Positions 1 to 63,401 of a stretch of DNA of 63,401 bases are shown here, piece by piece (the stretch's first letter is position 1; every line of letters starts with the position of its first letter). The DNA lies in the NCBI GenBank assembly GCA_013140695.1, contig JABFSI010000045.1:1-63401 (forward strand), in the 5' to 3' direction. The notes beneath the pieces were generated by a model that was not told where the DNA came from, did no database searches, and was given only the letters and a program-made list of their open reading frames with translations. This DNA comes from Sideroxydans sp. (GTDB lineage: Bacteria; Pseudomonadota; Gammaproteobacteria; Burkholderiales; Gallionellaceae). A program made the position numbers and the translations under genes.

Positions 1-1511
1 AAGGCCATCTCCTGCCCTTGTGCATTCAACAAGCCCAGCGCGAAAGGAATATGAAAAGGTAGATCGGACGAATTGCGCGAGCTTTGGGTGAGCGTCACAT
101 CATAGGTTTTAGCGGCGCTGTCGTAAGTTGTTTCCACTTTTACATGGGGCGTGCCCGATTGGCTGTACCAGCGTTCAAATTGGCTCAAGTCGCGCGTATT
201 GGCATCCGCCATCGCGGCACGGAAATCATCACAGGTGACGGCCTGCCCATCATGGCGTGCAAAATACAGGTCCATGCCTTTGCGGAAGCCATCGCGCCCG
301 AGCAGGGTTTGATACATGCGAACGACTTCCGCGCCTTTTTCGTAAATGGTCGAAGTGTAAAAATTGTCGATAGCGACATAACTATCGGGACGCACTGGAT
401 GCGACATCGGCCCAGAATCTTCGGTAAACTGCACCTGACGTAAGCCACGTACATCATCAATGCGCTTCATTGCGCGCCCCGTGTCCGTCCCCACCATATC
501 TGCTGAAAACTCCTGATCGCGGAACACCGTTAGCCCCTCTTTCAGCGAGAGTTGGAACCAGTCACGACAGGTCACGCGATTGCCGGTCCAATTGTGGAAA
601 TACTCATGGCCGATCACGGCTTCGATGTTGTCGTAATCCACATCGGTTGCAATGCGCGGATTAGCCAAGACATACTTGGTATTGAAGATGTTGAGCCCTT
701 TGTTTTCCATCGCGCCCATGTTGAAGTCGCCCACGGCCACAATCATGAAGCGCTCCAAATCCAGTTCTAGCCCAAAGCGTTGCTCATCCCAGCGGATGCT
801 CTTTTTCAGCGACTGCATCGCGTGGTCGGTCTTATCCAGATTGCCGGGTTCCACCCAAACTTGCAGCAGCGCTTTTCGTCCAGATTGCAGCTTGAAACGC
901 TCTTCTTGGCACACTAGATTTCCGGCCACCAGCGCGAACAAGTACGAAGGTTTATTGAATGGGTCTTGCCACTTTGCGTAATGGCGTCCATCTCCCAAAT
1001 CACCTTGCTCAATCAAATTCCCATTGCTCAACATGACCGGATATTTAGCTTTGTCTCCACGCAACATCACCGTGTAGGGCGCCATCACATCGGGGCGGTC
1101 AGGAAAGTAAGTGATCTTGCGAAACCCTTGCGCTTCGCACTGACTGAAGAAATTCCCGTTAGACACATACACGCCCATCAACGAAGTATTTTTGGCAGGG
1201 TGGATGCGCGTTACGATTTCTAGTTCCACCGCGTCTGGTGTGTTCAGCAGCGTCAAAAAACCTTCTGTGACGGTGTAATCATTGCTTTCCTTGAGTGTGC
1301 GGCCATTCATGCGCAGCGCAACTAACTCTAGCTCTTCTCCAAGTAATTGAAGCTGCGTAGTAGGGGCAAGTGGATTACGTTTCATCACCAAGCGTGCATT
1401 GACGAGCGTGTTGTCCGCATCCAAATCAAAGCCGAGTTCAACTTGCTCGACAAGGTAGGCGGGCGGTGTGTAGTCCTTACGGAACACGCTGTTTGTGGTT
1501 TGGTTTTTCAT
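1..1511 (-). CDS. pepN: Aminopeptidase N (M1 family), N-terminal part; 3' end lies beyond the window
   Basis: Zinc metallo-aminopeptidase that removes N-terminal residues from peptides in the cytosol. About 503 codons are visible of a family length near 870, because the gene runs leftward off position 1. The exopeptidase motif GAMENKG lies near residue 266 and the zinc motif HEYFHNW near residue 302, in the correct order and spacing for M1 enzymes. The start is the ATG at 1511 (MKNQTTNSVFRKDYTPP), which matches the usual N-terminus of the bacterial PepN type. No frameshift is seen in the visible part. It stands apart from the dioxygenase gene upstream by about 100 bases that show no clear signal. 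Confidence 0.95.
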   Translation of the reverse strand, partial: MKNQTTNSVFRKDYTPPAYLVEQVELGFDLDADNTLVNARLVMKRNPLAPTTQLQLLGEELELVALRMNGRTLKESNDYTVTEGFLTLLNTPDAVELEIVTRIHPAKNTSLMGVYVSNGNFFSQCEAQGFRKITYFPDRPDVMAPYTVMLRGDKAKYPVMLSNGNLIEQGDLGDGRHYAKWQDPFNKPSYLFALVAGNLVCQEERFKLQSGRKALLQVWVEPGNLDKTDHAMQSLKKSIRWDEQRFGLELDLERFMIVAVGDFNMGAMENKGLNIFNTKYVLANPRIATDVDYDNIEAVIGHEYFHNWTGNRVTCRDWFQLSLKEGLTVFRDQEFSADMVGTDTGRAMKRIDDVRGLRQVQFTEDSGPMSHPVRPDSYVAIDNFYTSTIYEKGAEVVRMYQTLLGRDGFRKGMDLYFARHDGQAVTCDDFRAAMADANTRDLSQFERWYSQSGTPHVKVETTYDSAAKTYDVTLTQSSRNSSDLPFHIPFALGLLNAQGQEMA

Positions 1512-1609
1512 GGCGATATTGAGCAGGAATGAAATTGAAATCGATGCACGTATTGTAACGAGCGTTAGCGATTCGTTTACTGAAAATGGGGTTGAGAAAC
1601 CCTACCGAA

Positions 1610-2200
1610 TCAACTGCCACTCACGCGAAACCACCCTGCAATGCTGCGCCGTGTGGCGTGAGAGAGTAAGACCTCATGCGGGAAGGATTCGCTCAAGAAA
1701 ATAATCATCGTCCCAAAGGTCGGGTTCACCGTTGTCACGATGGACTTGCCGGTGGACTCGAACACCACCAACTCACCGCCATCGCGCGTATGCCAATCTT
1801 CGTTCAGATACAGCACGGTGGTGAGGATTCTATTTTTCTGGCCTTGCAACACATCAGAATGTTTCGCGTAACCATCGCCTTTGCCGTAGATCGCGTAATG
1901 GCACTCGTAGTCGAACAAGCCCAAGAACAACGACTCATTCAATCCCAAGCGCAACGTTTCCATGCAGGCCAGATAGGCTTGATCGACGTTATTCGAAGTG
2001 TCTAGCCAATCGATCACATCGCCGCGAATGGCACTGCGCTGTTTGGCCGCACCACGCCCTACTTGGGCGGCATGAAAGCGAGAGGAGTCGTCATCGTGGC
2101 AACGCGTGAATAAATCGGCTAACAGTTCCGCGACCAGCGGTTTAGCCAGAACGATGTAGCCAGAATGTTCCAGCTGATAGGAAATCTTTGCGATGTCCAT
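1610..2200 (-). CDS. 2OG-Fe(II) oxygenase, SM-20/prolyl-hydroxylase-like
   Basis: A 196-residue protein with the signature of 2-oxoglutarate-dependent non-haem iron dioxygenases: H114-x-D116, a distal H175 in PHEV, and R185, which would bind the 2-oxoglutarate carboxylate. The motif YLNEDW and the following GGEL are typical of the prolyl 4-hydroxylase/SM-20 group. The visible residues therefore support an active enzyme. The substrate cannot be told from sequence; related bacterial proteins are mostly uncharacterised. The start at 2200 (MDIAKISYQLE) gives the usual length. It sits alone between pepN and a rightward DUF3301 gene. Confidence 0.85.
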   Translation of the reverse strand: MDIAKISYQLEHSGYIVLAKPLVAELLADLFTRCHDDDSSRFHAAQVGRGAAKQRSAIRGDVIDWLDTSNNVDQAYLACMETLRLGLNESLFLGLFDYECHYAIYGKGDGYAKHSDVLQGQKNRILTTVLYLNEDWHTRDGGELVVFESTGKSIVTTVNPTFGTMIIFLSESFPHEVLLSHATRRSIAGWFRVSGS

Positions 2201-2345
2201 AGGCGGCGGAGTCTAGCAGTTATGACGAGGAAGGCCGGGTGCGAATAAGCATGACGCAAAAGGAGAAGGATGGATTCAGGCAGAGCGCCTCACCGATAGT
2301 TGTTAAGCTACGCCCCCTTTATCTATTTTCGAAACAGGAATCATC

Positions 2346-2663
2346 GTGGACTTTGCAAGCATCTTGGTACTCGCTGTATTGGGTCTGGTCGGTTGGTTTT
2401 GGCTACACAGCATTCGCATCCTCGAAATTGCCCGCGCGGCGGGAAAGCAAGCCTGCAACAGGGCTGAACTTCAATTTCTAGATGACACCGTCGCCAGCAC
2501 CCGCCTCGCGCTGGATCGCGATGCATCGGGTCGCCGCATATTGCGTCGCACTTATCGTTTCGAATTCACCGAAACGGGCAACAGCAGAAGGGAAGGTGAA
2601 GTCATCATGCTCGGAGAACGTGTTGAATCGGTGACTTTGGAGCCGTATGAGATATTGGAGTGA
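2346..2663 (+). CDS. DUF3301 domain protein, single-pass membrane
   Basis: A 105-residue protein. The first 20 residues form one hydrophobic segment (ILVLAVLGLVGWFWL), followed by a soluble domain rich in charged residues with the FLDDTVAS and RRTYRFEF blocks that I recognise from the DUF3301 family of beta- and gammaproteobacteria. Function is unknown; topology suggests a membrane-anchored protein with a cytoplasmic C-terminal domain. It is monocistronic as far as can be seen, with the methyltransferase gene starting 43 bases later. Confidence 0.8.
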   Translation: MDFASILVLAVLGLVGWFWLHSIRILEIARAAGKQACNRAELQFLDDTVASTRLALDRDASGRRILRRTYRFEFTETGNSRREGEVIMLGERVESVTLEPYEILE

Positions 2664-2706
2664 GCGAAAAACAGCCACTCGAAATTTAACCATTCAGTAA
2701 CTCGAT

Positions 2707-3588
2707 ATGACAGACACCACCATCCAAAACGTCCCCGACACCGCCTTCATGGCAGCAGCCTATCGTGCCATCGAAAGCGAACGCCCCGATGCCCTGTTCC
2801 GAGATCCACTTGCAGATAAGCTGTCGGGCGAACGCGGCAGGGCGATCCTCGCCAGCCTGCCACCCCAAGCCATGATGGGCGGGTGGACCGTCATCATCCG
2901 CACCTGCATCATCGATGCACTCATCCAGCAGGCCATCACTCAAGGTGTGGGCACCATCTTGAATCTGGGGGCGGGTCTGGACACGCGTCCTTACCGGATG
3001 GCGTTACCAGAGACGTTGCGCTGGATCGAAGTCGATCATCCAACCCTCATCGAATGGAAGCGCACCCAGCTCGCACAGGAAAAACCACGCTGCCAGCTTG
3101 AAAGGATCGCACTCGATCTTGCCGATCAACACGCACGGCAGCAACTGTTGGATGAAGTGGCGAAGCGCTCCGGCAAAGTGCTGGTGCTGACAGAAGCCGT
3201 CACCCCCTACCTGCCAGAAGAAGCCGTGGCCGCACTCGGCGCAGACCTGCGCGCCAGAGCGGCGATGCAATACTGGATCGTCGACTATTTCTCACCCGCG
3301 TCATACGAATACCGCAGACGCAGCGGCATGAGCCGCGCGATGAAGAACGCCCCCTTCCTCTTCGAGCCAAATGATTATTTCGGCTTCTTCGCCACAGCCG
3401 GGTGGCAGCCGAAAGAGATCAAATATTTCGCGAAAGAAGCGCAAGGTCTGCATCGGCCTGCGCCATTCCCGTGGCACATCAGGCTCATCACATCCGTGTT
3501 GGGACTACTGATGCCGCCAGAGAAAAGACGGGCGATGAAACGGTATGCGGGGTTTGTGTTGTTTGAGCCTGATCTCAGGAAGGACTAA
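2707..3588 (+). CDS. Class I SAM-dependent methyltransferase, leucine carboxyl methyltransferase (LCM/Ppm1) family
   Basis: A 293-residue protein. The N-terminal block FMAAAYRAIESERPDALFRD, the SAM-binding LNLGAGLDTRPYR near residue 90 and WIEVDHP a little further on are hallmarks of the LCM/Ppm1 family. In bacteria this family contains many O-methyltransferases of unknown substrate, several of them in secondary metabolism. No partner enzyme is adjacent, so the substrate stays unknown. Its stop codon overlaps the 3' end of the convergent DUF2721 gene by a few bases. Confidence 0.85.
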   Translation: MTDTTIQNVPDTAFMAAAYRAIESERPDALFRDPLADKLSGERGRAILASLPPQAMMGGWTVIIRTCIIDALIQQAITQGVGTILNLGAGLDTRPYRMALPETLRWIEVDHPTLIEWKRTQLAQEKPRCQLERIALDLADQHARQQLLDEVAKRSGKVLVLTEAVTPYLPEEAVAALGADLRARAAMQYWIVDYFSPASYEYRRRSGMSRAMKNAPFLFEPNDYFGFFATAGWQPKEIKYFAKEAQGLHRPAPFPWHIRLITSVLGLLMPPEKRRAMKRYAGFVLFEPDLRKD

Positions 3589-4025
3589 TCCAACTTGTTC
3601 AAAAAGCTCAACTCTCTTGAGGCCAAAGCGATCTCTCTCAAGAAGCAGAGCAACCCAAGAATGAGAAAGAGCATGGCTGCGAAGAACGTACCGGCAACGA
3701 TGTCGGGCATATTCAAACCCATCTTCACCTCGACGAAGAGCGATGCGATAGACGTACACACACTCAATGCCGCCAGCGTGATCAGCCCAATAGACCTGCG
3801 AATCCAAGCAGTGCGCCGCACAATGATCTCGAACTCATCCACATGCTTGGCACGTTGGTCTTCATTCATCGTGTGAAGCACACGAGCACGGTCGATCGCG
3901 CGGCCAAGTCGGTTCACCAGCACAGAGAGGATAGAGCCCACACCCGTCAACAAAAATACAGGGGCAACTGCATCGCGGATGGCAACGGACACGCTTTGGA
4001 TTTCGGGAAGCGAACTTTCGATCAT
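3585..4025 (-). CDS. DUF2721 membrane protein
   Basis: A 146-residue protein with three predicted hydrophobic segments: around residues 18-35 (VAPVFLLTGVGSILSVLV), 78-98 and 108-130. The NRLGRAIDRAR stretch after the first segment is characteristic of DUF2721. Function is unknown. The gene is convergent with the methyltransferase gene and the two 3' ends overlap by 4 bases. Upstream lies a repeat-containing gap rather than another gene. Confidence 0.75.
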   Translation of the reverse strand: MIESSLPEIQSVSVAIRDAVAPVFLLTGVGSILSVLVNRLGRAIDRARVLHTMNEDQRAKHVDEFEIIVRRTAWIRRSIGLITLAALSVCTSIASLFVEVKMGLNMPDIVAGTFFAAMLFLILGLLCFLREIALASRELSFLNKLD

Positions 4026-4050
4026 TAAACTTTCCTTAATAAAAATTTGT

Positions 4051-4150
4051 CGTTCCCGCCCTTCGGCAAGCTCGGGATAAACTGGCTTACAGCCAAGCGG
4101 GAACGCAGTTAAACAAAGATACTGGATTCCCGATTTCCCGAGAATGGCTA
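4051..4150. repeat. Dispersed palindromic repeat (CGTTCCCGC...GCGGGAACG type)
   Basis: A 9-base inverted repeat (4051-4059 CGTTCCCGC with 4097-4105 GCGGGAACG) is followed by a second partial copy around 4120-4150 (CTGGATTCCCG...). The words CATTCCCG and CTGGATTCCCG recur at 59981-60089 in front of recA, so both belong to one dispersed intergenic repeat family. It fills the space between the DUF2721 gene and higA and contains no plausible gene. Confidence 0.7.
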
Positions 4151-4217
4151 GTCAACCAGTGTCTTCCTTGTCTGTCTCCAAGGATTATTAACGACGCCTT
4201 TTTGGAGGTTGCACTCA

Positions 4218-4646
4218 TCACAGAAAAACGGCGGGTGAAACCTTGAAGCGTCCCGCCAGTGCTTTCACTTGGCGTGTATTGAGTTCGCGCTTGCCGTTTA
4301 GGATAGAGGAGACGATGCTTTGCCCGCCTAACTCTTCCGCCAAATCCGTTTGCTTCAGGTTGTGCTCTTCCATCAGAAAAGCGAGCACTTGCGCGGGCGT
4401 GGCTTCCGGCATGGTTTGCTGCTTTGCTTCGTAGGCTTCCACTTCCTTGGTCACGAGATCGAGCAGCGGCATCAGGCGATGCGATTCGTTCGCGCCGATG
4501 CGGTCGAGCAACTCATCCATCACCGACACGCGGCGTTTGTAATCCTTCTCGCTGGTGATAGCACCGAGCGGCACGAGCTTGTTTAAGTCCTGCCAAGCGG
4601 ATTGCACCGAGGCGAGATCGAGATGGCGTTCAGCGACTATGCTCAT
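4218..4646 (-). CDS. higA: HigA-type antitoxin, HTH_3 DNA-binding
   Basis: A 142-residue protein, longer than minimal HigA. An N-terminal helical region of about 90 residues (dimerisation/toxin contact by inference) is followed by a Cro/C1-type helix-turn-helix (LKQTDLAEELGGQSIVSSIL and GKRELN), which would bind the operator upstream of the toxin gene. The order toxin-first, antitoxin-second is the HigBA arrangement. The start codon overlaps the toxin stop (ATGA at 4643-4646), so translation is probably coupled and the antitoxin depends on toxin translation or on re-initiation. Confidence 0.85.
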   Translation of the reverse strand: MSIVAERHLDLASVQSAWQDLNKLVPLGAITSEKDYKRRVSVMDELLDRIGANESHRLMPLLDLVTKEVEAYEAKQQTMPEATPAQVLAFLMEEHNLKQTDLAEELGGQSIVSSILNGKRELNTRQVKALAGRFKVSPAVFL

Positions 4647-4948
4647 TTTCGTTTACTCCTTTTTTGATCTTTGTTCCACTGGTCATATTCGGCATGGGTG
4701 AAAAACTCTTTGATATATACCCGCTGATACCGGTAGTGGATGATCGTTATCAGTCGATAGTTATTGCCCTTGATGTTGAAAACCGTGTACGGATCGGCAA
4801 AGTCCGCAGTCGGCAACACTGCGCGCACGGCATGGATGTCTGTGAAATCCGTCTTCTCGAATATCTTTCGCCAACTCGCAAGCGGTTCGGCGGCATCGGT
4901 GTGGCGCGCGGCAAAACCATCCAGCGTTTTCTTCTTGATGACGTTCAT
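4643..4948 (-). CDS. higB: HigB-type toxin (RelE fold, mRNA interferase)
   Basis: A 101-residue protein with the HigB/RelE-like pattern: N-terminal VIKKKTLDGFAARHTDAAEPL, central VFNIKGNNYRLITIIHY and terminal VYIKEFFTHAEYDQW. Proteins of this family cleave mRNA at the ribosome. The start at 4948 is set by family alignment (MNVIKKKTL). There is no Shine-Dalgarno sequence in front; the mapped promoter puts the transcript start 2-4 bases before the ATG, so the mRNA may be leaderless. It is first in the higBA operon. Confidence 0.88.
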   Translation of the reverse strand: MNVIKKKTLDGFAARHTDAAEPLASWRKIFEKTDFTDIHAVRAVLPTADFADPYTVFNIKGNNYRLITIIHYRYQRVYIKEFFTHAEYDQWNKDQKRSKRK

Positions 4949-4957
4949 TTGGGAGGG

Positions 4958-4986
4958 AATATAGCAACCTGCTATATCTGTGTCAA
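4958..4986 (-). promoter_or_regulatory. higBA promoter with HigA operator palindrome
   Basis: On the minus strand a perfect -35 TTGACA (4981-4986) is followed after exactly 17 bases by -10 TATATT (4958-4963). A perfect inverted repeat, ATATAGCA-ACC-TGCTATAT at 4959-4977, covers the -10 and most of the spacer. This is where an autoregulating HigA would bind. Confidence 0.85.
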
Positions 4987-5101
4987 TTGCGGTTGAATGG
5001 AGCAGTTGAGTAGATTGGAAACCCTGGATCGATGGAGTCTAAACCTATCGATTATTTAACTAGAAAAAATACCCAAAAACCTCCACGAAATGTCTATTAG
5101 C

Positions 5102-5803
5102 TCATTTTCGCTGCTTTTGATAAATGGCAGCCGCCATTTCCGCATCGGGTGGTGCGCCGTCAAGACTTTTTCCGTCCACGTTCAGGCCGCAAATAGAAGC
5201 ATAAACAGCTGTTTGTGCCGAGCTGAGGGAAACCACTCTATGGACTAAGTCAGCCCAGTCATTAAAGCGTTGTTTGTTGCGCTCTTCGATTATTTGTGCA
5301 GCCGTATCAGATCCAACACCAATTACATTAGCCAGTTCGGACTCTGTTGCGGTATTGACATTAATATAGTGTAAAACGATGTTGGGCGAGGATGAGTCAA
5401 CTCCCTGGCTCTCGACAGCTCTCTGCGCCCGCTCTTCAGTTAATTTTCTATCCCAGGCCGCATCTCTTTCTGCTTTTTCTTGAGCTCTTTGGGCAACGGC
5501 CTCTGGCGTATTGGCCGCCTTCTCCTTGGCTAAATATTTTGCAACGGCAACAAATGACTCCTTGTCAATGCAATTAAAACGGTGGTTGATAAGGTAACCA
5601 TCCTCCAATGCTTTGTTGCGCGACTCAATTGAGTGCAGAGGTGATCCCTGACATGCAGCTTGGTAGGCGGATGAAGATTCTTCACTTCCCTTGTTGCAGC
5701 TTTTCACCATTAGGATTGTCGTGAGCACAGTAATCAATATCGCAATAGAACGAGGGTGTAGAGGCATTGGCATAGTGTTGTTTTTCGAGTGTGTGAACAG
5801 CAT
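5102..5803 (-). CDS. Exported protein with ComEA-like helix-hairpin-helix domain
   Basis: A 233-residue protein. A hydrophobic N-terminal segment (IAILITVLTTILMV) is followed by K-S-C, which resembles but does not match a lipobox. The middle (about 105-140) is charged and helical. Residues about 148-190 (INVNTATESELANVIGVGSDTAAQIIEER) form a ComEA-type helix-hairpin-helix, a non-specific DNA-binding fold used in DNA uptake. A role in DNA binding is inference from that fold alone. Start is uncertain: ATG at 5803, or ATG at 5773, which would put the hydrophobic segment closer to the N-terminus. No competence genes are adjacent. Confidence 0.65.
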   Translation of the reverse strand: MLFTHSKNNTMPMPLHPRSIAILITVLTTILMVKSCNKGSEESSSAYQAACQGSPLHSIESRNKALEDGYLINHRFNCIDKESFVAVAKYLAKEKAANTPEAVAQRAQEKAERDAAWDRKLTEERAQRAVESQGVDSSSPNIVLHYINVNTATESELANVIGVGSDTAAQIIEERNKQRFNDWADLVHRVVSLSSAQTAVYASICGLNVDGKSLDGAPPDAEMAAAIYQKQRK

Positions 5804-5858
5804 TGGGGCCGATCCCTGTTTTTCTTTGATGCCCCATTGATTGCGTAATTATTTAAAG

Positions 5859-6413
5859 TCAATGATCGGTGTAACCCATGATCGTTTTGACGAGAATGGG
5901 ATGTGCCGTCATATCTATCTGGGGGTCTTTCAGCTTTGCCGGTATCCCTTCGCACGATTGCAGATGTTCGGAAGGCGATGCATTTTCGAGCTTTGCATAT
6001 ATCTCGTTGTGTGCCAGTCTTGATTGCACGGCGATTTTCAGCCTTTCATCGTAAGAAAGCCGAGTCTGCAAAATGTGGGAGCCCTTTGCCAAGAGCGACT
6101 CGTGCCGTTGGTGCCATGCCACACGCGCCTGTTTTATCGCTGATGCAGTGGAAGGGGCCTTGGCAACGCACCACGCCTCCATCTTTTCCAACATATATCC
6201 AGTCGAGCCAAGTTTGATGGAGGCCAAGATCGGGTCGAGTTCCATCTTGTCGGAAGAGCTCGGCATGATCTTTTGTGTCTCGGTTGCTGATGTACATGGC
6301 TTGTCCTGATATGCCATTTCCCCTGTTGAGTTCGCGCACTTGTACATGGCAGATTCAGCGGCAAATGGCAGGCAAAGCATACCAAGTAAGAAAAAATGGG
6401 CAGTGCAATTCAT
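5859..6413 (-). CDS. Exported DUF4124-type protein
   Basis: About 184 residues from the chosen start. The start at 6413 (MNCTAHFF) is chosen because AAAGGA stands 6 bases upstream and the product then begins with a clean signal peptide ending near AAESA. An in-frame ATG further upstream (6446) would bury that signal. Directly after cleavage comes MYKCANSTGEMAYQDKPC, the short DUF4124 motif with two cysteines found in many periplasmic proteins of proteobacteria. The rest is unrecognised. Function unknown. It lies in a row of leftward genes for exported proteins. Confidence 0.7.
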   Translation of the reverse strand: MNCTAHFFLLGMLCLPFAAESAMYKCANSTGEMAYQDKPCTSATETQKIMPSSSDKMELDPILASIKLGSTGYMLEKMEAWCVAKAPSTASAIKQARVAWHQRHESLLAKGSHILQTRLSYDERLKIAVQSRLAHNEIYAKLENASPSEHLQSCEGIPAKLKDPQIDMTAHPILVKTIMGYTDH

Positions 6414-6653
6414 CGGGCATCCTTTCATATCGGATTTAGGTCTCAAATTGAGCCAAGTATATCCACCTCTCTATCATCGGTGTCCTCAGTCACTTTGGTG
6501 ACAAGCTCAAACAGATGGATAAAAAATTAAACGCACAAGTAAAATGTCAGGAATCGATAAGTTGCCCCATTGATTAAACCTCGTTGATTGGCAACAGAGG
6601 CTGCATATTGCGGCTTGCGAAAGCTAGTGCCACTGGATACGGACTCATATCCT

Positions 6654-7358
6654 TTACAAACGCGGATCATCCACCAGTTTATTAAAGTAGGGTCGCCAGA
6701 AAGTAAGTTCATTTCGATACTGACTTTCAGTGATTTCCGTCCCAGCTTTTTTATGGATTTTGATGATAATTCGCCAATATAAAGAGTTTGTTTTTGCGTC
6801 TAATGTGCAGTATCCACTATCAGATACTGATGCACGTCTATCGCATATGGCGCCTTTTAATAATGTAAATCCCAGTGGTAAATAATTTCCTGCGTCGCGC
6901 ATCAAAAATTTATAATCCGTTTCAGTTTCCTCAAAGTCCCCATGACTACCGGGTTTTGTAGGCTGATCGATAAAATAGGTAAAAAACTCCGATTCATAAA
7001 GAGAGTCTGGCGTGCTTGTTGGTTCCTTTGTTAAAATTTTTTCATGTGTTAATTGTTCATACATTGCCGCATAAACTACGTTATCAATTGTGCGAGTAAG
7101 TGAAATCCTCCCTCCCTCTTTTTCACAAATTGTATTGCCATCGTATATATGACATGTTTCTTCTGTTGGCTTATCCAAGTACTTCCCACTCAAACATAAA
7201 AAAAACACTTTTGCCTTGGCATAAGTAACGCGCGAATGGGATTGAGCTTCTTCCGACACACATTTGATCTCAGCCAACTCCTTGGGTAAAGGTGGCTCGC
7301 CAATAAACCAAAATATAGCAAGGCATGTTGATAAAAACACTAGTAATTTAATAGACAT
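6654..7358 (-). CDS. Hypothetical exported or membrane-anchored protein
   Basis: A 234-residue protein I do not recognise. It starts with a hydrophobic stretch (LLVFLSTCLAIFWFI) that could be an uncleaved signal anchor, followed by a soluble part with several cysteines (C33, C54, C68 and others) that may form disulphides outside the cytoplasm. Base composition is clearly more AT-rich than the neighbouring mutS or pepN genes, which suggests acquisition, but this is an impression, not a computation. Confidence 0.55.
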   Translation of the reverse strand: MSIKLLVFLSTCLAIFWFIGEPPLPKELAEIKCVSEEAQSHSRVTYAKAKVFFLCLSGKYLDKPTEETCHIYDGNTICEKEGGRISLTRTIDNVVYAAMYEQLTHEKILTKEPTSTPDSLYESEFFTYFIDQPTKPGSHGDFEETETDYKFLMRDAGNYLPLGFTLLKGAICDRRASVSDSGYCTLDAKTNSLYWRIIIKIHKKAGTEITESQYRNELTFWRPYFNKLVDDPRL

Positions 7359-7409
7359 AAGGGTGATATGTGAAATTTGAAAATATTCAGGGACAGGCCA
7401 CGGTATTTC

Positions 7410-7637
7410 TCAAGCTGCATACCGCTGAATCTCGACTTCAACATGCCGCCGAGCAGTTGCATCAGCATCGGCGTACACACGGCTGGCGATAGGGCCGCTT
7501 AAATAATATTCTCCGCAGTCATCGCAGATTTCAGCGGGTACATCGCGAATCACGACCACGCTTTTATCGCGTTGCAGGGTGACGGTCGTAATGCCTGGAT
7601 GTGTTTCGCCAGTTTTGCAGATTGTGCATTGCATCAT
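7410..7637 (-). CDS. YgiT-type zinc-finger protein (MqsA-like antitoxin N-domain)
   Basis: A 75-residue protein with two zinc-binding pairs, CTIC (residues 4-7) and CDDC near residue 38, and the VVVIRDVPAEIC block, matching the YgiT/MqsA N-terminal zinc finger. It lacks the helix-turn-helix domain of full MqsA. Its start overlaps the stop of the upstream DUF4258 gene (ATGA-type, 7634-7637). Such pairs are widespread and are regarded as probable toxin-antitoxin modules, but activity has rarely been tested. Confidence 0.8.
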   Translation of the reverse strand: MMQCTICKTGETHPGITTVTLQRDKSVVVIRDVPAEICDDCGEYYLSGPIASRVYADADATARRHVEVEIQRYAA

Positions 7638-7915
7638 GTTCTCCTTTGCTTGAACGTCTCGTCCCAGATTATGGGGTCTGGCAAATAGATGGTGACCAAG
7701 TGGCAGTCGCCTTCTTTTGAACGTGCTACTACTGTGTGAATCGCCTGCTTACCTTGAAACCCTAGCAGCAATGCGCTGGGGAATGGCTTGTCGTCTGGGT
7801 ATTCAATAATAATTTCTGCTTCTGCAATGATGTGTGCAACTGCTGTCGGATCGATTCCGCGCTGAAACATGCGCTCGAAAGCGTGGCGGGAGAAGTGCAG
7901 TGTTTTACATTCCAT
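7634..7915 (-). CDS. DUF4258 protein, putative toxin partner
   Basis: A 93-residue protein beginning LHFSRHAFERMFQRGIDPTAV, the H/R-rich motif of DUF4258, and ending with a strand-rich part (CHLVTIYLPDP). DUF4258 proteins are commonly paired with a YgiT-type zinc-finger protein, as here. The fold is thought to relate to RelE-like or BrnT-like RNases, but I cannot assign catalytic residues. Only 58 bases separate its start from the 3' end of mutS, so a promoter would have to lie there. Confidence 0.75.
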   Translation of the reverse strand: MECKTLHFSRHAFERMFQRGIDPTAVAHIIAEAEIIIEYPDDKPFPSALLLGFQGKQAIHTVVARSKEGDCHLVTIYLPDPIIWDETFKQRRT

Positions 7916-7973
7916 GACGTTGATTGAAACGGATGATTTGGGGGCAGTTTAGCACCCTTCACAAGGCGCTTGG

Positions 7974-10508
7974 TTACACCAACTTCTTCAACTGATAAAT
8001 CCTCTCCAACGCTTCCTTCGGACTCATCTCATCCGGTTGCAGGTCGCGCAGCGCCGACAGCAGCGGATGTTCTTCCGGCTCTGGCACTTCGGGTGCGGCG
8101 GCGAAGAGGTCGCCTTGCGGGCTTTGGGCGGCGCTGTTCTGTTCCAACTTCACTAGCTGTTTCTTCGCGCTGCGGATGACGCTGTTCGGCACGCCCGCGA
8201 GGGCGGCGACTTGCAGGCCGTAGCTTTGGCTGGCGGCACCTTCGTTCACGCTGTGCAAGAAGACGATGCTGTGCTGGTGTTCGATGGCGGCGAGGTGGAC
8301 GTTGGCGAGTTGTTTGAATTCTTCGGCCAATCGCGTGAGCTCGAAATAGTGGGTGGCGAACAAGGTGTAGCTGCGGTTGATCTCTAGCAGGTGGCGCGCG
8401 ATGGCGTAGGCGAGGGCGAGGCCGTCGAAGGTGCTGGTGCCGCGCCCGATCTCGTCCACCAGCACCAGGCTCTTGTCGGTGGCGTTGTGCAGGATGTTGG
8501 CGGCCTCGGTCATCTCGACCATGAAGGTGGAACGCCCCGAGGCTAAGTCGTCCGATGCGCCGATGCGCGTGAAGATCTGGTCGATCTCGCCCAGTACCGC
8601 TTGCTGTGCAGGCACGAAGCAGCCGACATGCGCCAGCAACGCGATGATGGCGGTCTGCCGCATGTAGGTCGATTTACCACCCATGTTCGGACCGGTGATG
8701 AGCAGCGTGCGGCGCGCGTCGTTGAGCGTGCAGTCGTTCGGCGTGAAGGTATCCACTTGCGCTTCGACGACAGGGTGGCGACCTTGCTTGATGTCTATGC
8801 GTGCATCGTTGCTGAACTGCGGTGCGCAGAAGTTGAGCGTGGCGGCACGTTCGGCGAAGGTGGCGAGCACGTCCAACTCGGCGATGGCGGCGGCGATGGC
8901 TTGTAGTTGCGGGATGCTCGGTGCGAGTGCGTCCAGCAGTTGTTCGTAGAGCATCTTCTCGCGCGCCAATGCGCGGTCGTTGGCAGAGAGCGCTTTGTCT
9001 TCGAAGGTCTTCAACTCGGGCGTGATGTAACGCTCGGCGTTCTTCAAGGTCTGGCGGCGGCGGTAGTCGTCGGGCACGTTCACCGATTGCGCGATGCTCA
9101 CCTCGATGTAGAAACCGTGTACGCGGTTGTATTCCACCTTCAGCGTGTTGATGCCGGTGCGCGCGCGTTCGCGTGCTTCCAACTCCAACAAGAAATCGCC
9201 GCAGTTGGTCTGGATACCGCGTAGCTCGTCTAACTCGGCATCGAAGCCGTCGGCGATGACGCCGCCTTCGCGCAGCACGGAGGAAGGCTCGGCCTTCAAC
9301 ATCTTCTGCAACAACTCGACCAGCGATGCGTCGGCTTGGAGCTCGGCAGTCAGTTGCCGAATGCGTGGTGCAGATACCTTCGCCAACAAAGCGTGCAGCG
9401 CTGGCAATTGTTTCAATGTGTCGCGCAGGCCAGAAAGGTCACGCGGTCGCGCACTTCTCAAGGCGATGCGCGCGGTGATGCGTTCCACGTCCACGCTGGA
9501 TTTCAATTGCTGGTGCACGGCGCTGAACTTGTCATCGAGCTCGTCCACTGCATCCAGCCTCGCGCGCAGCACATCACGGTTGCGCAGCGGATGATGCAGC
9601 CAGTGTGCCAACAGACGACTGCCCATGTTGGTAGCACAGGTGTCGAGCAGCGAGAGCAGGGTGGGGGCAGTTTCACCGCGCAGGGTTTGGGTGATCTCCA
9701 GATTGCGACGAGTGGCGGCATCCATGCGCACGAACTCATCAGCGTGATACACCTGTGCGCTGCGGATGTGCGCGATGCTTTGCCCTTGGGTGAGTTTGGC
9801 GTAGCCGAGCAATGCGCCTGCGGCTTCCAATCCGACGGTGAAATCATCGCAGCCAAAACCGGCAAGGTCGCGCGTGGCGAATTGTTGGCACAGCGCGCGG
9901 TGCGCGGTGTCGCGGTCGAAGTGCCAATCGGGTAACGATTTGTTCGCGGCGTTCTTGAGCTGCGGTGCGGCGACACTCTCAGCGACCAATATCTCAGAAG
10001 GTTGCAGACGTTCGAGTTCGGCAGGTAGTTGGCTGGCGGCGACTTCAGCGAGGGTGAATTGACCCGAAGCGAGGTTGAGCCATGCAAGGCCCACTTCGTT
10101 GTTGCGCTGGTGTAGCGCGAGCAACAGGTTGTCGCGCTTCTCTTCCAACAAGGCGGAATCGGTCACCGTACCCGGTGTGACGATGCGCACCACTTTGCGT
10201 TCGACGGGGCCTTTGCTGGTGGCGGGGTCGCCGATCTGTTCGCAGATGGCGACGGACTCGCCCATCTTCACCAAGCGCGCGAGGTATTGCTCTGCCGCGT
10301 GATACGGCACACCCGCCATCTTGATCGGCTGGCCGTTGGATGCGCCGCGTTGGGTTAGCGTGATGTCGAGCAGCTTGGCGACGCGCACGGCATCGTCCAT
10401 GAACAACTCGTAGAAATCGCCCATGCGGTAGAACAGCAGCTTGTCGATGTGTTCCGCTTTGATGCGGTGGTACTGCGCCATCATGGGCGTGTGCACGATG
10501 ACGCTCAC
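7974..10508 (-). CDS. mutS: DNA mismatch repair protein MutS
   Basis: An 844-residue mismatch-recognition ATPase. The mismatch-reading motif in [11 protein letters not shown] is near residue 30. The ATPase domain carries Walker [10 protein letters not shown] near residue 605, [12 protein letters not shown] and ATHYFELT. Length matches family members. The start is taken as GTG at 10508, which has AAAGG 9 bases upstream just inside the end of suhB; ATG at 10484 is possible but has no ribosome site. It lies 4 bases downstream of suhB, so the two are probably co-transcribed. Confidence 0.97.
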
Positions 10509-10512
10509 CGCG

Positions 10513-11310
10513 TTAGCCTTTCAAGCCTTCTGTCAGATGCGGTGCGATGAGCTTGAGCAGGTGTTCTTGGATGAACGGATTGCCTGCGCAGATATGACCG
10601 CTGGTGAGGAAATTCTGATTGCCAGCGAGGTCGCTGACGATGCCGCCCGCTTCAGAGATGAGCAGTGCGCCCCCTGCGATGTCCCACGGTTTCAAGCCGG
10701 TTTCAAAGAAGCCGTCATAACGTCCCGCCGCAGTCCAAGCCAAATCAAGCGATGCCGCGCCAGGGCGACGCAAGCCTGCCGTCTTTTGCATCACATCCTT
10801 AAAGATGGACAGGTAGGCATCCATATGTTCAAAACGCGTGTAGGGGAAGCCCGTGCCGATGAGACTGTCTTCAATCTCTTTGAGTTTGGAAACACGAATG
10901 CGTTTGTCGTTTAGGTAAGCGCCGCGACCACGGGTGGCGGTGAATAGGTCGTTCTTGGTAGGGTCGTACACCACGGATTGCGTCAGCACGCCGTTATGTT
11001 GCAGGGCGATGGAGACGGCGTATTGAGGAATGCCATGCAAGAAATTGGTTGTGCCATCAAGCGGGTCGATAATCCAAACATACTCGGACTGGCCTTGAGC
11101 GCCGCCCTCTTCTGCTAGAATCGCATGCGTTGGATAGGCATCCAACAAGGTCTGTACGATAAGGTTTTCCGCCGCGCGATCCACTTCGCTAACGTAATCC
11201 GCATGGGATTTCTTTTGGATAGAGAGGTGGTCCAAATTGTCTGCGGCACGGTGGATCAAGTTTCCGGCGCGACGAGCGGCCTTCACCGCGATGTTGAGCA
11301 TGGGGTGCAT
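10513..11310 (-). CDS. suhB: Inositol-1-monophosphatase family protein SuhB
   Basis: A 265-residue phosphatase of the Mg-dependent inositol monophosphatase family. Metal-site motifs are present: EEGG (about 67-70), [12 protein letters not shown] (about 80-91) and WDIAGGALL (about 209-217). In enterobacteria SuhB also acts as an rRNA transcription antitermination factor; whether this holds here is not visible. Divergent from trmJ over about 60 bases and followed immediately by mutS. Confidence 0.95.
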
Positions 11311-11372
11311 ATCAGTACGACCTTTTTAATGAGCTGGGGAAATCCGGCGCGTATTTTAGTTGGTATTCCGTT

Positions 11373-12146
11373 TTGAATAAACCTAATCCTTTCGAGAACA
11401 TCAGAGTTGTCTTGAGCCACACCACCCATCCGGGCAACATCGGTGCGGCGGCACGTGCCATGAAAACGATGGGCTTGCGCCATCTCTATCTTATTAATCC
11501 GCGTCACTTCCCCGATCCACAAGCCAATGCCATGGCGGCAGGCGCGGATGACGTGTTGCAAAACGCTGTTGTATGCAGCTCGATAGATGAAGCCTTGCAG
11601 GGCGTGGCTTACACCGTGGCGATGACGGCACGTTTGCGCGACATTTCGATTGCCGTAAAAACGCCACGTGAAGCCATGCCGCAGGTGGTGCAAGAAGCCA
11701 GCCAGCATCCGGTGGCTTTGCTGTTCGGTACAGAAATGTCCGGCCTCACCAACGAAGAAATGGGCAAGGCGCAACTGGGTGTGAACATTCAGACCAACCC
11801 TGATTTCTCTTCACTCAACATCGCAGCCTCGGTGCAAGTGGTGGCGTATGAGTTGAGTGTGGCTGCGAATGCTTATCAATTGGTCGTTCCTGAAGTTGCG
11901 CCCGCCGCGCATGAGCGGGTGGAAGGGCTGTACGCGCATCTGGAAAAAGCACTGTTCGAGATGGGATTTTTCACCACGCAAAACCCCGCACGCTTGATGC
12001 AGCGACTGCGCCGTTTGTATTCGCGCGCTCGTTTGGAAGATGAAGAAGTCAACATCCTGCGCGGCATACTCACCGTCGCCACCGCGTACAATGCGCGCCT
12101 TAAACAACGTTACATGGAAGAACATCCCGATGTTCAAAAACATTAG
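11373..12146 (+). CDS. trmJ: tRNA (cytidine/uridine-2'-O-)-methyltransferase TrmJ
   Basis: A 257-residue SPOUT methyltransferase that modifies position 32 of several tRNAs. Motifs: [19 protein letters not shown] at the N-terminus, [15 protein letters not shown] near residue 115 and [15 protein letters not shown] near 148, the trefoil-knot SAM site. The start has to be TTG at 11373, because the first in-frame ATG (11460) would delete the conserved [11 protein letters not shown] motif. Its 3' end overlaps the start of cysE by 17 bases. Confidence 0.93.
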
Positions 12147-12861
12147 AGAAGACATCGCCAGCGTTTTTGATCGCGACCCCGCCGCGCGCAGCACTTTTGA
12201 GGTGTTGACGTGCTATCCGGGTTTGCACGCGCGTATTTTTCATCGTTTGTCGAATAGCTTGTGGCACATCAATTTGAAATGGATGGCACGCTTCACTTCG
12301 CATATTGCGCGGGGGCTGACGGGGATTGAAATTCACCCTGGAGCGACTATTGGTCGCCGTTTCTTCATTGATCACGGTATGGGTGTCGTGATTGGTGAGA
12401 CGGCAGAAATTGGCGACGATGTGACGCTCTATCACGGTGTGACTTTGGGTGGTACGTCGTGGAAAGAGGGGAAGCGCCATCCGACGCTGGGTAATGGTGT
12501 GGTGGTGGGCGCGGGCGCAAAAATTTTGGGGCCGATACAAATTGGTGACGGTGCAAAAATTGGCTCGAATGCGGTAGTGGTGAAGGATGTGCCTGCGGGT
12601 GCGACAGCAGCTGGCATCCCTGCGCGGATATTGGATGAAGAAAAAAAGGTGGCACATGGCTTCAACGCCTACGGTATTGGTAACGACCAAAATGATCCAG
12701 TTGCCAAAGCGCTGCATGGATTGATTGGGCATAGCGTCACGGTGGATCAGCGTATCGAATTGATTCTTCAGCAATTAGAACGACTAGGTGTGCGCGTGGA
12801 TGAAGAGCGCGCCACGGCCGACAAGTTCGATCCCAATCACTTGAATAAGATTGTTGATTAA
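12130..12861 (+). CDS. cysE: Serine O-acetyltransferase CysE
   Basis: A 243-residue enzyme making O-acetylserine for cysteine synthesis. The left-handed beta-helix hexapeptide repeats ([16 protein letters not shown] onward) and the [17 protein letters not shown] block identify it. The start at 12130 ([17 protein letters not shown]) matches short CysE proteins that lack the long N-terminal extension of the E. coli enzyme. Cysteine is the sulphur donor for the IscS reaction encoded just downstream, a link that makes this position before iscR functionally sensible. Its stop codon lies inside the IscR-type operator described at 12850-12874. Confidence 0.95.
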
Positions 12862-12882
12862 AGTTGTCGGGTATTCTATGAT
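12850..12882 (+). promoter_or_regulatory. iscR promoter with type 1 IscR-binding site
   Basis: A -35 TTGATT (12854-12859) and a -10 TATGAT (12877-12882) are separated by 17 bases. Overlapping the -35, bases 12850-12874 match 21 of 25 positions of the published type 1 IscR consensus as I recall it (ATASYYGACTRWWWYAGTCRRSTAT), including an intact CGGGTAT half. This fits repression of the isc operon by [2Fe-2S]-IscR. The site overlaps the last bases of cysE. Confidence 0.8.
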
Positions 12883-12957
12883 TCACTCACTGCGGGGTTA
12901 ATGCTGGTTCGGATTGCCCCTTTCGTTTAAGTCGATTAATTAAAGTAAGGAAAAATT

Positions 12958-13431
12958 ATGCGCCTCACTACTAAAGGACGTTTTGCCGTAACCGCGATGG
13001 TTGACCTGACTCAACGTGGGGGTAAGGGACCCATCACCTTGGCGGCAATCAGTGAGCGGCAAAAAATTTCGCTGTCGTATTTGGAGCAGCTTTTTTCCAA
13101 ATTGCGCAAAAACAATGTGGTTGCCAGTGTGCGCGGCCCAGGCGGTGGATATTGCCTATCGCGCCCTGCCAACAAAATTTCTATCGCTGACATCGTCATC
13201 GCGGTAGATGAGCCGCTCGATGCGACTAATTGCGACCGAATGGGCAATTGCAAAGATGGCGAGCCGTGCTCCACGCATGATTTGTGGATGGGTTTGAGTG
13301 ACAAAATTCATGAGTACTTGCAGCAAATTACCTTGCAGCAAGTGGCGGATGGACAAGCTAAAGCGGTGAAGTCAGATGTTGCGCCGATTGCCTTGAGTAA
13401 GTCGATGAGCAAGCAATCTGCGACGGCGTGA
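12958..13431 (+). CDS. iscR: Fe-S cluster-sensing transcriptional regulator IscR
   Basis: A 157-residue Rrf2-family repressor. N-terminal winged helix (MRLTTKGRFAVTAMVDLT; SLSYLEQLFSKLRKNNVVASVRGPGGGY) is followed by the [2Fe-2S] ligands C92, C98 and C104 with the nearby H107 (CDRMGNC then CKDGEPCSTH). Holo-IscR represses the isc operon when clusters are plentiful. An AAGGA ribosome site lies just upstream. First gene of the isc operon, preceded by a good IscR-type operator. Confidence 0.97.
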   Translation: MRLTTKGRFAVTAMVDLTQRGGKGPITLAAISERQKISLSYLEQLFSKLRKNNVVASVRGPGGGYCLSRPANKISIADIVIAVDEPLDATNCDRMGNCKDGEPCSTHDLWMGLSDKIHEYLQQITLQQVADGQAKAVKSDVAPIALSKSMSKQSATA

Positions 13432-13444
13432 TTAAGGAAAAAAA

Positions 13445-14659
13445 ATGACGCTGCATTTCCCTATTTATATGGATTACTCCGCGACCACGCCGGTAGACCC
13501 GCGCGTGGCCGAGGTGATGATCCCTTACCTCACCGAGCAGTTCGGCAATCCGGCATCACGTTCGCATGCCTATGGTTGGACGGCTGAGGAGGCGGTAGAG
13601 CGTGCGCGGGAGCAAGTTGCAGCACTGGTGAATGCCGATCCGAAAGAGATCGTGTGGACGTCAGGTGCGACCGAGTCGAATAACTTGGCTTTGAAAGGCG
13701 CAGCGAATTTCTACGCCGAGAAGGGTAAGCATATCGTCACGGTGAAGACCGAGCACAAAGCCATCTTGGATACGGTGCGAGAGTTGGAGCGTCAAGGTTT
13801 CACGGCGACCTACCTCGATCCAGAGCCAAGCGGTTTGGTCGATCTGGAAAAACTCAAAGCGGCATTGCGTCCTGACACCGTCATCGTGTCGGTGATGTAT
13901 GTGAATAATGAGATTGGCGTCATCCAAGACATTGCAGCCATCGGCGAGATGTGTCGTGAGCGCGGCATCCTGTTCCATGTGGATGCGGCACAAGCGACAG
14001 GCAAGGTCGCCATCGATCTGCAAAAGCTCAAGGTCGATCTGATGTCGTTCTCGGCACACAAGACTTACGGCCCTAAAGGCATCGGCGCGTTGTATGTGCG
14101 TCGTAAACCACGTGTACGTCTGGAAGCACAGATGCATGGCGGTGGTCACGAGCGCGGCTTCCGTTCCGGCACCTTGGCGACACATCAGATCGTTGGTATG
14201 GGTGAAGCTTTCCGTTTAGCTAAAGAAGAGATGGCGACTGAGAACGAGCGCATCCGTATGTTGCGTGACCGCTTGTGGGCTGGGCTGTCGAGCATGGAAG
14301 AGGTTTACCTGAACGGTGATATGGATAGTCGCGTTCCACACAATCTGAACGTGAGCTTCAACTTCGTGGAAGGGGAGTCGCTCATCATGGCAGTGAAAGA
14401 TATCGCGGTGTCTAGCGGTTCTGCCTGCACATCAGCGAGCTTAGAACCATCATACGTGTTGCGCGCTTTGGGGCGTAACGATGAGTTGGCACATAGCTCT
14501 ATCCGTTTTACGGTGGGTCGTTTTACTACCGTGGAAGAAGTGGATTACACCATCAAGTTATTGCACGACAAGATCGGCAAATTGCGCGAACTCTCACCCT
14601 TGTGGGAGATGCACCAGGACGGTATCGATCTGAACACCGTTCAATGGGCTGCGCATTAA
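13445..14659 (+). CDS. iscS: Cysteine desulfurase IscS
   Basis: A 404-residue PLP enzyme that takes sulphur from cysteine and passes it to IscU. The PLP lysine in [12 protein letters not shown] is K206 and the active-site cysteine in [10 protein letters not shown] is C328, the same numbers as in E. coli IscS. The persulphide loop and full length are intact. Position between iscR and iscU is canonical. Confidence 0.97.
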
Positions 14660-14676
14660 AGGCGTAGGAGGACAAA

Positions 14677-15093
14677 ATGGCATACAGCGAAAAACTACTA
14701 GATCACTACGAGAATCCCCGCAATGTGGGTTCGATGGATAAGAGCGACTCATTCGTAGGTACAGGGATGGTCGGCGCGCCAGCTTGTGGCGATGTGATGA
14801 AGCTACAGATCAAAGTCGGCAAAGACGGCATCATCGAAGATGCGAAATTCAAGACTTATGGTTGCGGTTCGGCTATCGCATCGAGTTCCTTGGTGACCGA
14901 ATGGGTCAAGGGTAAGACGGTCGATCAGGCGCTAGCGATCAAGAACACACACATCGCGGAAGAGTTGGCATTGCCACCTGTGAAGATCCACTGCTCTATC
15001 TTGGCGGAAGATGCCATCAAAGCGGCTGTGGCAGATTACAAATCCAAGCATGGCGCCAACGTTGAAACGGCCGCCTGCAATGGAAACAAATAG
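14677..15093 (+). CDS. iscU: Fe-S cluster scaffold protein IscU
   Basis: A 138-residue scaffold on which [2Fe-2S] clusters are built. The three cluster cysteines C37 (GAPACGD), C63 (YGCGSA) and C106 (KIHCSIL), with D39 and H105, are all present. The LPPVK motif, read by the HscA chaperone, is at about 99-103. A strong AGGAGG ribosome site precedes the ATG. Confidence 0.97.
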   Translation: MAYSEKLLDHYENPRNVGSMDKSDSFVGTGMVGAPACGDVMKLQIKVGKDGIIEDAKFKTYGCGSAIASSSLVTEWVKGKTVDQALAIKNTHIAEELALPPVKIHCSILAEDAIKAAVADYKSKHGANVETAACNGNK

Positions 15094-15102
15094 GAGTCGG
15101 AC

Positions 15103-15426
15103 ATGAGCGTCACGTTGACAGAGAACGCTGCTAAGCATGTGCAGAATTTTTTGACTAAGCGCGGCAAAGGCGTCGGGCTGCGTTTGGGCGTTCGTACTAG
15201 CGGCTGCTCGGGCATGGCTTACAAATTGGAATTCGCGGATGCGGCTGATGATGCTGACCTGAAATTTGATAGCCACGGCGTGACAGTGTTGGTCGATCCG
15301 CAAAGCTTGCCTTACATCGACGGCATGGAGCTGGATTACACCCGCGAAGGGCTGAATGAAGGTTTCAAGTTCAACAATCCCAACGTGAAGGATGCGTGTG
15401 GATGTGGAGAGAGCTTCAAGGTCTGA
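15103..15426 (+). CDS. iscA: Fe-S cluster assembly A-type carrier IscA
   Basis: A 107-residue A-type carrier with cluster or iron ligands C35 (TSGCSGMAY), C99 and C101 (ACGCGESF). It receives clusters from IscU/HscBA and passes them to [4Fe-4S] targets. It lies 9 bases after iscU with a TAGGAG ribosome site. Confidence 0.96.
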
Positions 15427-15439
15427 TGGGTTTTTCCTT

Positions 15440-15976
15440 ATGAAGTCTCTCGATTTCCAGCAGGACTTCTTCCAGTTGTTCGAACTCCCGCCACGTTTTG
15501 CTATCGATAGCGCTGCACTCGATCAGCGTTATCGCGACTTGCAGTCGCAAGTCCACCCCGACAAGTTCTCCCACCTCTCTGAATCCGAACAGCGCCTCTC
15601 CATGCAATGGTCAACACGCATCAACGAGGGCTACCAGACTTTGCGCAGCCCGTTGGTACGTGGTCGCTACCTGCTGTCTTTGCAAGGTGTCGATACACAG
15701 GAAGAAACCAATACATCCATGCCGCTGGATTTTTTGATGCAGCAGATGGAATGGCGCGAAGCTTTGCAAGCAGCCCTCGAAGCAAAAAATATGGATGCGC
15801 TTGATGTGTTGAGCGACAACAATCGCAAAGAGACAAAGTTGTTGCAGCAGCAGTTGGGTGTACAGCTGGATGACGCACACGACACCGTTGCGGCGGCGGG
15901 CTCTGTGAGAAAATTACGCTTTCTAGAAAAACTTGCTGAAGAAATTTCTTCAGCTTACGACGAATTAGATTCCTGA
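15440..15976 (+). CDS. hscB: Co-chaperone HscB (J-domain)
   Basis: A 178-residue J-protein that delivers IscU to HscA and stimulates its ATPase. The HPD motif is at residues 39-41 ([12 protein letters not shown]), followed by the three-helix IscU-binding domain. The start at 15440 ([14 protein letters not shown]) matches the family; earlier in-frame codons overlap iscA and are not conserved. Confidence 0.94.
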
Positions 15977-15977
15977 T

Positions 15978-17870
15978 ATGGCACTTCTTCAAATCTCCGA
16001 ACCTGGCTTAAGCGCCGCTCCCCACCAGCATCGGCTGGCGGTGGGCATTGACTTGGGCACGACCAACTCATTGGTGGCGACAGTACGCAACGGTATCAGC
16101 GTGGTGCTGAACGATGAGGATGGTGTGGCGTTATTACCATCCGTGGTGCGCTACCAAACCGATGGTGCAGTGCAGGTGGGCATTGCAGCACAAGTGGTGC
16201 AGAGCGAAGACCCGCAAAATACGATTGTGTCAGTGAAACGCTTCATGGGACGCGGACTGAAGGATGTGGGCGAGGTCATTGACCTACCCTATCGTTTTGT
16301 GGACCCCGCTTCGACAGGATCAGGACAGGCTCTGGGCATGGTGCAGTTACGCACCGTGGCAGGGGTTAAGAGTCCCGTTGAAATTTCCGCTGAAATTTTG
16401 AAAGTGCTGCGTGACCGCGCGGAGCGTTCTTTGGGAGGGGACTTGGTCGGCGCAGTTATCACCGTGCCAGCCTATTTCGATGATGCACAACGACAAGCCA
16501 CGAAAGATGCAGCCAAACTGGCGGGATTGAATGTGTTGCGTTTGTTGAATGAGCCAACAGCGGCAGCCATTGCCTATGGCTTGGATAACGCTTCCGAAGG
16601 CGTGTATGCCGTATATGACTTGGGCGGTGGCACGTTTGATATTTCTATCTTGAGATTATCCAAAGGCGTGTTTGAGGTATTGGCGACGAATGGTGACTCT
16701 GCGCTGGGTGGCGATGATTTTGATCAACGCATCTATTGCTGGGTTTTGGAAAAAGCCCAGTTATCTCAATTAGGCGCTCACGACACGCGCTTGTTACTCA
16801 CCCATGCACGAGCGGCTAAAGAGCAATTAACAGAACACGCGCAGACGCAAATTACGGCGCTGTTGAGTAACGGCGAGTTAGTCGATGTAACGCTCACACG
16901 CGATGCGTTCTATGACATGACGCAGAACCTGCTCACCCGCACTTTGCAACCCACGCGCCGTGCTTTGCGCGATGCCAAGTTGAATGTGGATGAGGTGAAA
17001 GGGGTGGTGATGGTGGGCGGTTCAACGCGCATGCCGCAAGTTCAGCGTGCGGTTACCGAGTTGTTTAATCAGACACCATTGACCAATCTAGACCCCGATA
17101 AAGTGGTCGCACTCGGAGCCGCAATTCAAGCCAATGTGCTGGCCGGAAATCGCAGTGCCGATGATTGGTTGTTGCTCGATGTTATCCCGCTTTCATTGGG
17201 TATTGAGACCATGGGCGGCCTGACTGAAAAAATCATTCCGCGCAACACCACGATACCTAGCGCTCGTGCGCAAGAATTTACCACCTACAAAGATGGTCAG
17301 ACCGCGATGAGCATCCATGTGGTGCAAGGGGAGCGTGAGTTGGTAGTGGATTGCCGTTCGTTGGCTAAATTTGAACTACGCGGCATCCCTGCCATGGTGG
17401 CGGGCAGTGCGCGTATTCGCGTCACTTACCAAGTCGATGCGGATGGATTGTTGAGTGTGTCCGCACGTGAGATGACTAGCGGTGTTGAGTCGGTAGTCAC
17501 CATCAAGCCATCCTACGGCTTGAGCGAAGGTGACATCACCCGCATGTTGCAAGACGGTAATCAACATGCCCGTGACGACATGCAAGCACGTGCCCTGCGC
17601 GAGCAGCAGACCGAGGCGGGGCAATTGTTGGAAGCGGTTGAAAATGCCTTGCAACAAGATGGCGCAGCACTGTTGGATGATGCATCCCAAGCGCACATCC
17701 GAAGCAGTATGGATGCGTTGCGTGACGTATTAAATGGCAATGACCACCTTGCCATCAAACGTGCCGTCGAAGCGTTGAATCAGGCGACAGTCATCTTTGC
17801 TCAAGCGCGTATGGATCGCAGTGTGTCGCATGCTTTGAAGGGACATAACATGTCCGAACTGGAAAATTAA
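15978..17870 (+). CDS. hscA: Fe-S assembly chaperone HscA (Hsp70 family)
   Basis: A 630-residue specialised Hsp70. The nucleotide-binding domain shows [14 protein letters not shown] near residue 25, the [11 protein letters not shown] phosphate loop near 215 and [14 protein letters not shown] near 340. The substrate-binding domain recognises the LPPVK peptide of IscU. Start codon follows the hscB stop by one base, so translation is coupled. Confidence 0.96.
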
Positions 17871-17871
17871 A

Positions 17872-18216
17872 ATGACTCAAATTATTGTCTTACCGCATGA
17901 AGAGTTATGTCCCAAGGGCGCGTTGTTTGAAGCCACTCCAGGTACGTCTATCTGTGATGCGTTGTTAGCGCAGGAAATAGACATCGAACATGCTTGCGAA
18001 AAATCCTGTGCTTGCACGACTTGTCACGTTATTTTGCGTGAAGGATTCCGTAGCTTGGAAGAGGCAACAGAGTTAGAAGAAGATATGTTGGACAAGGCGT
18101 GGGGATTAGAGCCCAATTCTCGATTGAGTTGCCAAGCATTGGTGGGCGCAACGGCGCTGGTGGTTGAGATACCCAAATACTCCATCAACATGACGAAAGA
18201 AGGGCATTCCAAATGA
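17872..18216 (+). CDS. fdx: [2Fe-2S] ferredoxin, ISC type
   Basis: A 114-residue adrenodoxin-like ferredoxin supplying electrons for cluster assembly. Cluster cysteines are C42, C48, C51 (C-x5-C-x2-C in ACEKSCACTTC) and C87 (RLSCQAL). It follows hscA by one base and overlaps iscX by 4 bases. Confidence 0.96.
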   Translation: MTQIIVLPHEELCPKGALFEATPGTSICDALLAQEIDIEHACEKSCACTTCHVILREGFRSLEEATELEEDMLDKAWGLEPNSRLSCQALVGATALVVEIPKYSINMTKEGHSK

Positions 18217-18407
18217 AATGGATAGACGTGCGCGACATCGCCATTGCATTGGCGGAAAAGCATTCAGAAGTGAACCCACTCAAAGTGAATTTTGTGCAAC
18301 TGCATAACTATGTGGTTGAGCTAGAAGGTTTTGATGACGACCATGCGCGCGGTGGCGAAAAAGTGCTAGAAGCGATTCAGGCGACTTGGATTGAGGAAGC
18401 AGAGTAA
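18213..18407 (+). CDS. iscX: IscX, Fe-S assembly modulator
   Basis: A 64-residue acidic protein that binds IscS and iron and tunes desulfurase activity. The conserved W3, the HSEVNPLKVNF block and the LEGFDDDHARGGEKVLEAIQ block match the family. It is the last isc gene, with ATGA coupling to fdx and TAATG coupling to dsbB. Confidence 0.94.
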   Translation: MKWIDVRDIAIALAEKHSEVNPLKVNFVQLHNYVVELEGFDDDHARGGEKVLEAIQATWIEEAE

Positions 18408-18913
18408 TGAAAGATTGGCGCAACATTTCTTATCGTTGGCTCTACGCCGTTGGGGTACTCATTGTGCTCGGCTTAATTGGTGGCGCTTTGTATCTGCAAT
18501 ACGGTCTGCGTGAAGACCCTTGCCCACTATGCATGATTCAGCGTGTCGTGTTTATCGCCATCGGCGTGTTGTTCTTCATCGCCGCCTTGCACAATGCAGG
18601 TCGTATTGGGCGCTGGGTGTATTCCATATTGATTGCACTCACCGCTTTGGCTGGCATCGGCGTTTCCTCACGACACATCTGGTTGCAACATTTACCCAAA
18701 GATCAAGTGCCCGCCTGCGGCCCTGGCCTCGATTTTATGTTGCAGCATTTTCCGATGGCAGAAGTGTGGCAAGAGCTGATGCACGGCTCGGGCGAATGTG
18801 CCACCAAAGGGTGGTCGTTCCTCGGTTTAGGTCTCCCTGAACTAGCACTGACTTGGTATGTGATCTTGGGGCTCTTGGCGATATTCATCGCGGTCAAGAA
18901 ACCTAGTCTCTAA
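18407..18913 (+). CDS. dsbB: Disulfide bond formation protein DsbB
   Basis: A 168-residue inner-membrane quinone reductase that reoxidises DsbA. Four transmembrane segments are visible. The first redox pair is C39-P-L-C42 in EDPCPLCMIQR and the second is C104 with C131 in the periplasmic loop. Its coupling to iscX by TAATG is unusual in function but clear in sequence. The 3' end overlaps the convergent CIA30 gene by 4 bases. Confidence 0.93.
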   Translation: MKDWRNISYRWLYAVGVLIVLGLIGGALYLQYGLREDPCPLCMIQRVVFIAIGVLFFIAALHNAGRIGRWVYSILIALTALAGIGVSSRHIWLQHLPKDQVPACGPGLDFMLQHFPMAEVWQELMHGSGECATKGWSFLGLGLPELALTWYVILGLLAIFIAVKKPSL

Positions 18914-19431
18914 CGATACAGCGCTATCCGACTGAAGCAGATGTCTGCTTCCATTTTCCTGCCGATTGCGACAATGCCGATCCGGCGCAGTTGACTCGTA
19001 TTAAGTCCAAGCTGAATACGATGCGGCATGAAGTCTGCGAAGGGGATGCGGAGTGTTTTCCAGTTCGTGTCGGCCGTAAAGCTGTAGCGGTAGGACTGCC
19101 AAACCACTTGCGTATCGCCCGTCCGTAGATGCACGTTATAACTTTCATTATTTCCGCACACCTCTATTTGTATACCAGAAAAGCCTGTGGCATCAAGCAG
19201 TCCATGCTCATCTAAATCAAGGCTGGCTTGAATAAAACCGCCATTGTTTTCCAGACTTACCGAGCCACTCAAGCAAAGACAAGGTTTTCCGGCCACCAGG
19301 GTTGCGTGCAACTCGGCGCGCGAAACACCGCCCATTACCGTGTCCGAAACAGCTCGCCATGAATTGCCGTTGCTGGAATAAAGACTGCTATGACTGCGGT
19401 CGTCGATGTGGCGCAATGCTTGAGTGCACAT
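18910..19431 (-). CDS. CIA30 (NDUFAF1-like) family protein
   Basis: A 173-residue protein with the CIA30 pattern: W-x-AVSDTVMGGVSRAEL near residue 27, SGSVSLENNGGFIQAS near 55, and WKTLRIPFADF near 122, a galactose-binding-like beta-sandwich. In eukaryotes the family helps assemble complex I; bacterial members have no established role. It is the last gene of a leftward operon that holds the BLUF photoreceptor, starting 13 bases after it. Confidence 0.82.
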   Translation of the reverse strand: MCTQALRHIDDRSHSSLYSSNGNSWRAVSDTVMGGVSRAELHATLVAGKPCLCLSGSVSLENNGGFIQASLDLDEHGLLDATGFSGIQIEVCGNNESYNVHLRTGDTQVVWQSYRYSFTADTNWKTLRIPFADFMPHRIQLGLNTSQLRRIGIVAIGRKMEADICFSRIALYR

Positions 19432-19444
19432 GATTTAAGTGGAA

Positions 19445-19909
19445 TTAATCCTTGAACCAAGCGAGTAACGACTTGGGCTTTTCTTCGGTGCGATTGGATA
19501 TGGCAATTGCATTTGCGACTTCAAGTAAGAATGCATTCGCCTGCCCAGCGCTGAAATCATACGGCTGGAATAATCCGTTTTCGCTGTAGCGCAACACCAT
19601 CTCATTGTCGCTACCACTAAAGGCAACGAAATTCATCGACCAAGTAGGGAAGAGGCGTGAGTTAACTTCGCTGTAGTCTATCAGCACACATTTTGAATGG
19701 CGTGGGTCTGCGGCGATGCGCAGATAAGTCTGATTTACATCACGCCGTTCACCTTCCAAGCATTGAAAAAAATAGCGGTCTGAATACAACAACAGCCCCG
19801 TTACTTTCTTGGCGCTATTGTTTATTTTTGATTTATCCAGAATCTGTTTGATATTTTCATCCGACATTTCTGTATTCGAATAGCTAATGTAGATTAAGCG
19901 AACGAGCAT
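19445..19909 (-). CDS. BLUF-domain blue-light photoreceptor
   Basis: A 154-residue short BLUF protein. The flavin-site residues are in place: Y7 in LIYISYS, N31 in KINNSAKKVTGLLLY and Q49 in FFQCLEG, followed by the conserved IAADPRHSKC. BLUF domains bind FAD and rearrange the Tyr-Gln hydrogen bonds on blue light. Only about 55 residues follow the core, with no output domain, so it should signal through a partner protein. Candidates in the same operon are the cyclase and the 101-residue protein. Preceded by the 101-aa gene at 18 bases. Confidence 0.92.
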   Translation of the reverse strand: MLVRLIYISYSNTEMSDENIKQILDKSKINNSAKKVTGLLLYSDRYFFQCLEGERRDVNQTYLRIAADPRHSKCVLIDYSEVNSRLFPTWSMNFVAFSGSDNEMVLRYSENGLFQPYDFSAGQANAFLLEVANAIAISNRTEEKPKSLLAWFKD

Positions 19910-19927
19910 GGTGATTCCTTTTCTAGA

Positions 19928-20233
19928 TTAAATAATACGCGGAGATTTTTGGAGGCTGGCAGGCATACGCAAGGTAGGCATATCCCATTGCTCTAAAACT
20001 AAAACGGCGTGTAAGCATTCCTCTAATGCCGCATGCGCTCGTTGTGCATCAGTAGCAATGCGTTGATGTACGGCGACATCGGTGTCAGTTTGATTGAGGC
20101 AGCCTTGTTGATAGGCGAATAAATCGCGCAGTCCGATGATGTGTTTGGCCACTTGCGCGGGGCAGGCGCACTGGTAAATCAATGATTGATCAAGAATGTG
20201 ACTGAGTTGGGTGTCAGTGAATTGAGACTTCAA
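19928..20233 (-). CDS. Hypothetical small helical protein in the photoreceptor operon
   Basis: A 101-residue protein that I do not recognise. It looks all-helical and has a Q-C-A-C-P motif near residues 21-25 plus further cysteines near 44 and 73, with several histidines. Its ATG overlaps the stop of the cyclase gene (20230-20233), so the two proteins are probably made together. A regulatory subunit of the cyclase or a link to the BLUF protein is inference from position only. Confidence 0.6.
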   Translation of the reverse strand: MKSQFTDTQLSHILDQSLIYQCACPAQVAKHIIGLRDLFAYQQGCLNQTDTDVAVHQRIATDAQRAHAALEECLHAVLVLEQWDMPTLRMPASLQKSPRII

Positions 20234-21270
20234 GATAACTCCTTAATTTGCGGTTGAATATGTGCGCAGGCAACGGGCGTTGCAAAGCCGCGCACCTGAA
20301 TAGTTTCGCTGATGGGGGCGCTGCTAAATTCGAAACGTGCGCGACTGGCTACATCTTGAGTTGCCAATATCTCACCCCCTTGCGCGAGTGAACACAGCCG
20401 AGAAGCCAGATGCACATGCGTGCCGATGACATCGAAATGCATGTGCTCATGCGTACCTAAAAGGCCCGTCAATACCAATCCATCACTGATGCCGATACCG
20501 ATTTGAATTTCGTCAATAGGCGGAGAAGCTTGCATCGCATGCGCACATTTAAGCGCCAAATGACAGCGTGCAGCCCCTTCGAATACCGCCAACAACCCGT
20601 CCCCAGTGGTCTTCACCACCATGCCGTCATAAGTGCGAATGAGTCGCGCTTGCTCACCCAGTATGCGATTAAGTCGCGCGAAATAATCTTGTGCAGAAGA
20701 CTGTGCGATGTGGCGAGACGAATCGCGAATATCGGTGAACATCACGGACATGTCGAACAGTTCGGCATGTCCAGGTTCAGGTTGATTGAAGATGCGGCGC
20801 AGCCCGCCGGTGGGCAGAAAGCGTAACAAGTTGAGATGTTCCGTGGCGAGATGTCGTGTTTGACTCTGCCGACGCACTTCCTCTTCGACGTGCTTGGCGA
20901 GCGCATCTGGCACGATAGGTTTTTCGAACAACGCATCGACTAGGCCTGCCTGACGCAAGGGTTCAAAATTTCTTTTTTCAACACCGGGGCTCACAATCAC
21001 CAGCACGTGTAGCGTCGGATGATCTTGCTTTAAGCGACTTAAAAATGCGAACGGAGGCGTATCGGTGGTGTGGTGATTCAGCACCAAAATACCACTCACG
21101 CTAGGCAGTCGTACGCTATCCAGCAATTCCAGATTTTCGTGAGCGTGCAAGAAACAGTTTTCGATGCGCGCGATGCGCTCGACCAACAAAGAGCGCGTGT
21201 AGGCGCTGCTATCCACGATGATGATGCCTATATTTTGCGGCTTCACAATGGGGCCTGAAGGTGAGTTCAT
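20230..21270 (-). CDS. Class III adenylate/guanylate cyclase with N-terminal receiver-like domain
   Basis: About 346 residues from the chosen start at 21270 (MNSPSGPIV), 7 bases after the lipocalin stop. Residues about 14-130 look like a response-regulator receiver (IGIIIVDSSAYTRSLLVERI; LFEKPI with the conserved lysine), but the phospho-acceptor position reads VLN, so it is probably a pseudo-receiver. The catalytic domain has both metal aspartates (D180 in FTDIRD, D224 in TTGDG), the base-contact pair K220 and D280 that favours ATP, and R291. The transition-state asparagine is replaced by H287 (FDVIGTHVHLASR). Cyclic AMP synthesis is likely but may be slow. Confidence 0.85.
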   Translation of the reverse strand: MNSPSGPIVKPQNIGIIIVDSSAYTRSLLVERIARIENCFLHAHENLELLDSVRLPSVSGILVLNHHTTDTPPFAFLSRLKQDHPTLHVLVIVSPGVEKRNFEPLRQAGLVDALFEKPIVPDALAKHVEEEVRRQSQTRHLATEHLNLLRFLPTGGLRRIFNQPEPGHAELFDMSVMFTDIRDSSRHIAQSSAQDYFARLNRILGEQARLIRTYDGMVVKTTGDGLLAVFEGAARCHLALKCAHAMQASPPIDEIQIGIGISDGLVLTGLLGTHEHMHFDVIGTHVHLASRLCSLAQGGEILATQDVASRARFEFSSAPISETIQVRGFATPVACAHIQPQIKELS

Positions 21271-21277
21271 GACGGAT

Positions 21278-21853
21278 TTATTTAGCGCGAACCGCTTCGC
21301 AAAGAGGCATTTTGACGGGCAGCACACCTGATTGTGGTGTGGTCAGCAAGCCGCAAGTGTCATAGCCATTCTCTTGCAAACGTTTTTCTATAGCGGCGAG
21401 GTCTTGCACCGACACTTGTGGCGTAGCGGCTAACACCCATGCATATTTTCGACTGGGGTGTCCCACCACGGCATAGCGATAATCCGCCGCGAGGTCGATA
21501 ACCCAATAGTCGCCGCCGAATTGATAGCGCCATCCAAATAGCTTCACAAAGGTGACTTCCAGTTTTGCATTGCTCACTTTATCTACGATGCGTGCTTGTC
21601 CTTGCGCGACCGAAATTTCCCCCGTTGCTGTGGTGCAACGGTTGGTGACCGAGATAGCACCGTCCTTCAGTGCGTATTCTGCTGTGACATCGCGCACGCA
21701 TTGACGTTGGAAGTATTGCGGGATGCTAGCGATCTCGTACCACTTGCCCAGATAGCGATTCAAATCGACATGCTCAACCGTGGCCAGCGGTTGCGCGAAC
21801 GCGCCACAAGGAAGCCAAAAAAGTAACATCAAAAATTTTTTAGATAGAGACAT
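21278..21853 (-). CDS. blc: Bacterial lipocalin (Blc-like), exported
   Basis: About 191 residues from ATG at 21853 (MSLSKKFLMLLFWLPCGAFAQ), which gives a proper signal peptide cleaved after AFA. The lipocalin motif GKWYEIASIPQYFQ and the closing AWVLAATPQ are clear. Unlike E. coli Blc, I see no lipobox, so it is probably soluble in the periplasm. The family binds lipids and lysophospholipids, which fits an operon facing lipid-modifying genes. It follows the B12 regulator by 14 bases. Confidence 0.88.
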   Translation of the reverse strand: MSLSKKFLMLLFWLPCGAFAQPLATVEHVDLNRYLGKWYEIASIPQYFQRQCVRDVTAEYALKDGAISVTNRCTTATGEISVAQGQARIVDKVSNAKLEVTFVKLFGWRYQFGGDYWVIDLAADYRYAVVGHPSRKYAWVLAATPQVSVQDLAAIEKRLQENGYDTCGLLTTPQSGVLPVKMPLCEAVRAK

Positions 21854-21867
21854 GGTTAAAGCTTCTG

Positions 21868-22791
21868 TTAAGAAATTGAATGAGGGAGTGGGACGGAGGT
21901 GTTGCGCCATTGCTCAACAGCTGTGCCTAAATCGGAAAGGGGCCCCATCAGTTGCACGCCTTCGATAACCACGCGTTGTCGCGCCACCCCGGAACCACCC
22001 GCCCACAAGGAAATGTGCGCGGGGAGCGCAACACGAACCTGCTGCAACCCCGTCTTCACTTGTTGCGCAGGGATGGCTTCACTGAATGAAAGCACCACGA
22101 TGTCGGAGCGATGTGCAGCCACGGCGGAGACGATTTCTTGCGTGGGCGTTTGCACGCCAAGGGTGACGCAACTCGCGCCATACAAACTCAACGTGGCTTC
22201 GGCCATTAGCAGACCGAGCGAATGCTCTTCGCCTGGCAGGGTGGTCAACAACACGCGCGGTGAAGAATCGGCGTCGCGCAGGGTTGAAATAGCGTTGCGC
22301 AACACGAGGGTGATTTGTTCGCTGTACAGATGTTCTTCAAAGATGCGCATCTCGCCGCGCATCCACGCTTCACCCACTAATTGGTTGAGTGGGGTGATTG
22401 TCTTGGACAAAAAATCATCCAAGCCTTGTTGCAGTAGTGCGCGACCGAGCGCGATACGCAGCGCAGAGGCTTGGTGCGTCTTGATGAGTTGAATAAATGG
22501 GAGGATATGCGCCGCTTGGCTGGGCTGTTGGGTTTGCACATCAGCGAGCAACACATTGAGCTCATCAACCCCCAAACCAACCACTTTGGCGGGGCGTAAG
22601 CCATTGCCTATCAAACGTTTTATCAATCTCAACTGTTCGACTTGCGGCTGCGGATAAAGGCGTTCATCACGTTCCGCACGAACAGGAAGCGGAAATCCGT
22701 AGCGTTTTTCCCACACGCGCAGGGTGTCTTTGCCGATGCCAGTTTCGCGTTCTACGGTGGCGATGTCGAAAAATAAATCAGTGGTTTTCAT
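21868..22791 (-). CDS. litR: LitR/CarH-type MerR regulator with adenosylcobalamin-binding domain (photoreceptor)
   Basis: A 307-residue protein. N-terminal MerR DNA-binding domain (DIATVERETGIGKDTLRVWEKRYGFP). The C-terminal half has a four-helix cap with W143-x9-E153-H154 and a B12-binding E-x-H190-x2-G motif, the spacing seen in CarH, where these residues contact adenosylcobalamin and allow release of DNA in light. By family knowledge it represses in the dark and derepresses when light breaks the Co-C bond. It is divergent from the flavoprotein operon, with inverted-repeat operators between. Confidence 0.9.
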   Translation of the reverse strand: MKTTDLFFDIATVERETGIGKDTLRVWEKRYGFPLPVRAERDERLYPQPQVEQLRLIKRLIGNGLRPAKVVGLGVDELNVLLADVQTQQPSQAAHILPFIQLIKTHQASALRIALGRALLQQGLDDFLSKTITPLNQLVGEAWMRGEMRIFEEHLYSEQITLVLRNAISTLRDADSSPRVLLTTLPGEEHSLGLLMAEATLSLYGASCVTLGVQTPTQEIVSAVAAHRSDIVVLSFSEAIPAQQVKTGLQQVRVALPAHISLWAGGSGVARQRVVIEGVQLMGPLSDLGTAVEQWRNTSVPLPHSIS

Positions 22792-22794
22792 ATT

Positions 22795-22868
22795 TTGTCC
22801 TAGACAAGTTTGACAATTAAAACAGAATTAGCCTATTCTCGCTCCACAAAATTAAATTTGTCTAGGAC
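22795..22868. promoter_or_regulatory. Divergent control region with paired operators for the B12 regulator
   Basis: TTGTC-CTA-GACAA (22795-22807) is palindromic by itself. GTCCTAGACAA (22797-22807) and TTGTCTAGGAC (22858-22868) form an exact 11-base inverted repeat about 60 bases apart. A rightward promoter lies between: -35 TTGACA (22810-22815), 18-base spacer, -10 TATTCT (22834-22839). The right operator overlaps the ribosome site (AGGA) of the flavoprotein gene. Binding by the LitR-type protein is inference from position. Confidence 0.7.
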
Positions 22869-22871
22869 GTA

Positions 22872-24179
22872 ATGATGGAAAACGATGCTTCAAGCTTACA
22901 AATCGCAGTCATCGGCTCGGGTATCTCCGGGCTGTCAGCCGCCTATCGTCTAGGACAGATGGGGCATCAAGTCACCTTGTTTGAGGCGGCTGACTACTTT
23001 GGCGGGCATACCCATACTGTCGATGTGACTCTTGGCGGCGTGACCTTTGGCGTAGATACGGGCTTTTTGGTTTTCAATCACAAGACCTATCCAAACCTTG
23101 TTGCTCTGTTTCAGGAATTGGATGTTGAAAGCGTCGCCACGGATATGTCGTTCTCGGTCAAGTTCCCCTTGGCAAAGCGCACGTTGGAATGGTCGGGTGG
23201 CAACTTGGATACCGTGTTTGCGCAGCGTCGGAATTTGTTCAATCCGCGCTTCATCCGCATGTTGCGCGACATTTTGCGCTTCAATGAAGAGACGACTGCA
23301 CTGGCCATAAATTTAGGACATCAAGATCATACTCAGTCGCTGGGGGGGTACTTAAGTGCCCACGACTACAGCGCCGAATTCCGTGATTGGTATCTGCTGC
23401 CGATGGCAGGCTGTATCTGGTCATGTCCTACCGCGCAGATGATGGATTTCCCACTTTCGACCTTCGTACGTTTTTGCCACAACCACGGGCTGTTGCAAGT
23501 GAATGGCAGACCGCAATGGCGAACGGTGAAAGGCGGCGCGCGCCATTATGTGGACAAGATACTCGCTACGATTCCAGACAAGCGTTTGAACTGCGCAGTC
23601 CACGCTGTGACACGCACCGATGAAAGAGCCGCATATCAGATTCGTGTCGAGAGCGATGCAGGCACAGAGTATTTCGACCATGTGGTGATGGCTGGGCATA
23701 GCGATCAATCATTGCGCTTGTTGAAAGACGGTTCAGAAGATGAACGACGCATACTGTCCGCTGTCGGCTACCAAGCCAACCGAGCTGTGCTCCATACAGA
23801 CTCTTCCTGTTTGCCCGCAAACAAAAAGACGTGGTCGGCATGGAATTACCAAAGCAGAAATGGTGCTGAGCCTCAGGTTTGCGTGCATTACCTCATCAAC
23901 ATGCTGCAGCCGCTACCGTTCAAAGAGTCTGTCATCGTTTCATTGAATCCAATAGATCCCCCTGATCCCGCCAAAGTGATTGCGAGTTATGACTATGCGC
24001 ATCCTGTCTTCGATGCTGCCGCCATCGCAGCACAAAGTGAGTTGGAGCAGATCCAAGGTGTGCGCAACACTTGGTTCGCAGGTGCATGGACGGGCTATGG
24101 CTTCCATGAAGATGGGCTGAAATCAGGCTTGGCGGTGGCGCAAGCCATCAATGCCTTGGGAGCGCGCCATGCCCTCTAA
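22872..24179 (+). CDS. FAD-dependent oxidoreductase (amine-oxidase fold) of the light-stress lipid cluster
   Basis: A 435-residue flavoprotein with the N-terminal dinucleotide site IAVIGSGISGLSAAYRLGQMGHQVTLFEA and the GGHTHTVDV block typical of the amine-oxidase/NAD(P)-binding family that travels with DUF1365 and Cfa-like genes. Such sets are under LitR or RpoE-ChrR control in other bacteria, and related sets in Rhodobacter make methylated furan fatty acids (from memory). A role in oxidising membrane acyl chains is therefore plausible. First ATG 22872, second 22875; AGGA stands just upstream. Confidence 0.85.
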   Translation: MMENDASSLQIAVIGSGISGLSAAYRLGQMGHQVTLFEAADYFGGHTHTVDVTLGGVTFGVDTGFLVFNHKTYPNLVALFQELDVESVATDMSFSVKFPLAKRTLEWSGGNLDTVFAQRRNLFNPRFIRMLRDILRFNEETTALAINLGHQDHTQSLGGYLSAHDYSAEFRDWYLLPMAGCIWSCPTAQMMDFPLSTFVRFCHNHGLLQVNGRPQWRTVKGGARHYVDKILATIPDKRLNCAVHAVTRTDERAAYQIRVESDAGTEYFDHVVMAGHSDQSLRLLKDGSEDERRILSAVGYQANRAVLHTDSSCLPANKKTWSAWNYQSRNGAEPQVCVHYLINMLQPLPFKESVIVSLNPIDPPDPAKVIASYDYAHPVFDAAAIAAQSELEQIQGVRNTWFAGAWTGYGFHEDGLKSGLAVAQAINALGARHAL

Positions 24180-24942
24180 CGCACAACTTTGTTTTGGCAA
24201 TGTGCATCACACGCGCATGCATCCCGTGCGCAACAGCTTCAACTACGGCGTGTATTTTTTGCGACTCCCTTTGCGTGAATTAGAAACCCGTCCGGTACAG
24301 TCCAAACTGTTTTCGCGTAACCGCTTCAATTTTCTATCACATCACGAAAATGACCACGGCGATGGCAAGCAACCCTTGTTGCAATGGATAGATTCATTGC
24401 TCAACGCGCAAGGCATCCACGATGCCGATGGCGAAGTGTGGTTGCAGACCTTTCCGCGCGTGCTGGGCTATGTATTCAATCCCGTTTCATTCTGGTTCTG
24501 CCATCGCCGTGATGGTGAGCTGCGCGCCGTCGTGTGCGAAGTCAGCAACACCTTCGGCGAGCGCCATTGTTATCTGCTCGATGAAGGTGGGGTGATTGCA
24601 AATGGCGCGGAAATGCGTGCGCGTAAAATTTTTCATGTGTCGCCCTTCTGCACGGTCGAGGGTAACTATCGCTTTCAGTTCATTAAAAATCAACGCGCGG
24701 CGCATACAGACACCTTGGCACACATCGACTATTTCACTGATTCCGGTGCGGTGTTGCTTACCAATATCAGCGGCAGCTCACGTTCGTTGACGGATGCCCA
24801 CATCGTGTGGGCGCTGCTGCGCTACCCCTTGATGACCTTCATGGTCATCGCTCGCATCCATTGGCAGGCGCTCAAGTTGTGGATCAAGCGCGTGCCGTTT
24901 TATCGCAAACCCGCTCCACCCATCGAGGAGTTAAGCAAATGA
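24169..24942 (+). CDS. DUF1365 protein
   Basis: A 257-residue protein from ATG 24169 (MPSNAQLCFGNVHHTRMHPVRNSF), which overlaps the flavoprotein stop by 11 bases. The HTRMHPVRNSFNYGVYFLRL start and LGYVFNPVSFWFCHRRDGELRAVVCEVSNTFGERHCYLL centre are diagnostic of DUF1365. Its activity is unknown, but it is nearly always placed between this flavoprotein and a Cfa-like methyltransferase, as here. Confidence 0.88.
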   Translation: MPSNAQLCFGNVHHTRMHPVRNSFNYGVYFLRLPLRELETRPVQSKLFSRNRFNFLSHHENDHGDGKQPLLQWIDSLLNAQGIHDADGEVWLQTFPRVLGYVFNPVSFWFCHRRDGELRAVVCEVSNTFGERHCYLLDEGGVIANGAEMRARKIFHVSPFCTVEGNYRFQFIKNQRAAHTDTLAHIDYFTDSGAVLLTNISGSSRSLTDAHIVWALLRYPLMTFMVIARIHWQALKLWIKRVPFYRKPAPPIEELSK

Positions 24943-26180
24943 ATACGCAAACCTTGGCAGCGAATCAAACGAATCAAAATCGTGCCTCGCATGAATTGAA
25001 CACGCAGGGCTACTCCTCCCGTGTGCGCTTCATCATTAAGCTATTGCACCAACTCAAACACGGTGCTTTGCATTTGCAATTACCGGATGGACAGTCGGCA
25101 CATTTCGGCGATGACTCCTATCCCATCACATTACATCTTCGCGATTGGACGTTGTTCGATGCGGTGATGAAGTCAGGCGACATCGGCTTTGCTGAGACCT
25201 ACATCGCTGATGGCTGGACGACAGACAATCTGACTGGATTGATCGAGTTGTTCATCCGAAATCGAGACCAAGTCGAATCTCTCATCTATGGCAAATGGTG
25301 GGGCAATCTGTTGTATCGGGTCCGCCATCTTTTCAATCGAAACAGCCGTAGTGGCAGTCGCAAGAACATCCATGCGCACTATGACATCGGCAATGATTTT
25401 TATCGTCTGTGGTTGGATCCGTCGATGACTTATTCCAGTGCCTTGTTCGACCACACGAACACAGACGATCTGCATGCAGGGCAACTCGCCAAGTACCGTC
25501 GTATCGTGCAACAACTGCAATTGCAACATGGCGACAATGTTCTGGAGATCGGTTGTGGCTGGGGTGGTTTCGCCGAAGTGGCAGTCCAAGAAGCTGGGGC
25601 GCATGTCACTGGCCTGACACTCTCCACCGAGCAACTCCATTTTGCCCAGAGCCGATTGGCCGCTGCGGAGCTAGACCAACACACGGATCTGAAGTTGATG
25701 GACTACCGCGATTGCAACGGTGAATACGATGCCATTGCCTCGATCGAGATGTTCGAGGCGGTAGGAGAAGCCTACTGGCCGAACTACTTCGAGTGCGTTG
25801 CGCGCAACTTGAAACAAGGCGGCCGCGCTTGCATCCAGACCATCGTTATTGCGGATGAACTATTCGAGCGCTATCGCAGCAGCACCGATTTTATCCAGCA
25901 GTACATCTTCCCCGGCGGCATGTTGCCATCCCCTCAAGTGTTTCGCGCGCAAGCGGCGAAGCAAGGCTTAAAGGTAGTGGATGAGTTTGCTTTTGGTTTA
26001 GATTACGCACGCACACTGGTCGAGTGGCGCACTGCATTCCATGAGAAGTTGCGACAAGTGCGTGCTCAAGGTTTCGACGAACGCTTCGTGCTCACATGGG
26101 AGTTCTACTTGTGTTACTGCGAGGCAGCCTTCCGTGCGGGAAGTACCAACGTCATGCATTTCACTCTGGAAAAATCATGA
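24939..26180 (+). CDS. cfa: Cyclopropane-fatty-acyl-phospholipid synthase family methyltransferase
   Basis: A 413-residue SAM methyltransferase acting on unsaturated acyl chains of membrane phospholipids. SAM-binding VLEIGCGWGGFAEVAV lies near residue 197; HYDIGNDFYRLWLDPSMTYSSALF near 146 and the YIFPGGMLPS block near 322 are Cfa signatures. The start at 24939 overlaps the DUF1365 stop (ATGA) and has GAGGAG 8 bases upstream. It could make cyclopropane or methyl-branched/furan precursors; sequence alone does not decide. Confidence 0.93.
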   Translation: MNTQTLAANQTNQNRASHELNTQGYSSRVRFIIKLLHQLKHGALHLQLPDGQSAHFGDDSYPITLHLRDWTLFDAVMKSGDIGFAETYIADGWTTDNLTGLIELFIRNRDQVESLIYGKWWGNLLYRVRHLFNRNSRSGSRKNIHAHYDIGNDFYRLWLDPSMTYSSALFDHTNTDDLHAGQLAKYRRIVQQLQLQHGDNVLEIGCGWGGFAEVAVQEAGAHVTGLTLSTEQLHFAQSRLAAAELDQHTDLKLMDYRDCNGEYDAIASIEMFEAVGEAYWPNYFECVARNLKQGGRACIQTIVIADELFERYRSSTDFIQQYIFPGGMLPSPQVFRAQAAKQGLKVVDEFAFGLDYARTLVEWRTAFHEKLRQVRAQGFDERFVLTWEFYLCYCEAAFRAGSTNVMHFTLEKS

Positions 26181-26713
26181 GTCGAATCCTTGCCACCGTG
26201 ATCGGCATTTTGGTGCTGTGCAGCGGGACGGTACACGCAGGTGGTTTGACGGTTCAGGAAGAGCTGGGGCAGAGGCATCTGGCAGGGAAGGGGAGCTATC
26301 GTTGGTTCGGCATCAAGTTGTATGAGGCTTACCTTTGGCAGGAAAAGCAAGGGCGTGCCGACACAGCTTTGCTTGACGGGCGATTCGTTCTGGAGCTGGT
26401 GTATGCGCGGGAGCTTCAAGGTGAAAGGATCGCCGCATCCAGCATAGATGAGATACGCAAGCTCAATATGGGTTCGCCTGATCAGCACGCCGCATGGTTG
26501 AGTCTGATGCGGCAGGTGTTTTCAGATGTGCAAGAGGGCACGCGTTTGAGCGGTGCGTATCAGGCAGGGCAGGGCGTGCGCTTCTACCGTGATGGGGTGT
26601 TGCTCAAAGAGATCAAAGATGCTGAATTTGCGCGCGCATTCTTTTCTATCTGGCTGGATGAACGCACTAGTGCGCCAAACTTACGTAAGCAGCTATTGGG
26701 GCAGGCATCGTGA
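26177..26713 (+). CDS. Chalcone-isomerase-like exported protein
   Basis: A 178-residue protein with a signal peptide (ILATVIGILVLCSGTVHAGG). The mature part resembles the bacterial chalcone-isomerase-like domain (YRWFGIKLYEAYLWQ; DGRFVLELVYARELQG; VRFYRDGVLL). The plant-type catalytic role is not expected; bacterial members may bind fatty acids. The start overlaps the Cfa stop (ATGA) and the end overlaps the MFS start (GTGA). Confidence 0.78.
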   Translation: MSRILATVIGILVLCSGTVHAGGLTVQEELGQRHLAGKGSYRWFGIKLYEAYLWQEKQGRADTALLDGRFVLELVYARELQGERIAASSIDEIRKLNMGSPDQHAAWLSLMRQVFSDVQEGTRLSGAYQAGQGVRFYRDGVLLKEIKDAEFARAFFSIWLDERTSAPNLRKQLLGQAS

Positions 26714-27945
26714 TCGCCTTGAGCCGAAGTGGATTGTGGCACTACGGCTTGTTCGGCTTGCCCCTAGCCTTGGTGGCTTTACCCATATATGTCTATGTGC
26801 CGCAGTTCTATGCGAGTCAGCTCGGCCTGTCGCTGGCGATGATTGGCGCTATCCTGCTCTTCGCACGTGTGCTGGATGCCTTCATCGATCCGCTCATCGG
26901 CTTGTGGCTGGATAACCAACAACGAGGCTACGCACACGCCATCCTGCTATCGCTGCCATTGCTGGTGTTAGGGTTCGTGGCCTTGTTCCATCCTCCAGCA
27001 GTTTTCGGTGTGCAGGCGATGGCATGGTTCCTAGCCAGCCTTGTCGTGGTCTATCTGGGCTTCAGCTTGGCGAGTATCGCCTACCAAAGTTGGGGCGCGG
27101 CACTAACCCAATCGCGTGAACAACGCGCTTCACTCACCGCGGTGCGCGAGGTCTGTGCTTTGCTCGGTGTCATCATCGCTGCCGCTTTGCCCACATTCAC
27201 CTCGATCAGCATGCTGTCTGCCTTCTTTGTGTCGTCACTACTGTTCGCTGCCTACTTTTTGTTGCGCCGCGCACCGCGAGTCACCCCCATACGCCAGCAG
27301 GGTGTTGGGTTGGCAGGTTTGCTGCGACCATTGAACAATGAGAACTTTCGTTGGTTGTTCGCGGTATTCATGTTGAACGGTATCGCAGCAGCCATCCCCG
27401 CCACCTTGTTCCTGTTCTTCACCCAAGATCGCTTGCTTCTCGCGCCATATGCCGGCGGATTTTTGATCCTGTATTTTCTGGCCGCCGCGCTGGCCATGCC
27501 GCTGTGGGTGGCAATCGCAAAACGTAAGGGGGAAAAACAAGCTTGGCTTTTGGCGATGTGGCTCGCCATCGCCAGTTTTGCATGGGCCTATTTATTAGTC
27601 GCAGGAGACATCGCTGGATTCGCCGCCATCTGCATCTTGTCTGGCGCAGCACTTGCCGCCGACCTTGCCTTGCCTCCTGCCTTACTCGCCGCAGTGATTG
27701 GGAATGCCAAGCATGTCGGCAAACATGAGGGGGCGTACTTTGGATTATGGAACTGGGCGACGAAATTGAATCTCGCTTTGGCGGCAGGTATCTCATTACC
27801 CCTTTTGCAGTGGCTAGGTTATCAAAATGGAACGACAGATGAGGTCGGGTTGCATGCGCTGGCGGTGGGTTACGCGCTGTTGCCTTGCGTGTTGAAACTA
27901 TGTGCCGCATTGTTGCTGTGGCGTGCACCATTGGATGGAATATAA
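26710..27945 (+). CDS. MFS transporter, sugar/cation symporter (GPH/MelB)-like
   Basis: A 411-residue protein with about 12 hydrophobic segments. LFARVLDAFIDPLIGLWLDN near residue 55 is the MelB-type loop 2-3 motif. The start is GTG 26710, coupled to the gene before it. The substrate is unknown; members of this kind recur in LitR/ChrR-linked lipid clusters, so a lipid-related cargo is possible (inference). Confidence 0.82.
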   Translation: MIALSRSGLWHYGLFGLPLALVALPIYVYVPQFYASQLGLSLAMIGAILLFARVLDAFIDPLIGLWLDNQQRGYAHAILLSLPLLVLGFVALFHPPAVFGVQAMAWFLASLVVVYLGFSLASIAYQSWGAALTQSREQRASLTAVREVCALLGVIIAAALPTFTSISMLSAFFVSSLLFAAYFLLRRAPRVTPIRQQGVGLAGLLRPLNNENFRWLFAVFMLNGIAAAIPATLFLFFTQDRLLLAPYAGGFLILYFLAAALAMPLWVAIAKRKGEKQAWLLAMWLAIASFAWAYLLVAGDIAGFAAICILSGAALAADLALPPALLAAVIGNAKHVGKHEGAYFGLWNWATKLNLALAAGISLPLLQWLGYQNGTTDEVGLHALAVGYALLPCVLKLCAALLLWRAPLDGI

Positions 27946-27963
27946 CCGTGAAGGAGACGCAAA

Positions 27964-28497
27964 ATGAATTGGAGAGATCGTATTGCACTGGTAATGGGGA
28001 TGCTGATGTTATCTGCTTGTAGCACTCCCGATATGGCGCTGTACGCCAAAGAGAAACCTGCGCTAGATATGCAGCAGTATTTCAATGGTACGGTCGATGC
28101 GTGGGGCATGTTCCAGAATCGAAAAGGCGAAGTGGTGAAACGTTTTAATGTTGTCATCCAGTGTAGTTGGCAAGGTGACGTCGGTACACTGGACGAAGAT
28201 TTCGTCTATTCCGATGGCACAAAACAAAAGCGTGTGTGGACATTGAAGAAGCAGCCGAATGGGCAGTACATCGGTACGGCAGACGATGTGCTGGGTGAGG
28301 CGGTGGGTATCGTTTCTGGCAATGCACTGAACTGGAAATATGTGTTGGCGTTGCCGGTGGACGGCAAAGTCTACAACGTCAACTTTGACGACTGGATGAT
28401 CCTGATGGACGATAAAGTGATGTTGAATCGTGCGGTGATGAGCAAGTTCGGATTCAAGCTAGGCGAGGTCACCTTGTCATTCCGCAAACGGCCATGA
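27964..28497 (+). CDS. DUF3833 lipoprotein
   Basis: A 177-residue lipoprotein: signal peptide with lipobox LSAC (cysteine about 19). The mature part has DMQQYFNGTVDAWGMFQNRKGEVVKRF and WKYVLALPVDGKVYNVNFDDWM, which I recognise as DUF3833. Function unknown; regularly found with Cfa and chalcone-isomerase-like genes. A clear AAGGAG ribosome site precedes it, so translation is independent of the MFS gene. Confidence 0.85.
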   Translation: MNWRDRIALVMGMLMLSACSTPDMALYAKEKPALDMQQYFNGTVDAWGMFQNRKGEVVKRFNVVIQCSWQGDVGTLDEDFVYSDGTKQKRVWTLKKQPNGQYIGTADDVLGEAVGIVSGNALNWKYVLALPVDGKVYNVNFDDWMILMDDKVMLNRAVMSKFGFKLGEVTLSFRKRP

Positions 28498-29261
28498 ATC
28501 CAAGAATTCAAGATTGGCGTGAGCGACGCGTTTGGCTCATCGGTGCTTCGAGCGGCATCGGTGCCGCCTTGGCGCGTGAGTTACGTGAGCGTGGGGCAAA
28601 GTTGGCCTTGTCCGCGCGTAACGCCGAGGCGTTGCAGTTGCTTGCGGCTGATGATGTGAGTTCGTTGGTGTTGCCATTCGACATCACCCAAGCGGCAGGA
28701 GCGCTGCTGGCACGCGATGAGATATTGGCGAAGTGGGGTGGGATCGATTTGGTGCTGGTCGTCGCTGGCACGTATCAAAAGATGCGCGCAGAGGATTTCG
28801 ATCTGACCGCGGCCAAGCAACTGGTGGAAACGAATCTGAATGGAACCTTGAATTGTCTTGCTGCCGTGTTGCCGACCTTGCTTGCGCAAGGTAAAGGGGG
28901 TATTGGCATCGTCGCATCGGTAGCGGGGTTGAGCGGCTTGCCGCAAGCCTTGATCTACGGCCCGACCAAGGCTGCGCTGATCAATCTGTGCGAGTCTCTT
29001 TATCTTGACCTGCATGCGCGCGGCATCGCGGTGTATCTCATCAACCCTGGCTTCGTAGCTACGCCGTTGACTGCCAAGAACGATTTCACCATGCCCGCGC
29101 TGATCTCAGCAGAAACGGCAGCTCATGAGATCGTGCGGGGTATCGAACGCGGCGAATTCCACATTCACTTTCCGCGTCGCTTCACCAATTGGTTACGCGT
29201 GTTGCGACTCTTGCCGTACCGACTATATTTTTGGCTGATCCACAAGGTGACTGGACTATGA
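28494..29261 (+). CDS. Short-chain dehydrogenase/reductase
   Basis: A 255-residue SDR enzyme. The cofactor motif GASSGIGAALA is near residue 17 and the catalytic Y-x3-K is in LIYGPTKAALINL near residue 160, with a serine upstream in VASVAGLSG. Cofactor and substrate are not defined. The gene starts inside the DUF3833 stop (ATGA) and ends inside the next start, so it is part of the same translation-coupled operon. Confidence 0.88.
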   Translation: MNPRIQDWRERRVWLIGASSGIGAALARELRERGAKLALSARNAEALQLLAADDVSSLVLPFDITQAAGALLARDEILAKWGGIDLVLVVAGTYQKMRAEDFDLTAAKQLVETNLNGTLNCLAAVLPTLLAQGKGGIGIVASVAGLSGLPQALIYGPTKAALINLCESLYLDLHARGIAVYLINPGFVATPLTAKNDFTMPALISAETAAHEIVRGIERGEFHIHFPRRFTNWLRVLRLLPYRLYFWLIHKVTGL

Positions 29262-29686
29262 CGAATCGAACTGCGCTGGATAGGGTGCTGCACTTCTTTG
29301 AGAATGTGTCCCTGCAAAGTGTGAAGGACATCGCAGAGTTGTACGATGCAGATGCCTATTTCAAAGACCCATTCAATGAGGTGCGAGGACAGGCCAACAT
29401 CATTCACATCTTTGAACACATGTTCAAGCAGGTGGATGCACCACGCTTCATCATCAAGCAATCCATTTTGCAGGATGCAGATGCATTCATCGTGTGGAAT
29501 TTTGAATTCAAGATGCGCGGCACAAAACAGTTGCAAACCATTCACGGCTCTTCCCATGTGCGATTCAACACCGCGGGGAAGGTTGCATACCACCGCGATT
29601 ACTGGGATGCAGCGGAAGAGTTGTATGAAAAGATTCCCGTGTTGGGGAATCTGATGCGCTTCATCAAGCGCAAGGCACGTGGTTGA
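29258..29686 (+). CDS. NTF2-like (SnoaL-type) protein
   Basis: A 142-residue protein from ATG 29258 (MTNRTALDRVLHFFENVS), overlapping the SDR stop by 4 bases. The pattern L-x-E-L-Y-x-x-D-A-x-F-K-D-P-F and the late HGSSHVRFNTAGKVAYHRDYWDAAEELY match the nuclear transport factor 2 fold. Enzyme or binding role is unknown. Commonly seen as a late member of these lipid/light-stress clusters. Confidence 0.8.
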   Translation: MTNRTALDRVLHFFENVSLQSVKDIAELYDADAYFKDPFNEVRGQANIIHIFEHMFKQVDAPRFIIKQSILQDADAFIVWNFEFKMRGTKQLQTIHGSSHVRFNTAGKVAYHRDYWDAAEELYEKIPVLGNLMRFIKRKARG

Positions 29687-29703
29687 TCTAAAAGGAGATG
29701 ACG

Positions 29704-30234
29704 ATGAAAACCCTGTTTATGTTGCTTGCACTAATACTCTCACCTATCACTTATGCAGCAGATTGTTCGCCTTTGCTTGACCGCACCATCACCACTTTGC
29801 AAGGCAACAAGATCAACTTGTGCGAATACGCTGGCAAGCCGATCCTAGTGGTGAACACTGCCAGCAAATGCGGCTATACCCCCCAGTTTGAAAAACTGGA
29901 GGTGATGTACAGCCAATATCGTGAAAAAGGTCTGTTGGTGGTTGGTTTTCCTTCCAACGACTTCCGTCAGGAATTGGCTAGCAACGGGGAGATCGCCAAA
30001 TTCTGCAAACTCACCTACAAAGTGAAATTCCCGATGAGTGAGCCCTCCAGCGTGACTGGCGCTGAGGCTAATCCACTGTTCAAGGCGTTGGCTAAGTCGA
30101 CTGGAGAAGCGCCAAGCTGGAATTTCCATAAGTACCTGATCGCGCCGGACGGCAAGACCGTGCATAGCTTTGCCACCGCTGTGGAGCCAGACGAAGAACA
30201 GGTGATGAAAGTCCTGCTACCGATGTTGCGTTGA
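29704..30234 (+). CDS. Glutathione peroxidase family protein, exported
   Basis: A 176-residue thiol peroxidase with a signal peptide cleaved near TYAA-D, so periplasmic. Active-site cysteine C56 in NTASKCGYTPQF, plus the SWNFHKYLI tryptophan-asparagine motif. It uses cysteine, not selenocysteine. The start at 29704 is chosen because AGGAG is 6 bases upstream; ATG 29698 would be too close to it. Reduction of lipid peroxides fits its place at the end of the membrane-lipid operon (inference). A terminator follows. Confidence 0.9.
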   Translation: MKTLFMLLALILSPITYAADCSPLLDRTITTLQGNKINLCEYAGKPILVVNTASKCGYTPQFEKLEVMYSQYREKGLLVVGFPSNDFRQELASNGEIAKFCKLTYKVKFPMSEPSSVTGAEANPLFKALAKSTGEAPSWNFHKYLIAPDGKTVHSFATAVEPDEEQVMKVLLPMLR

Positions 30235-30426
30235 TAGCGCATTCCACGCGGTGTCGCGAAATCGGATCTGCCTCATAAGTGTAGCGCCGTGTGCGGCAGA
30301 CCTTTTGTGTGGCGCAAGAAACTAGCGCGCGATTGGGAGCAGGTGCGCTACTGCTCGGAGCGTTGACGACGCGAGCGCCTTTAAGTGGAGAAAGAGGGAT
30401 ATGTGCAGGCGGTCTGGCTCATGCAT

Positions 30427-30457
30427 AAAAAAAAGCAGGCCGCAGCCTGCTTTTTTG
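30427..30457. terminator. Bidirectional rho-independent terminator
   Basis: AAAAAAGCAGGC (30429-30440), a four-base loop CGCA, then GCCTGCTTTTTT (30445-30456). It serves both the glutathione peroxidase operon and the convergent cytochrome b561 gene. The rest of the gap (30235-30426) shows no gene or clear signal. Confidence 0.9.
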
Positions 30458-30476
30458 TTGGTGAAGATTGGGTCGA

Positions 30477-30998
30477 TCAGTCTTCGAAGCGTTTGATCAT
30501 GATGCGGCGTAGCAGGTTGTCTTTCACGACGAACTGGTGATACAGCGCAGCCGCGACGTGGAACACGATGAGCAGAACCATGATGCCGATGAACAGTTCG
30601 TGGAATTCCTTGGCGGGTACTTTGTGGAAGTCAGGAATCAGGCTGGGGTCATTCGATTTGAATGCCTCTAGCAAACCCGAAGTGACCACGGTGATGAAGC
30701 CAGAGATCGCCGTCGCCAGTACGACCAGATTCAATCCCAAATGAGTGAGTGAAGCGGCCTTGTTCAGCAAGGGATTCGCATTGGCATCGGCGGGCGCGCC
30801 ATCTTTTTTGCGGAACCAAATGCGTACCAGCGTCAGAATTAGAATCAGGTCGCCGATGAGGAAGTGTGCGGGGTACATCGCGAGTTTGCCTGCCGCGTCT
30901 TTGCTCTCTGCGACTTCATGCCCCAGATAAAAAGCGATGAGGATGAGGATGAAGATGACCCAATGCATGAGGGCGGTGCGTTTGCTGTATTGCTTCAT
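30477..30998 (-). CDS. Cytochrome b561 (CybB-type)
   Basis: A 173-residue membrane dihaem cytochrome with four hydrophobic segments. Candidate haem ligands are H12 (LMHWVI), H27 (YLGHEV), H45 (PAHFLIGD) and a late histidine in FHVAAALYHQF. It moves electrons between quinol and a periplasmic acceptor; CybB of E. coli works as a superoxide:quinone oxidoreductase. GGAG precedes the ATG. It is monocistronic and convergent with the peroxidase gene. Confidence 0.87.
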   Translation of the reverse strand: MKQYSKRTALMHWVIFILILIAFYLGHEVAESKDAAGKLAMYPAHFLIGDLILILTLVRIWFRKKDGAPADANANPLLNKAASLTHLGLNLVVLATAISGFITVVTSGLLEAFKSNDPSLIPDFHKVPAKEFHELFIGIMVLLIVFHVAAALYHQFVVKDNLLRRIMIKRFED

Positions 30999-31061
30999 GG
31001 TTCACTCCTATAGTTAAAAAGCCCGCGCATTTTAGCGGATTGTGGCGTTCAAAATACCTGC

Positions 31062-32360
31062 TCAAGTTAGGGGAATTTCTAGCGTGGCAACCAATCCGCC
31101 CCCTTCGCGTTGCCCCAGTGTCAGTTGTCCTTGATGTGTTTGCGCGGCACGCTCCACGATGGCCAGTCCCAATCCAGAACCGCTGGCATCGCTGCGCGCA
31201 CTTTCCAATCGCACGAAGGGGCGTTTGACCGATTCAAGATGTTCGCTGGAGATGCCTTCTCCGCGATCGCTCACGCTAATAAAAAATTGCATTGCGTCGT
31301 GGTGCAAGCACACGTCGATTTCGCCACCACCGTATTTCAATGCATTTTCAAGCAAGTTAGCCACGGCGCGTTTGAGAATGAGCGGGCGTACATTTTGTGG
31401 TGCAAATGTGGATAAATCTAAATGCAAAGAATGAGCGCGGGTCGTGTAGGGATGCACCGCTTCTTGTACAAGCTCGGCAACATCACAGCGCTGTGCAATT
31501 TCATGCGCGTCCAATCGTGCGTAATCTAGAAACTGTTGGATGATGCCGTCCATCTGTGTGACATCGGCATGCAGGTCGTTGCGCAAATGTTCGTCTTGGC
31601 TCATTTCGGCGGCTAGTCGAATTCGCGTTAAGGGCGTGCGCAGGTCGTGCGAGATGCCAGCCAGTACCAAAGCGCGTTCGCGTTCATTGGCCGCAAGGTC
31701 GGCTGACATTTGATTGAAGGCATGCGAAACGGTGGCCATTTCTTGCGTGCCATTTTCAGGAAGTGGACTGTGCGTTTTACCTTGACCCAATTGTTGTGCG
31801 GCTTGCGATAAACGTTTTAGTGGCAATGCCACTTGGCGCGCGATGAGGTAAGCGCCAATCAAGGCAAACCCCAGCGCCACTGCGCCAAATAAAAGAATCA
31901 TGCGTGACATCGGCTGTTCCACGCGTGTGCGCGGAATGGCGACCCAAAATTCATCTTCACCGATGCGAAAGCTCACCCATAAATCTGCTATGCCGTGACG
32001 CTGCGAGGCAAAGCGCGTGTCCTGCCCTAACTTGGCGCGCACCTGCGCTACCATCAAAGTGAGTTCGCGCGTGTTGGTCTCTAGTGCCGTCATTGCATCG
32101 GTCGGCTCTGCAATTTCTACACGCATACCTTCAGCAGCTCGCAACTCGGCCAGCAATGCGCCACGCCATTGCGGTGCGGCAGACAAAATAGCGGCGCGCG
32201 TTAAGTTGATGGTGGACACGACTAACTGTGCATTTTGTTGTGCGCGAGGCGCTTCGGAGGCGTGGCGAAACATCCATGCCAAGGTGAAGATGGACAGCAA
32301 AATTAGCGCCGTGATAAGTAAGAAAGCGCGCGTGAGTAGAGTCTTGGGGGGCAACGTCAT
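31062..32360 (-). CDS. envZ: Sensor histidine kinase, EnvZ-like
   Basis: A 432-residue membrane kinase: N-terminal transmembrane segment (AFLLITALILLSIFTLAWMF), a periplasmic domain of about 125 residues, a second segment near 155-175, then HAMP. The phosphorylation motif is ISHDLRTPLTRIRLAAEMS near residue 240, with N-box LLENALKYGG and G-boxes DRGEGIS and GSGLGLAIVERA. The HDLRTPLTRIRLA wording is that of the EnvZ group. The start overlaps the regulator stop (ATGA). Confidence 0.9.
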   Translation of the reverse strand: MTLPPKTLLTRAFLLITALILLSIFTLAWMFRHASEAPRAQQNAQLVVSTINLTRAAILSAAPQWRGALLAELRAAEGMRVEIAEPTDAMTALETNTRELTLMVAQVRAKLGQDTRFASQRHGIADLWVSFRIGEDEFWVAIPRTRVEQPMSRMILLFGAVALGFALIGAYLIARQVALPLKRLSQAAQQLGQGKTHSPLPENGTQEMATVSHAFNQMSADLAANERERALVLAGISHDLRTPLTRIRLAAEMSQDEHLRNDLHADVTQMDGIIQQFLDYARLDAHEIAQRCDVAELVQEAVHPYTTRAHSLHLDLSTFAPQNVRPLILKRAVANLLENALKYGGGEIDVCLHHDAMQFFISVSDRGEGISSEHLESVKRPFVRLESARSDASGSGLGLAIVERAAQTHQGQLTLGQREGGGLVATLEIPLT

Positions 32361-33094
32361 GCTTTGCTTCCGTCAGGCACAAAGACATAACCATGTCCAC
32401 GCACGGTTTGAATAAAGCGCGGCGCATCGGTGTCAGGTTCGATCAACTTACGCAGACGTGAAATCTGCACATCAATTGCACGATCCAATGGTTCGTGGTC
32501 GCGCCCGCGTGATAGCTCCATCAGCTTGTCTCGCGAAAGCGGATGGCGCGGGTGTGTCACCAAAGCGTTGAGTAAGGCAAACTCACCCGTGGTGAGTTGC
32601 ACGCTGCTATCGCCACGTTTCAACTCGCGTGTCGCAAGGTTCAATTCGTAATCGCTGAAACTGATACTTTTCTCTTCAAGCGCCGGTGCGCCAGCAGGCT
32701 GCCCATTCTTGCGGCGCAATACCGCGTGGATGCGTGCCACCAGTTCGCGTGGGTTGAAAGGTTTAGGCAAGTAATCGTCAGCGCCCATCTCTAACCCCAC
32801 GATACGATCTATCTCGTCACCCTTTGCAGTGAGCAAGATCACCGGCACATTCTCGCCTGTGCCACGTAAGCGCCGCAGGATGGAGAGCCCGTCTTCTTTG
32901 GGCAACATGAGGTCGAGTATCAGCAGATGGAAACGTCCGATGCGCAGTGCTTTATCCATCGCCTCGCCATCCGTCACCGCTTTGGCTTCAAAACCTTGTT
33001 CTGTCAGATAGCGCAGCAGCAGGTCGCGCAAGCGCACGTCGTCGTCGATGATGAGGATTGAGTGTTTGGTGTCCATGGCGTAATCATAAATCAT
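32357..33094 (-). CDS. ompR: OmpR-family response regulator
   Basis: A 245-residue regulator. The receiver has the acidic pair in LIIDDDVRLRD, phospho-acceptor aspartate in LLILDLMLPKEDG and lysine in LLTAKGDE. The C-terminal winged helix (LTTGEFALLNALVTHPRHPLSRDKLMELSRGRDHEPLDRAIDVQISRLRK) is of the OmpR/PhoB type. Start could be 33094 or the ATG at 33076 (MDTKHSILII); neither has a clear ribosome site. Direct repeats upstream suggest that it controls the divergent gene at 33242. Confidence 0.92.
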   Translation of the reverse strand: MIYDYAMDTKHSILIIDDDVRLRDLLLRYLTEQGFEAKAVTDGEAMDKALRIGRFHLLILDLMLPKEDGLSILRRLRGTGENVPVILLTAKGDEIDRIVGLEMGADDYLPKPFNPRELVARIHAVLRRKNGQPAGAPALEEKSISFSDYELNLATRELKRGDSSVQLTTGEFALLNALVTHPRHPLSRDKLMELSRGRDHEPLDRAIDVQISRLRKLIEPDTDAPRFIQTVRGHGYVFVPDGSKA

Positions 33095-33127
33095 TGCGTT
33101 GAAATGGCCGTGCGCTAAAGTTGGTCT

Positions 33128-33177
33128 GTTACAAACGGTTACAAAACAGGGCTTGCCTTACATACTCGGCTTACAAT
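33128..33177 (+). promoter_or_regulatory. Probable OmpR-family binding repeats and activated promoter
   Basis: Two abutting direct repeats with a 10-base period, GTTACAAACG (33128-33137) and GTTACAAAAC (33138-33147), are followed by a good -10 TACAAT (33172-33177) and a poor -35. The repeats would sit at about -37 to -56, the usual place for an OmpR-type activator. They lie between the divergent ompR gene and the exported repeat protein. Confidence 0.7.
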
Positions 33178-33241
33178 CCGAGCTCACTATCCTCACCACG
33201 CCAATGAGGCGGATTTGGGGAAAGCCCCACAGGAGAATGAA

Positions 33242-33643
33242 ATGAATGCCATCGTTAAATCACTGATCGCCGTTGCCATCACTGCTTCGTTCAGCATGAA
33301 TGCCATGGCGGATGATGACGCAAGAGGTTCGCGTGAACAGAAGCGCGACAGGTTTGAACAGATGCGCCCTGCGGAACGCCAAGATATGCGTCAAGAAATG
33401 CGCCGAGAACGCGATGAGATTGCACCACATGAGCGTCGTGAGATGCGCGAAGAAATGCGTGAACGCTTCGAACGGATGTCGCCACGTGAGCGCCGTGAGA
33501 TGCGTGAAGAAATGCGCCACCGCAGCCAATATGGGCGTGGACGATACTACGCATCAAGCAACGTAGGAGGGGCGCACATCGTATTCGGCGGGGAAGATGG
33601 TCGTTTAGCTATCCAACGCGTTGAATTTTTACTTGGGTTTTAA
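33242..33643 (+). CDS. Exported Arg/Glu/Met-rich repeat protein
   Basis: A 133-residue protein from ATG 33242, with GGAGA upstream. A signal peptide (IVKSLIAVAITASFSMNAMA) is followed by three imperfect repeats of about 18 residues of the form R-F-E-x-M-x-P-x-E-R-R-E-M-R-E-E-M-R, giving a highly charged, probably helical segment, then a short C-terminal domain with HIVFGGEDG. I do not recognise a family; the repeats recall periplasmic helical chaperones only loosely. A strong terminator follows. Probable target of the adjacent two-component system. Confidence 0.7.
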   Translation: MNAIVKSLIAVAITASFSMNAMADDDARGSREQKRDRFEQMRPAERQDMRQEMRRERDEIAPHERREMREEMRERFERMSPRERREMREEMRHRSQYGRGRYYASSNVGGAHIVFGGEDGRLAIQRVEFLLGF

Positions 33644-33668
33644 GCCAGACTAGCGCATCCAAATAGAC

Positions 33669-33703
33669 AACCCGCCCGAGTAAAATAAGCTCGGGCGGGT
33701 TTT
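33669..33703 (+). terminator. Rho-independent terminator
   Basis: A 12-base perfect stem, AACCCGCCCGAG (33669-33680) with CTCGGGCGGGTT (33690-33701), 9-base loop and trailing T-rich bases. It ends the transcript of the exported repeat protein. Confidence 0.92.
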
Positions 33704-33726
33704 AATATTTTACGGTGTGCGTAAGC

Positions 33727-34550
33727 ATGACTGTCGATTTCATCGACATCTATTCAAGTGGAATTGTTATGTCCGCGTCATCATTTGAAAATGAAGACGT
33801 CGAGGTGAATTGCCACTATCAAGTAGAGCGCGAAGAGATTCCGTTTGAGCCGGGGGGTGGCGTTTAGTCTGGTGAAGAAGCTGCGGGCACTGAATGAGCG
33901 CGATCCAGCTAATCGTTGCGTTGAGGTGATTCTGTTGTCGCGTAACAACGCCGATACTGGACTGCGCATCTTCAATTCGATCAATCATCACAATTTTAAT
34001 ATCGGACGCGCCGCTTTCACGCGCGGAGAGCGCGCGCATCCCTATATCTCCGCTTTCGGCGCGCAGTTGTTTCTGTCTGCCGAATCCAGTGATGTACGTA
34101 AAGCGCTGGCAGCGGGATTCGCTACCGTCAGGATTCTGCCTTCCACCGACCCTGTTGCGGGGCTAGTTCCTCGCAATTGCGAATCGCTTTTGGCGGCGAT
34201 GCAGTTTTGTTTTCGGATGAGTCCTAACGCATCCACAAGCAACAAGGGTTAGGTGCATTCGAGATTAATGAAATCAATGCAGCCAAGCAGCCCTTACTCA
34301 GCAGATACGTCACCCATACGCACCGCGCATCACTGCACGCGGCGCACCCGCTCACGAGCGTGTCATCCGCACACTGCGTGCATGGAACATCCGTATCGAC
34401 GAGGCACTATTCCTCGGTGGAATGGATAAGGGCGAGTTCTTGAAGGCATTCGGAGCGGATATTTTCTTTGACGACCAGCAGAAGCATTGTGAGTCAGCCC
34501 GCCAGCATGTGGCCACGGGGCATGTGCCACATGGTGTGGCGAATGAGTGA
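33727..34550 (+). pseudogene. Decayed cytosolic 5'-nucleotidase (PF06189-type)
   Basis: Parts of one protein are found in different frames. ENEDVEVNCHYQVEREEIPFEPG is followed by a frameshift at a run of six G (33852-33857), then VAFSLVKKLRALNERDP through DVRKALAAGFATVRILPS. A second shift near 34150-34180 leads to LRIAFGGDAVLFSDES, where a TAA (34225-34227) replaces a codon before RIHKQQGLGAFEINE. After an apparent deletion and a shift near 34325, the frame resumes with TARGAPAHERVIRTL to the TGA at 34548-34550. The catalytic DGD motif also reads GGD. Several independent lesions make sequencing error an unlikely sole cause. Confidence 0.85.
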
Positions 34551-34594
34551 ATAGCAGCGGTGTAGAATGCGCGCCGTTATATCGCTCGCCTGTC

Positions 34595-35746
34595 ATGACT
34601 TCCACCAAGAACTACCACTGGCGCATCGCCGGTTTCTATTTTTTCTATTACGCCTTCGTAGGGATGTTCTCTCCCTATTGGAGTCTGTACCTGCAATCCA
34701 TCCATTTCACGCCCATCGAGATCGCTGTCTTGATGTCGATCCAGCCGGTGATGCGCATGGTCGCGCCGAATATCTGGGGTTGGCTGGCCGACCATACTGG
34801 CCAGCGTTTGCTGGTGGTGCAGGTGGCGGCGACCTTGAGTGCGGTGTTCTACTTCGGGGTGTTCCTCACTACCAGCTTCTGGGGGCTGTTCTTGGTGTTG
34901 ACGCTGATGGGGTTCTTCTGGAGTGCTTCTATGCCGCTAGTGGAAGCGACCACACTGAGTTATCTGGGCAAGAATACGGCGCATTACGGGCGCATCCGCT
35001 CGTGGGGGTCTATCGGTTTCATCGTGGCGGTGGTGGGGCTGGGTTATGCCTTCGACTACATCGCCATCGTGTGGCTGTTGTGGGCTGGACTGGTGTGCGA
35101 GATAGGTATCCTCATCTTTGCTAGGCAGATACCCAAGACCGAGGTGTTGGCGCACCACACCGATCATCAGCCGATCCGACAGATCGTGATGCAACCCAAG
35201 GTGTTGGCGTTGTTGGGGGCGTGCTTCTTGATGTCGGTGGCGCACGGTCCTTACTACACTTTCTTCTCCATCTATCTGGTTGAACATGGCTACACCAAGA
35301 CCGCAGTCGGCGCGCTGTGGGCGCTGGGTGTCATCTGCGAGATAGCGGTGTTCTTCCTGATGCCTGCGTTGGTGAAGCGATTCGGTTTCACCCGCATCCT
35401 GCTCATCAGCTTCAGCGCGGCGGTGCTGCGCTTCATGCTCATCGGCTGGACGGTGGATGTGGTCGGTTTATTGTTATTCGCGCAGGTGTTGCATGCCTTG
35501 ACTTTTGGTGCTTACCACGCCGCCTCGGTGGGGTTGGTGCATGAATACTTCAAAGGTCGCCATCAGTCCAAGGGGCAGGCGCTGTTCGGCAGTTTCACCT
35601 ATGGCGCGGGTGGTGTGTTGGGTGGGCTGGCGAGTGGGCCGATCTGGCAACACTGGGGGGCGAATGCGCTGTATTCGTTCAGTGCTGCCATGGCGCTATT
35701 GGGTCTGATGTTGATGGCTTGGCAAAGCCATTATCGAAGGGATTAA
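34595..35746 (+). CDS. MFS transporter, HcaT-like (MFS_1_like)
   Basis: A 383-residue permease with about 12 hydrophobic segments. The start YFFYYAFVGMFSPYWSLYLQSIHFTPIEIAVLMSI and the NIWGWLADHTGQR loop are typical of the HcaT/phenylpropionate-type MFS_1_like family. ATG 34595 (MTSTKNYHWRIAGF) is chosen on this alignment. The substrate is unknown. Convergent with the DUF2799 gene, with 3' ends overlapping by 4 bases. Confidence 0.85.
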   Translation: MTSTKNYHWRIAGFYFFYYAFVGMFSPYWSLYLQSIHFTPIEIAVLMSIQPVMRMVAPNIWGWLADHTGQRLLVVQVAATLSAVFYFGVFLTTSFWGLFLVLTLMGFFWSASMPLVEATTLSYLGKNTAHYGRIRSWGSIGFIVAVVGLGYAFDYIAIVWLLWAGLVCEIGILIFARQIPKTEVLAHHTDHQPIRQIVMQPKVLALLGACFLMSVAHGPYYTFFSIYLVEHGYTKTAVGALWALGVICEIAVFFLMPALVKRFGFTRILLISFSAAVLRFMLIGWTVDVVGLLLFAQVLHALTFGAYHAASVGLVHEYFKGRHQSKGQALFGSFTYGAGGVLGGLASGPIWQHWGANALYSFSAAMALLGLMLMAWQSHYRRD

Positions 35747-36312
35747 CGCTGGATGGTGCGGTAACGCTCCTCTTCCCTTCGCTTTTCAAGCTCATGTTCC
35801 TCAAAGCGTAGATCGGCCTTCAGGCGGTCACGGTCGCGATCTAAATCGCGCGCTTCTTTGCGTAAGCGCAACCTGTCTTTTTCCGATTTGTCTTTTTCCA
35901 AAAGCTCGTGCTCCAAACGGTCTAGGCGACTATCGAGGTCTTTGATGCGTATCCTTGCTTTGTAAACATTCAATGCGGCGGTGTTGTTGATATGGAAAGT
36001 CATATCGATATCTGCGGGGCAAACGCCTTGGTATTCCTCGCCATTCAAACCCGTACGGAAAGCATTGCTGGCGACGCAGTATTGCTTCAAACCGCTTTCA
36101 CGTCCTGCTAGGTATTGTTGGGTATCTGGACGGATGCCATATTCTTTGCAGGATTCGGCGTAGTCGTCTACGCGTCTATCAGGCAGTCCAGAGCGCCCAT
36201 CTTGTACACCGAGTTGATGCCAGTCGGAGTTATGGCATTCCTTTTCGCTTAATGTGGAGCAGGCATTGAGTAAGGATAAGAGGGGCAAAATGAAAAATAG
36301 GTTTTTCTTCAT
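35743..36312 (-). CDS. DUF2799 lipoprotein with C-terminal coiled coil
   Basis: A 189-residue lipoprotein: signal peptide with lipobox LNAC (cysteine about 18). The part to about residue 100 has DWHQLGVQDGRSGLPDRRV, CKEYGIRPDTQQYLAGRESGLKQYC and NGEEYQGVCP, matching DUF2799. From about 115 to the end it is a long charged coiled coil (LDSRLDRLEHELLEKDK). Function unknown. Confidence 0.8.
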   Translation of the reverse strand: MKKNLFFILPLLSLLNACSTLSEKECHNSDWHQLGVQDGRSGLPDRRVDDYAESCKEYGIRPDTQQYLAGRESGLKQYCVASNAFRTGLNGEEYQGVCPADIDMTFHINNTAALNVYKARIRIKDLDSRLDRLEHELLEKDKSEKDRLRLRKEARDLDRDRDRLKADLRFEEHELEKRREEERYRTIQR

Positions 36313-36456
36313 GGCAGTCTCAACAGTTGAGTGGGTTGTGTGCTTATTTTAGAGGAAAGTGTGGCAGGGGGATTTTGAAAAGTAGGACGATGTGCGTAAA
36401 TCAGAATAATCAATTCGGGTGATAAACTGCGCGCCTTCTCAACGAGTGACAACACT

Positions 36457-38046
36457 ATGAGCCAAGTATTTCTGTACGACACCACATTACGCGACGGTAC
36501 ACAGCGCGAAGACATCTCTCTATCGGTTGACGACAAGTTGGCGATTGCACAGCGTCTCGCCGATTTTGGTTTCCATTACATCGAAGGCGGCTGGCCGGGT
36601 TCAAACCCCAAGGATCAGGAATTCTTTGCACGTGCGCGCAAGCTGGATCTGAAGCAGGCCAAGCTGGCCGCCTTCGGTCGTACGCGCCAAAAGAATGGTA
36701 CCTGCGAGCAGGACACCAACCTGCAAGCCTTGCTGGATGCGCAAACGCCGGTGGTGACCATCGTCGGCAAGAGCTCTGATTACCACGTGAAATTGGTACT
36801 TTCGGCCACGCTGGAAGAGAACCTCGCCATGATTCGCGACAGCGTTGCCTATCTGAAGTCGCACGGGCGCGAAGTGATGTTCGATGCCGAACATTTCTTC
36901 GATGGCTACCTCGCCAACCGCGATTACGCGCTGGCAACTTTGAAAGCCGCAGCCGATGCAGGCGCGGATTGGTTGGTGTTGTGCGAGACCAACGGCGGTA
37001 AGCTGCCGTGGGAAGTGGAAGACATCGTGCGCGAAGTGCGCAAAGAAATCAGTACGCCGCTGGGTGTGCATTGCCACAACGACACTGGCTGCGGCGTGGC
37101 CAATTCGCTGGCGGCGGTGCGAGGTGGCTGTCTGCAAGTGCAGGGCACGATCAACGGGTACGGCGAGCGCGTGGGCAACGCCAACCTCACCACCATCATC
37201 CCTAACTTGCAATTGAAGATGGGCAAACAAGCCGTGTCGCCAGAACAGTTGCGCGAGATCACCTCGCTCTCGCATTACGTCGCCGAAGTGGTCAACCTCA
37301 AACACTACAACCACGCGCCCTACATCGGTCACAGCGCCTTTGCGCACAAGGGCGGCATCCATGTGGCGGCGATATTGAAGGCGGCGGATACCTATCAACA
37401 CATCGACCCTGCCTTGGTGGGTAATGAGATGCGCTCTGTCGTGTCCGAGCTGTCGGGGCGCGGCAACATCCAGTTCCATGCGAAATCTTTGGGCATCGAG
37501 CTCGACAATGACGCTGCGCAAAAAGTGCTCAGTCACATCAAGCATCTTGAGCATGACGGATTCACCTTCGAGGCGGCAGAAGCCAGCATGGAATTGATGC
37601 TGCATCGTCTGCGCCCCGAGTATCACAAGCCTTTCGAACTCATCGACTATGTGGTCATCACCGAGCGTCGGCAGAGCCGTGGCTTGCTGTCAGAAGCGAC
37701 CGCCAAGGTGAAGGTGGGGGATGAGGTGAAATTCATGGCGGCAGAGGGAAATGGACCTGTGAACGCGCTATCCACCGCCCTGCGCAGTGCGCTGACTTCG
37801 GCTTATCCAGTGTTGAAATCGGTGTGCCTCATCGATTACAAGGTGCGCATCTTGGATAGCGCCAACGGCACGTCGGCTCAAGTGCGCGTACTCATCACCT
37901 TCCAAGGTGGCGGTCACGTGTGGACGACGGTGGGCGCCAGCACAAACATCATCGATGCCAGCTGGCATGCGCTGTCCGATAGTTTGGAGTACGCGCTGAT
38001 TAAGTTGGCGGGCGCATCTGCTATTCAGAGCGAAACATTGGCGTAG
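36457..38046 (+). CDS. cimA: (R)-citramalate synthase CimA
   Basis: A 529-residue enzyme condensing pyruvate and acetyl-CoA to citramalate, the threonine-independent entry to 2-oxobutyrate and isoleucine. HMGL-like barrel with YDTTLRDGTQREDISLSVDDKL at the N-terminus, HCHNDTGCGVANSLAAV near residue 205 and the SAFAHKGGIHVAA block near 292, then the LeuA-type regulatory dimer domain (about 390-520). The wording GTQREDISLS fits CimA rather than 2-isopropylmalate synthase. It stands close to the leuCDB genes whose products process its product. Confidence 0.93.
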   Translation: MSQVFLYDTTLRDGTQREDISLSVDDKLAIAQRLADFGFHYIEGGWPGSNPKDQEFFARARKLDLKQAKLAAFGRTRQKNGTCEQDTNLQALLDAQTPVVTIVGKSSDYHVKLVLSATLEENLAMIRDSVAYLKSHGREVMFDAEHFFDGYLANRDYALATLKAAADAGADWLVLCETNGGKLPWEVEDIVREVRKEISTPLGVHCHNDTGCGVANSLAAVRGGCLQVQGTINGYGERVGNANLTTIIPNLQLKMGKQAVSPEQLREITSLSHYVAEVVNLKHYNHAPYIGHSAFAHKGGIHVAAILKAADTYQHIDPALVGNEMRSVVSELSGRGNIQFHAKSLGIELDNDAAQKVLSHIKHLEHDGFTFEAAEASMELMLHRLRPEYHKPFELIDYVVITERRQSRGLLSEATAKVKVGDEVKFMAAEGNGPVNALSTALRSALTSAYPVLKSVCLIDYKVRILDSANGTSAQVRVLITFQGGGHVWTTVGASTNIIDASWHALSDSLEYALIKLAGASAIQSETLA

Positions 38047-38102
38047 GTGTGGCGTGTGGGAAGGCAATAAATACGGCCTCAATTTTAAGGAGAAATAAAA
38101 GT

Positions 38103-38831
38103 ATGAAATTCGTTTTCGCAATTTATCTATTTTTCTCTGTCGCATGCGCATGGGCAGCAGAGCCTCATCCCGCTATGCAGTCCGAATCATCTGTGGTCGA
38201 AGGCAAGGTGTTGGAAGTGCTGAACGTGGAGAACTTCACCTACCTACGTTTGGATACGCTGCAAGGCGAGGTGTGGGCGGCGGTCATCAAGGGGCAGATC
38301 AAGAAGGGCGATGCGGTCACGCTAGATAACGTGAGTGTGATGAACAACTTCGAGAGCAAGACGCTGAAGCGCAGGTTCGATCAGATATTGTTCGGCAATC
38401 TGGTGGTGACTAATCGCGGGGCGGCTAAACCATCCGCATTGGGTTCTTCATTCAATGCCACAGCTCCGCGCATGCCTGTGGCAGCGCCTAAGTTGGAAGT
38501 CATCAGTGATGCGCCCATCGCCAAAGCGACAGGGGCGAACGCGAAGACGGTCGCCGAGATCGTCACCAACGGCAGCAAGTTGAAAGATAAGACGGTGGTG
38601 GTGCGTGGACGAGTGGTGAAGTACAACCCCGACATCATGGGCAAGAACTGGGTGCATCTACAGGATGGTTCTGGCTCTGAAGCGGACGGAACTAACGACA
38701 TCCTTGTTACGACCACCAGCAAGACCAGCATCGGTGCAGTGGTGACGGTAACGGGCGTGGTGCATACCGATAAGGATTTCAGCGCGGGCTATGCCTACAA
38801 GGTGCTGATCGAAGAAGCGAAGCTGAAGTAA
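38103..38831 (+). CDS. Exported OB-fold protein (NrfJ-like domain)
   Basis: A 242-residue protein with a signal peptide (FVFAIYLFFSVACAWAA) from ATG 38103, which has AAGGAG upstream. Two similar OB-fold-like units: residues about 33-95 (GKVLEVLNVENFTYLRLDTLQGEVWAAV ... SKTLKRRFDQILFG) and about 160-240 (VVVRGRVVKYNPDIMGKNWVHLQDGSG ... VTVTGVVHTDKDFSAGYAYKVLIEEA). The first resembles NrfJ-type periplasmic proteins. Function unknown. Confidence 0.7.
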   Translation: MKFVFAIYLFFSVACAWAAEPHPAMQSESSVVEGKVLEVLNVENFTYLRLDTLQGEVWAAVIKGQIKKGDAVTLDNVSVMNNFESKTLKRRFDQILFGNLVVTNRGAAKPSALGSSFNATAPRMPVAAPKLEVISDAPIAKATGANAKTVAEIVTNGSKLKDKTVVVRGRVVKYNPDIMGKNWVHLQDGSGSEADGTNDILVTTTSKTSIGAVVTVTGVVHTDKDFSAGYAYKVLIEEAKLK

Positions 38832-39043
38832 TACTTTGCTAAGGACGTAAAAAAAAGGCGACTCAAGGGGGGCGCTTTTTATAATTGGGCTATGCGTGTG
38901 CTCGCACGGCGGCTTGAATAAAGGTGAAAACGCTCCGTGCGCATTCCTGCAAATAGCACTGCAGTCGCGTGGACAATGCTTGCCCAGCCTTCCAAACATG
39001 GCCTGCTGTGGCATAATCCGCAGCCCTGAAAAGGTATAACAAA

Positions 39044-40447
39044 ATGAACACTCAAACTCTTTACGACAAACTTTGGAACAGTCATCTGGTGCGCACCGAG
39101 GCGGATGGCACGTCTTTGATTTATATCGACCGTCATTTGGTTCACGAAGTGACCAGCCCGCAAGCCTTCGAGGGGATGCGCATGGCGCATCGAAAACCTT
39201 GGCGTGTCGGCTCCATCTTGGCTGTGCCAGATCACAATGTGCCGACTAAAAATTTAGCCGCAGGGATCACGGATCCGATCTCGCGTCTGCAAGTGGAAAC
39301 ACTGGATGCGAACTGCGCTGAGCTGGGTATCACCGAATTCAAGATGGGCGACATCCGCCAAGGCGTAGTGCATGTGATGGGGCCGGAGCAGGGCGCGACT
39401 TTGCCTGGGATGACCGTGGTGTGCGGCGATTCCCATACCAGTACGCACGGTGCTTTCGGCGCATTGGCGCACGGCATCGGCACATCCGAAGTCGAACACG
39501 TGATGGCGACGCAATGTCTGGTGGCGAAGAAATCCAAGACAATGCTAGTCAAAGTGGACGGCAAGTTGGGACATGGCGTGACTTCGAAAGACATCGCGCT
39601 GGAAGTCATCGGCATGATCGGTACGGCAGGCGGTACGGGCTACGCCATCGAGTTCGGTGGTGACACCATCCGTGGTTTGAGCATGGAAGGACGTATGACT
39701 TTGTGCAACATGGCCATCGAGGCCGGTGCGCGCGCGGGAATGGTGGCGGCGGATGAAGTCACGTTTGAATACATCAAAGGCCGTCCTTTCGCACCTCAGG
39801 CATCGCAGTGGGATGCGGCAGTGACTTACTGGCGCACTTTGCATAGTGATGCGGGCGCGAAATTCGACACCACCATCACCTTGGATGCGGCCAAGATCAA
39901 GCCGCAAGTCACTTGGGGGACATCGCCAGAAATGGTATTGCCGGTGGATGGCATCGTGCCAGATCCTGCAAAAATGGCTGATCCAGTGAAGCGCAGTGAT
40001 ACCGAACGTGCCTTGCAATACATGGGACTGAAGGCGAATACGCCGATCACCGAGATCAAGATCGACAAGGTGTTCATCGGCTCTTGCACCAATGGTCGCA
40101 TCGAAGATATGCGTGCGGCGGCAGCAGTTGCCAAAGGTGGCAAAGTGGCGGCTAGCGTGATGTTGGCGATGGTCGTTCCTGGCTCTGGCTTGGTGAAGGC
40201 GCAAGCTGAAAAAGAGGGGCTGGACAAGATATTTATCGCCGCAGGATTCGAATGGCGTGATCCAGGTTGCTCGATGTGCTTGGCGATGAACGATGACCGC
40301 TTGTCTTCGGGCGAACGTTGTGCGTCGACATCGAATCGCAACTTCGAAGGTCGCCAAGGACAAGGCGGACGTACGCACTTGGTGAGCCCTGCGATGGCTG
40401 CGGCTGCGGCACTCGCAGGTCATTTCGTGGATGTTAGCAAGCAATGA
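39044..40447 (+). CDS. leuC: 3-isopropylmalate dehydratase large subunit LeuC
   Basis: A 467-residue aconitase-family subunit. [4Fe-4S] cysteines are in [14 protein letters not shown] (about 347) and [11 protein letters not shown] (about 407 and 410); the substrate site includes [27 protein letters not shown]. It isomerises 2-isopropylmalate and likely also citramalate from CimA. It depends on Fe-S clusters made by the isc genes in this window. Followed by a small lipoprotein gene overlapping by 4 bases. Confidence 0.96.
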
Positions 40448-40629
40448 GAGTGGCGCTGATCCTGTTGCTAGCGCTGTTGTCAGCTTGTAATACCTATCAA
40501 GCTGCACGCGGCAATACAACGGGATCAAAAGTCGCAGGTGGTGCAAAGCAAGATGCCAATGCGGCAGGTAATACCATCGAGCGCGCAGCAGGTGAAATCG
40601 GTGAAGCGCTCAACAAGATGTTCAAGTGA
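40444..40629 (+). CDS. Entericidin-like small lipoprotein
   Basis: A 61-residue protein with lipobox LSAC (cysteine about 15) and a mature peptide rich in Ala, Gly and Asn ending [18 protein letters not shown], like entericidin A/B. E. coli entericidins are small membrane-active lipoproteins. The ATG overlaps the leuC stop and the gene sits between leuC and leuD, a placement that recurs in betaproteobacteria. No role in leucine synthesis is known. Confidence 0.8.
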
Positions 40630-40651
40630 ACGCCTAATTTACGGACGATAG

Positions 40652-41293
40652 ATGATGCAAAAATTCGAAAAATTCTCTGGTTTGGTGGCGCCGTTGGATA
40701 GAGCCAATGTGGATACCGATGCCATCATTCCCAAGCAGTTCTTGAAATCCATCAAACGCTCAGGTTTCGGTCCTTACGCGTTCGATGAGTGGCGCTATCT
40801 GGATCATGGCGAACCCGGGATGGATTGCAGCACGCGTCCGTTGAACAAGGACTTCGTGTTGAATCAAGCACGCTACCAAGGTGCGCAGGTGTTGTTGGCG
40901 CGCGAGAACTTCGGTTGCGGCTCTTCGCGTGAGCATGCGCCATGGGCGCTGGATGATTACGGCTTCCGCGTCGTCATCGCCCCAAGCTTCGCCGATATCT
41001 TCTTCAACAACTGTTTCAAGAACGGCATGCTGCCCATCAAGTTGGCAGCGGACAAGGTCGACGAACTGTTCAAGGCGGTGGAGGCCAAGAACGGCTTCGC
41101 TTTGGCCGTCGATCTGGTGCAGCAAACACTCACGACGCCAGATGGTGTCGTGTACAAATTCGAGGTGGATGAGTTTCGCAAGCATTGTCTGTTGAATGGC
41201 TTGGATGACATCGGTCTGACCCTGCAACATAAGGCTGACATCAGTTCGTTCGAAACGAAGCATCGCGCTTCGCAACCGTGGTTATTTGCATAA
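40652..41293 (+). CDS. leuD: 3-isopropylmalate dehydratase small subunit LeuD
   Basis: A 213-residue swivelling-domain subunit that pairs with LeuC. Motifs [21 protein letters not shown] near residue 20 and [18 protein letters not shown] near residue 83 are diagnostic. Two ATG codons in tandem (40652 and 40655) can both serve. Confidence 0.96.
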
Positions 41294-41311
41294 TTCTCAA
41301 AAGGTACTGAA

Positions 41312-42376
41312 ATGAAGATCGCAGTTTTGCCGGGTGACGGCATCGGAACAGAGATCGTTGCTCAGGCAGCGAAGGTGTTGGAAGCATTGCGTAGCGATGG
41401 CATGAAGATCGAGATGGAGTACGCTCATCTCGGTGGCGCGGCTTATGACGCGGAAGGTGATCCTTTTCCGAAATCGACCGAGAAGTTAGTGAAAGCCTCC
41501 GATGCGGTATTACTGGGGGCTGTGGGCGGCTACCAGTACGACACGTTGCCACGTGATATGCGCCCAGAGCGCGGCTTGCTGCGCATTCGCAAAGAACTCA
41601 ATCTCTTCGCCAATCTGCGTCCTGCGTTGCTCTATCCCGAACTGGCGAACGCTTCCACACTGAAGCCCGAAGTCGTCTCCGGTCTGGACATCATGATCGT
41701 GCGTGAATTGACCGGTGATGTGTATTTCGGTCAGCCACGCGGCATCACGACATTGCCGAATGGCGAGCGCGAAGGCGTGAACACCATGCGTTACTCCGAG
41801 TCGGAGATCATCCGTATCGGTCATGTCGCTTTCGGTATTGCGATGAAGCGCAACAAGAAGCTCTGCTCAGTCGATAAAGCCAACGTGCTGGAGACGACCG
41901 AGCTATGGCGTATGGTGATGACCGAACTCTCCAAAGAATATCCCGAGGTCGCATTGACCCACATGTTGGTGGACAACACTGCGATGCAACTGGTACGCGC
42001 ACCCAAGCAGTTCGATGTGGTGGTCACCGGCAACATCTTCGGTGACATCCTGTCGGATGAGGCATCGATGCTGACGGGTTCTATCGGTATGTTGCCTTCC
42101 GCCTCGCTCGATCAGAACAACAAGGGATTGTATGAGCCTAGTCATGGATCTGCACCGGACATCGCAGGCAAGGACATCGCCAATCCATTGGCCACCATCC
42201 TGTCGGTGGCGATGATGTTGCGCTACACCTTCAACGACGAAGCCAATGCACTGCGTATCGAAGGCGCTGTGCGCAAAGTGTTGCAGCAAGGTCTACGTAC
42301 AGCTGACATATTCGAGGCGGGTATGCAAAAGATAGGTTGTTCCAAGATGGGTGATGCGGTCGTCGCAGCCCTGTGA
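41312..42376 (+). CDS. leuB: 3-isopropylmalate dehydrogenase LeuB
   Basis: A 354-residue NAD-dependent dehydrogenase converting 3-isopropylmalate to 2-oxoisocaproate precursor. [19 protein letters not shown] at the start, [14 protein letters not shown] near residue 132, the [24 protein letters not shown] block near 242 and [20 protein letters not shown] near 272 are all present. Follows leuD by 18 bases. Confidence 0.96.
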
Positions 42377-42390
42377 ACTAAAGGATAGTC

Positions 42391-43494
42391 ATGAAAGTTG
42401 GTTTGATCGGTTGGCGCGGTATGGTGGGCTCGGTGCTCATGCAACGCATGCGCGAAGAAAAGGATTTCGACCATATCGATGCAGTGTTTTTCACTACATC
42501 CAATGTTGGCGGAGAAGCGCCTGCTGAAGCGCGCGGTGCATCGCTCAAGGATGCCTACGACCTAAAAGAGTTGATGGCGATGGATACCCTCATCTCTTGC
42601 CAAGGTGGTGACTACACCACCGAGATATTCCCCAAGCTGCGTGCGGCAGGGTGGCAGGGCTATTGGATCGATGCGGCTTCAACACTACGCATGGAAAAAG
42701 ATGCCGTCATCATCCTCGATCCGGTCAATCTTGATCTCATCAAGAAATCGCTGGCGAATGGTGGCAAGAATTTCATCGGTGGCAATTGCACCAACAGTAT
42801 CTTGTTGATGGGCTTGGGCGGCTTGTTCCATGCGGGGCTGGTGGAGTGGGTGTCGTCCATGACTTATCAGGCCGCTTCTGGTGCTGGTGCGCAGAACATG
42901 CGCGAGCTGTTGAATCAGATGGGTGTGGCCCATGCTTGTGTAGCTGACCTGTTGTCAGATCCAAAGTCGGCAATCCTTGAGATCGATCGCCGCCTTGCAG
43001 AGACATTGCGTTCGTCAGATATGCCGACGGAGAACTTCGGTGCTCCGTTGGCAGGCAGTCTGATCCCGTGGATCGACAAGCAACTCGACAATGGTCAGTC
43101 CAAAGAAGAATGGAAGGGGCAAGCCGAGGTCAACAAGATACTGGGTACGTCGCAACGTATCCCTGTAGACGGACTGTGTGTTCGTATTGGTGCGATGCGT
43201 TGCCATAGTTTGGCGTTGACGCTCAAGTTGAAGAAGGACGTGCCGCTGAACGAGATCGAAGCGCTCATCAAGGGTGGCAATCCTTGGGTCAAGTTCGTTC
43301 CGAATGATCGTGCGATTAGCGTCAAAGAGCTCACACCCGTTGCTGTGACAGGCAAGTTGGATGTGGCGGTCGGTCGCGTACGCAAGATGGAATTAGGCCC
43401 TGAATTCGTGAGTGCTTTCGTCTGTGGTGACCAATTGCTATGGGGAGCAGCTGAACCTCTGCGTCGTATGTTGCGTATTCTGATTGGCAAGTAG
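42391..43494 (+). CDS. asd: Aspartate-semialdehyde dehydrogenase
   Basis: A 367-residue NADPH enzyme of lysine, threonine and methionine synthesis, of the longer Gram-negative type. N-terminal [20 protein letters not shown], active-site cysteine in [18 protein letters not shown] near residue 134, and [17 protein letters not shown] with the catalytic histidine near 274. It follows leuB by 14 bases and is probably in one transcript with the leu genes. Confidence 0.96.
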
Positions 43495-43614
43495 CAAGTT
43501 CAAAAAAGTGGTTGATTACCGTTGGTTAGTGCGTGAAGTTAGAGCTTGCATGAGCTTGCATCACTAACTCTCTGATGTTAGTCTGAATTATCTGGGAAAG
43601 AAAAAGGTGGCAGT
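43495..43614. promoter_or_regulatory. fimV leader: hairpin and 10-base tandem duplication
   Basis: GTTAGTG (43525-43531) and CACTAAC (43562-43568) can form a stem around a tandem duplication of GAGCTTGCAT (43542-43551 and 43552-43561). No convincing promoter hexamers were identified; no U-run follows, so it is not a clear terminator. Confidence 0.45.
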
Positions 43615-46296
43615 GTGCTGAAATTAATTTTACAAAAAATTGCTTATTTTGCTTGCTTTGCATTTTCAAGCGCGGCTTTTGCAACCGGTTTAGGTAGCAT
43701 TAATGTCAGTTCAGGTTTGGGGCAACCCTTAAAGGCTGAAATTGAAATGGTTGCAGTCGATAAGGCGGATAGAGCGAATATTTCCGCAAAATTGGCGTCG
43801 GCGGAGGCATTCAAAAATGCGGGAATTGAGTATCCCTACGCGTTACCAAAATTAAAATTTGAAGTGATTAATCGCGACAGCGCAAATCCCAGTATCAAAG
43901 TCACTACCTCTCAACCTGTTAATGATCCCTTCGTTACTTTATTGCTGGAAGTAAATTGGTCTACAGGCAAGCTGTTACGTGAATATACCTTCCTGCTTGA
44001 TCCCGTTGATTTCAAAGCCGTAGAGCCAAAAGGTGAAATAGTTTCTCCAATAGCGCCAGTAGTTGCTGCTCCAGTTGCCGTGCCTGCGCCAGAAGTTGCG
44101 CCAGTGGTGAATGAGCCTGCACCCGTTGTTGCGGTGCCAGAAGTTGCAGCGGTGCCAGCAGCAACCGACGAGTCAGCCGCTACGCAAGCTGCTGAACCTG
44201 TCGCAGAACCCACCGCATCTACTGAAGCGGCTGTTGCAACCACACCAGAAGTGGCACCTACAGAAGTTGCAGCGATTGCACAAGAACCGGCTTCGCTCTC
44301 TGCGCCTACGCCTGAAGCAAAGTCTGACGTTAATCAGGTGCGCGTGGTGCGTGGTGATAGTTTGAGCAAAATTGCTTTGTTGCACAAACCCGCCGAGGTG
44401 AGTTTAGAGCGTATGTTGGTAGCGATGTATCGCGCTAATCCTGATGCGTTCGTGAAAAAAAATATGAATCGCTTGGCGACTGGCAAGGTTTTGCGCTTGC
44501 CTGACGCAACAGAATTGGATGCGGTTCAACAAGCTGAAGCACGGAAGGAAGTTCGTGCTCAAGTTGCTGATTGGAATGCTTATCGCCAACAACTCGCGTC
44601 AGCACAAATTCCTGTGAAAGAGGTCGCATCCCGTCAAGAAGCAGCGGGTAAGGTGACAGCTGCCGTGGCAGAAACGGCCACTGCTAATACTGCTCCCGCT
44701 AAAGAAGTGCTAAAACTTTCAAAAGGTGAAGCGCCAAGCGGCAAAGCGGTGAATGGTGGAAAAACAAGTCCACAAGAAAAAGTCAATGCAAAAGCTGAAG
44801 AAGCGATTGCAAAAGCCAAAGCACTAAAAGAAGCTGAAGATCGTAATGCGTTGCTAGAGAAAAACGTAAAAGACTTGCAACGCTTGGCTGAATTGAGAAA
44901 GAAAGGTGCAGCAGTCGCTCCAGCGGCATCTGCTCCAGCGTCTACAGTAGCAGTTGCTACTCCAGCAAGTGCGCCCGTAGTTGCATCGCCTAAAGTCGCC
45001 GCACCAATCGCTGCTGACGAAGCCTCTTTAATGGATTCGCCAATGATGTTGGCGGCGGGTGCAGCATTGTTGTTGGCTTTAGGTGGCGTAGCGTTCTATT
45101 TTGTAAAACGCAGCAAAAAATCTGGTGCGATTGATAGTAACGGGACATCAAAATCGAGCAACGAAGATTTTGCGAATGCGACAGGCCGCATCACATTGCC
45201 TGTCATGCCTTCTCCTGATACAGGCGATTTCACTCAAACGACAAGTTTGGATAGTGCAGCAAATACAAACTCTGATGAGATTGATCCTATTGGAGAAGCG
45301 GATTTATTCCTGACATTTGGGCGTGACGTGCAAGCGGAAGAAGTGCTGACTGAAGCATTGAAGGCGCATCCGAATAACACCGCAGCTAGACTTAAGTTGC
45401 TGTCAATTTATGAGTCCCGCAAAGACACAGCTTCTTTCTTGACGCATGCAAAAATTATTAAAGAATCAGGCGATGCTTCCGCATGGAATAAAGCAGCAGC
45501 AATGGGGCAAGTGTTAGATCCCCACAACGCGCTGTATGGTGGTTCAGGCAATGACAATCCTGAAGTAACGCTTGCAACCCGCGGTAAGTCGGAACAAGCC
45601 GATGTTGATTTTGATTTGGGCTTTGATTTACCTGTTGCGGCACAACCCGCGCCTAATTTACAAGGCACTATATCGCTTGAGCAGCCCTCATTTGAAACGA
45701 CAGCGGTGCTGTCGGCGAGTGAGTTGGAAGAAGCGCACTCGTCCCCTATGGATTTTGATGTGACGGCCACTCACCCAGGATTTTCAGCGACGGGTGATGC
45801 ATCAGAAACGCCAACGATAAATTTGAATGAAGCGATGTTCGATGTGACGGGGACTAATCCCACGATAAATTTGTCCGAAAAAGGCTTGAAGCATTCCGAC
45901 ATTGACTCGTTATTTTTTGATGTCACTTCTTCACAGCCTGTCGTGACTGAAAATAAAGTGGCAGAAACGAAAGTTGCTTCACCACTTGCAGATGCGGGTA
46001 TGGCATTCACTCTAGATTTTCCAAGCGCCATTACGGCAAGCACAGACAAAAAGTCTGAAGCGCCGGCAAGCACTGGTTTTGGCGGGATTAGCTTAAGTCT
46101 AGACAGCATGTCTGCACCTGCGGCAGTTGAGGAGAAAGGCGAACACTGGCAAGAGGTTGCAACCAAGTTGGATTTGGCCCGCGCATATCAAGAAATGGGT
46201 GATGCCGAAGGCGCTAAAGAAATTCTGGAAGAAGCTCTGCGTGATGGCGATGAGCAGCAACGTGCAGCAGCGCAATCCATTATGCAACAACTCTAA
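43615..46296 (+). CDS. fimV: FimV-family polar hub protein with LysM domain
   Basis: An 893-residue inner-membrane protein starting at GTG 43615. Signal peptide, then the FimV N-terminal domain (GLGSINVSSGLGQPLKAEI ... LLEVNWSTGKLLREYTFLLDP), a Val/Pro/Ala/Glu-rich linker (about 145-235), a LysM peptidoglycan-binding module (VRVVRGDSLSKIALLHKP, about 242), a charged coiled segment, one membrane helix near 475-495 and a long acidic cytoplasmic part ending in the TPR-like FimV C-terminal domain (WQEVATKLDLARAYQEMGDAEGAKEILEEAL). FimV organises type IV pili and polar signalling in Pseudomonas. Confidence 0.93.
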   Translation: MLKLILQKIAYFACFAFSSAAFATGLGSINVSSGLGQPLKAEIEMVAVDKADRANISAKLASAEAFKNAGIEYPYALPKLKFEVINRDSANPSIKVTTSQPVNDPFVTLLLEVNWSTGKLLREYTFLLDPVDFKAVEPKGEIVSPIAPVVAAPVAVPAPEVAPVVNEPAPVVAVPEVAAVPAATDESAATQAAEPVAEPTASTEAAVATTPEVAPTEVAAIAQEPASLSAPTPEAKSDVNQVRVVRGDSLSKIALLHKPAEVSLERMLVAMYRANPDAFVKKNMNRLATGKVLRLPDATELDAVQQAEARKEVRAQVADWNAYRQQLASAQIPVKEVASRQEAAGKVTAAVAETATANTAPAKEVLKLSKGEAPSGKAVNGGKTSPQEKVNAKAEEAIAKAKALKEAEDRNALLEKNVKDLQRLAELRKKGAAVAPAASAPASTVAVATPASAPVVASPKVAAPIAADEASLMDSPMMLAAGAALLLALGGVAFYFVKRSKKSGAIDSNGTSKSSNEDFANATGRITLPVMPSPDTGDFTQTTSLDSAANTNSDEIDPIGEADLFLTFGRDVQAEEVLTEALKAHPNNTAARLKLLSIYESRKDTASFLTHAKIIKESGDASAWNKAAAMGQVLDPHNALYGGSGNDNPEVTLATRGKSEQADVDFDLGFDLPVAAQPAPNLQGTISLEQPSFETTAVLSASELEEAHSSPMDFDVTATHPGFSATGDASETPTINLNEAMFDVTGTNPTINLSEKGLKHSDIDSLFFDVTSSQPVVTENKVAETKVASPLADAGMAFTLDFPSAITASTDKKSEAPASTGFGGISLSLDSMSAPAAVEEKGEHWQEVATKLDLARAYQEMGDAEGAKEILEEALRDGDEQQRAAAQSIMQQL

Positions 46297-46311
46297 TTTT
46301 CGCCACTAAAC

Positions 46312-46341
46312 AAAACGGCAGCCTCTTTGGCTGCCGTTTTT
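46312..46341 (+). terminator. Rho-independent terminator after fimV
   Basis: A 12-base perfect stem AAAACGGCAGCC (46312-46323) with GGCTGCCGTTTT (46329-46340), 5-base loop TCTTT, followed by T. Confidence 0.92.
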
Positions 46342-46352
46342 ATTTGTGACTT

Positions 46353-46970
46353 ATGAAAAATTCTATACATCCTGTGGTGCAGATATTGATATGGGTGTTG
46401 CTGACTTTGTTGCTGCAACGCATCAACGCGAGCGCACTCTTTTTGTGCAGTGTCGGATTATTTGTGGTGACGTTAAAAGTGGGGGCACAGAAGTTTCTGA
46501 CTTTGCTGCGACGCACTCGCTGGGTGTTGTTTTCACTGTTGCTCATTTATGGCTACACCACACCAGGTGTGGCGCTAGTGCAATCATTCGGCCTGGCATC
46601 GCCCACCCGTGAGGGAGTGTTTGATGGGTTGATGCAATTGGGGCGCTTACTGTGTGCCTTGGCAGGGCTGGCAATTTTATTATCCCGTTTATCGCAAGCG
46701 CAGTTGATGGGGGGAATAGTGGGCTTGATGTCGCCCCTGTGTTGGCTAGGAATTTCACGCGAGCGTTTCGCGGTGCGCTTGGCGTTAACTCTAGAAAACG
46801 CAGAAGTGGCGATGCAAAAAACGGCAAGTCACTGGCATAGTGCAATCGCAGATGCGCTCGTGCCAACGCATAACGGTGTAGCGCAAATTGAATTGCGCAT
46901 GCAAGCATGGCGATGGTTAGATACATTGTTGCTATTCGCTTGTATGGCCTTGTTAATGGGAGTTTGGTGA
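46353..46970 (+). CDS. Integral membrane protein, possibly ECF-T (CbiQ)-like
   Basis: A 205-residue protein with about five hydrophobic segments (WVLLTLLLQRIN, ALFLCSVGLFVV, WVLFSLLLIYGY, LLCALAGLAILLS, and LLLFACMALLMGVW at the end). The sequence RERFAVRLALTLENAE between segments resembles the coupling helix of ECF transporter T proteins, but the match is weak and no ATPase gene is adjacent. It lies between fimV and truA and ends in TGATG overlap with truA. Confidence 0.55.
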   Translation: MKNSIHPVVQILIWVLLTLLLQRINASALFLCSVGLFVVTLKVGAQKFLTLLRRTRWVLFSLLLIYGYTTPGVALVQSFGLASPTREGVFDGLMQLGRLLCALAGLAILLSRLSQAQLMGGIVGLMSPLCWLGISRERFAVRLALTLENAEVAMQKTASHWHSAIADALVPTHNGVAQIELRMQAWRWLDTLLLFACMALLMGVW

Positions 46971-47746
46971 TGAGGATTGCATTAGGGGTGGAATATGACG
47001 GGAGTGGCTACAACGGTTGGCAAAGCCAGCCTGATATGCCCAGTGTGCAGGATGCCTTGCAACTTGCGTTGAGTGGCGTTGCAAATACGCCTATTTCAAT
47101 TGCAGCAGCGGGACGCACTGATACGGGCGTACACGCGTTGGAACAAGTGGTGCATTTCGACACCGCTGTTAAGCGCCCCTTATCTGCTTGGGTGCGTGGT
47201 ACGAATGCGCTGCTACCGAAAGATATCGCCGTGCTGTGGGCGCATGAAGTGACAGAGGAATTCCATGCGCGTTTTTCTGCACAAGCACGCAGCTACCAAT
47301 ACGTGCTCATTAATCGACCTTCGCGTAGTGCGGTTCATCACGACAAAGTGGGCTGGTTTCACCTGCCATTGAACATAGATGCGATGCGCGAGGCAGCGCA
47401 ATACCTGTTGGGTGAACATGATTTTAGTGCATTCCGTGCAGCGGAATGTCAAGCCAAGACACCCATTAAAACGTTACTTCAGCTGGATATTCAACAGAAT
47501 GGCGAAACGATTCTCATCAATCTAAAAGCGAATGCTTTTCTACATCATATGGTGCGAAACATCATGGGTTGCTTGATTTATGTTGGGAAAGGTAAGTATC
47601 CACCTGGCTGGGTAGGTGAAGTATTGCGCGGCAAGAATCGTAAATTTGCCGCTCCCACTTTCATGGCGAATGGTTTGTATCTGCGTCACATCACCTACGA
47701 TGCAAAGTGGGGCTTGCCGCAAGGTACAATGTCCGCACGTTCTTGA
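46970..47746 (+). CDS. truA: tRNA pseudouridine(38-40) synthase TruA
   Basis: A 258-residue enzyme from ATG 46970 (MRIALGVEYDGSGYNGWQ). The catalytic aspartate is in AAGRTDTGVHALEQVVHF near residue 52, and FHARFSAQARSYQYVL and FLHHMVRNIMGCLI follow. The start overlaps the stop of the membrane protein gene by one base. Confidence 0.95.
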   Translation: MRIALGVEYDGSGYNGWQSQPDMPSVQDALQLALSGVANTPISIAAAGRTDTGVHALEQVVHFDTAVKRPLSAWVRGTNALLPKDIAVLWAHEVTEEFHARFSAQARSYQYVLINRPSRSAVHHDKVGWFHLPLNIDAMREAAQYLLGEHDFSAFRAAECQAKTPIKTLLQLDIQQNGETILINLKANAFLHHMVRNIMGCLIYVGKGKYPPGWVGEVLRGKNRKFAAPTFMANGLYLRHITYDAKWGLPQGTMSARS

Positions 47747-47758
47747 ATCAAGCAACCT

Positions 47759-48388
47759 ATGACTCGAATTAAAATCTGCGGCATCACCCGAGAGCAAAAC
47801 CTGCACGCTGTGGCTAACAGCGGTGCGGACGCTATCGGCTTGGTGTTCTACGAGAAAAGCCCGCGCCATGTCAGCGTGCAGCACGCCGCACGATTGATGC
47901 AAGTTGTGCCGCCGTTTGTTACTGTGGTTGGTCTGTTCGTGAACCCAACGGCAGATTACGTGCGCCAAGTGCTCGCAACGATCTCTTTGGATGTGTTGCA
48001 ATTTCATGGCGAGGAATCGCCCGCGTTCTGTGAACAGTTTGGTAAGCCTTATCTCAAGGCAATACGGGTCAAAGCAGGGGTGAATTTGGTAGAATGCGCG
48101 ACTGAATTTTCTGGTGCGCAAGGCTTGTTGCTCGATGCCTTTGTTGAAGGCACGCAAGGTGGCACGGGAGAATCATTTGACTGGGCGCTTATTCCGCAAA
48201 ATTTAGCCCTCCCAGTGATTTTGTCGGGCGGTTTGAATGCAGGCAATGTGGCTGCTGCGATTAAGCAAGTACGACCTTATGCGGTGGATGTATCTAGCGG
48301 CGTAGAGGCGGCAAAAGGTATTAAGGATGCGGCGAAGGTCGCGGCATTTATCCAAGAGGTTAAGCAAATTGACTTACAACTTTCCTAA
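47759..48388 (+). CDS. trpF: Phosphoribosylanthranilate isomerase TrpF
   Basis: A 209-residue TIM barrel for the third step of tryptophan synthesis from chorismate. [14 protein letters not shown] contains the catalytic cysteine (C7), the matching aspartate is in LLLDAFVEG near residue 128, and [11 protein letters not shown] near 160 binds phosphate. It overlaps trpB by 20 bases. Confidence 0.95.
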
Positions 48389-49568
48389 TATATCGGGCCA
48401 CTTTGGCCAATTCGGCGGCAGCTACATGGCCGAGACGCTCGTTCCCGCTGTAGAAGAACTAACCGCGCAGTACATGCGCTTCAAGGATGATGCCGAATTC
48501 AAAGCGGAATTGGCGTATGAACTCAAACATTACGTCGGTCGTCCCAGCCCTATTTATCACGCAAAACGTTTGTCCGAACACTTGGGCGGCGCGCAGATTT
48601 ACTTGAAGCGCGAAGACTTGAACCATACGGGCGCGCACAAAATTAATAGCGCAATGGGGCAAGCCCTGTTGGCAAAGCGCATGGGTAAGAAGCGCGTCAT
48701 CGCGGAGACCGGTGCAGGTATGCACGGCGTGGCGACAGCCACCGTGGCGGCGCGTTTCGGTATGGAATGCATCGTGTACATGGGGGCAGAAGACATCCAG
48801 CGCCAAGCACCTAATGTGTTTCGTATGAAGTTGCTGGGTGCAACCGTTGTCCCCGTGGAGAGTGGTTCAAAAACACTTAAAGATGCTTGCAACGAAGCCA
48901 TTCGTGACTGGGTCACCAACGTTGAATCCACCTTCTACATTTTCGGTACCGCCGCAGGTCCGCATCCATACCCGATGATGGTGCGCGACTTTCAGTGCGT
49001 CATCGGCAACGAAGCCAAAGTGCAAATGCCGGAGATGATTGGTCGCCAGCCGGATGCGGTGATTGCATGTGTGGGTGGCGGCTCGAATGCGATTGGTTTG
49101 TTCAATCCTTACATCGAAATTCCCGAAGTAAAAATCATTGGCGTGGAGGCGGGGGGCTATGGCATTGCCAGCGGAAAACATGCGGCGCCACTTACTGCCA
49201 ATGCCAAAGTGGGGGTGTTGCACGGCAACCGCGTGAACCTGATGCAAGATGAGAACGGCCAAATTATTGAGACGCATTCCATCTCCGCAGGTTTGGACTA
49301 TCCCGGTGTGGGCCCAGAACATTGCCTGTTAAAAGAAATCGGCCGTGCGCAATATGTAGCCATCAATGATGACGAAGCGATTGCTGCGTTTGATGCGCTG
49401 TGCCGTTTTGAAGGCATTATTCCCGCGTTGGAATCGAGCCATGCTTTGGCACACGCCATCAAAATTGCACCGACGCTGGCGAAAGAAAAAGTATTGTTGG
49501 TGAACTTGTCTGGCCGTGGTGACAAAGACATGAATACGGTGGCGAAGTTGAAAGGCATCACCCTATGA
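48369..49568 (+). CDS. trpB: Tryptophan synthase beta chain TrpB
   Basis: A 399-residue PLP enzyme joining indole and serine. The PLP lysine is in [22 protein letters not shown] near residue 87; [10 protein letters not shown] near 233 binds phosphate. The start is taken as TTG 48369, because the product then begins [18 protein letters not shown], the family N-terminus, and AAGAGG stands upstream. The first in-frame ATG (48427) would delete the conserved HFGQFGG. Confidence 0.95.
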
Positions 49569-50362
49569 GTCGCCTACAAACCACCTTCGATGCGCTGAAA
49601 CAACAACAGCGTAAAGCGCTTATTCCCTTTATTACCGCAGGCGACCCTTCACAGAAAATGACTGTACCCATGATGCATGGCTTGGTCGCTGCGGGAGCGG
49701 ATGTCATTGAGTTGGGCGTACCTTTTTCTGATCCGATGGCGGATGGGCCTGTCATTCAGCGCGCTTCTGAACGCGCGCTTAAACAAGGCATGTCTCTGCG
49801 CGGCGTGTTGGGCATGGTGGCTGAATTTCGCCAACAAAATACGACTACGCCCGTGGTGTTAATGGGATACGGCAATCCTATTGAGGCGATGGGATGGAGC
49901 GAATTCGCACAACGTTGTGAAGCAGTGGGGGTGGATGGTGTGCTCACGGTGGACTTTCCACCTGAAGAAAGTCACGACGCATTTGAACATTTACAACGCC
50001 ACAATATCGCCCCTATCTTTTTGCTCGCTCCCACCACCAACGAAGCGCGTATCAAGCAAGTTGCCAAGTTGGCGCGCGGGTATGTGTATTACGTTTCGCT
50101 CAAAGGTGTAACGGGTTCAGGCAGTATTGATTTATCGGCTATCGAAGAAAAAATGCCGCAATTACGCAAGCACATCCAGCTGCCGATTGGCGTAGGCTTT
50201 GGCATCCGCGACGCGGCCACTGCAAAGGCCGTGGCGAAGCTGTGCGACGGCGTAGTGGTGGGCAGTCGCATCGTGCAAGAAGTTGAAAACTCTACGGAAC
50301 AAAATGTCGTCGCCAATGTGAGTCAATTGGTGGCCGAATTACGTCAAGCAATAAATAACTAG
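49565..50362 (+). CDS. trpA: Tryptophan synthase alpha chain TrpA
   Basis: A 265-residue TIM barrel that releases indole from indole-3-glycerol phosphate. Catalytic glutamate in [22 protein letters not shown] near residue 49 and aspartate in TVDFPPEES near 130; [10 protein letters not shown] and [12 protein letters not shown] bind phosphate. ATGA overlap with trpB. Confidence 0.96.
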
Positions 50363-50374
50363 AAGGAGCACATC

Positions 50375-51259
50375 ATGGGTTGGTTTCAAAAATTATTGCC
50401 ACCAAAAATCAAACGCAGAGGCAGCGAAGAATCTAAAAAAAGCGTGCCCGATGGTTTGTGGCACAAATGTCCCTCGTGTCAAACCGTGCTGTATCACTCC
50501 GACTTGGAGAAGAATCACAGCGTCTGCCCCAAGTGCAGCTACCATCACCGTATCACTGCGCGCACGCGTTTAGACTGGTTGTTGGATAGCGAAGGCCAGT
50601 TTGAAATTGGTTCCGAAGTGTTGCCCGTCGACACGCTCAAATTCAAAGACCAGAAAAAATACAGCGACCGTCTAGTGGAAGCAAAACGCAACACAGGTGA
50701 AGACGACTCCGTCATCGTCGTGCAAGGCAGTATTCACGCCGCACCTGTTGTCGTTGCCGTATTTGAATTTACCTTTATGGGCGGCTCCATGGGCTCGGTA
50801 GCGGGTGAGCGTTTTGTGCGCGGCGTACAAGATGCCGTGGAGCAAAACTGCCCCTTCATCTGCTTCGCCGCCAGCGGTGGCGCACGTATGCAAGAAGGCT
50901 TGTTGTCATTGATGCAAATGGCTAAAACCAGCGCCGCACTCACCCAATTGAGCGAAGCCAAACTACCTTTCATCTCCGTACTCACCGACCCCACCATGGG
51001 CGGCGTATCCGCCAGCTTTGCCTTCTTGGGTGACGTGGTCATCGCCGAACCCGGCGCGCTGATCGGCTTTGCCGGCGCACGCGTTATCCAACAAACCGTG
51101 CGTGAGACCTTGCCGGATGGTTTCCAACGTGCCGAGTTTCTGCTGGAACACGGCGCCATTGACATGATTGTGGATAGACGTGAAATGCGCGACCAACTAG
51201 CAACACTCATCACTCTGCTGACCAAGCAGGATGCGGTGGTGAAGTTGGAAGCGGCTTGA
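50375..51259 (+). CDS. accD: Acetyl-CoA carboxylase carboxyltransferase subunit beta
   Basis: A 294-residue subunit making malonyl-CoA with AccA. N-terminal zinc ribbon: CPSC (about 29-32) and CPKC (about 48-51). The carboxyltransferase core follows ([58 protein letters not shown]). GAAGGAG precedes the ATG. In relatives folC usually follows directly; here two foreign-looking genes intervene. Confidence 0.96.
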
Positions 51260-51323
51260 TTTGTAAATTAAGTAGTGCGCTTTATGGAGGGTCTATGGTC
51301 TGTTGCGCACGAATTTCCATTTT

Positions 51324-53300
51324 ATGAATCGTTCATATTACAAAGCCTCAATTGAGGCTTTTCGTACGTCATCTATCGAACAGATACTTGGAGGACTTTC
51401 CCTCCAAAATAACTTCACATTACTTCAAACCCAGCGTGATGCGTGGCTAGTGCAAATAGAAATCCTTCGTGATGTTCTTGAGCCATTTGAAGGGGCAATA
51501 TATTTCGAATATTCGATCCCTCGCATGGGGCGCAGAATAGATGTGGTGCTTTTGATTGGTGCTGTTATTTTTGTTCTTGAATTCAAAGTTGGTGAGAGTG
51601 CATTTGGTGTGCAGGCAATAGATCAGGTTTATGACTACGCTTTAGATTTGAAAAATTTCCATGATTCCAGTCACCTTCAATATATCGCTCCAGTTTTAAT
51701 CGCAACAAGTGCTAGGAGTAGTTCGCCTGTCGTAGCCGTAACCCCACAAAACGACAAGCTGTTTTCGCCCATACTTTCCGATGTGGCACAACTTGGTGAC
51801 GTCATTGCGCAGGTCATTAACTTTGCTGGTGGGGATGACATTGATGAAAGGCAGTGGGAAGCCGGACGTTATTGCCCCACCCCTACCATTGTTGAAGCGG
51901 CTATTGCCCTCTATAACAATCATTCGGTATCAGAAATTACGCGCCGGGATGCGAGTGCTACAAACTTAAGCCAGACTTCGTTGGCGATTTCTGAAATTAT
52001 TAAATCATCTAGGCAGGGGGCTTACAAGTCAATTTGCTTGGTGACAGGAGTGCCTGGGGCTGGAAAAACATTAGTAGGATTAGATGTTGCGACCAAGCAC
52101 ATCGCCTCGGATGATGATTTGTATAGCGTGTATTTGTCAGGAAATGGGCCGCTTGTAAAAATACTTTGTGAAGCGTTAGCGCGAGACAAAGTGAGGCGCA
52201 ATAGCGAACTCGGAGAGAAAACTAAAATTGGCTTGGCTCGCGCTGATGTAAAAACGTTTATTCAAAACGTTCACCATTTTCGGGATGAATGCATGCTTGA
52301 TAAAACGCGTCCTCCTATTGAGCATGTTGCTGTTTTCGATGAGGCACAGCGGGCTTGGAACGTTGAGCAAACAAGTTCGTTTATGCTGCGCAAGAAAAAT
52401 ACGCCAAATTTTAATCAGTCAGAGCCAGAGTTTTTAATTTCTTGTATGGACCGTCACAATGATTGGGCTGTCGTAGTTTGCCTCGTTGGTGGTGGGCAGG
52501 AAATCAATACTGGTGAGGCCGGTATTGGAGAGTGGATCGAAGCGATTAAGAGGTCATTTCCCGATTGGCGCCTTTGTATTTCCTCAAGACTTACGGATTC
52601 GGAGTACAACGCAACGCATTTGCATGCCTACCTTAAAACACGTCCGCATGTCACTTACTATGATGAGTTGCATTTAGGTGTTTCGATGCGCTCATATAGA
52701 GCGGAGGATGTTTCGTTGTTGATTAAGCAGATGCTTGATCTTGAGACGGACAATGCTAGGCAAACGCATCAGCGAATAAGAGGGAAGTATCCAATTGTAA
52801 TAACGCGAAATTTAGGTAAGGCCAAGCAATGGCTTAAATCAAAAGCGCGTGGTTCAGAGCGATATGGAATAGTTGTTTCATCTCAGGCGGAAAGATTAAA
52901 GCCTCATGCAATTGATGTGAAGTCACCAATGGACCCAGTCCATTGGTTTTTGGATGGTAAAGAGGATGTGCGCTCATCTTTTTATTTGGAAGATGTAGCA
53001 ACTGAATTCCATGTGCAAGGGTTGGAATTGGATTGGGCGTGCGTAACATGGGATGCCGACTTCAGGTTTAACGAGTGTGGTTGGAGCCATCATTCATTTT
53101 GTGGTGATAGGTGGAACAACATTAATAAACCAGAACGAAAACAGTATCTGAAAAATGCATACCGTGTTTTATTGACTAGAGCGCGCCAAGGGATGGTTTT
53201 AGTGGTGCCAGAGGGTGTAGATGATGATCACACGCGCCCCCCATCTTTTTATGATGGAACTTATGAGTATCTAAAAGGCATTGGTTTTCAGGAAATATGA
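51324..53300 (+). CDS. Nuclease-helicase: PD-(D/E)XK-like domain plus SLFN-g3/DUF2075 helicase, candidate defence gene
   Basis: A 658-residue protein from ATG 51324 (a TTG at 51303 is the alternative; neither has a good ribosome site). Residues about 60-100 look like a PD-(D/E)XK nuclease core: D73 in GRRIDVVLL and E86-F-K88 in VLEFKVG. The helicase has Walker A GVPGAGKT (242-249), Walker [10 protein letters not shown], and late motifs [14 protein letters not shown] and [13 protein letters not shown] as in SF1 helicases. This matches the Schlafen-group-3 helicase family. It is more AT-rich than the flanking accD and folC. A role against phage is inference from architecture and placement. Confidence 0.8.
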
Positions 53301-53355
53301 AACTGCTTAGTAAGTTGCATCTGACTTTTTGGAAAGTGTGCATGGAGAAAAGGCT

Positions 53356-53868
53356 GTGAAAAATATAAGTATCGCAGTGCTTTTAACGCTTTTTTCTATT
53401 GTGGGTTATGCGCAAGAGCAAACCTTTGGTTTTTCGGGGTCTACTTTTTCTGGCAGTGGCATTAGTTACAAATATAAACTGGATGAGCGCTACGAAATTA
53501 AAACCAGTGGTTTTATATTTGGACGAAAAACCAGTGCTGAAGAGTCGTTTAGCTATAACTTGGGTGCGGAGGTTCAACGCAATTTGCATCAGACTTATTT
53601 AACGCGCTTCTATAGTTTGCTTGGATTAAGTTATTGGGATGATAAGACACTGTCTCCTACGTATGACAATTTGGGGAGTCTGACGGGATTAATTTCAATT
53701 TCTAGAACGCGAGATCTGCAACTTGGTACAGGTATTGGTGTTGAAGTTACCTTGTTGGAGAACATCAGCATCAATACGGATGCGGGCTTCAAGTATCAAA
53801 AATCTCTTATTAATGGGGATTATCAAATTGGATTCGGTTTTGGGGTTGGCTTGGGATATGCCTTTTGA
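53356..53868 (+). CDS. Outer-membrane beta-barrel-like protein
   Basis: A 170-residue protein starting at GTG 53356, just after AAAGG, which gives a signal peptide (VKNISIAVLLTLFSIVGYAQ). The mature part alternates short amphipathic strands (ISYKYKLDERYEIKTSGFIFG; YLTRFYSLLGLSYWDD; QIGFGFGVGLGYAF) and ends in phenylalanine, the signal for outer-membrane insertion. Family not recognised. Like its neighbour upstream it is AT-rich. The stop overlaps the folC ATG (TGATG). Confidence 0.65.
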   Translation: MKNISIAVLLTLFSIVGYAQEQTFGFSGSTFSGSGISYKYKLDERYEIKTSGFIFGRKTSAEESFSYNLGAEVQRNLHQTYLTRFYSLLGLSYWDDKTLSPTYDNLGSLTGLISISRTRDLQLGTGIGVEVTLLENISINTDAGFKYQKSLINGDYQIGFGFGVGLGYAF

Positions 53869-55238
53869 TGTATCCAACTAATTTAGCCGCTTGGCTCTCC
53901 CACCTTGAATCCCTGCATCCAAAAACCATCGCGCTCGGTCTGGAACGCGTGGCACAAGTCAAACAGCGGCTGAATCTCAACCCTGATTTTCCGATCATCG
54001 TCGTCGGTGGCACCAACGGCAAGGGTTCGGTGTGTGCAATGCTGGAAGCTATTCTGCACGCGGCTGGATATAAGGTTGGCTGCTACACCTCGCCACATCT
54101 GCTGGATTACAACGAGCGGGTACGTATTGCCAAGCAGCAGGCGAGCGATGCGGAATTGTGCGCGTCGTTTGCGGAGATTGAGCGGGTGCGCGACGAAATT
54201 CCGCTGACCTATTTTGAATTCGGCACCCTTGCTGCGATGCAATGCTTCATTGCCCATAAGGTGGATGTCGCCATCCTTGAAGTGGGGCTGGGGGGCAGGT
54301 TGGATGCGGTAAATGTGTTTGATGCGGATGTCTCGGTGGTGACCAGCGTAGACATTGATCACGTGGATTATCTGGGGGATACGCGCGAGAAAATCGCTTT
54401 CGAGAAGGCAGGTATCTTCCGCCAAGGGCGTGTGGCGATTTGTGCCGACAGTGATGTGCCGCAGGCCTTGCGTAAGCATGCGGATGATATAGGTGCGCAG
54501 TTGTGGTGCGTGGGTAGTGAGTTTGGTTTTGTACTCCCTACACCTGCTCGTGGGAGAGTGGGCGAGGCGCATGGAACGCATACTATTTCTATGGTGAAGC
54601 CGCTCACCCCAACCCCTCTCCCAGAGGGCGAGGGGCTTTCGAACGGGCAGTGGAATTATTTTGGCAAGGCAGGTGGACGCAGTGCCTTGCCTTATCCTGC
54701 GTTGCGTGGTGCATTTCAATTAAGCAATGCGAGCGCGGTGTTGGCGGCTTTGGATGCCGTGCAAATGCAATTGCCTGTGAGTATGCAAGCCGTGCGCCGT
54801 GGGCTGACCGAGGTTGAATTGACGGGGCGTTTTCAATTTGTGCCAGGCAAGCCGCAGTTGATTTTGGATGTGGCGCACAACCCGCATGCTGCGCGTTCGC
54901 TGGCGCAAAATTTAAGTAAGTTGCCGCCTGCCAAGACGTATGCGGTGGTGGCCATGTTGAAAGACAAAGATATGGCGGGCGTGGTGCAGGCGTTGCGTGA
55001 GGAAGTGGATGTATGGTTGGCGGCGGGTATTGATGCACCGCGCGGCGCGACTGCGCAAGAGCTGACGGACGTGCTCAAAAATGCCCAGTTACGTGGGGAG
55101 ATTGTGGCTTGTTCGTCCATTGCAAATGCACTTGATGAGGCAAGCAAACGCGCAGGTGAAAATGATAGAATCGCCGCCTTTGGATCATTCTATACGGTGG
55201 CGGAAGTGATGCGGATACGCCATGTGCGGTCAGCTTAA
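53868..55238 (+). CDS. folC: Bifunctional dihydrofolate/folylpolyglutamate synthase FolC with in-frame repeat insertion
   Basis: A 456-residue enzyme that adds glutamate to folates. The P-loop is IIVVGGTNGKGSVCAML near residue 48; YTSPHLLDYNERVRI, EVGLGGRLDAVNVFD and ILDVAHNPHAARSLAQNL are family motifs. ATG 53868 is preferred to the TTG just before it. Residues about 223-259 carry an extra segment (PTPARGRVGEAHGTH ... PLTPTPLPEGEG) that is not part of FolC; flanking residues join normally (SEFGF / GQWNYFG). It is the translation of a dispersed GC-rich repeat. Confidence 0.93.
   Translation: MYPTNLAAWLSHLESLHPKTIALGLERVAQVKQRLNLNPDFPIIVVGGTNGKGSVCAMLEAILHAAGYKVGCYTSPHLLDYNERVRIAKQQASDAELCASFAEIERVRDEIPLTYFEFGTLAAMQCFIAHKVDVAILEVGLGGRLDAVNVFDADVSVVTSVDIDHVDYLGDTREKIAFEKAGIFRQGRVAICADSDVPQALRKHADDIGAQLWCVGSEFGFVLPTPARGRVGEAHGTHTISMVKPLTPTPLPEGEGLSNGQWNYFGKAGGRSALPYPALRGAFQLSNASAVLAALDAVQMQLPVSMQAVRRGLTEVELTGRFQFVPGKPQLILDVAHNPHAARSLAQNLSKLPPAKTYAVVAMLKDKDMAGVVQALREEVDVWLAAGIDAPRGATAQELTDVLKNAQLRGEIVACSSIANALDEASKRAGENDRIAAFGSFYTVAEVMRIRHVRSA
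54530..54648 (+). repeat. GC-rich palindromic repeat inserted in frame in folC
   Basis: The stretch contains complementary words CTCGTGGGAGAGTGGGCGAGG and, further on, a hairpin CCCCTCTCCC / GGGCGAGGGG. In reading frame it encodes PLTPTPLPEGEG, a peptide I know as the typical translation of a dispersed intergenic repeat of proteobacterial genomes. It adds about 37 codons without a stop. Confidence 0.75.
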
Positions 55239-55254
55239 TTTCCCGAAATTAACG

Positions 55255-55893
55255 ATGGCAAAACAAATTTCAAGCGATGCAGAAAACAACTTAAAACGAC
55301 AAGCACGTCGTCGTTTAATTGGCGCGGTGGCACTGGTTATTGCCGTCGTGGTGTTTCTTCCTATGGTGTTCGATAGTGAGCCTGCGGCAGAAAAAGCGAG
55401 CGACATCGAATTACGTATTCCCGATAAAGGAAATGCCCCTGCGCTTATGCCTCAAACAGAGAGTGCGCCTGTCGCGCTTGCCGCATCCGCAGCGAGTGTA
55501 GCGCCTGTTGCGGAAGTGCTTGCTGCGTCCGCTGTAGAAGTCGCGCCTGCTGTGCTTCCACTCAAGGTAGAAGAGAAGCCTAAGGCGCAAGTTACACCTA
55601 AAGTGGTGGCGAAACCCGCTACTCCCCCCGCCGTAAAGCCCGCCGCTAAGACGCCTGCATCGGCAGCCCCCAAAACAGGTTTTGTGGTGCAAGTGGGCGC
55701 TTATTCCAATGCCGACACTGCCAAGCAAATGAACGCGAAGTTAAGCAAGGCGGGCTTTCATGTGTACACCGAAAAAGCGGGCAACATGGTGCGCGTGCGC
55801 GTTGGCAGTTACCCCACTCGCGAAGCAGCAGACAAAATCAAACTCAAGTTGGAAAAGCTAGGCTTGCATCCCAACGTTGTGAACTTGGAGTAA
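55255..55893 (+). CDS. dedD: SPOR-domain cell-division protein DedD-like
   Basis: A 212-residue protein from ATG 55255 (MAKQISSDAENNLKRQARRR). One membrane helix (LIGAVALVIAVVVFLPMVF) is followed by an Ala/Val/Pro/Lys-rich periplasmic linker (about 70-140) and a C-terminal SPOR domain (GFVVQVGAYSNADTAKQMNAKL ... VRVRVGSYPTREAADKIKLKL), which binds denuded septal peptidoglycan. folC-dedD-cvpA-purF is the conserved order. Confidence 0.92.
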   Translation: MAKQISSDAENNLKRQARRRLIGAVALVIAVVVFLPMVFDSEPAAEKASDIELRIPDKGNAPALMPQTESAPVALAASAASVAPVAEVLAASAVEVAPAVLPLKVEEKPKAQVTPKVVAKPATPPAVKPAAKTPASAAPKTGFVVQVGAYSNADTAKQMNAKLSKAGFHVYTEKAGNMVRVRVGSYPTREAADKIKLKLEKLGLHPNVVNLE

Positions 55894-55899
55894 GTCGCA

Positions 55900-56379
55900 A
55901 TGACGGGTTTTGATGTGGCGGTTATTGCAGTCATCGTGGCTTCGGGCGTGCTCGGTTGGTGGCGCGGTTTCATGTACGAATTGTTTTCTCTCATTGCATG
56001 GGGCGTGGCGTATGTGGTGGCAGTGACCTTCTCCGAACAGTTCGTTCACTTCATTCCAGAAGCACTCGGCACGCTGAATGTGCGTTCCGCCACTGCGTTT
56101 GCTTTGCTGTTTGTGGTCACCTTGGTGGTGGGTTCTGTGTCGGCGTGGATGCTCTCTAAATTGGCCAAGTTTGCGGGATTAACGGGTTTGGATGGCAAGT
56201 TTGGCGCGATGTTTGGCATGCTACGCGGCGTGTTGTTGGTGCTGGCTTTGGTGTGGCTGGCGGGACTGACCAATCTGCCTAAAGAAGCGTGGTGGCGCGA
56301 TGCGTGGTCAAGTAAGCCGCTGCAAGATGCAGCGCTCTATGCCAAGGGTTATGTGCCAGAAGATGCTTTCAAAAATTAA
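55900..56379 (+). CDS. cvpA: Colicin V production family membrane protein CvpA
   Basis: A 159-residue protein with four hydrophobic segments; FDVAVIAVIVASGVLGWWRGFMYELFSLIAWG is the family start. Its role is not established beyond the E. coli phenotype of colicin V export and envelope resistance. It lies 6 bases after dedD and 28 before purF. Confidence 0.92.
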   Translation: MTGFDVAVIAVIVASGVLGWWRGFMYELFSLIAWGVAYVVAVTFSEQFVHFIPEALGTLNVRSATAFALLFVVTLVVGSVSAWMLSKLAKFAGLTGLDGKFGAMFGMLRGVLLVLALVWLAGLTNLPKEAWWRDAWSSKPLQDAALYAKGYVPEDAFKN

Positions 56380-56407
56380 TTAGCGCCAGCGAAAACGGGA
56401 ACGAACT

Positions 56408-57934
56408 ATGTGCGGAATTCTAGGTGTCATCTCAAACAGCCCAGTGAACCAGTTGCTGTATGACGGTTTGCAAGTGCTTCAACATCGCGGGCAGGACGCG
56501 GCGGGCATCGCCACCTTGGAGGGCAGGACATTCAATCTGCACAAAGGTAACGGTCTGGTGCGTGACGTATTTCGCACTCGCAACATGCGTGCGCTCAAAG
56601 GCAATGCCGGCATCGCGCATGTGCGTTATCCAACCGCAGGCTCTTCGGTCGATCACAACGAGGCGCAACCTTTCTATGTGAACTCTCCGTTCGGTATCGT
56701 GCTCGGTCACAACGGTAATCTGACCAACACCGACGAGCTACGCAAAGTCATGTATCAGCAAGATTTGCGTCACATCAATACTGGTTCCGATTCCGAAGTG
56801 CTGCTCAATGTGTTGGCGCATGAGTTGCAAGCCAACGCCACTGGATACAAGCTCGACCCGCAAAAGATATTCGCCGCGATCTCAGGTGTGCATCGTCGTG
56901 TGAAGGGTGCTTATGCGGTCGTCGCGATGATCTCAGGATATGGATTGATCGCCTTCCGTGATCCGCACGGCATCCGTCCCTTGGTGGTCGGTAGCAACCA
57001 AACGGATTCAGGCGTCGAGTATCTGGTCGCTTCGGAATCGGTCGCACTGGATACGTTAGGCTTCAAGTTCCTGCGCGATATCGCACCGGGCGAGGCGGTG
57101 TTCATCGACCTCAATGCGAATTTCCATAGCCAACAATGCGCAGACAAACCACAACTCAATCCGTGCATCTTCGAATACGTCTATTTCGCACGTCCCGATT
57201 CAGTGATGGATGGTATCTCGGTGTATGCGACACGTTTGTACATGGGCGAGTATCTGGCGGAAAAGCTCAAGCGCGAATGGAAGGATCACGGCATCGATGT
57301 GGTCATCCCCATCCCAGATTCCAGCCGCCCAAGTGCTTTGCAATTGGCTAACCATCTCGGTATCCCGTTCCGCGAAGGCTTCGTGAAGAATCGCTACATC
57401 GGCCGTACTTTCATCATGCCGGGGCAAGCGATGCGCAAGAAATCAGTGCGTCAGAAATTGAATGCCATCAGTGTCGAGTTCAAAGACAAGAACGTATTGT
57501 TGGTGGATGACTCCATCGTGCGTGGCACGACCAGCCGCGAGATCGTGCAGATGGCACGTGATGCGGGTGCGCGCAAAGTATTCTTCGCCTCTGCTGCGCC
57601 CCCTGTGAAGTATCCCAACGTGTACGGCATCGACATGCCATCGCGGCGTGAACTGATCGCTACGGGTCGTACTGACGAACAAATCTGTGCTGAAATTGGC
57701 GCAGATCGTTTGATCTATCAAGACTTGGAAGACTTGAAATCTGCCGTTATTAAAGCCAATCCAGAGTTAAAGGTGTTTGATACTTCTTGCTTCGACGGAA
57801 CCTATATCACAGGTGATATCACACCTGAGTATTTGAATGAGGTCGAGGCTGCTCGTCACGGCAGTACCAAAGAAGTCGAGCCGGAGGAAGATCAGCTTGA
57901 GTTGGATCTTGCGATGGCCGCTTCGTCGATGTAG
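56408..57934 (+). CDS. purF: Amidophosphoribosyltransferase PurF
   Basis: A 508-residue enzyme for the first committed step of purine synthesis. N-terminal nucleophile glutaminase with C2 (MCGILGV), [13 protein letters not shown] and [12 protein letters not shown]. The phosphoribosyltransferase site is [26 protein letters not shown] near residue 364. No propeptide, as in E. coli. A metZ control region follows. Confidence 0.96.
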
Positions 57935-57935
57935 G

Positions 57936-57965
57936 TTGACGCTGTTTAGTAGGCGGTGCTACTTT
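57936..57965 (+). promoter_or_regulatory. Probable metZ promoter
   Basis: -35 TTGACG (57936-57941), 18-base spacer, -10 TACTTT (57960-57965). The start of transcription would fall near 57972, exactly at the first stem of the riboswitch that follows. Confidence 0.6.
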
Positions 57966-57971
57966 CCATCC

Positions 57972-58024
57972 GCGCCGATTTGAGGAACAGCTTGCGGGCG
58001 CATTACAAATACAGCTAAAGCGGG
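57972..58024 (+). promoter_or_regulatory. SAM-II-type riboswitch upstream of metZ
   Basis: P1 stem GCGCC (57972-57976) pairs with GGCGC (57997-58001). Directly after the 5' strand stands GATTTG (57977-57982), and CTTGC (57991-57995) precedes the 3' strand. Downstream ATTACAAAT leads to GCTAAAG (58014-58020). GCTT (57990-57993) can pair with AAGC (58018-58021) to close the pseudoknot. GAUUU...CUUGC...GCUAAAG in this order is the SAM-II core. It is followed at once by a terminator, so SAM should stop metZ transcription. Confidence 0.88.
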
Positions 58025-58026
58025 AG

Positions 58027-58060
58027 AACCCGGTTTGGCGCTAAGCTTTCCGGGTTTTTT
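58027..58060 (+). terminator. Riboswitch-linked intrinsic terminator
   Basis: AACCCGG (58027-58033) and CCGGGTT (58050-58056) form a stem around a 16-base loop and run into TTTTTT. It lies between the SAM-II aptamer and the metZ ribosome site (GAGGAG, 58066-58071), consistent with transcription attenuation. Confidence 0.85.
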
Positions 58061-58076
58061 GTTTTGAGGAGTGACC

Positions 58077-59249
58077 ATGTCGGAAGAAAATTACCAATTA
58101 GAGACGCTGGCAGTGCGTGCAGGCACTGAGCGCAGTCAGTTTCACGAACACAGCGAAGCGATGTTCCTCACTTCCAGTTTTATCTTCGATAACGCCGAAC
58201 AAGCGGCGAAGCGTTTTATCGGCGAAGAGCCGGGCAACATCTATTCACGTTTTACCAATCCAACTGTGACGATGTTTGAGCAACGTTTGGCTGCGCTAGA
58301 AGGTGCGGAGCAATGTGTGGCGACGGCTTCGGGGATGGCGGCAATTCTGTCCACCTGCATGGGTTTGCTGAAGGCGGGCGATCATGTGGTGGCTTCGCAA
58401 AGTCTGTTTGGTTCGACGGTGAATATGTTCAATACCGTATTCAAAAAATTCGGCGTGGAAACCACGTTTGTCTCGGCGACGGATGTGGCGCAATGGCAGG
58501 CGGCGGTGCGCCCTAACACCAAATTATTTTTCTTGGAAACCCCGTCCAATCCGCTGACAGAAATTTCCGATATCGCCGCACTAGCGGCGGTGGCAAAAAG
58601 CTGTGGCGCATTGTTGGCGGTGGACAATTGTTTCTGCACGCCTATCTTGCAGCGTCCCTTGGACTTGGGGGCGGACATTGTGATTCATTCCGCCACCAAA
58701 TATATCGACGGGCAAGGTCGCGTTTTGGGCGGCGCGGTGTTGGGTAGTAAGAAACTGATGGAGCCCGTGTATGGCTTCTTGCGCACCACGGGCCCGACCA
58801 TGAGCGCGTTCAACGCATGGGTGTTTTTGAAAGGATTGGAAACGCTCAAGTTGCGTATGGATGCGCACAGTGCGAACGCTTTGGAGTTGGCGCAATGGTT
58901 GGAAAAACAGCCGAATGTGTCGCGTGTGTTCTATCCAGGCTTGCCATCACATCCGCAACATCAGCTTGCGATGAAGCAGCAGAAGACCGGTGGCGGCATC
59001 GTGGCGTTTGAAGTGAAGGGTGGTAAGGCGGCAGCGTGGAAGGTGATTGATAACACCAAGATGCTTTCCATCACAGCGAACTTGGGCGATACCAAGACCA
59101 CCATCACGCATCCCGCGACCACGACCCACGCACGTATCACCCCAGAAGCACGTGCTGCGGCAGGTATCAACGATGGCCTGATTCGCATTGCGGTCGGACT
59201 GGAAGCAGTGGTGGATATTCAGAATGATTTGGTGCGCGGCTTGGCTTAA
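58077..59249 (+). CDS. metZ: O-succinylhomoserine sulfhydrylase MetZ
   Basis: A 390-residue PLP enzyme of the Cys/Met metabolism family that makes homocysteine from O-succinylhomoserine and sulphide. The PLP lysine is in DIVIHSATKYIDGQGRVLGG near residue 206; SRFTNPTVTMFEQRLAALEGAE near 60 and SSGSA-like ATASGMAAIL contribute to the site. ATG 58077 has GAGGAG 5 bases upstream; a GTG at 58071 is less likely. The riboswitch ties expression to SAM level. MetZ assignment over other family members rests on the GQGRVLGG wording and the riboswitch. Confidence 0.9.
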   Translation: MSEENYQLETLAVRAGTERSQFHEHSEAMFLTSSFIFDNAEQAAKRFIGEEPGNIYSRFTNPTVTMFEQRLAALEGAEQCVATASGMAAILSTCMGLLKAGDHVVASQSLFGSTVNMFNTVFKKFGVETTFVSATDVAQWQAAVRPNTKLFFLETPSNPLTEISDIAALAAVAKSCGALLAVDNCFCTPILQRPLDLGADIVIHSATKYIDGQGRVLGGAVLGSKKLMEPVYGFLRTTGPTMSAFNAWVFLKGLETLKLRMDAHSANALELAQWLEKQPNVSRVFYPGLPSHPQHQLAMKQQKTGGGIVAFEVKGGKAAAWKVIDNTKMLSITANLGDTKTTITHPATTTHARITPEARAAAGINDGLIRIAVGLEAVVDIQNDLVRGLA

Positions 59250-59282
59250 GGACATTCGCTGCGTTGTAGGCGGGTGGTGAGC

Positions 59283-59328
59283 TTGCGAACCCCAGCACGG
59301 CAATGTTCCTAATGCTGGGGTTTGCAAA
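59283..59328. repeat. Long hairpin after metZ
   Basis: TTGCGAACCCCAGCA (59283-59297) pairs with TGCTGGGGTTTGCAA (59314-59328) with one mismatch. No U-run follows, so it is either a weak terminator or an mRNA-end stabilising structure. Confidence 0.6.
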
Positions 59329-59357
59329 CTCACGTCACTCATACTCTCGCCACTTAT

Positions 59358-59426
59358 GTGGGCGCCCGATTTATCGGGCGATTGTATTTATTGAAAGAGT
59401 CATCGCCCGATAAATCGTGCTCCCAC
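59358..59426. repeat. Intergenic inverted repeat (GTGGG...ATCGGGCGAT type)
   Basis: GTGGGCGCCCGATTTATCGG...AT (59358-59382) and its near-complement ATCGCCCGATAAATCGTGCT...CAC (59402-59426) form 25-base arms around 19 bases. Palindromes of the form GTGGGAGC-CGATTTATCGGGCGAT are a known class of dispersed bacterial repeat. Confidence 0.75.
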
Positions 59427-59477
59427 AAACTTCACGGGGCGCATTATTTTGAATGGCCAATTTTTGGAATCAGAAAA

Positions 59478-59969
59478 ATGGAAATTTTTTCCATGCAAGT
59501 CGGTGAAGCACTCAAAGCGCACGGCATGATGCTGGCAACGGCAGAGTCGTGCACGGGCGGTGGGGTGGCGCAGGCGGTGACTGATATTGCGGGGAGTTCG
59601 GCGTGGTTTGAACGCGGTTTTGTCACCTATGCCAATCAGGCAAAAGTCGAGATGTTAGGTGTGCGCCAAAGCACGCTAGATAGTCATGGTGCAGTATCCG
59701 AAATGACGGTGCGTGAGATGGTGAGGGGCGCGTTGGCACACAGCCATGCGCACATCGCCGTCGCGGTCAGTGGTATTGCAGGGCCAGGGGGAGGCACAGC
59801 CGACAAGCCGGTGGGCACGGTATGGTTTGCATGGGCGCTAGGCGATGGCGAGGTGCTGGCGCAGCGCTATCTCTTATCGGGAGACCGTGCTGGTATACGT
59901 GAACAGTCGGTTGCAATCGCCTTGCAAGGTGTCCTTGAAATTCTCAATAGCCAATCTATCTTGGCTTGA
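59478..59969 (+). CDS. pncC: Nicotinamide-nucleotide amidase (CinA C-terminal domain)
   Basis: A 163-residue enzyme deamidating NMN to NaMN in pyridine nucleotide recycling. LATAESCTGGGVAQAVTDIAGSSAWFERGFVTYAN near residue 20 and VAVSGIAGPGGGTADKPVGTVWFAW near 95 are the family motifs. Start 59478 or 59493 (MQVGEALK); earlier in-frame codons read through the intergenic repeat and are not credible. cinA/pncC next to recA is a common arrangement. Confidence 0.93.
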   Translation: MEIFSMQVGEALKAHGMMLATAESCTGGGVAQAVTDIAGSSAWFERGFVTYANQAKVEMLGVRQSTLDSHGAVSEMTVREMVRGALAHSHAHIAVAVSGIAGPGGGTADKPVGTVWFAWALGDGEVLAQRYLLSGDRAGIREQSVAIALQGVLEILNSQSILA

Positions 59970-59980
59970 AAATTTGTTTG

Positions 59981-60092
59981 TCATTCCCGCGTAGGCGGGA
60001 ATCCAGCGCCGTTATTTAATAGGCAGTTAGGATTTGTCCGCTACGCGGAATCGTTTTTCTGCTGGATTCCCGACTGCACGGAAATGACGAGT
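59981..60092. repeat. Dispersed repeat before recA (TCATTCCCGCGTAGGCGGGAATCCAG type)
   Basis: TCATTCCCGC...GCGGGAATCCAGC (59981-60006) and GCTGGATTCCCG...GGAAATGACGA (60061-60090) are the two ends of one imperfect palindrome. The same words occur at 4051-4150. The element fills most of the gap between pncC and the recA promoter. Confidence 0.8.
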
Positions 60093-60109
60093 TAGATGAA
60101 TTTATCGGC

Positions 60110-60138
60110 TTGAAAAATAAAAGAACGAACGTTCTGTA
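60110..60138 (+). promoter_or_regulatory. recA promoter with GAAC-N4-GTTC palindrome (possible LexA site)
   Basis: -35 TTGAAA (60110-60115) and a weak -10 TCTGTA (60133-60138) with 17-base spacing bracket the palindrome GAAC-GAAC-GTTC (60123-60134). The E. coli-type box CTGT-N8-ACAG is not present. Position in the spacer is ideal for an SOS repressor; the identity of the repressor is inference. Confidence 0.55.
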
Positions 60139-60191
60139 CAACTCGAAAAGGGTGTGCCACAATCCGCCCATCAATTTTCTAGGAGATCAAA

Positions 60192-61274
60192 ATGGATGAC
60201 AACAAGAGCAAGGCACTGGCAGCCGCATTAAGCCAAATTGAAAAGCAATTCGGCAAGGGTTCCATCATGCGCTTGGCCGAAGGCGAGGCGATTAAAGACG
60301 TGGAAGTGGTATCCACCGGTTCGCTGGGCTTGGACATTGCGCTAGGCGTGGGTGGCTTGCCACGTGGGCGCGTTATTGAAATTTACGGCCCAGAATCTTC
60401 GGGTAAAACGACGTTGACTTTGCAAGTTATCGCGGAAATGCAAAAGCTCGGCGGTACAGCGGCTTTTATTGATGCGGAACACGCGCTCGATCCACAGTAC
60501 GCACAAAAGCTTGGCGTAAAAGTCGAAGATCTGTTGATTTCGCAACCTGATAACGGCGAACAAGCGTTGGAAATCGTAGACATGCTGGTGCGTTCGGGCT
60601 CGGTAGATATCGTGGTGGTGGACTCGGTTGCTGCGCTCACGCCTAAAGCCGAAATCGAAGGTGAAATGGGCGATGCACAAATGGGCTTGCATGCGCGTCT
60701 GATGTCGCAAGCCTTGCGCAAACTCACGGCTAACATTAATCGCTCCAACACCATGGTCATCTTCATCAACCAAATTCGTATGAAAATCGGTGTGATGTTC
60801 GGCAACCCAGAAACCACAACCGGCGGAAATGCGCTCAAGTTCTACGCTTCCGTGCGTTTGGACATCCGCCGTATTGGCGCGATCAAAAAGGGTGATGAAG
60901 TCATCGGTAACGAGACACGCGTGAAAATTGTGAAGAACAAAGTTGCGCCCCCATTCCGCGAAGCGCTGTTCGATATTTTGTATGGCGAAGGCATCTCACG
61001 CGAAGGCGAAATTATCGAACTCGGTGTGCAGCACAAGTTGGTCGAAAAATCGGGTGCGTGGTACGCCTACAAAGGCGAAAAGATTGGTCAGGGCAAGGAC
61101 AATGCCCGTGAATATCTGCGCGAGCATCCAGAAGTCGCCTTTGAAATTGAAAATAAGGTGCGCGGTATTTTGGGGATTACCTTGCTAGAAGCCGCCGCTG
61201 AAAAACCCAAAGCGAAAGCCACTGGCAAAGCCTCAAAAGCAGAGGCGAAAACAGAGGCGAAAGTTGCCGAGTAA
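60192..61274 (+). CDS. recA: Recombinase RecA
   Basis: A 360-residue strand-exchange ATPase and LexA co-protease. Walker [14 protein letters not shown] near residue 67, Walker [23 protein letters not shown] near 141, [35 protein letters not shown] with the L2 loop. The Ala/Lys-rich C-terminal tail is slightly long. AGGAG precedes the ATG. recX follows at 20 bases. Confidence 0.98.
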
Positions 61275-61294
61275 ATTTGGCTGGCGCTTCGCCG

Positions 61295-61798
61295 ATGCGG
61301 AAAAAACCTGAAATCAGTCTTCGCGGTCGTGCCTTGCAATATCTGGCACGCCGCGAATACAGCCGCGCTGAACTGCGCACAAAGTTACTTCCCTATCTGA
61401 TTGTTGAAGATGATTTTGCACAAGCACCATCCATTGATTTGGATGCGCTTCTGGACGACTTAACGGCGCGCGGTTGGCTTTCCGATGCCCGTGCCACCAC
61501 GCAATTAGTCCACGCCAAACGCAAACGCTTCGGTATGCAACGGATCACCCATGAACTGCGCCAACGCGGTATTTCAGATGATTTGATTGATGCAGAGCTA
61601 CCCGCCTTGAAAGAAAGCGAACTCGAAGCCGCACGCGATGTGTGGCAACGCAAGTTCGGCACACTTCCGCAAGATGCCAAAGAAAAAGCCAAGCAGATGC
61701 GCTTTTTGCAATCGCGTGGATTCTCGATTGATACGATTCTCAAGGTGTTGAAGTTATCCTCCGCAATGGAGGAAGGGGATGAGGACGCGATAGGCTGA
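61295..61798 (+). CDS. recX: RecA regulator RecX
   Basis: A 167-residue inhibitor of RecA filament growth. SLRGRALQYLARREYSRAELRTKLLPYL, DLTARGWLSDARATTQLVHAKRKRFGMQRITHELRQRGIS and KAKQMRFLQSRGFSIDTILKVL are the three-helix repeat motifs. ATG 61295 is used; a TTG at 61277 would add six residues. Neither has a clear ribosome site, and coupling to recA is likely. Confidence 0.9.
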   Translation: MRKKPEISLRGRALQYLARREYSRAELRTKLLPYLIVEDDFAQAPSIDLDALLDDLTARGWLSDARATTQLVHAKRKRFGMQRITHELRQRGISDDLIDAELPALKESELEAARDVWQRKFGTLPQDAKEKAKQMRFLQSRGFSIDTILKVLKLSSAMEEGDEDAIG

Positions 61799-61810
61799 AT
61801 AGCCTGCCAA

Positions 61811-61819
61811 TGGTATGAT
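61811..61819 (+). promoter_or_regulatory. Probable extended -10 promoter of alaS
   Basis: TGGTATGAT (61811-61819) fits an extended -10 (TGN-TATGAT); no good -35 is seen. It stands about 43 bases before the alaS ATG. Confidence 0.55.
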
Positions 61820-61861
61820 GCGCGCCTTGTTTAACGATGCAATTGACACCAAGGTGCAGCA

Positions 61862-63401
61862 ATGAAAAGCAGTGAAATTCGCCAAAAATTCCTCGATTAT
61901 TTCGCCTCTAAAGGCCACACGATAGTCGCTTCCAGTTCACTCGTTCCACATGAAGATCCAACGTTGTTGTTCACCAACGCGGGGATGAATCAATTCAAGG
62001 ATGTGTTCCTTGGCTTTGATAAGCGTCCTTACACGCGCGCAACTTCTTCACAAAAATGTGTGCGTGCGGGCGGCAAGCATAATGACTTGGAAAACGTCGG
62101 CTACACCGCGCGTCATCACACCTTCTTTGAAATGTTGGGCAACTTTAGCTTCGGCGATTACTTCAAACGTGACGCGATTAATTACGCGTGGGAACTGCTC
62201 ACGGTGGTGTTCAAACTGCCTAAAGACAAACTTTACGTCACCGTGTATGCCGAGGACGACGAGGCGTATGACATTTGGACAAAAGAGATGGGGCTGACAC
62301 CGGATCGCGTGATCCGCATCGGTGACAACAAAGGTGCGCGCTACGCTTCCGACAACTTCTGGATGATGGGAGACACCGGCCCTTGCGGTCCCTGCACCGA
62401 GATCTTTTACGACCACGGCGCACACATTCCTGGCGGATTGCCTGGCACCCCCGAAGAAGATGGCGACCGTTTCATCGAGATCTGGAACAACGTGTTTATG
62501 CAGTTCAACCGTGATGAAGCGGGCGTGATGCATCCGCTACCCAAGCCATCTGTCGATACAGGCATGGGCTTGGAGCGTATCTCGGCGGTGTTGCAGCATG
62601 TGCATGCCAACTACGAGATCGATCTGTTCCAAGCACTCATCAAGGCTGCTGCGCGCGAAACTTTTTGCTCTCCGCTTAATCGCTTACATGTAAATTTGAC
62701 TGTTGCAGATGTTGAACGAGATTGGGTTGAGGTTAGTAAAAACAATTCATTAAAAGTAATTGCAGATCACATTCGCTCTTGTGCATTCCTAATTGCAGAT
62801 GGGGTGATTCCAAGTAATGAAGGCCGAGGTTATGTATTGCGCCGTATCATCCGCCGTGCAATTCGCCATGGTTACAAATTGGGTATGCGCACAGAGTTTT
62901 TTTACAAAATCGTTCCTGACTTAGTCGAACAGATGGGTGTTGCCTATCCCGAGTTGGCTTCGGGTCAAGTGCGTGTGATGGAGATACTCAAGCAGGAAGA
63001 AGAGCGTTTCTTTGCCACGATTGGGAATGGAATGAGTATTTTGATTTCAGCATTATTTGGTGGGACTGAAGTTGTTGAAAGGCAAAGTGGTAAGGGAGTG
63101 GTATCTGAAATAATTGGAGTTACAAAGAAGATTGAAATACTTGATGGAAATGTTGCATTCCAATTGCATGACACCTACGGATTTCCACTCGATTTAACAC
63201 AAGATGTATGCCGTGAATATGTTGTGATTGTTGATATCGCAGGCTTCAACGTAGCGATGGCGAATCAGAAGCAGATGGCACGCTCAGCAGGCAAGTTCAA
63301 GATGGCGGCGAATCTGGAATATGCGGGTGCGGCGACGACTTTCCATGGTTACGACACGCTGGAACACAAAGGTAACATCCTAGCGTTATACAAAGACGGC
63401 G
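61862..63401 (+). CDS. alaS: Alanyl-tRNA synthetase, N-terminal part; 3' end beyond the window
   Basis: The first 513 codons of a class II synthetase normally near 875 residues. Start [29 protein letters not shown]; motif 1/2 region [15 protein letters not shown] and [41 protein letters not shown]; motif 3 [12 protein letters not shown] near residue 238. Two AT-rich patches, residues about 268-300 and 386-450, break the otherwise uniform style and include extra residues ([37 protein letters not shown]). Conserved [28 protein letters not shown] is intact, so the frame is open. Confidence 0.94.

Follow-up and report, generated by a model that had tools for sequence, protein, structure and literature searches.

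On sequence comparison, the 101-residue protein U101, encoded in a 63,401-nucleotide stretch of Sideroxydans sp. DNA (the window), belongs to a new domain family that also forms the C-terminal domain of MerR regulators. Here it is a free protein whose gene directly follows that of a class III nucleotide cyclase, CYC, in an operon headed by a LitR/CarH-type regulator (Table 1). We regard the case as evenly balanced for an overall explanation in which the operon of a B12-LitR repressor took up a three-gene signalling cassette, CYC-U101-BLUF.

All 15 genes of the locus are open, without internal stops, at the positions given by an earlier, sequence-only reading of this DNA, and the Pfam domains bear out the gene content that it had claimed for both divergent operons. 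The lipocalin gene stands but its start does not, being probably at 21853 rather than 21910 because a hydrophobic leader lies there. From litR to CIA30 the leftward genes are separated by 14, 10, -4, 18 and 13 bp, the CYC stop and the TTG start of U101 overlapping in TTGA; the gaps of the rightward operon run from -29 to +18 bp. A photolyase gene, which had been called absent, is indeed missing from the locus but not from the genome, which has one DNA_photolyase gene on contig C107; the window BLUF gene is the only one found in its genome. An operon of the Ufa type (furan/cyclopropane fatty acid) is marked by UfaM, UfaD and UfaO orthologues and by its product; at this locus Pfam domains give a Cfa-like and a flavoprotein gene as candidate members. 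A plasmid search with the DNA of the whole locus found nothing.

Table 1. Genes and operator-like sites of the divergent LitR locus, in window coordinates
Feature	Position	Strand	Basis
CIA30-family protein	18910..19431	-	Pfam CIA30 5.6e-26
BLUF protein without output domain	19445..19909	-	Pfam BLUF 5.4e-31
U101, stand-alone CxCP-C-H domain, 101 aa	19928..20233	-	no Pfam/NCBIfam family; TTG start
CYC, pseudo-receiver and class III nucleotide cyclase (predicted)	20230..21267	-	Pfam Guanylate_cyc 1.7e-17; receiver profile
Lipocalin (Blc-like), hydrophobic leader at start	21278..21853	-	Pfam Lipocalin_2 3.9e-46; start from sequence
LitR/CarH-type MerR regulator, class I	21868..22791	-	Pfam MerR_1 and B12-binding; phmmer to solved CarH
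LitR-type operator-like site, adjoins litR start	22796..22806		TGTCCTAGACA
Second operator-like site, adjoins FAO start, one mismatch	22859..22869		paired-site comparison
FAO, FAD-dependent amine-oxidase-like flavoprotein	22872..24179	+	Pfam
DUF1365 protein	24151..24942	+	Pfam 7.1e-86
Cfa-like methyltransferase	24939..26180	+	Pfam CMAS 2e-83
Chalcone-isomerase-like protein	26177..26713	+	Pfam Chalcone_3
MFS_2 transporter	26710..27945	+	Pfam
DUF3833 protein	27964..28497	+	Pfam
Short-chain dehydrogenase (SDR)	28494..29261	+	Pfam
NTF2/SnoaL-like protein	29258..29686	+	Pfam SnoaL_2
Glutathione peroxidase family (GPX)	29698..30234	+	Pfam GSHPx

U101 had been listed as an unknown, and it has no family in Pfam or NCBIfam, but it does belong to a conserved family, which the sequence-only reading overlooked. 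Our scan gave 59 distinct rows, 47 of them aligned, with seven invariant columns (C22, C24, P25, Y41, C45, H56 and E71). Across all 59 rows C22, C24, C45 and H56 deviate only in L161, a copy that lacks C22, P25 and H56 and looks decayed, and in the gaps of L184, a frame-broken copy whose halves are two of the rows; L067 and L068 have Phe in place of Y41, and C73 and H67 are variable. The U101 profile had no match among PDB sequences, and a Foldseek search with the structure model returned 229 weak matches, none at E 0.001 or better. The best VIA-align match, the FAT domain of FAK (Z 7.8, rmsd 3.6, 86 residues), was rejected, as this Z lies within the chance range of the tool for helical models. 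From these model-based searches we assign no known fold to U101, and one may have been missed. In the predicted fold, helix 24-43 puts C22/C24 and C45/H56 at opposite ends; a single Cys3-His site, which the conserved residues had suggested, was set aside for this reason, although a U101 dimer could join the two pairs.

Fusions behind a MerR HTH were found at 12 loci in 11 genomes, the HTH being detected by tblastn in 12/12 and by Pfam in the seven that were scanned, and one further fusion lies behind a weak receiver match (Response_reg below cut-off). A class-wide search placed U101 in 15 of 369 genomes, as MerR-U101 in 11, receiver-U101 in one and a stand-alone protein in three, the last including the Sideroxydans genome itself and the frame-broken case. 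By hhalign, U101 matches the MerR C-terminal domain at 98.9% (1.4e-17), while the CYC receiver matches the middle domain of MerR-U101 proteins weakly (58%, 9.7e-5). The U101 profile matches MerR proteins of B. anthina, Caballeronia and Methylomagnum, in which Pfam finds no B12 domain, and misses three B12 LitRs.

A class III LitR of Burkholderia multivorans was reportedly studied by Sumi et al. in 2018, and to our knowledge the non-B12 light sensing of this class has no explanation so far. The MerR-U101 fusions apparently include the Burkholderia class III LitR, to judge from sequence: the protein is described in two papers (PMC9758184, PMC6739363), and its apparent orthologue in B. anthina, which was compared in place of the B. 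multivorans protein itself, ends in a U101 domain. The B. anthina gene has photolyase, sigma factor, GTP cyclohydrolase, FAD oxidoreductase, DUF1365, cfa and lipocalin genes as neighbours. The window protein has the C-terminal domain without B12 domains that is expected of class III LitR and lacks the N-terminal MerR HTH; it is not filed as a LitR because it is the free domain only. Class III LitR carries the U101 domain on a DNA-binding protein; the window has it as a protein of its own, with a cyclase for its partner.

The pairing of U101 with CYC recurs. U101 directly follows CYC in 8/8 full-length CYC genes of 150 family genomes. Of 32 U101 loci from several phyla (genome_contigs), 25 have CYC ahead of U101; seven of the 32 are contigs of genomes already in the family survey. 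The distances of the two proteins co-vary (r=0.87, 0/2000 permutations). The joining of BLUF with a cyclase, pointed out earlier, is borne out in part: four further Gallionellaceae genomes have the order CYC-U101-BLUF, at a distance from LitR. What accompanies the cyclase constantly, however, is U101 rather than BLUF, and no BLUF was found in three family genomes with CYC-U101 (G080, G052 and G070).

CYC is predicted from its sequence to join a non-phosphorylatable pseudo-receiver to a class III cyclase whose active site is almost complete. The sequence-only reading had overlooked the receiver-like N-terminus. Although its profile matches receivers in the PDB (8e-10), we call it a pseudo-receiver because the phospho-acceptor Asp position in strand 3 is Asn64 in 26/26 CYC sequences; CYC thus falls outside the phosphorylated response regulators. 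Class III cyclases use two metal Asp, a purine-selecting Lys and Asp, and a transition-state Asn and Arg. D179, K219, D223, D279, H286 and R290 are kept in all 26 CYC sequences, and the whole catalytic set is present but for the Asn position, where most class III cyclases carry the transition-state Asn and all 26 have His. In the structure model (pLDDT 87.3, pTM 0.57) the best cyclase fold match is CyaC of Spirulina (Z 23.8, rmsd 1.8, 173 residues), in a tie with Rv1900c and CyaB, which score within 1 of it. The receivers of CyaC are classical, whereas that of CYC has lost the phospho-Asp.

The window BLUF protein has the Pfam domain and keeps the photocycle residues Y7, N31, Q49, W90 and M92, the Tyr, Asn, Gln, Trp and Met expected of a BLUF photoreceptor. 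Its best solved relative is Tll0078 (6.7e-24), and it also matches bPAC and OaPAC (2.7e-15 and 6.9e-14), whose cyclase folds resemble that of CYC (Z 21.0-22.8, rmsd 2.1-7.1). The window thus shares BLUF and class III cyclase domains with bPAC and OaPAC, but these are single polypeptides, while the window has separate proteins, a pseudo-receiver cyclase and a constant third partner. Being encoded by separate genes, CYC and BLUF are not a photoactivated adenylate cyclase (PAC) in the sense of photosensor and cyclase on one polypeptide; the arrangement may nonetheless work like one. The BluF-BluR pair of E. coli is not known to involve B12 or a cyclase. According to PMC9758184, BluF-BluR couples a BLUF protein to a MerR regulator, the class II LitR PmlR2 works with the short LOV protein PmSB-LOV, and photolyase and ufaM are found in the region of the related pmlR1. 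PmlR2/PmSB-LOV resembles the window in having a small stand-alone blue-light sensor that controls a separate LitR-family effector, and differs in that the sensor is LOV rather than BLUF and the effector is a DNA-binding protein, with no cyclase.

The neighbourhoods of CYC-U101 were searched with a panel of BLUF, PYP, photolyase/cryptochrome, DPRP, LitR and lipid genes. In one clade 8/10 CYC-U101 loci have BLUF, PYP or photolyase-family genes beside them, as against 0/16 loci outside it (Fisher p 2.9e-5, a value that ignores the kinship of four of the eight loci and the often short flanks outside the clade). Because of the 16 outside loci without panel light genes and the three genomes without BLUF, the ground function of CYC-U101 may be a non-light one. 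Seven of the 13 U101-fusion loci have BLUF, photolyase-family, DPRP, CIA30 plus GPX, or FAO-DUF1365-CFA genes nearby, L208 being counted on GPX and CIA30 only, with its weak Cfa match unused, and a weak Cfa match at L206 likewise left out of the count; nothing else from the panel was found near L199, L200, L201, L204 and L209. It is conceivable, if on the unlikely side, that U101 senses redox state or metal and not light, its Cys and His answering singlet oxygen, peroxide or a metal, such that the cyclase reports photo-oxidative damage and the light genes lie nearby because they meet the same stress. The 16 loci just mentioned would fit this, as would the GPX, CIA30, lipocalin and photolyase neighbours and the presence of C22, C24, C45 and H56 in 47/47 aligned rows, but photoreceptors (PYP and BLUF) adjoin CYC-U101 besides repair genes, and the modelled placement of the CxC and C45/H56 at opposite helix ends would disfavour one site in a monomer.

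At the head of the operon, the window LitR matches Pfam MerR_1 (1.1e-10) and B12-binding (1.7e-7, 0.6 bits below the cut-off) and, by phmmer, the solved CarH-type structures 5c8d (1.1e-25) and 3whp (8.7e-26). The full cofactor signature attributed to it was found exactly, as W143-x9-E153-H154 and E188-x-H190, with the W-x9-EH and ExH motifs in register with 3whp, so that it has all that marks class I LitR/CarH in sequence (MerR HTH, W-x9-EH and E/DxH). CarH and class I LitR are described from Thermus and Bacillus megaterium in PMC9758184; the window LitR shares with them the MerR HTH, both B12-binding signatures and a pair of sites in the divergent promoter from which it is itself expressed. 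Its targets would be a lipid operon and a signalling cassette, in place of the carotenoid genes of CarH. The two operator-like sites are exactly 63 bp apart in the window and in 15 of 20 other LitR loci. A search of the genome for TGTCYWRGACA found two palindromic sites, the first in the divergent promoter and the second within the litR gene (22399-22409). The reversed control pattern gave the same count, which is thus no more than chance would give; what counts as evidence is the conservation of the 63-bp pair. The promoter scan gave eight sites against 10.0 expected in shuffles and thus no statistical support; a TTGACA-18-TATTCT match falls between the two operator-like sites. The earlier placing of LitR beside lipid genes proved to describe an arrangement that is conserved along with its pair of operator-like sites, and for that reason gating of both operons by B12-sensed light would be the natural reading of these sequences.

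The full gene order is another matter. Among the 150 family genomes, the comparison covered 20 LitR loci besides that of the window, from 19 genomes; L176 and L180 end inside litR and were left out, and three of the 18 judged (L163, L165 and L179) extend just 1.2-2.1 kb beyond it. The window order, whose conservation had been proposed, was seen in 0/18, which is half of what the sequence-only reading had said would count against it, and a CYC or U101 match was likewise found in 0/18. Of the 19 genomes, G100 alone encodes a full-length CYC as well, and its contig is not that of LitR; the complete arrangement was found in one assembly only. Three sub-modules do recur: LitR facing the lipid operon, CYC-U101 often with BLUF, and BLUF in the operon of LitR. 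The last is present as LitR-photolyase-BLUF in four genomes, and a BLUF gene in the regulator's own operon is therefore not unique to the window.

In the relative G059 lipocalin and CIA30 are adjacent, and the CYC-U101(-BLUF) cassette appears to sit between these otherwise neighbouring genes. This adjacency, with the absence of CYC and U101 from the 18 loci, would suit an unrelated cassette that landed in an ordinary LitR lipid locus without joint function. We consider such hitch-hiking quite improbable, given the tight spacing of the operon (10, -4, 18 and 13 bp) and the company that the cassette keeps elsewhere: in Sideroxydans L045 (genome G118, with no LitR match) CYC-U101-BLUF is followed by lipid genes of the same kind, and in Mariprofundus L051 the cassette is joined to lipocalin, GPX, BLUF and photolyase. 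An assembly artefact joining genes of different organisms is barely credible: the window is a single contig of a 145-contig draft, and the near relative G099 (lipid genes 88-95% identical) cannot confirm the junction because its contig ends inside litR, but the genome is rated 99.59% complete and 1.42% contaminated, and the operon is continuous throughout, with overlapping stop and start codons or gaps of 10-18 bp between its genes.

The reading we prefer remains the uptake of CYC-U101-BLUF by a B12-LitR operon, although the single assembly with the whole arrangement, the loci and genomes without BLUF or panel light genes, the weak receiver match to the MerR proteins and the His at the Asn position of CYC count against it. 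By analogy with CarH and from the sites, LitR with its B12 cofactor would hold both divergent promoters via two operators 63 bp apart, and light, by destroying the cofactor, would switch both operons on. The leftward operon would then supply a cyclase whose N-terminal receiver is non-phosphorylatable and which is therefore probably controlled by protein contact. The fusions and the pairing suggest that U101 would be the regulatory subunit docking on this receiver, like its fused MerR-U101 cousin, and the neighbourhoods that BLUF, PYP and photolyase-family proteins would be exchangeable light inputs added per lineage. Light or photo-oxidative stress would thereby be reported as cAMP, alongside a change in membrane lipids; light control of cAMP at the window locus is what we infer from this. 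The earlier proposal that BLUF tunes the cyclic nucleotide level and that lipids are adjusted stays hypothetical. A more far-reaching proposal, which we think unlikely, is that U101 is the non-B12 light-sensing domain of class III LitR set free, that CYC-U101 is a new two-protein light-regulated cyclase, and that three light senses in the window (B12, flavin and a U101 cofactor) lead to gene expression and cAMP.

An unannotated 101-residue protein is now placed in a family and, apparently, linked to light regulators of a class in which the sensing of light lacks an explanation. Being small and free, the U101 domain lends itself to a direct answer on chromophore versus redox sensing. If CYC is light-controlled, a split design with exchangeable inputs would be added to the photoactivated cyclases, which would be useful for optogenetics.

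CYC, the pseudo-receiver and class III nucleotide cyclase protein of the window, and the 101-residue protein U101 are a pair. Some kind of cyclase match was found in 61 of the 150 family genomes, and a full-length CYC (identity at least 33%) in eight, the window's included; U101 follows CYC directly in all eight. When named genomes were scanned with the U101 alignment, 32 loci emerged, spanning Gallionella, Sideroxydans, Rhodoferax, Holophagaceae, Mariprofundus, Ramlibacter, Polaromonas, Opitutaceae, Methylomonas and others; seven of the 32 are contigs of genomes also in the 150-genome CYC search. CYC lies directly upstream at 25 of these loci, and the remaining seven carry a stand-alone U101, two of them directly before a photolyase gene. 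Over 26 pairs, CYC and U101 distances correlate at 0.87, a value reached in none of 2000 permutations.

Other neighbours were also recorded. In the Gallionellaceae form, a conserved protein of ~187 aa, whose terminal part contains paired Cys, precedes CYC; it looks PAS-like by eye, and the one copy scanned gave no significant Pfam match. At L047 and L048 (genomes G080 and G052), where CYC-U101 occurs without BLUF, the preceding gene reads by eye like a universal stress protein. Among L053, L055, L056, L058 and L059, stand-alone U101 lies beside genes read by eye as PTS enzyme-I-like and photolyase, or else as pyrophosphatase and Sua5-like.

A tree of 26 CYC proteins groups the window with nine other loci in a clade supported at 0.943, and at 0.998 in the tree of U101. 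For eight of these ten, the flanks available contain genes of light sensors or of the photolyase family. These are LitR and BLUF (an output-domain-free flavin photoreceptor) in the window, BLUF at L044, L045, L046, L050 and L051, and the Rhodoferax and Holophagaceae genes tabulated below. In the last of these, the PYP-site residues Tyr, Glu and Cys align. Light-panel genes were absent from the flanks of L047 (a 5.4-kb contig) and L048, and from the available flanks of all 16 CYC-U101 loci outside the clade (Fisher, in-clade versus outside, 2.9e-5, uncorrected for kinship or short flanks). Given the loci with no light genes, CYC-U101 may have a redox role. Within the family, BLUF follows CYC-U101 in five of the eight genomes (at a distance of about 530 bp in G121), and no BLUF occurs anywhere in the remaining three. 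Sideroxydans L045 reads in one direction throughout as CYC-U101-BLUF-GPX-FAO-DUF1365-CFA-SDR-NTF2-DUF3833-DPRP (GPX, glutathione peroxidase family; FAO, FAD-dependent amine-oxidase-like flavoprotein; DPRP, a photolyase-family type), and its genome gave no LitR match in the family search. In Mariprofundus L051, CYC-U101-lipocalin is divergent from a GPX-BLUF-photolyase group.

Coordinates of features in the window and at compared loci
Feature	Contig or locus	Position	Remark
Operator-like pair	window	22796-22806 and 22859-22869	adjoining the two start codons
Palindromic operator-like site	window	22399-22409	within litR coding region
Photolyase/cryptochrome-family genes	L043, Rhodoferax	10373-15314	row of three (one DPRP) beside CYC-U101
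PYP-V4R gene	L049, Holophagaceae	7712-8794	directly upstream of CYC-U101; PAS, V4R by Pfam; PYP by sequence, 3.9e-17
~187-aa protein	L036	8731-9294	precedes CYC
~187-aa protein	L033	8937-9494	precedes CYC
~187-aa protein	L050	8411-8977	precedes CYC
Annotated photoactive yellow protein and MerR-U101 genes	L216, Caballeronia sp. SBC1	2162-2539 and 9323-10291	~7 kb apart

The window spans an entire contig, C30, one of 145 in a draft genome of 2.5 Mb, and every gene that the sequence-only reading had placed in its divergent locus was found and is open. The leftward operon runs LitR, lipocalin, CYC, U101, BLUF and CIA30, with gaps of 14, 10, -4, 18 and 13 bp. In the rightward operon the order is FAO, DUF1365, Cfa-like, CHI-like, MFS, DUF3833, SDR, NTF2-like and GPX. 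LitR, a MerR regulator, does carry the proposed B12 signature (W143-x9-E153-H154 and E188-x-H190), and it matches the solved CarH 5c8d (1.1e-25) and also 3whp (8.7e-26); the 3whp alignment has the motifs in register.

LitR together with the lipid operon recurs as a unit. The family search gave 21 LitR matches in 20 genomes, the window's own included, and by neighbourhood comparison LitR lies in divergent orientation to FAO, DUF1365 or Cfa genes at 16 of the 20 other loci. An operator-like pair, TGTCCTAGACA and TGTCTAGGACA, allowing at most two mismatches per site, is spaced by exactly 63 bp in the window and at 15 of the 20 other LitR loci, and occurs in none of seven CYC-U101 stretches lacking LitR. 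Single sites are no more numerous genome-wide than in the control; the fixed spacing is the evidence for them. Counts of the palindromic site are at control level. The lipid operon has a very close counterpart (L180, genome G099; 88-95% identity), which lies on a contig that stops inside litR, where presence of the cassette (CYC-U101-BLUF) is not visible.

A BLUF gene is found in LitR operons elsewhere too, in a different arrangement: in four genomes (G025, G078, G107 and G017), photolyase and then BLUF come after LitR. Those BLUF proteins are 32-37% identical to the window's, which shares 57-59% with the cassette BLUFs and belongs with these, not with the BLUFs of the LitR-photolyase arrangement. 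The G059 locus has LitR oriented divergently to GPX, lipocalin and CIA30. Since lipocalin and CIA30 are adjacent there (Pfam), the window order reads as CYC-U101-BLUF set between them. The complete window operon is known from one assembly. Titles and abstract openings retrieved from the open-licence literature described neither the CYC-U101 pair nor an operon that joins LitR with BLUF and a cyclase.

The conserved residues, read by their usual roles in the family, make CYC look like an active enzyme that does not undergo phosphorylation. In all 26 proteins the class III cyclase positions for metal binding, purine selection and the arginine are conserved, with His replacing the usual Asn; the receiver phospho-acceptor position is Asn in all 26, and the Lys is retained. 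Searched against the PDB, the receiver profile retrieves response regulators (8e-10). The predicted structure (pLDDT 87.3, pTM 0.57) comprises receiver, long helix and cyclase domain, the last of which matches CyaC with Z 23.8 and rmsd 1.8 across 173 residues, and OaPAC and bPAC, both BLUF-cyclases, with Z 21.0-22.8.

Neither Pfam nor NCBIfam has a family for U101, and a sequence search of the PDB gave no relative; the model predicts a fold of three helices with pLDDT 93.5. C22, C24, P25, Y41, C45, H56 and E71 are invariant across 47 aligned copies; over all 59 rows, Y41 is sometimes Phe and one decayed copy, L161, deviates, lacking C22 and H56. L184 is frame-broken. A class-wide search found U101 in 15 of 369 genomes: three stand-alone, one receiver-U101, and 11 (12 loci, seven of them run through Pfam) with U101 as the C-terminal domain of a protein that also has a MerR DNA-binding domain. 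Stand-alone and fused forms match by profile (98.9%, 1.4e-17), and the middle domains of the fused proteins bear a weak likeness to the CYC receiver (58%, 9.7e-5). Seven of the 13 fused loci are near BLUF, photolyase-family, DPRP, CIA30 with GPX, or FAO-DUF1365-CFA genes. U101 is probably a regulatory domain, and it occurs both free and fused.

Five plasmid records carry the domain (two Burkholderia, two Caballeronia, one Methylomagnum), with profile matches of 2.5e-12 for B. anthina, 1.4e-14 for Caballeronia and 9e-11 for Methylomagnum, for a database size of 1; the three B12 LitRs compared gave no match. The B. anthina protein is annotated as a MerR regulator, and its neighbours (photolyase, sigma factor, GTP cyclohydrolase I, FAD oxidoreductase, DUF1365, Cfa and lipocalin genes) are the gene set reported for the class III LitR of B. 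multivorans. We infer that it is a class III LitR. According to PMC9758184, the class III LitR C-terminus is unlike any functional domain, and light changes the absorption of the purified protein; PMC6739363 gives its chromophore as a type other than B12.

In the best reading of the locus, LitR controls expression, and CYC and U101 would form a signalling unit whose activity is set through protein contact. BLUF would be the light input in the window, and other photoreceptors would play that part elsewhere. Candidate receivers of a cyclic-nucleotide signal exist, because the window's own genome encodes 12 cyclic-nucleotide-binding domains above cut-off.
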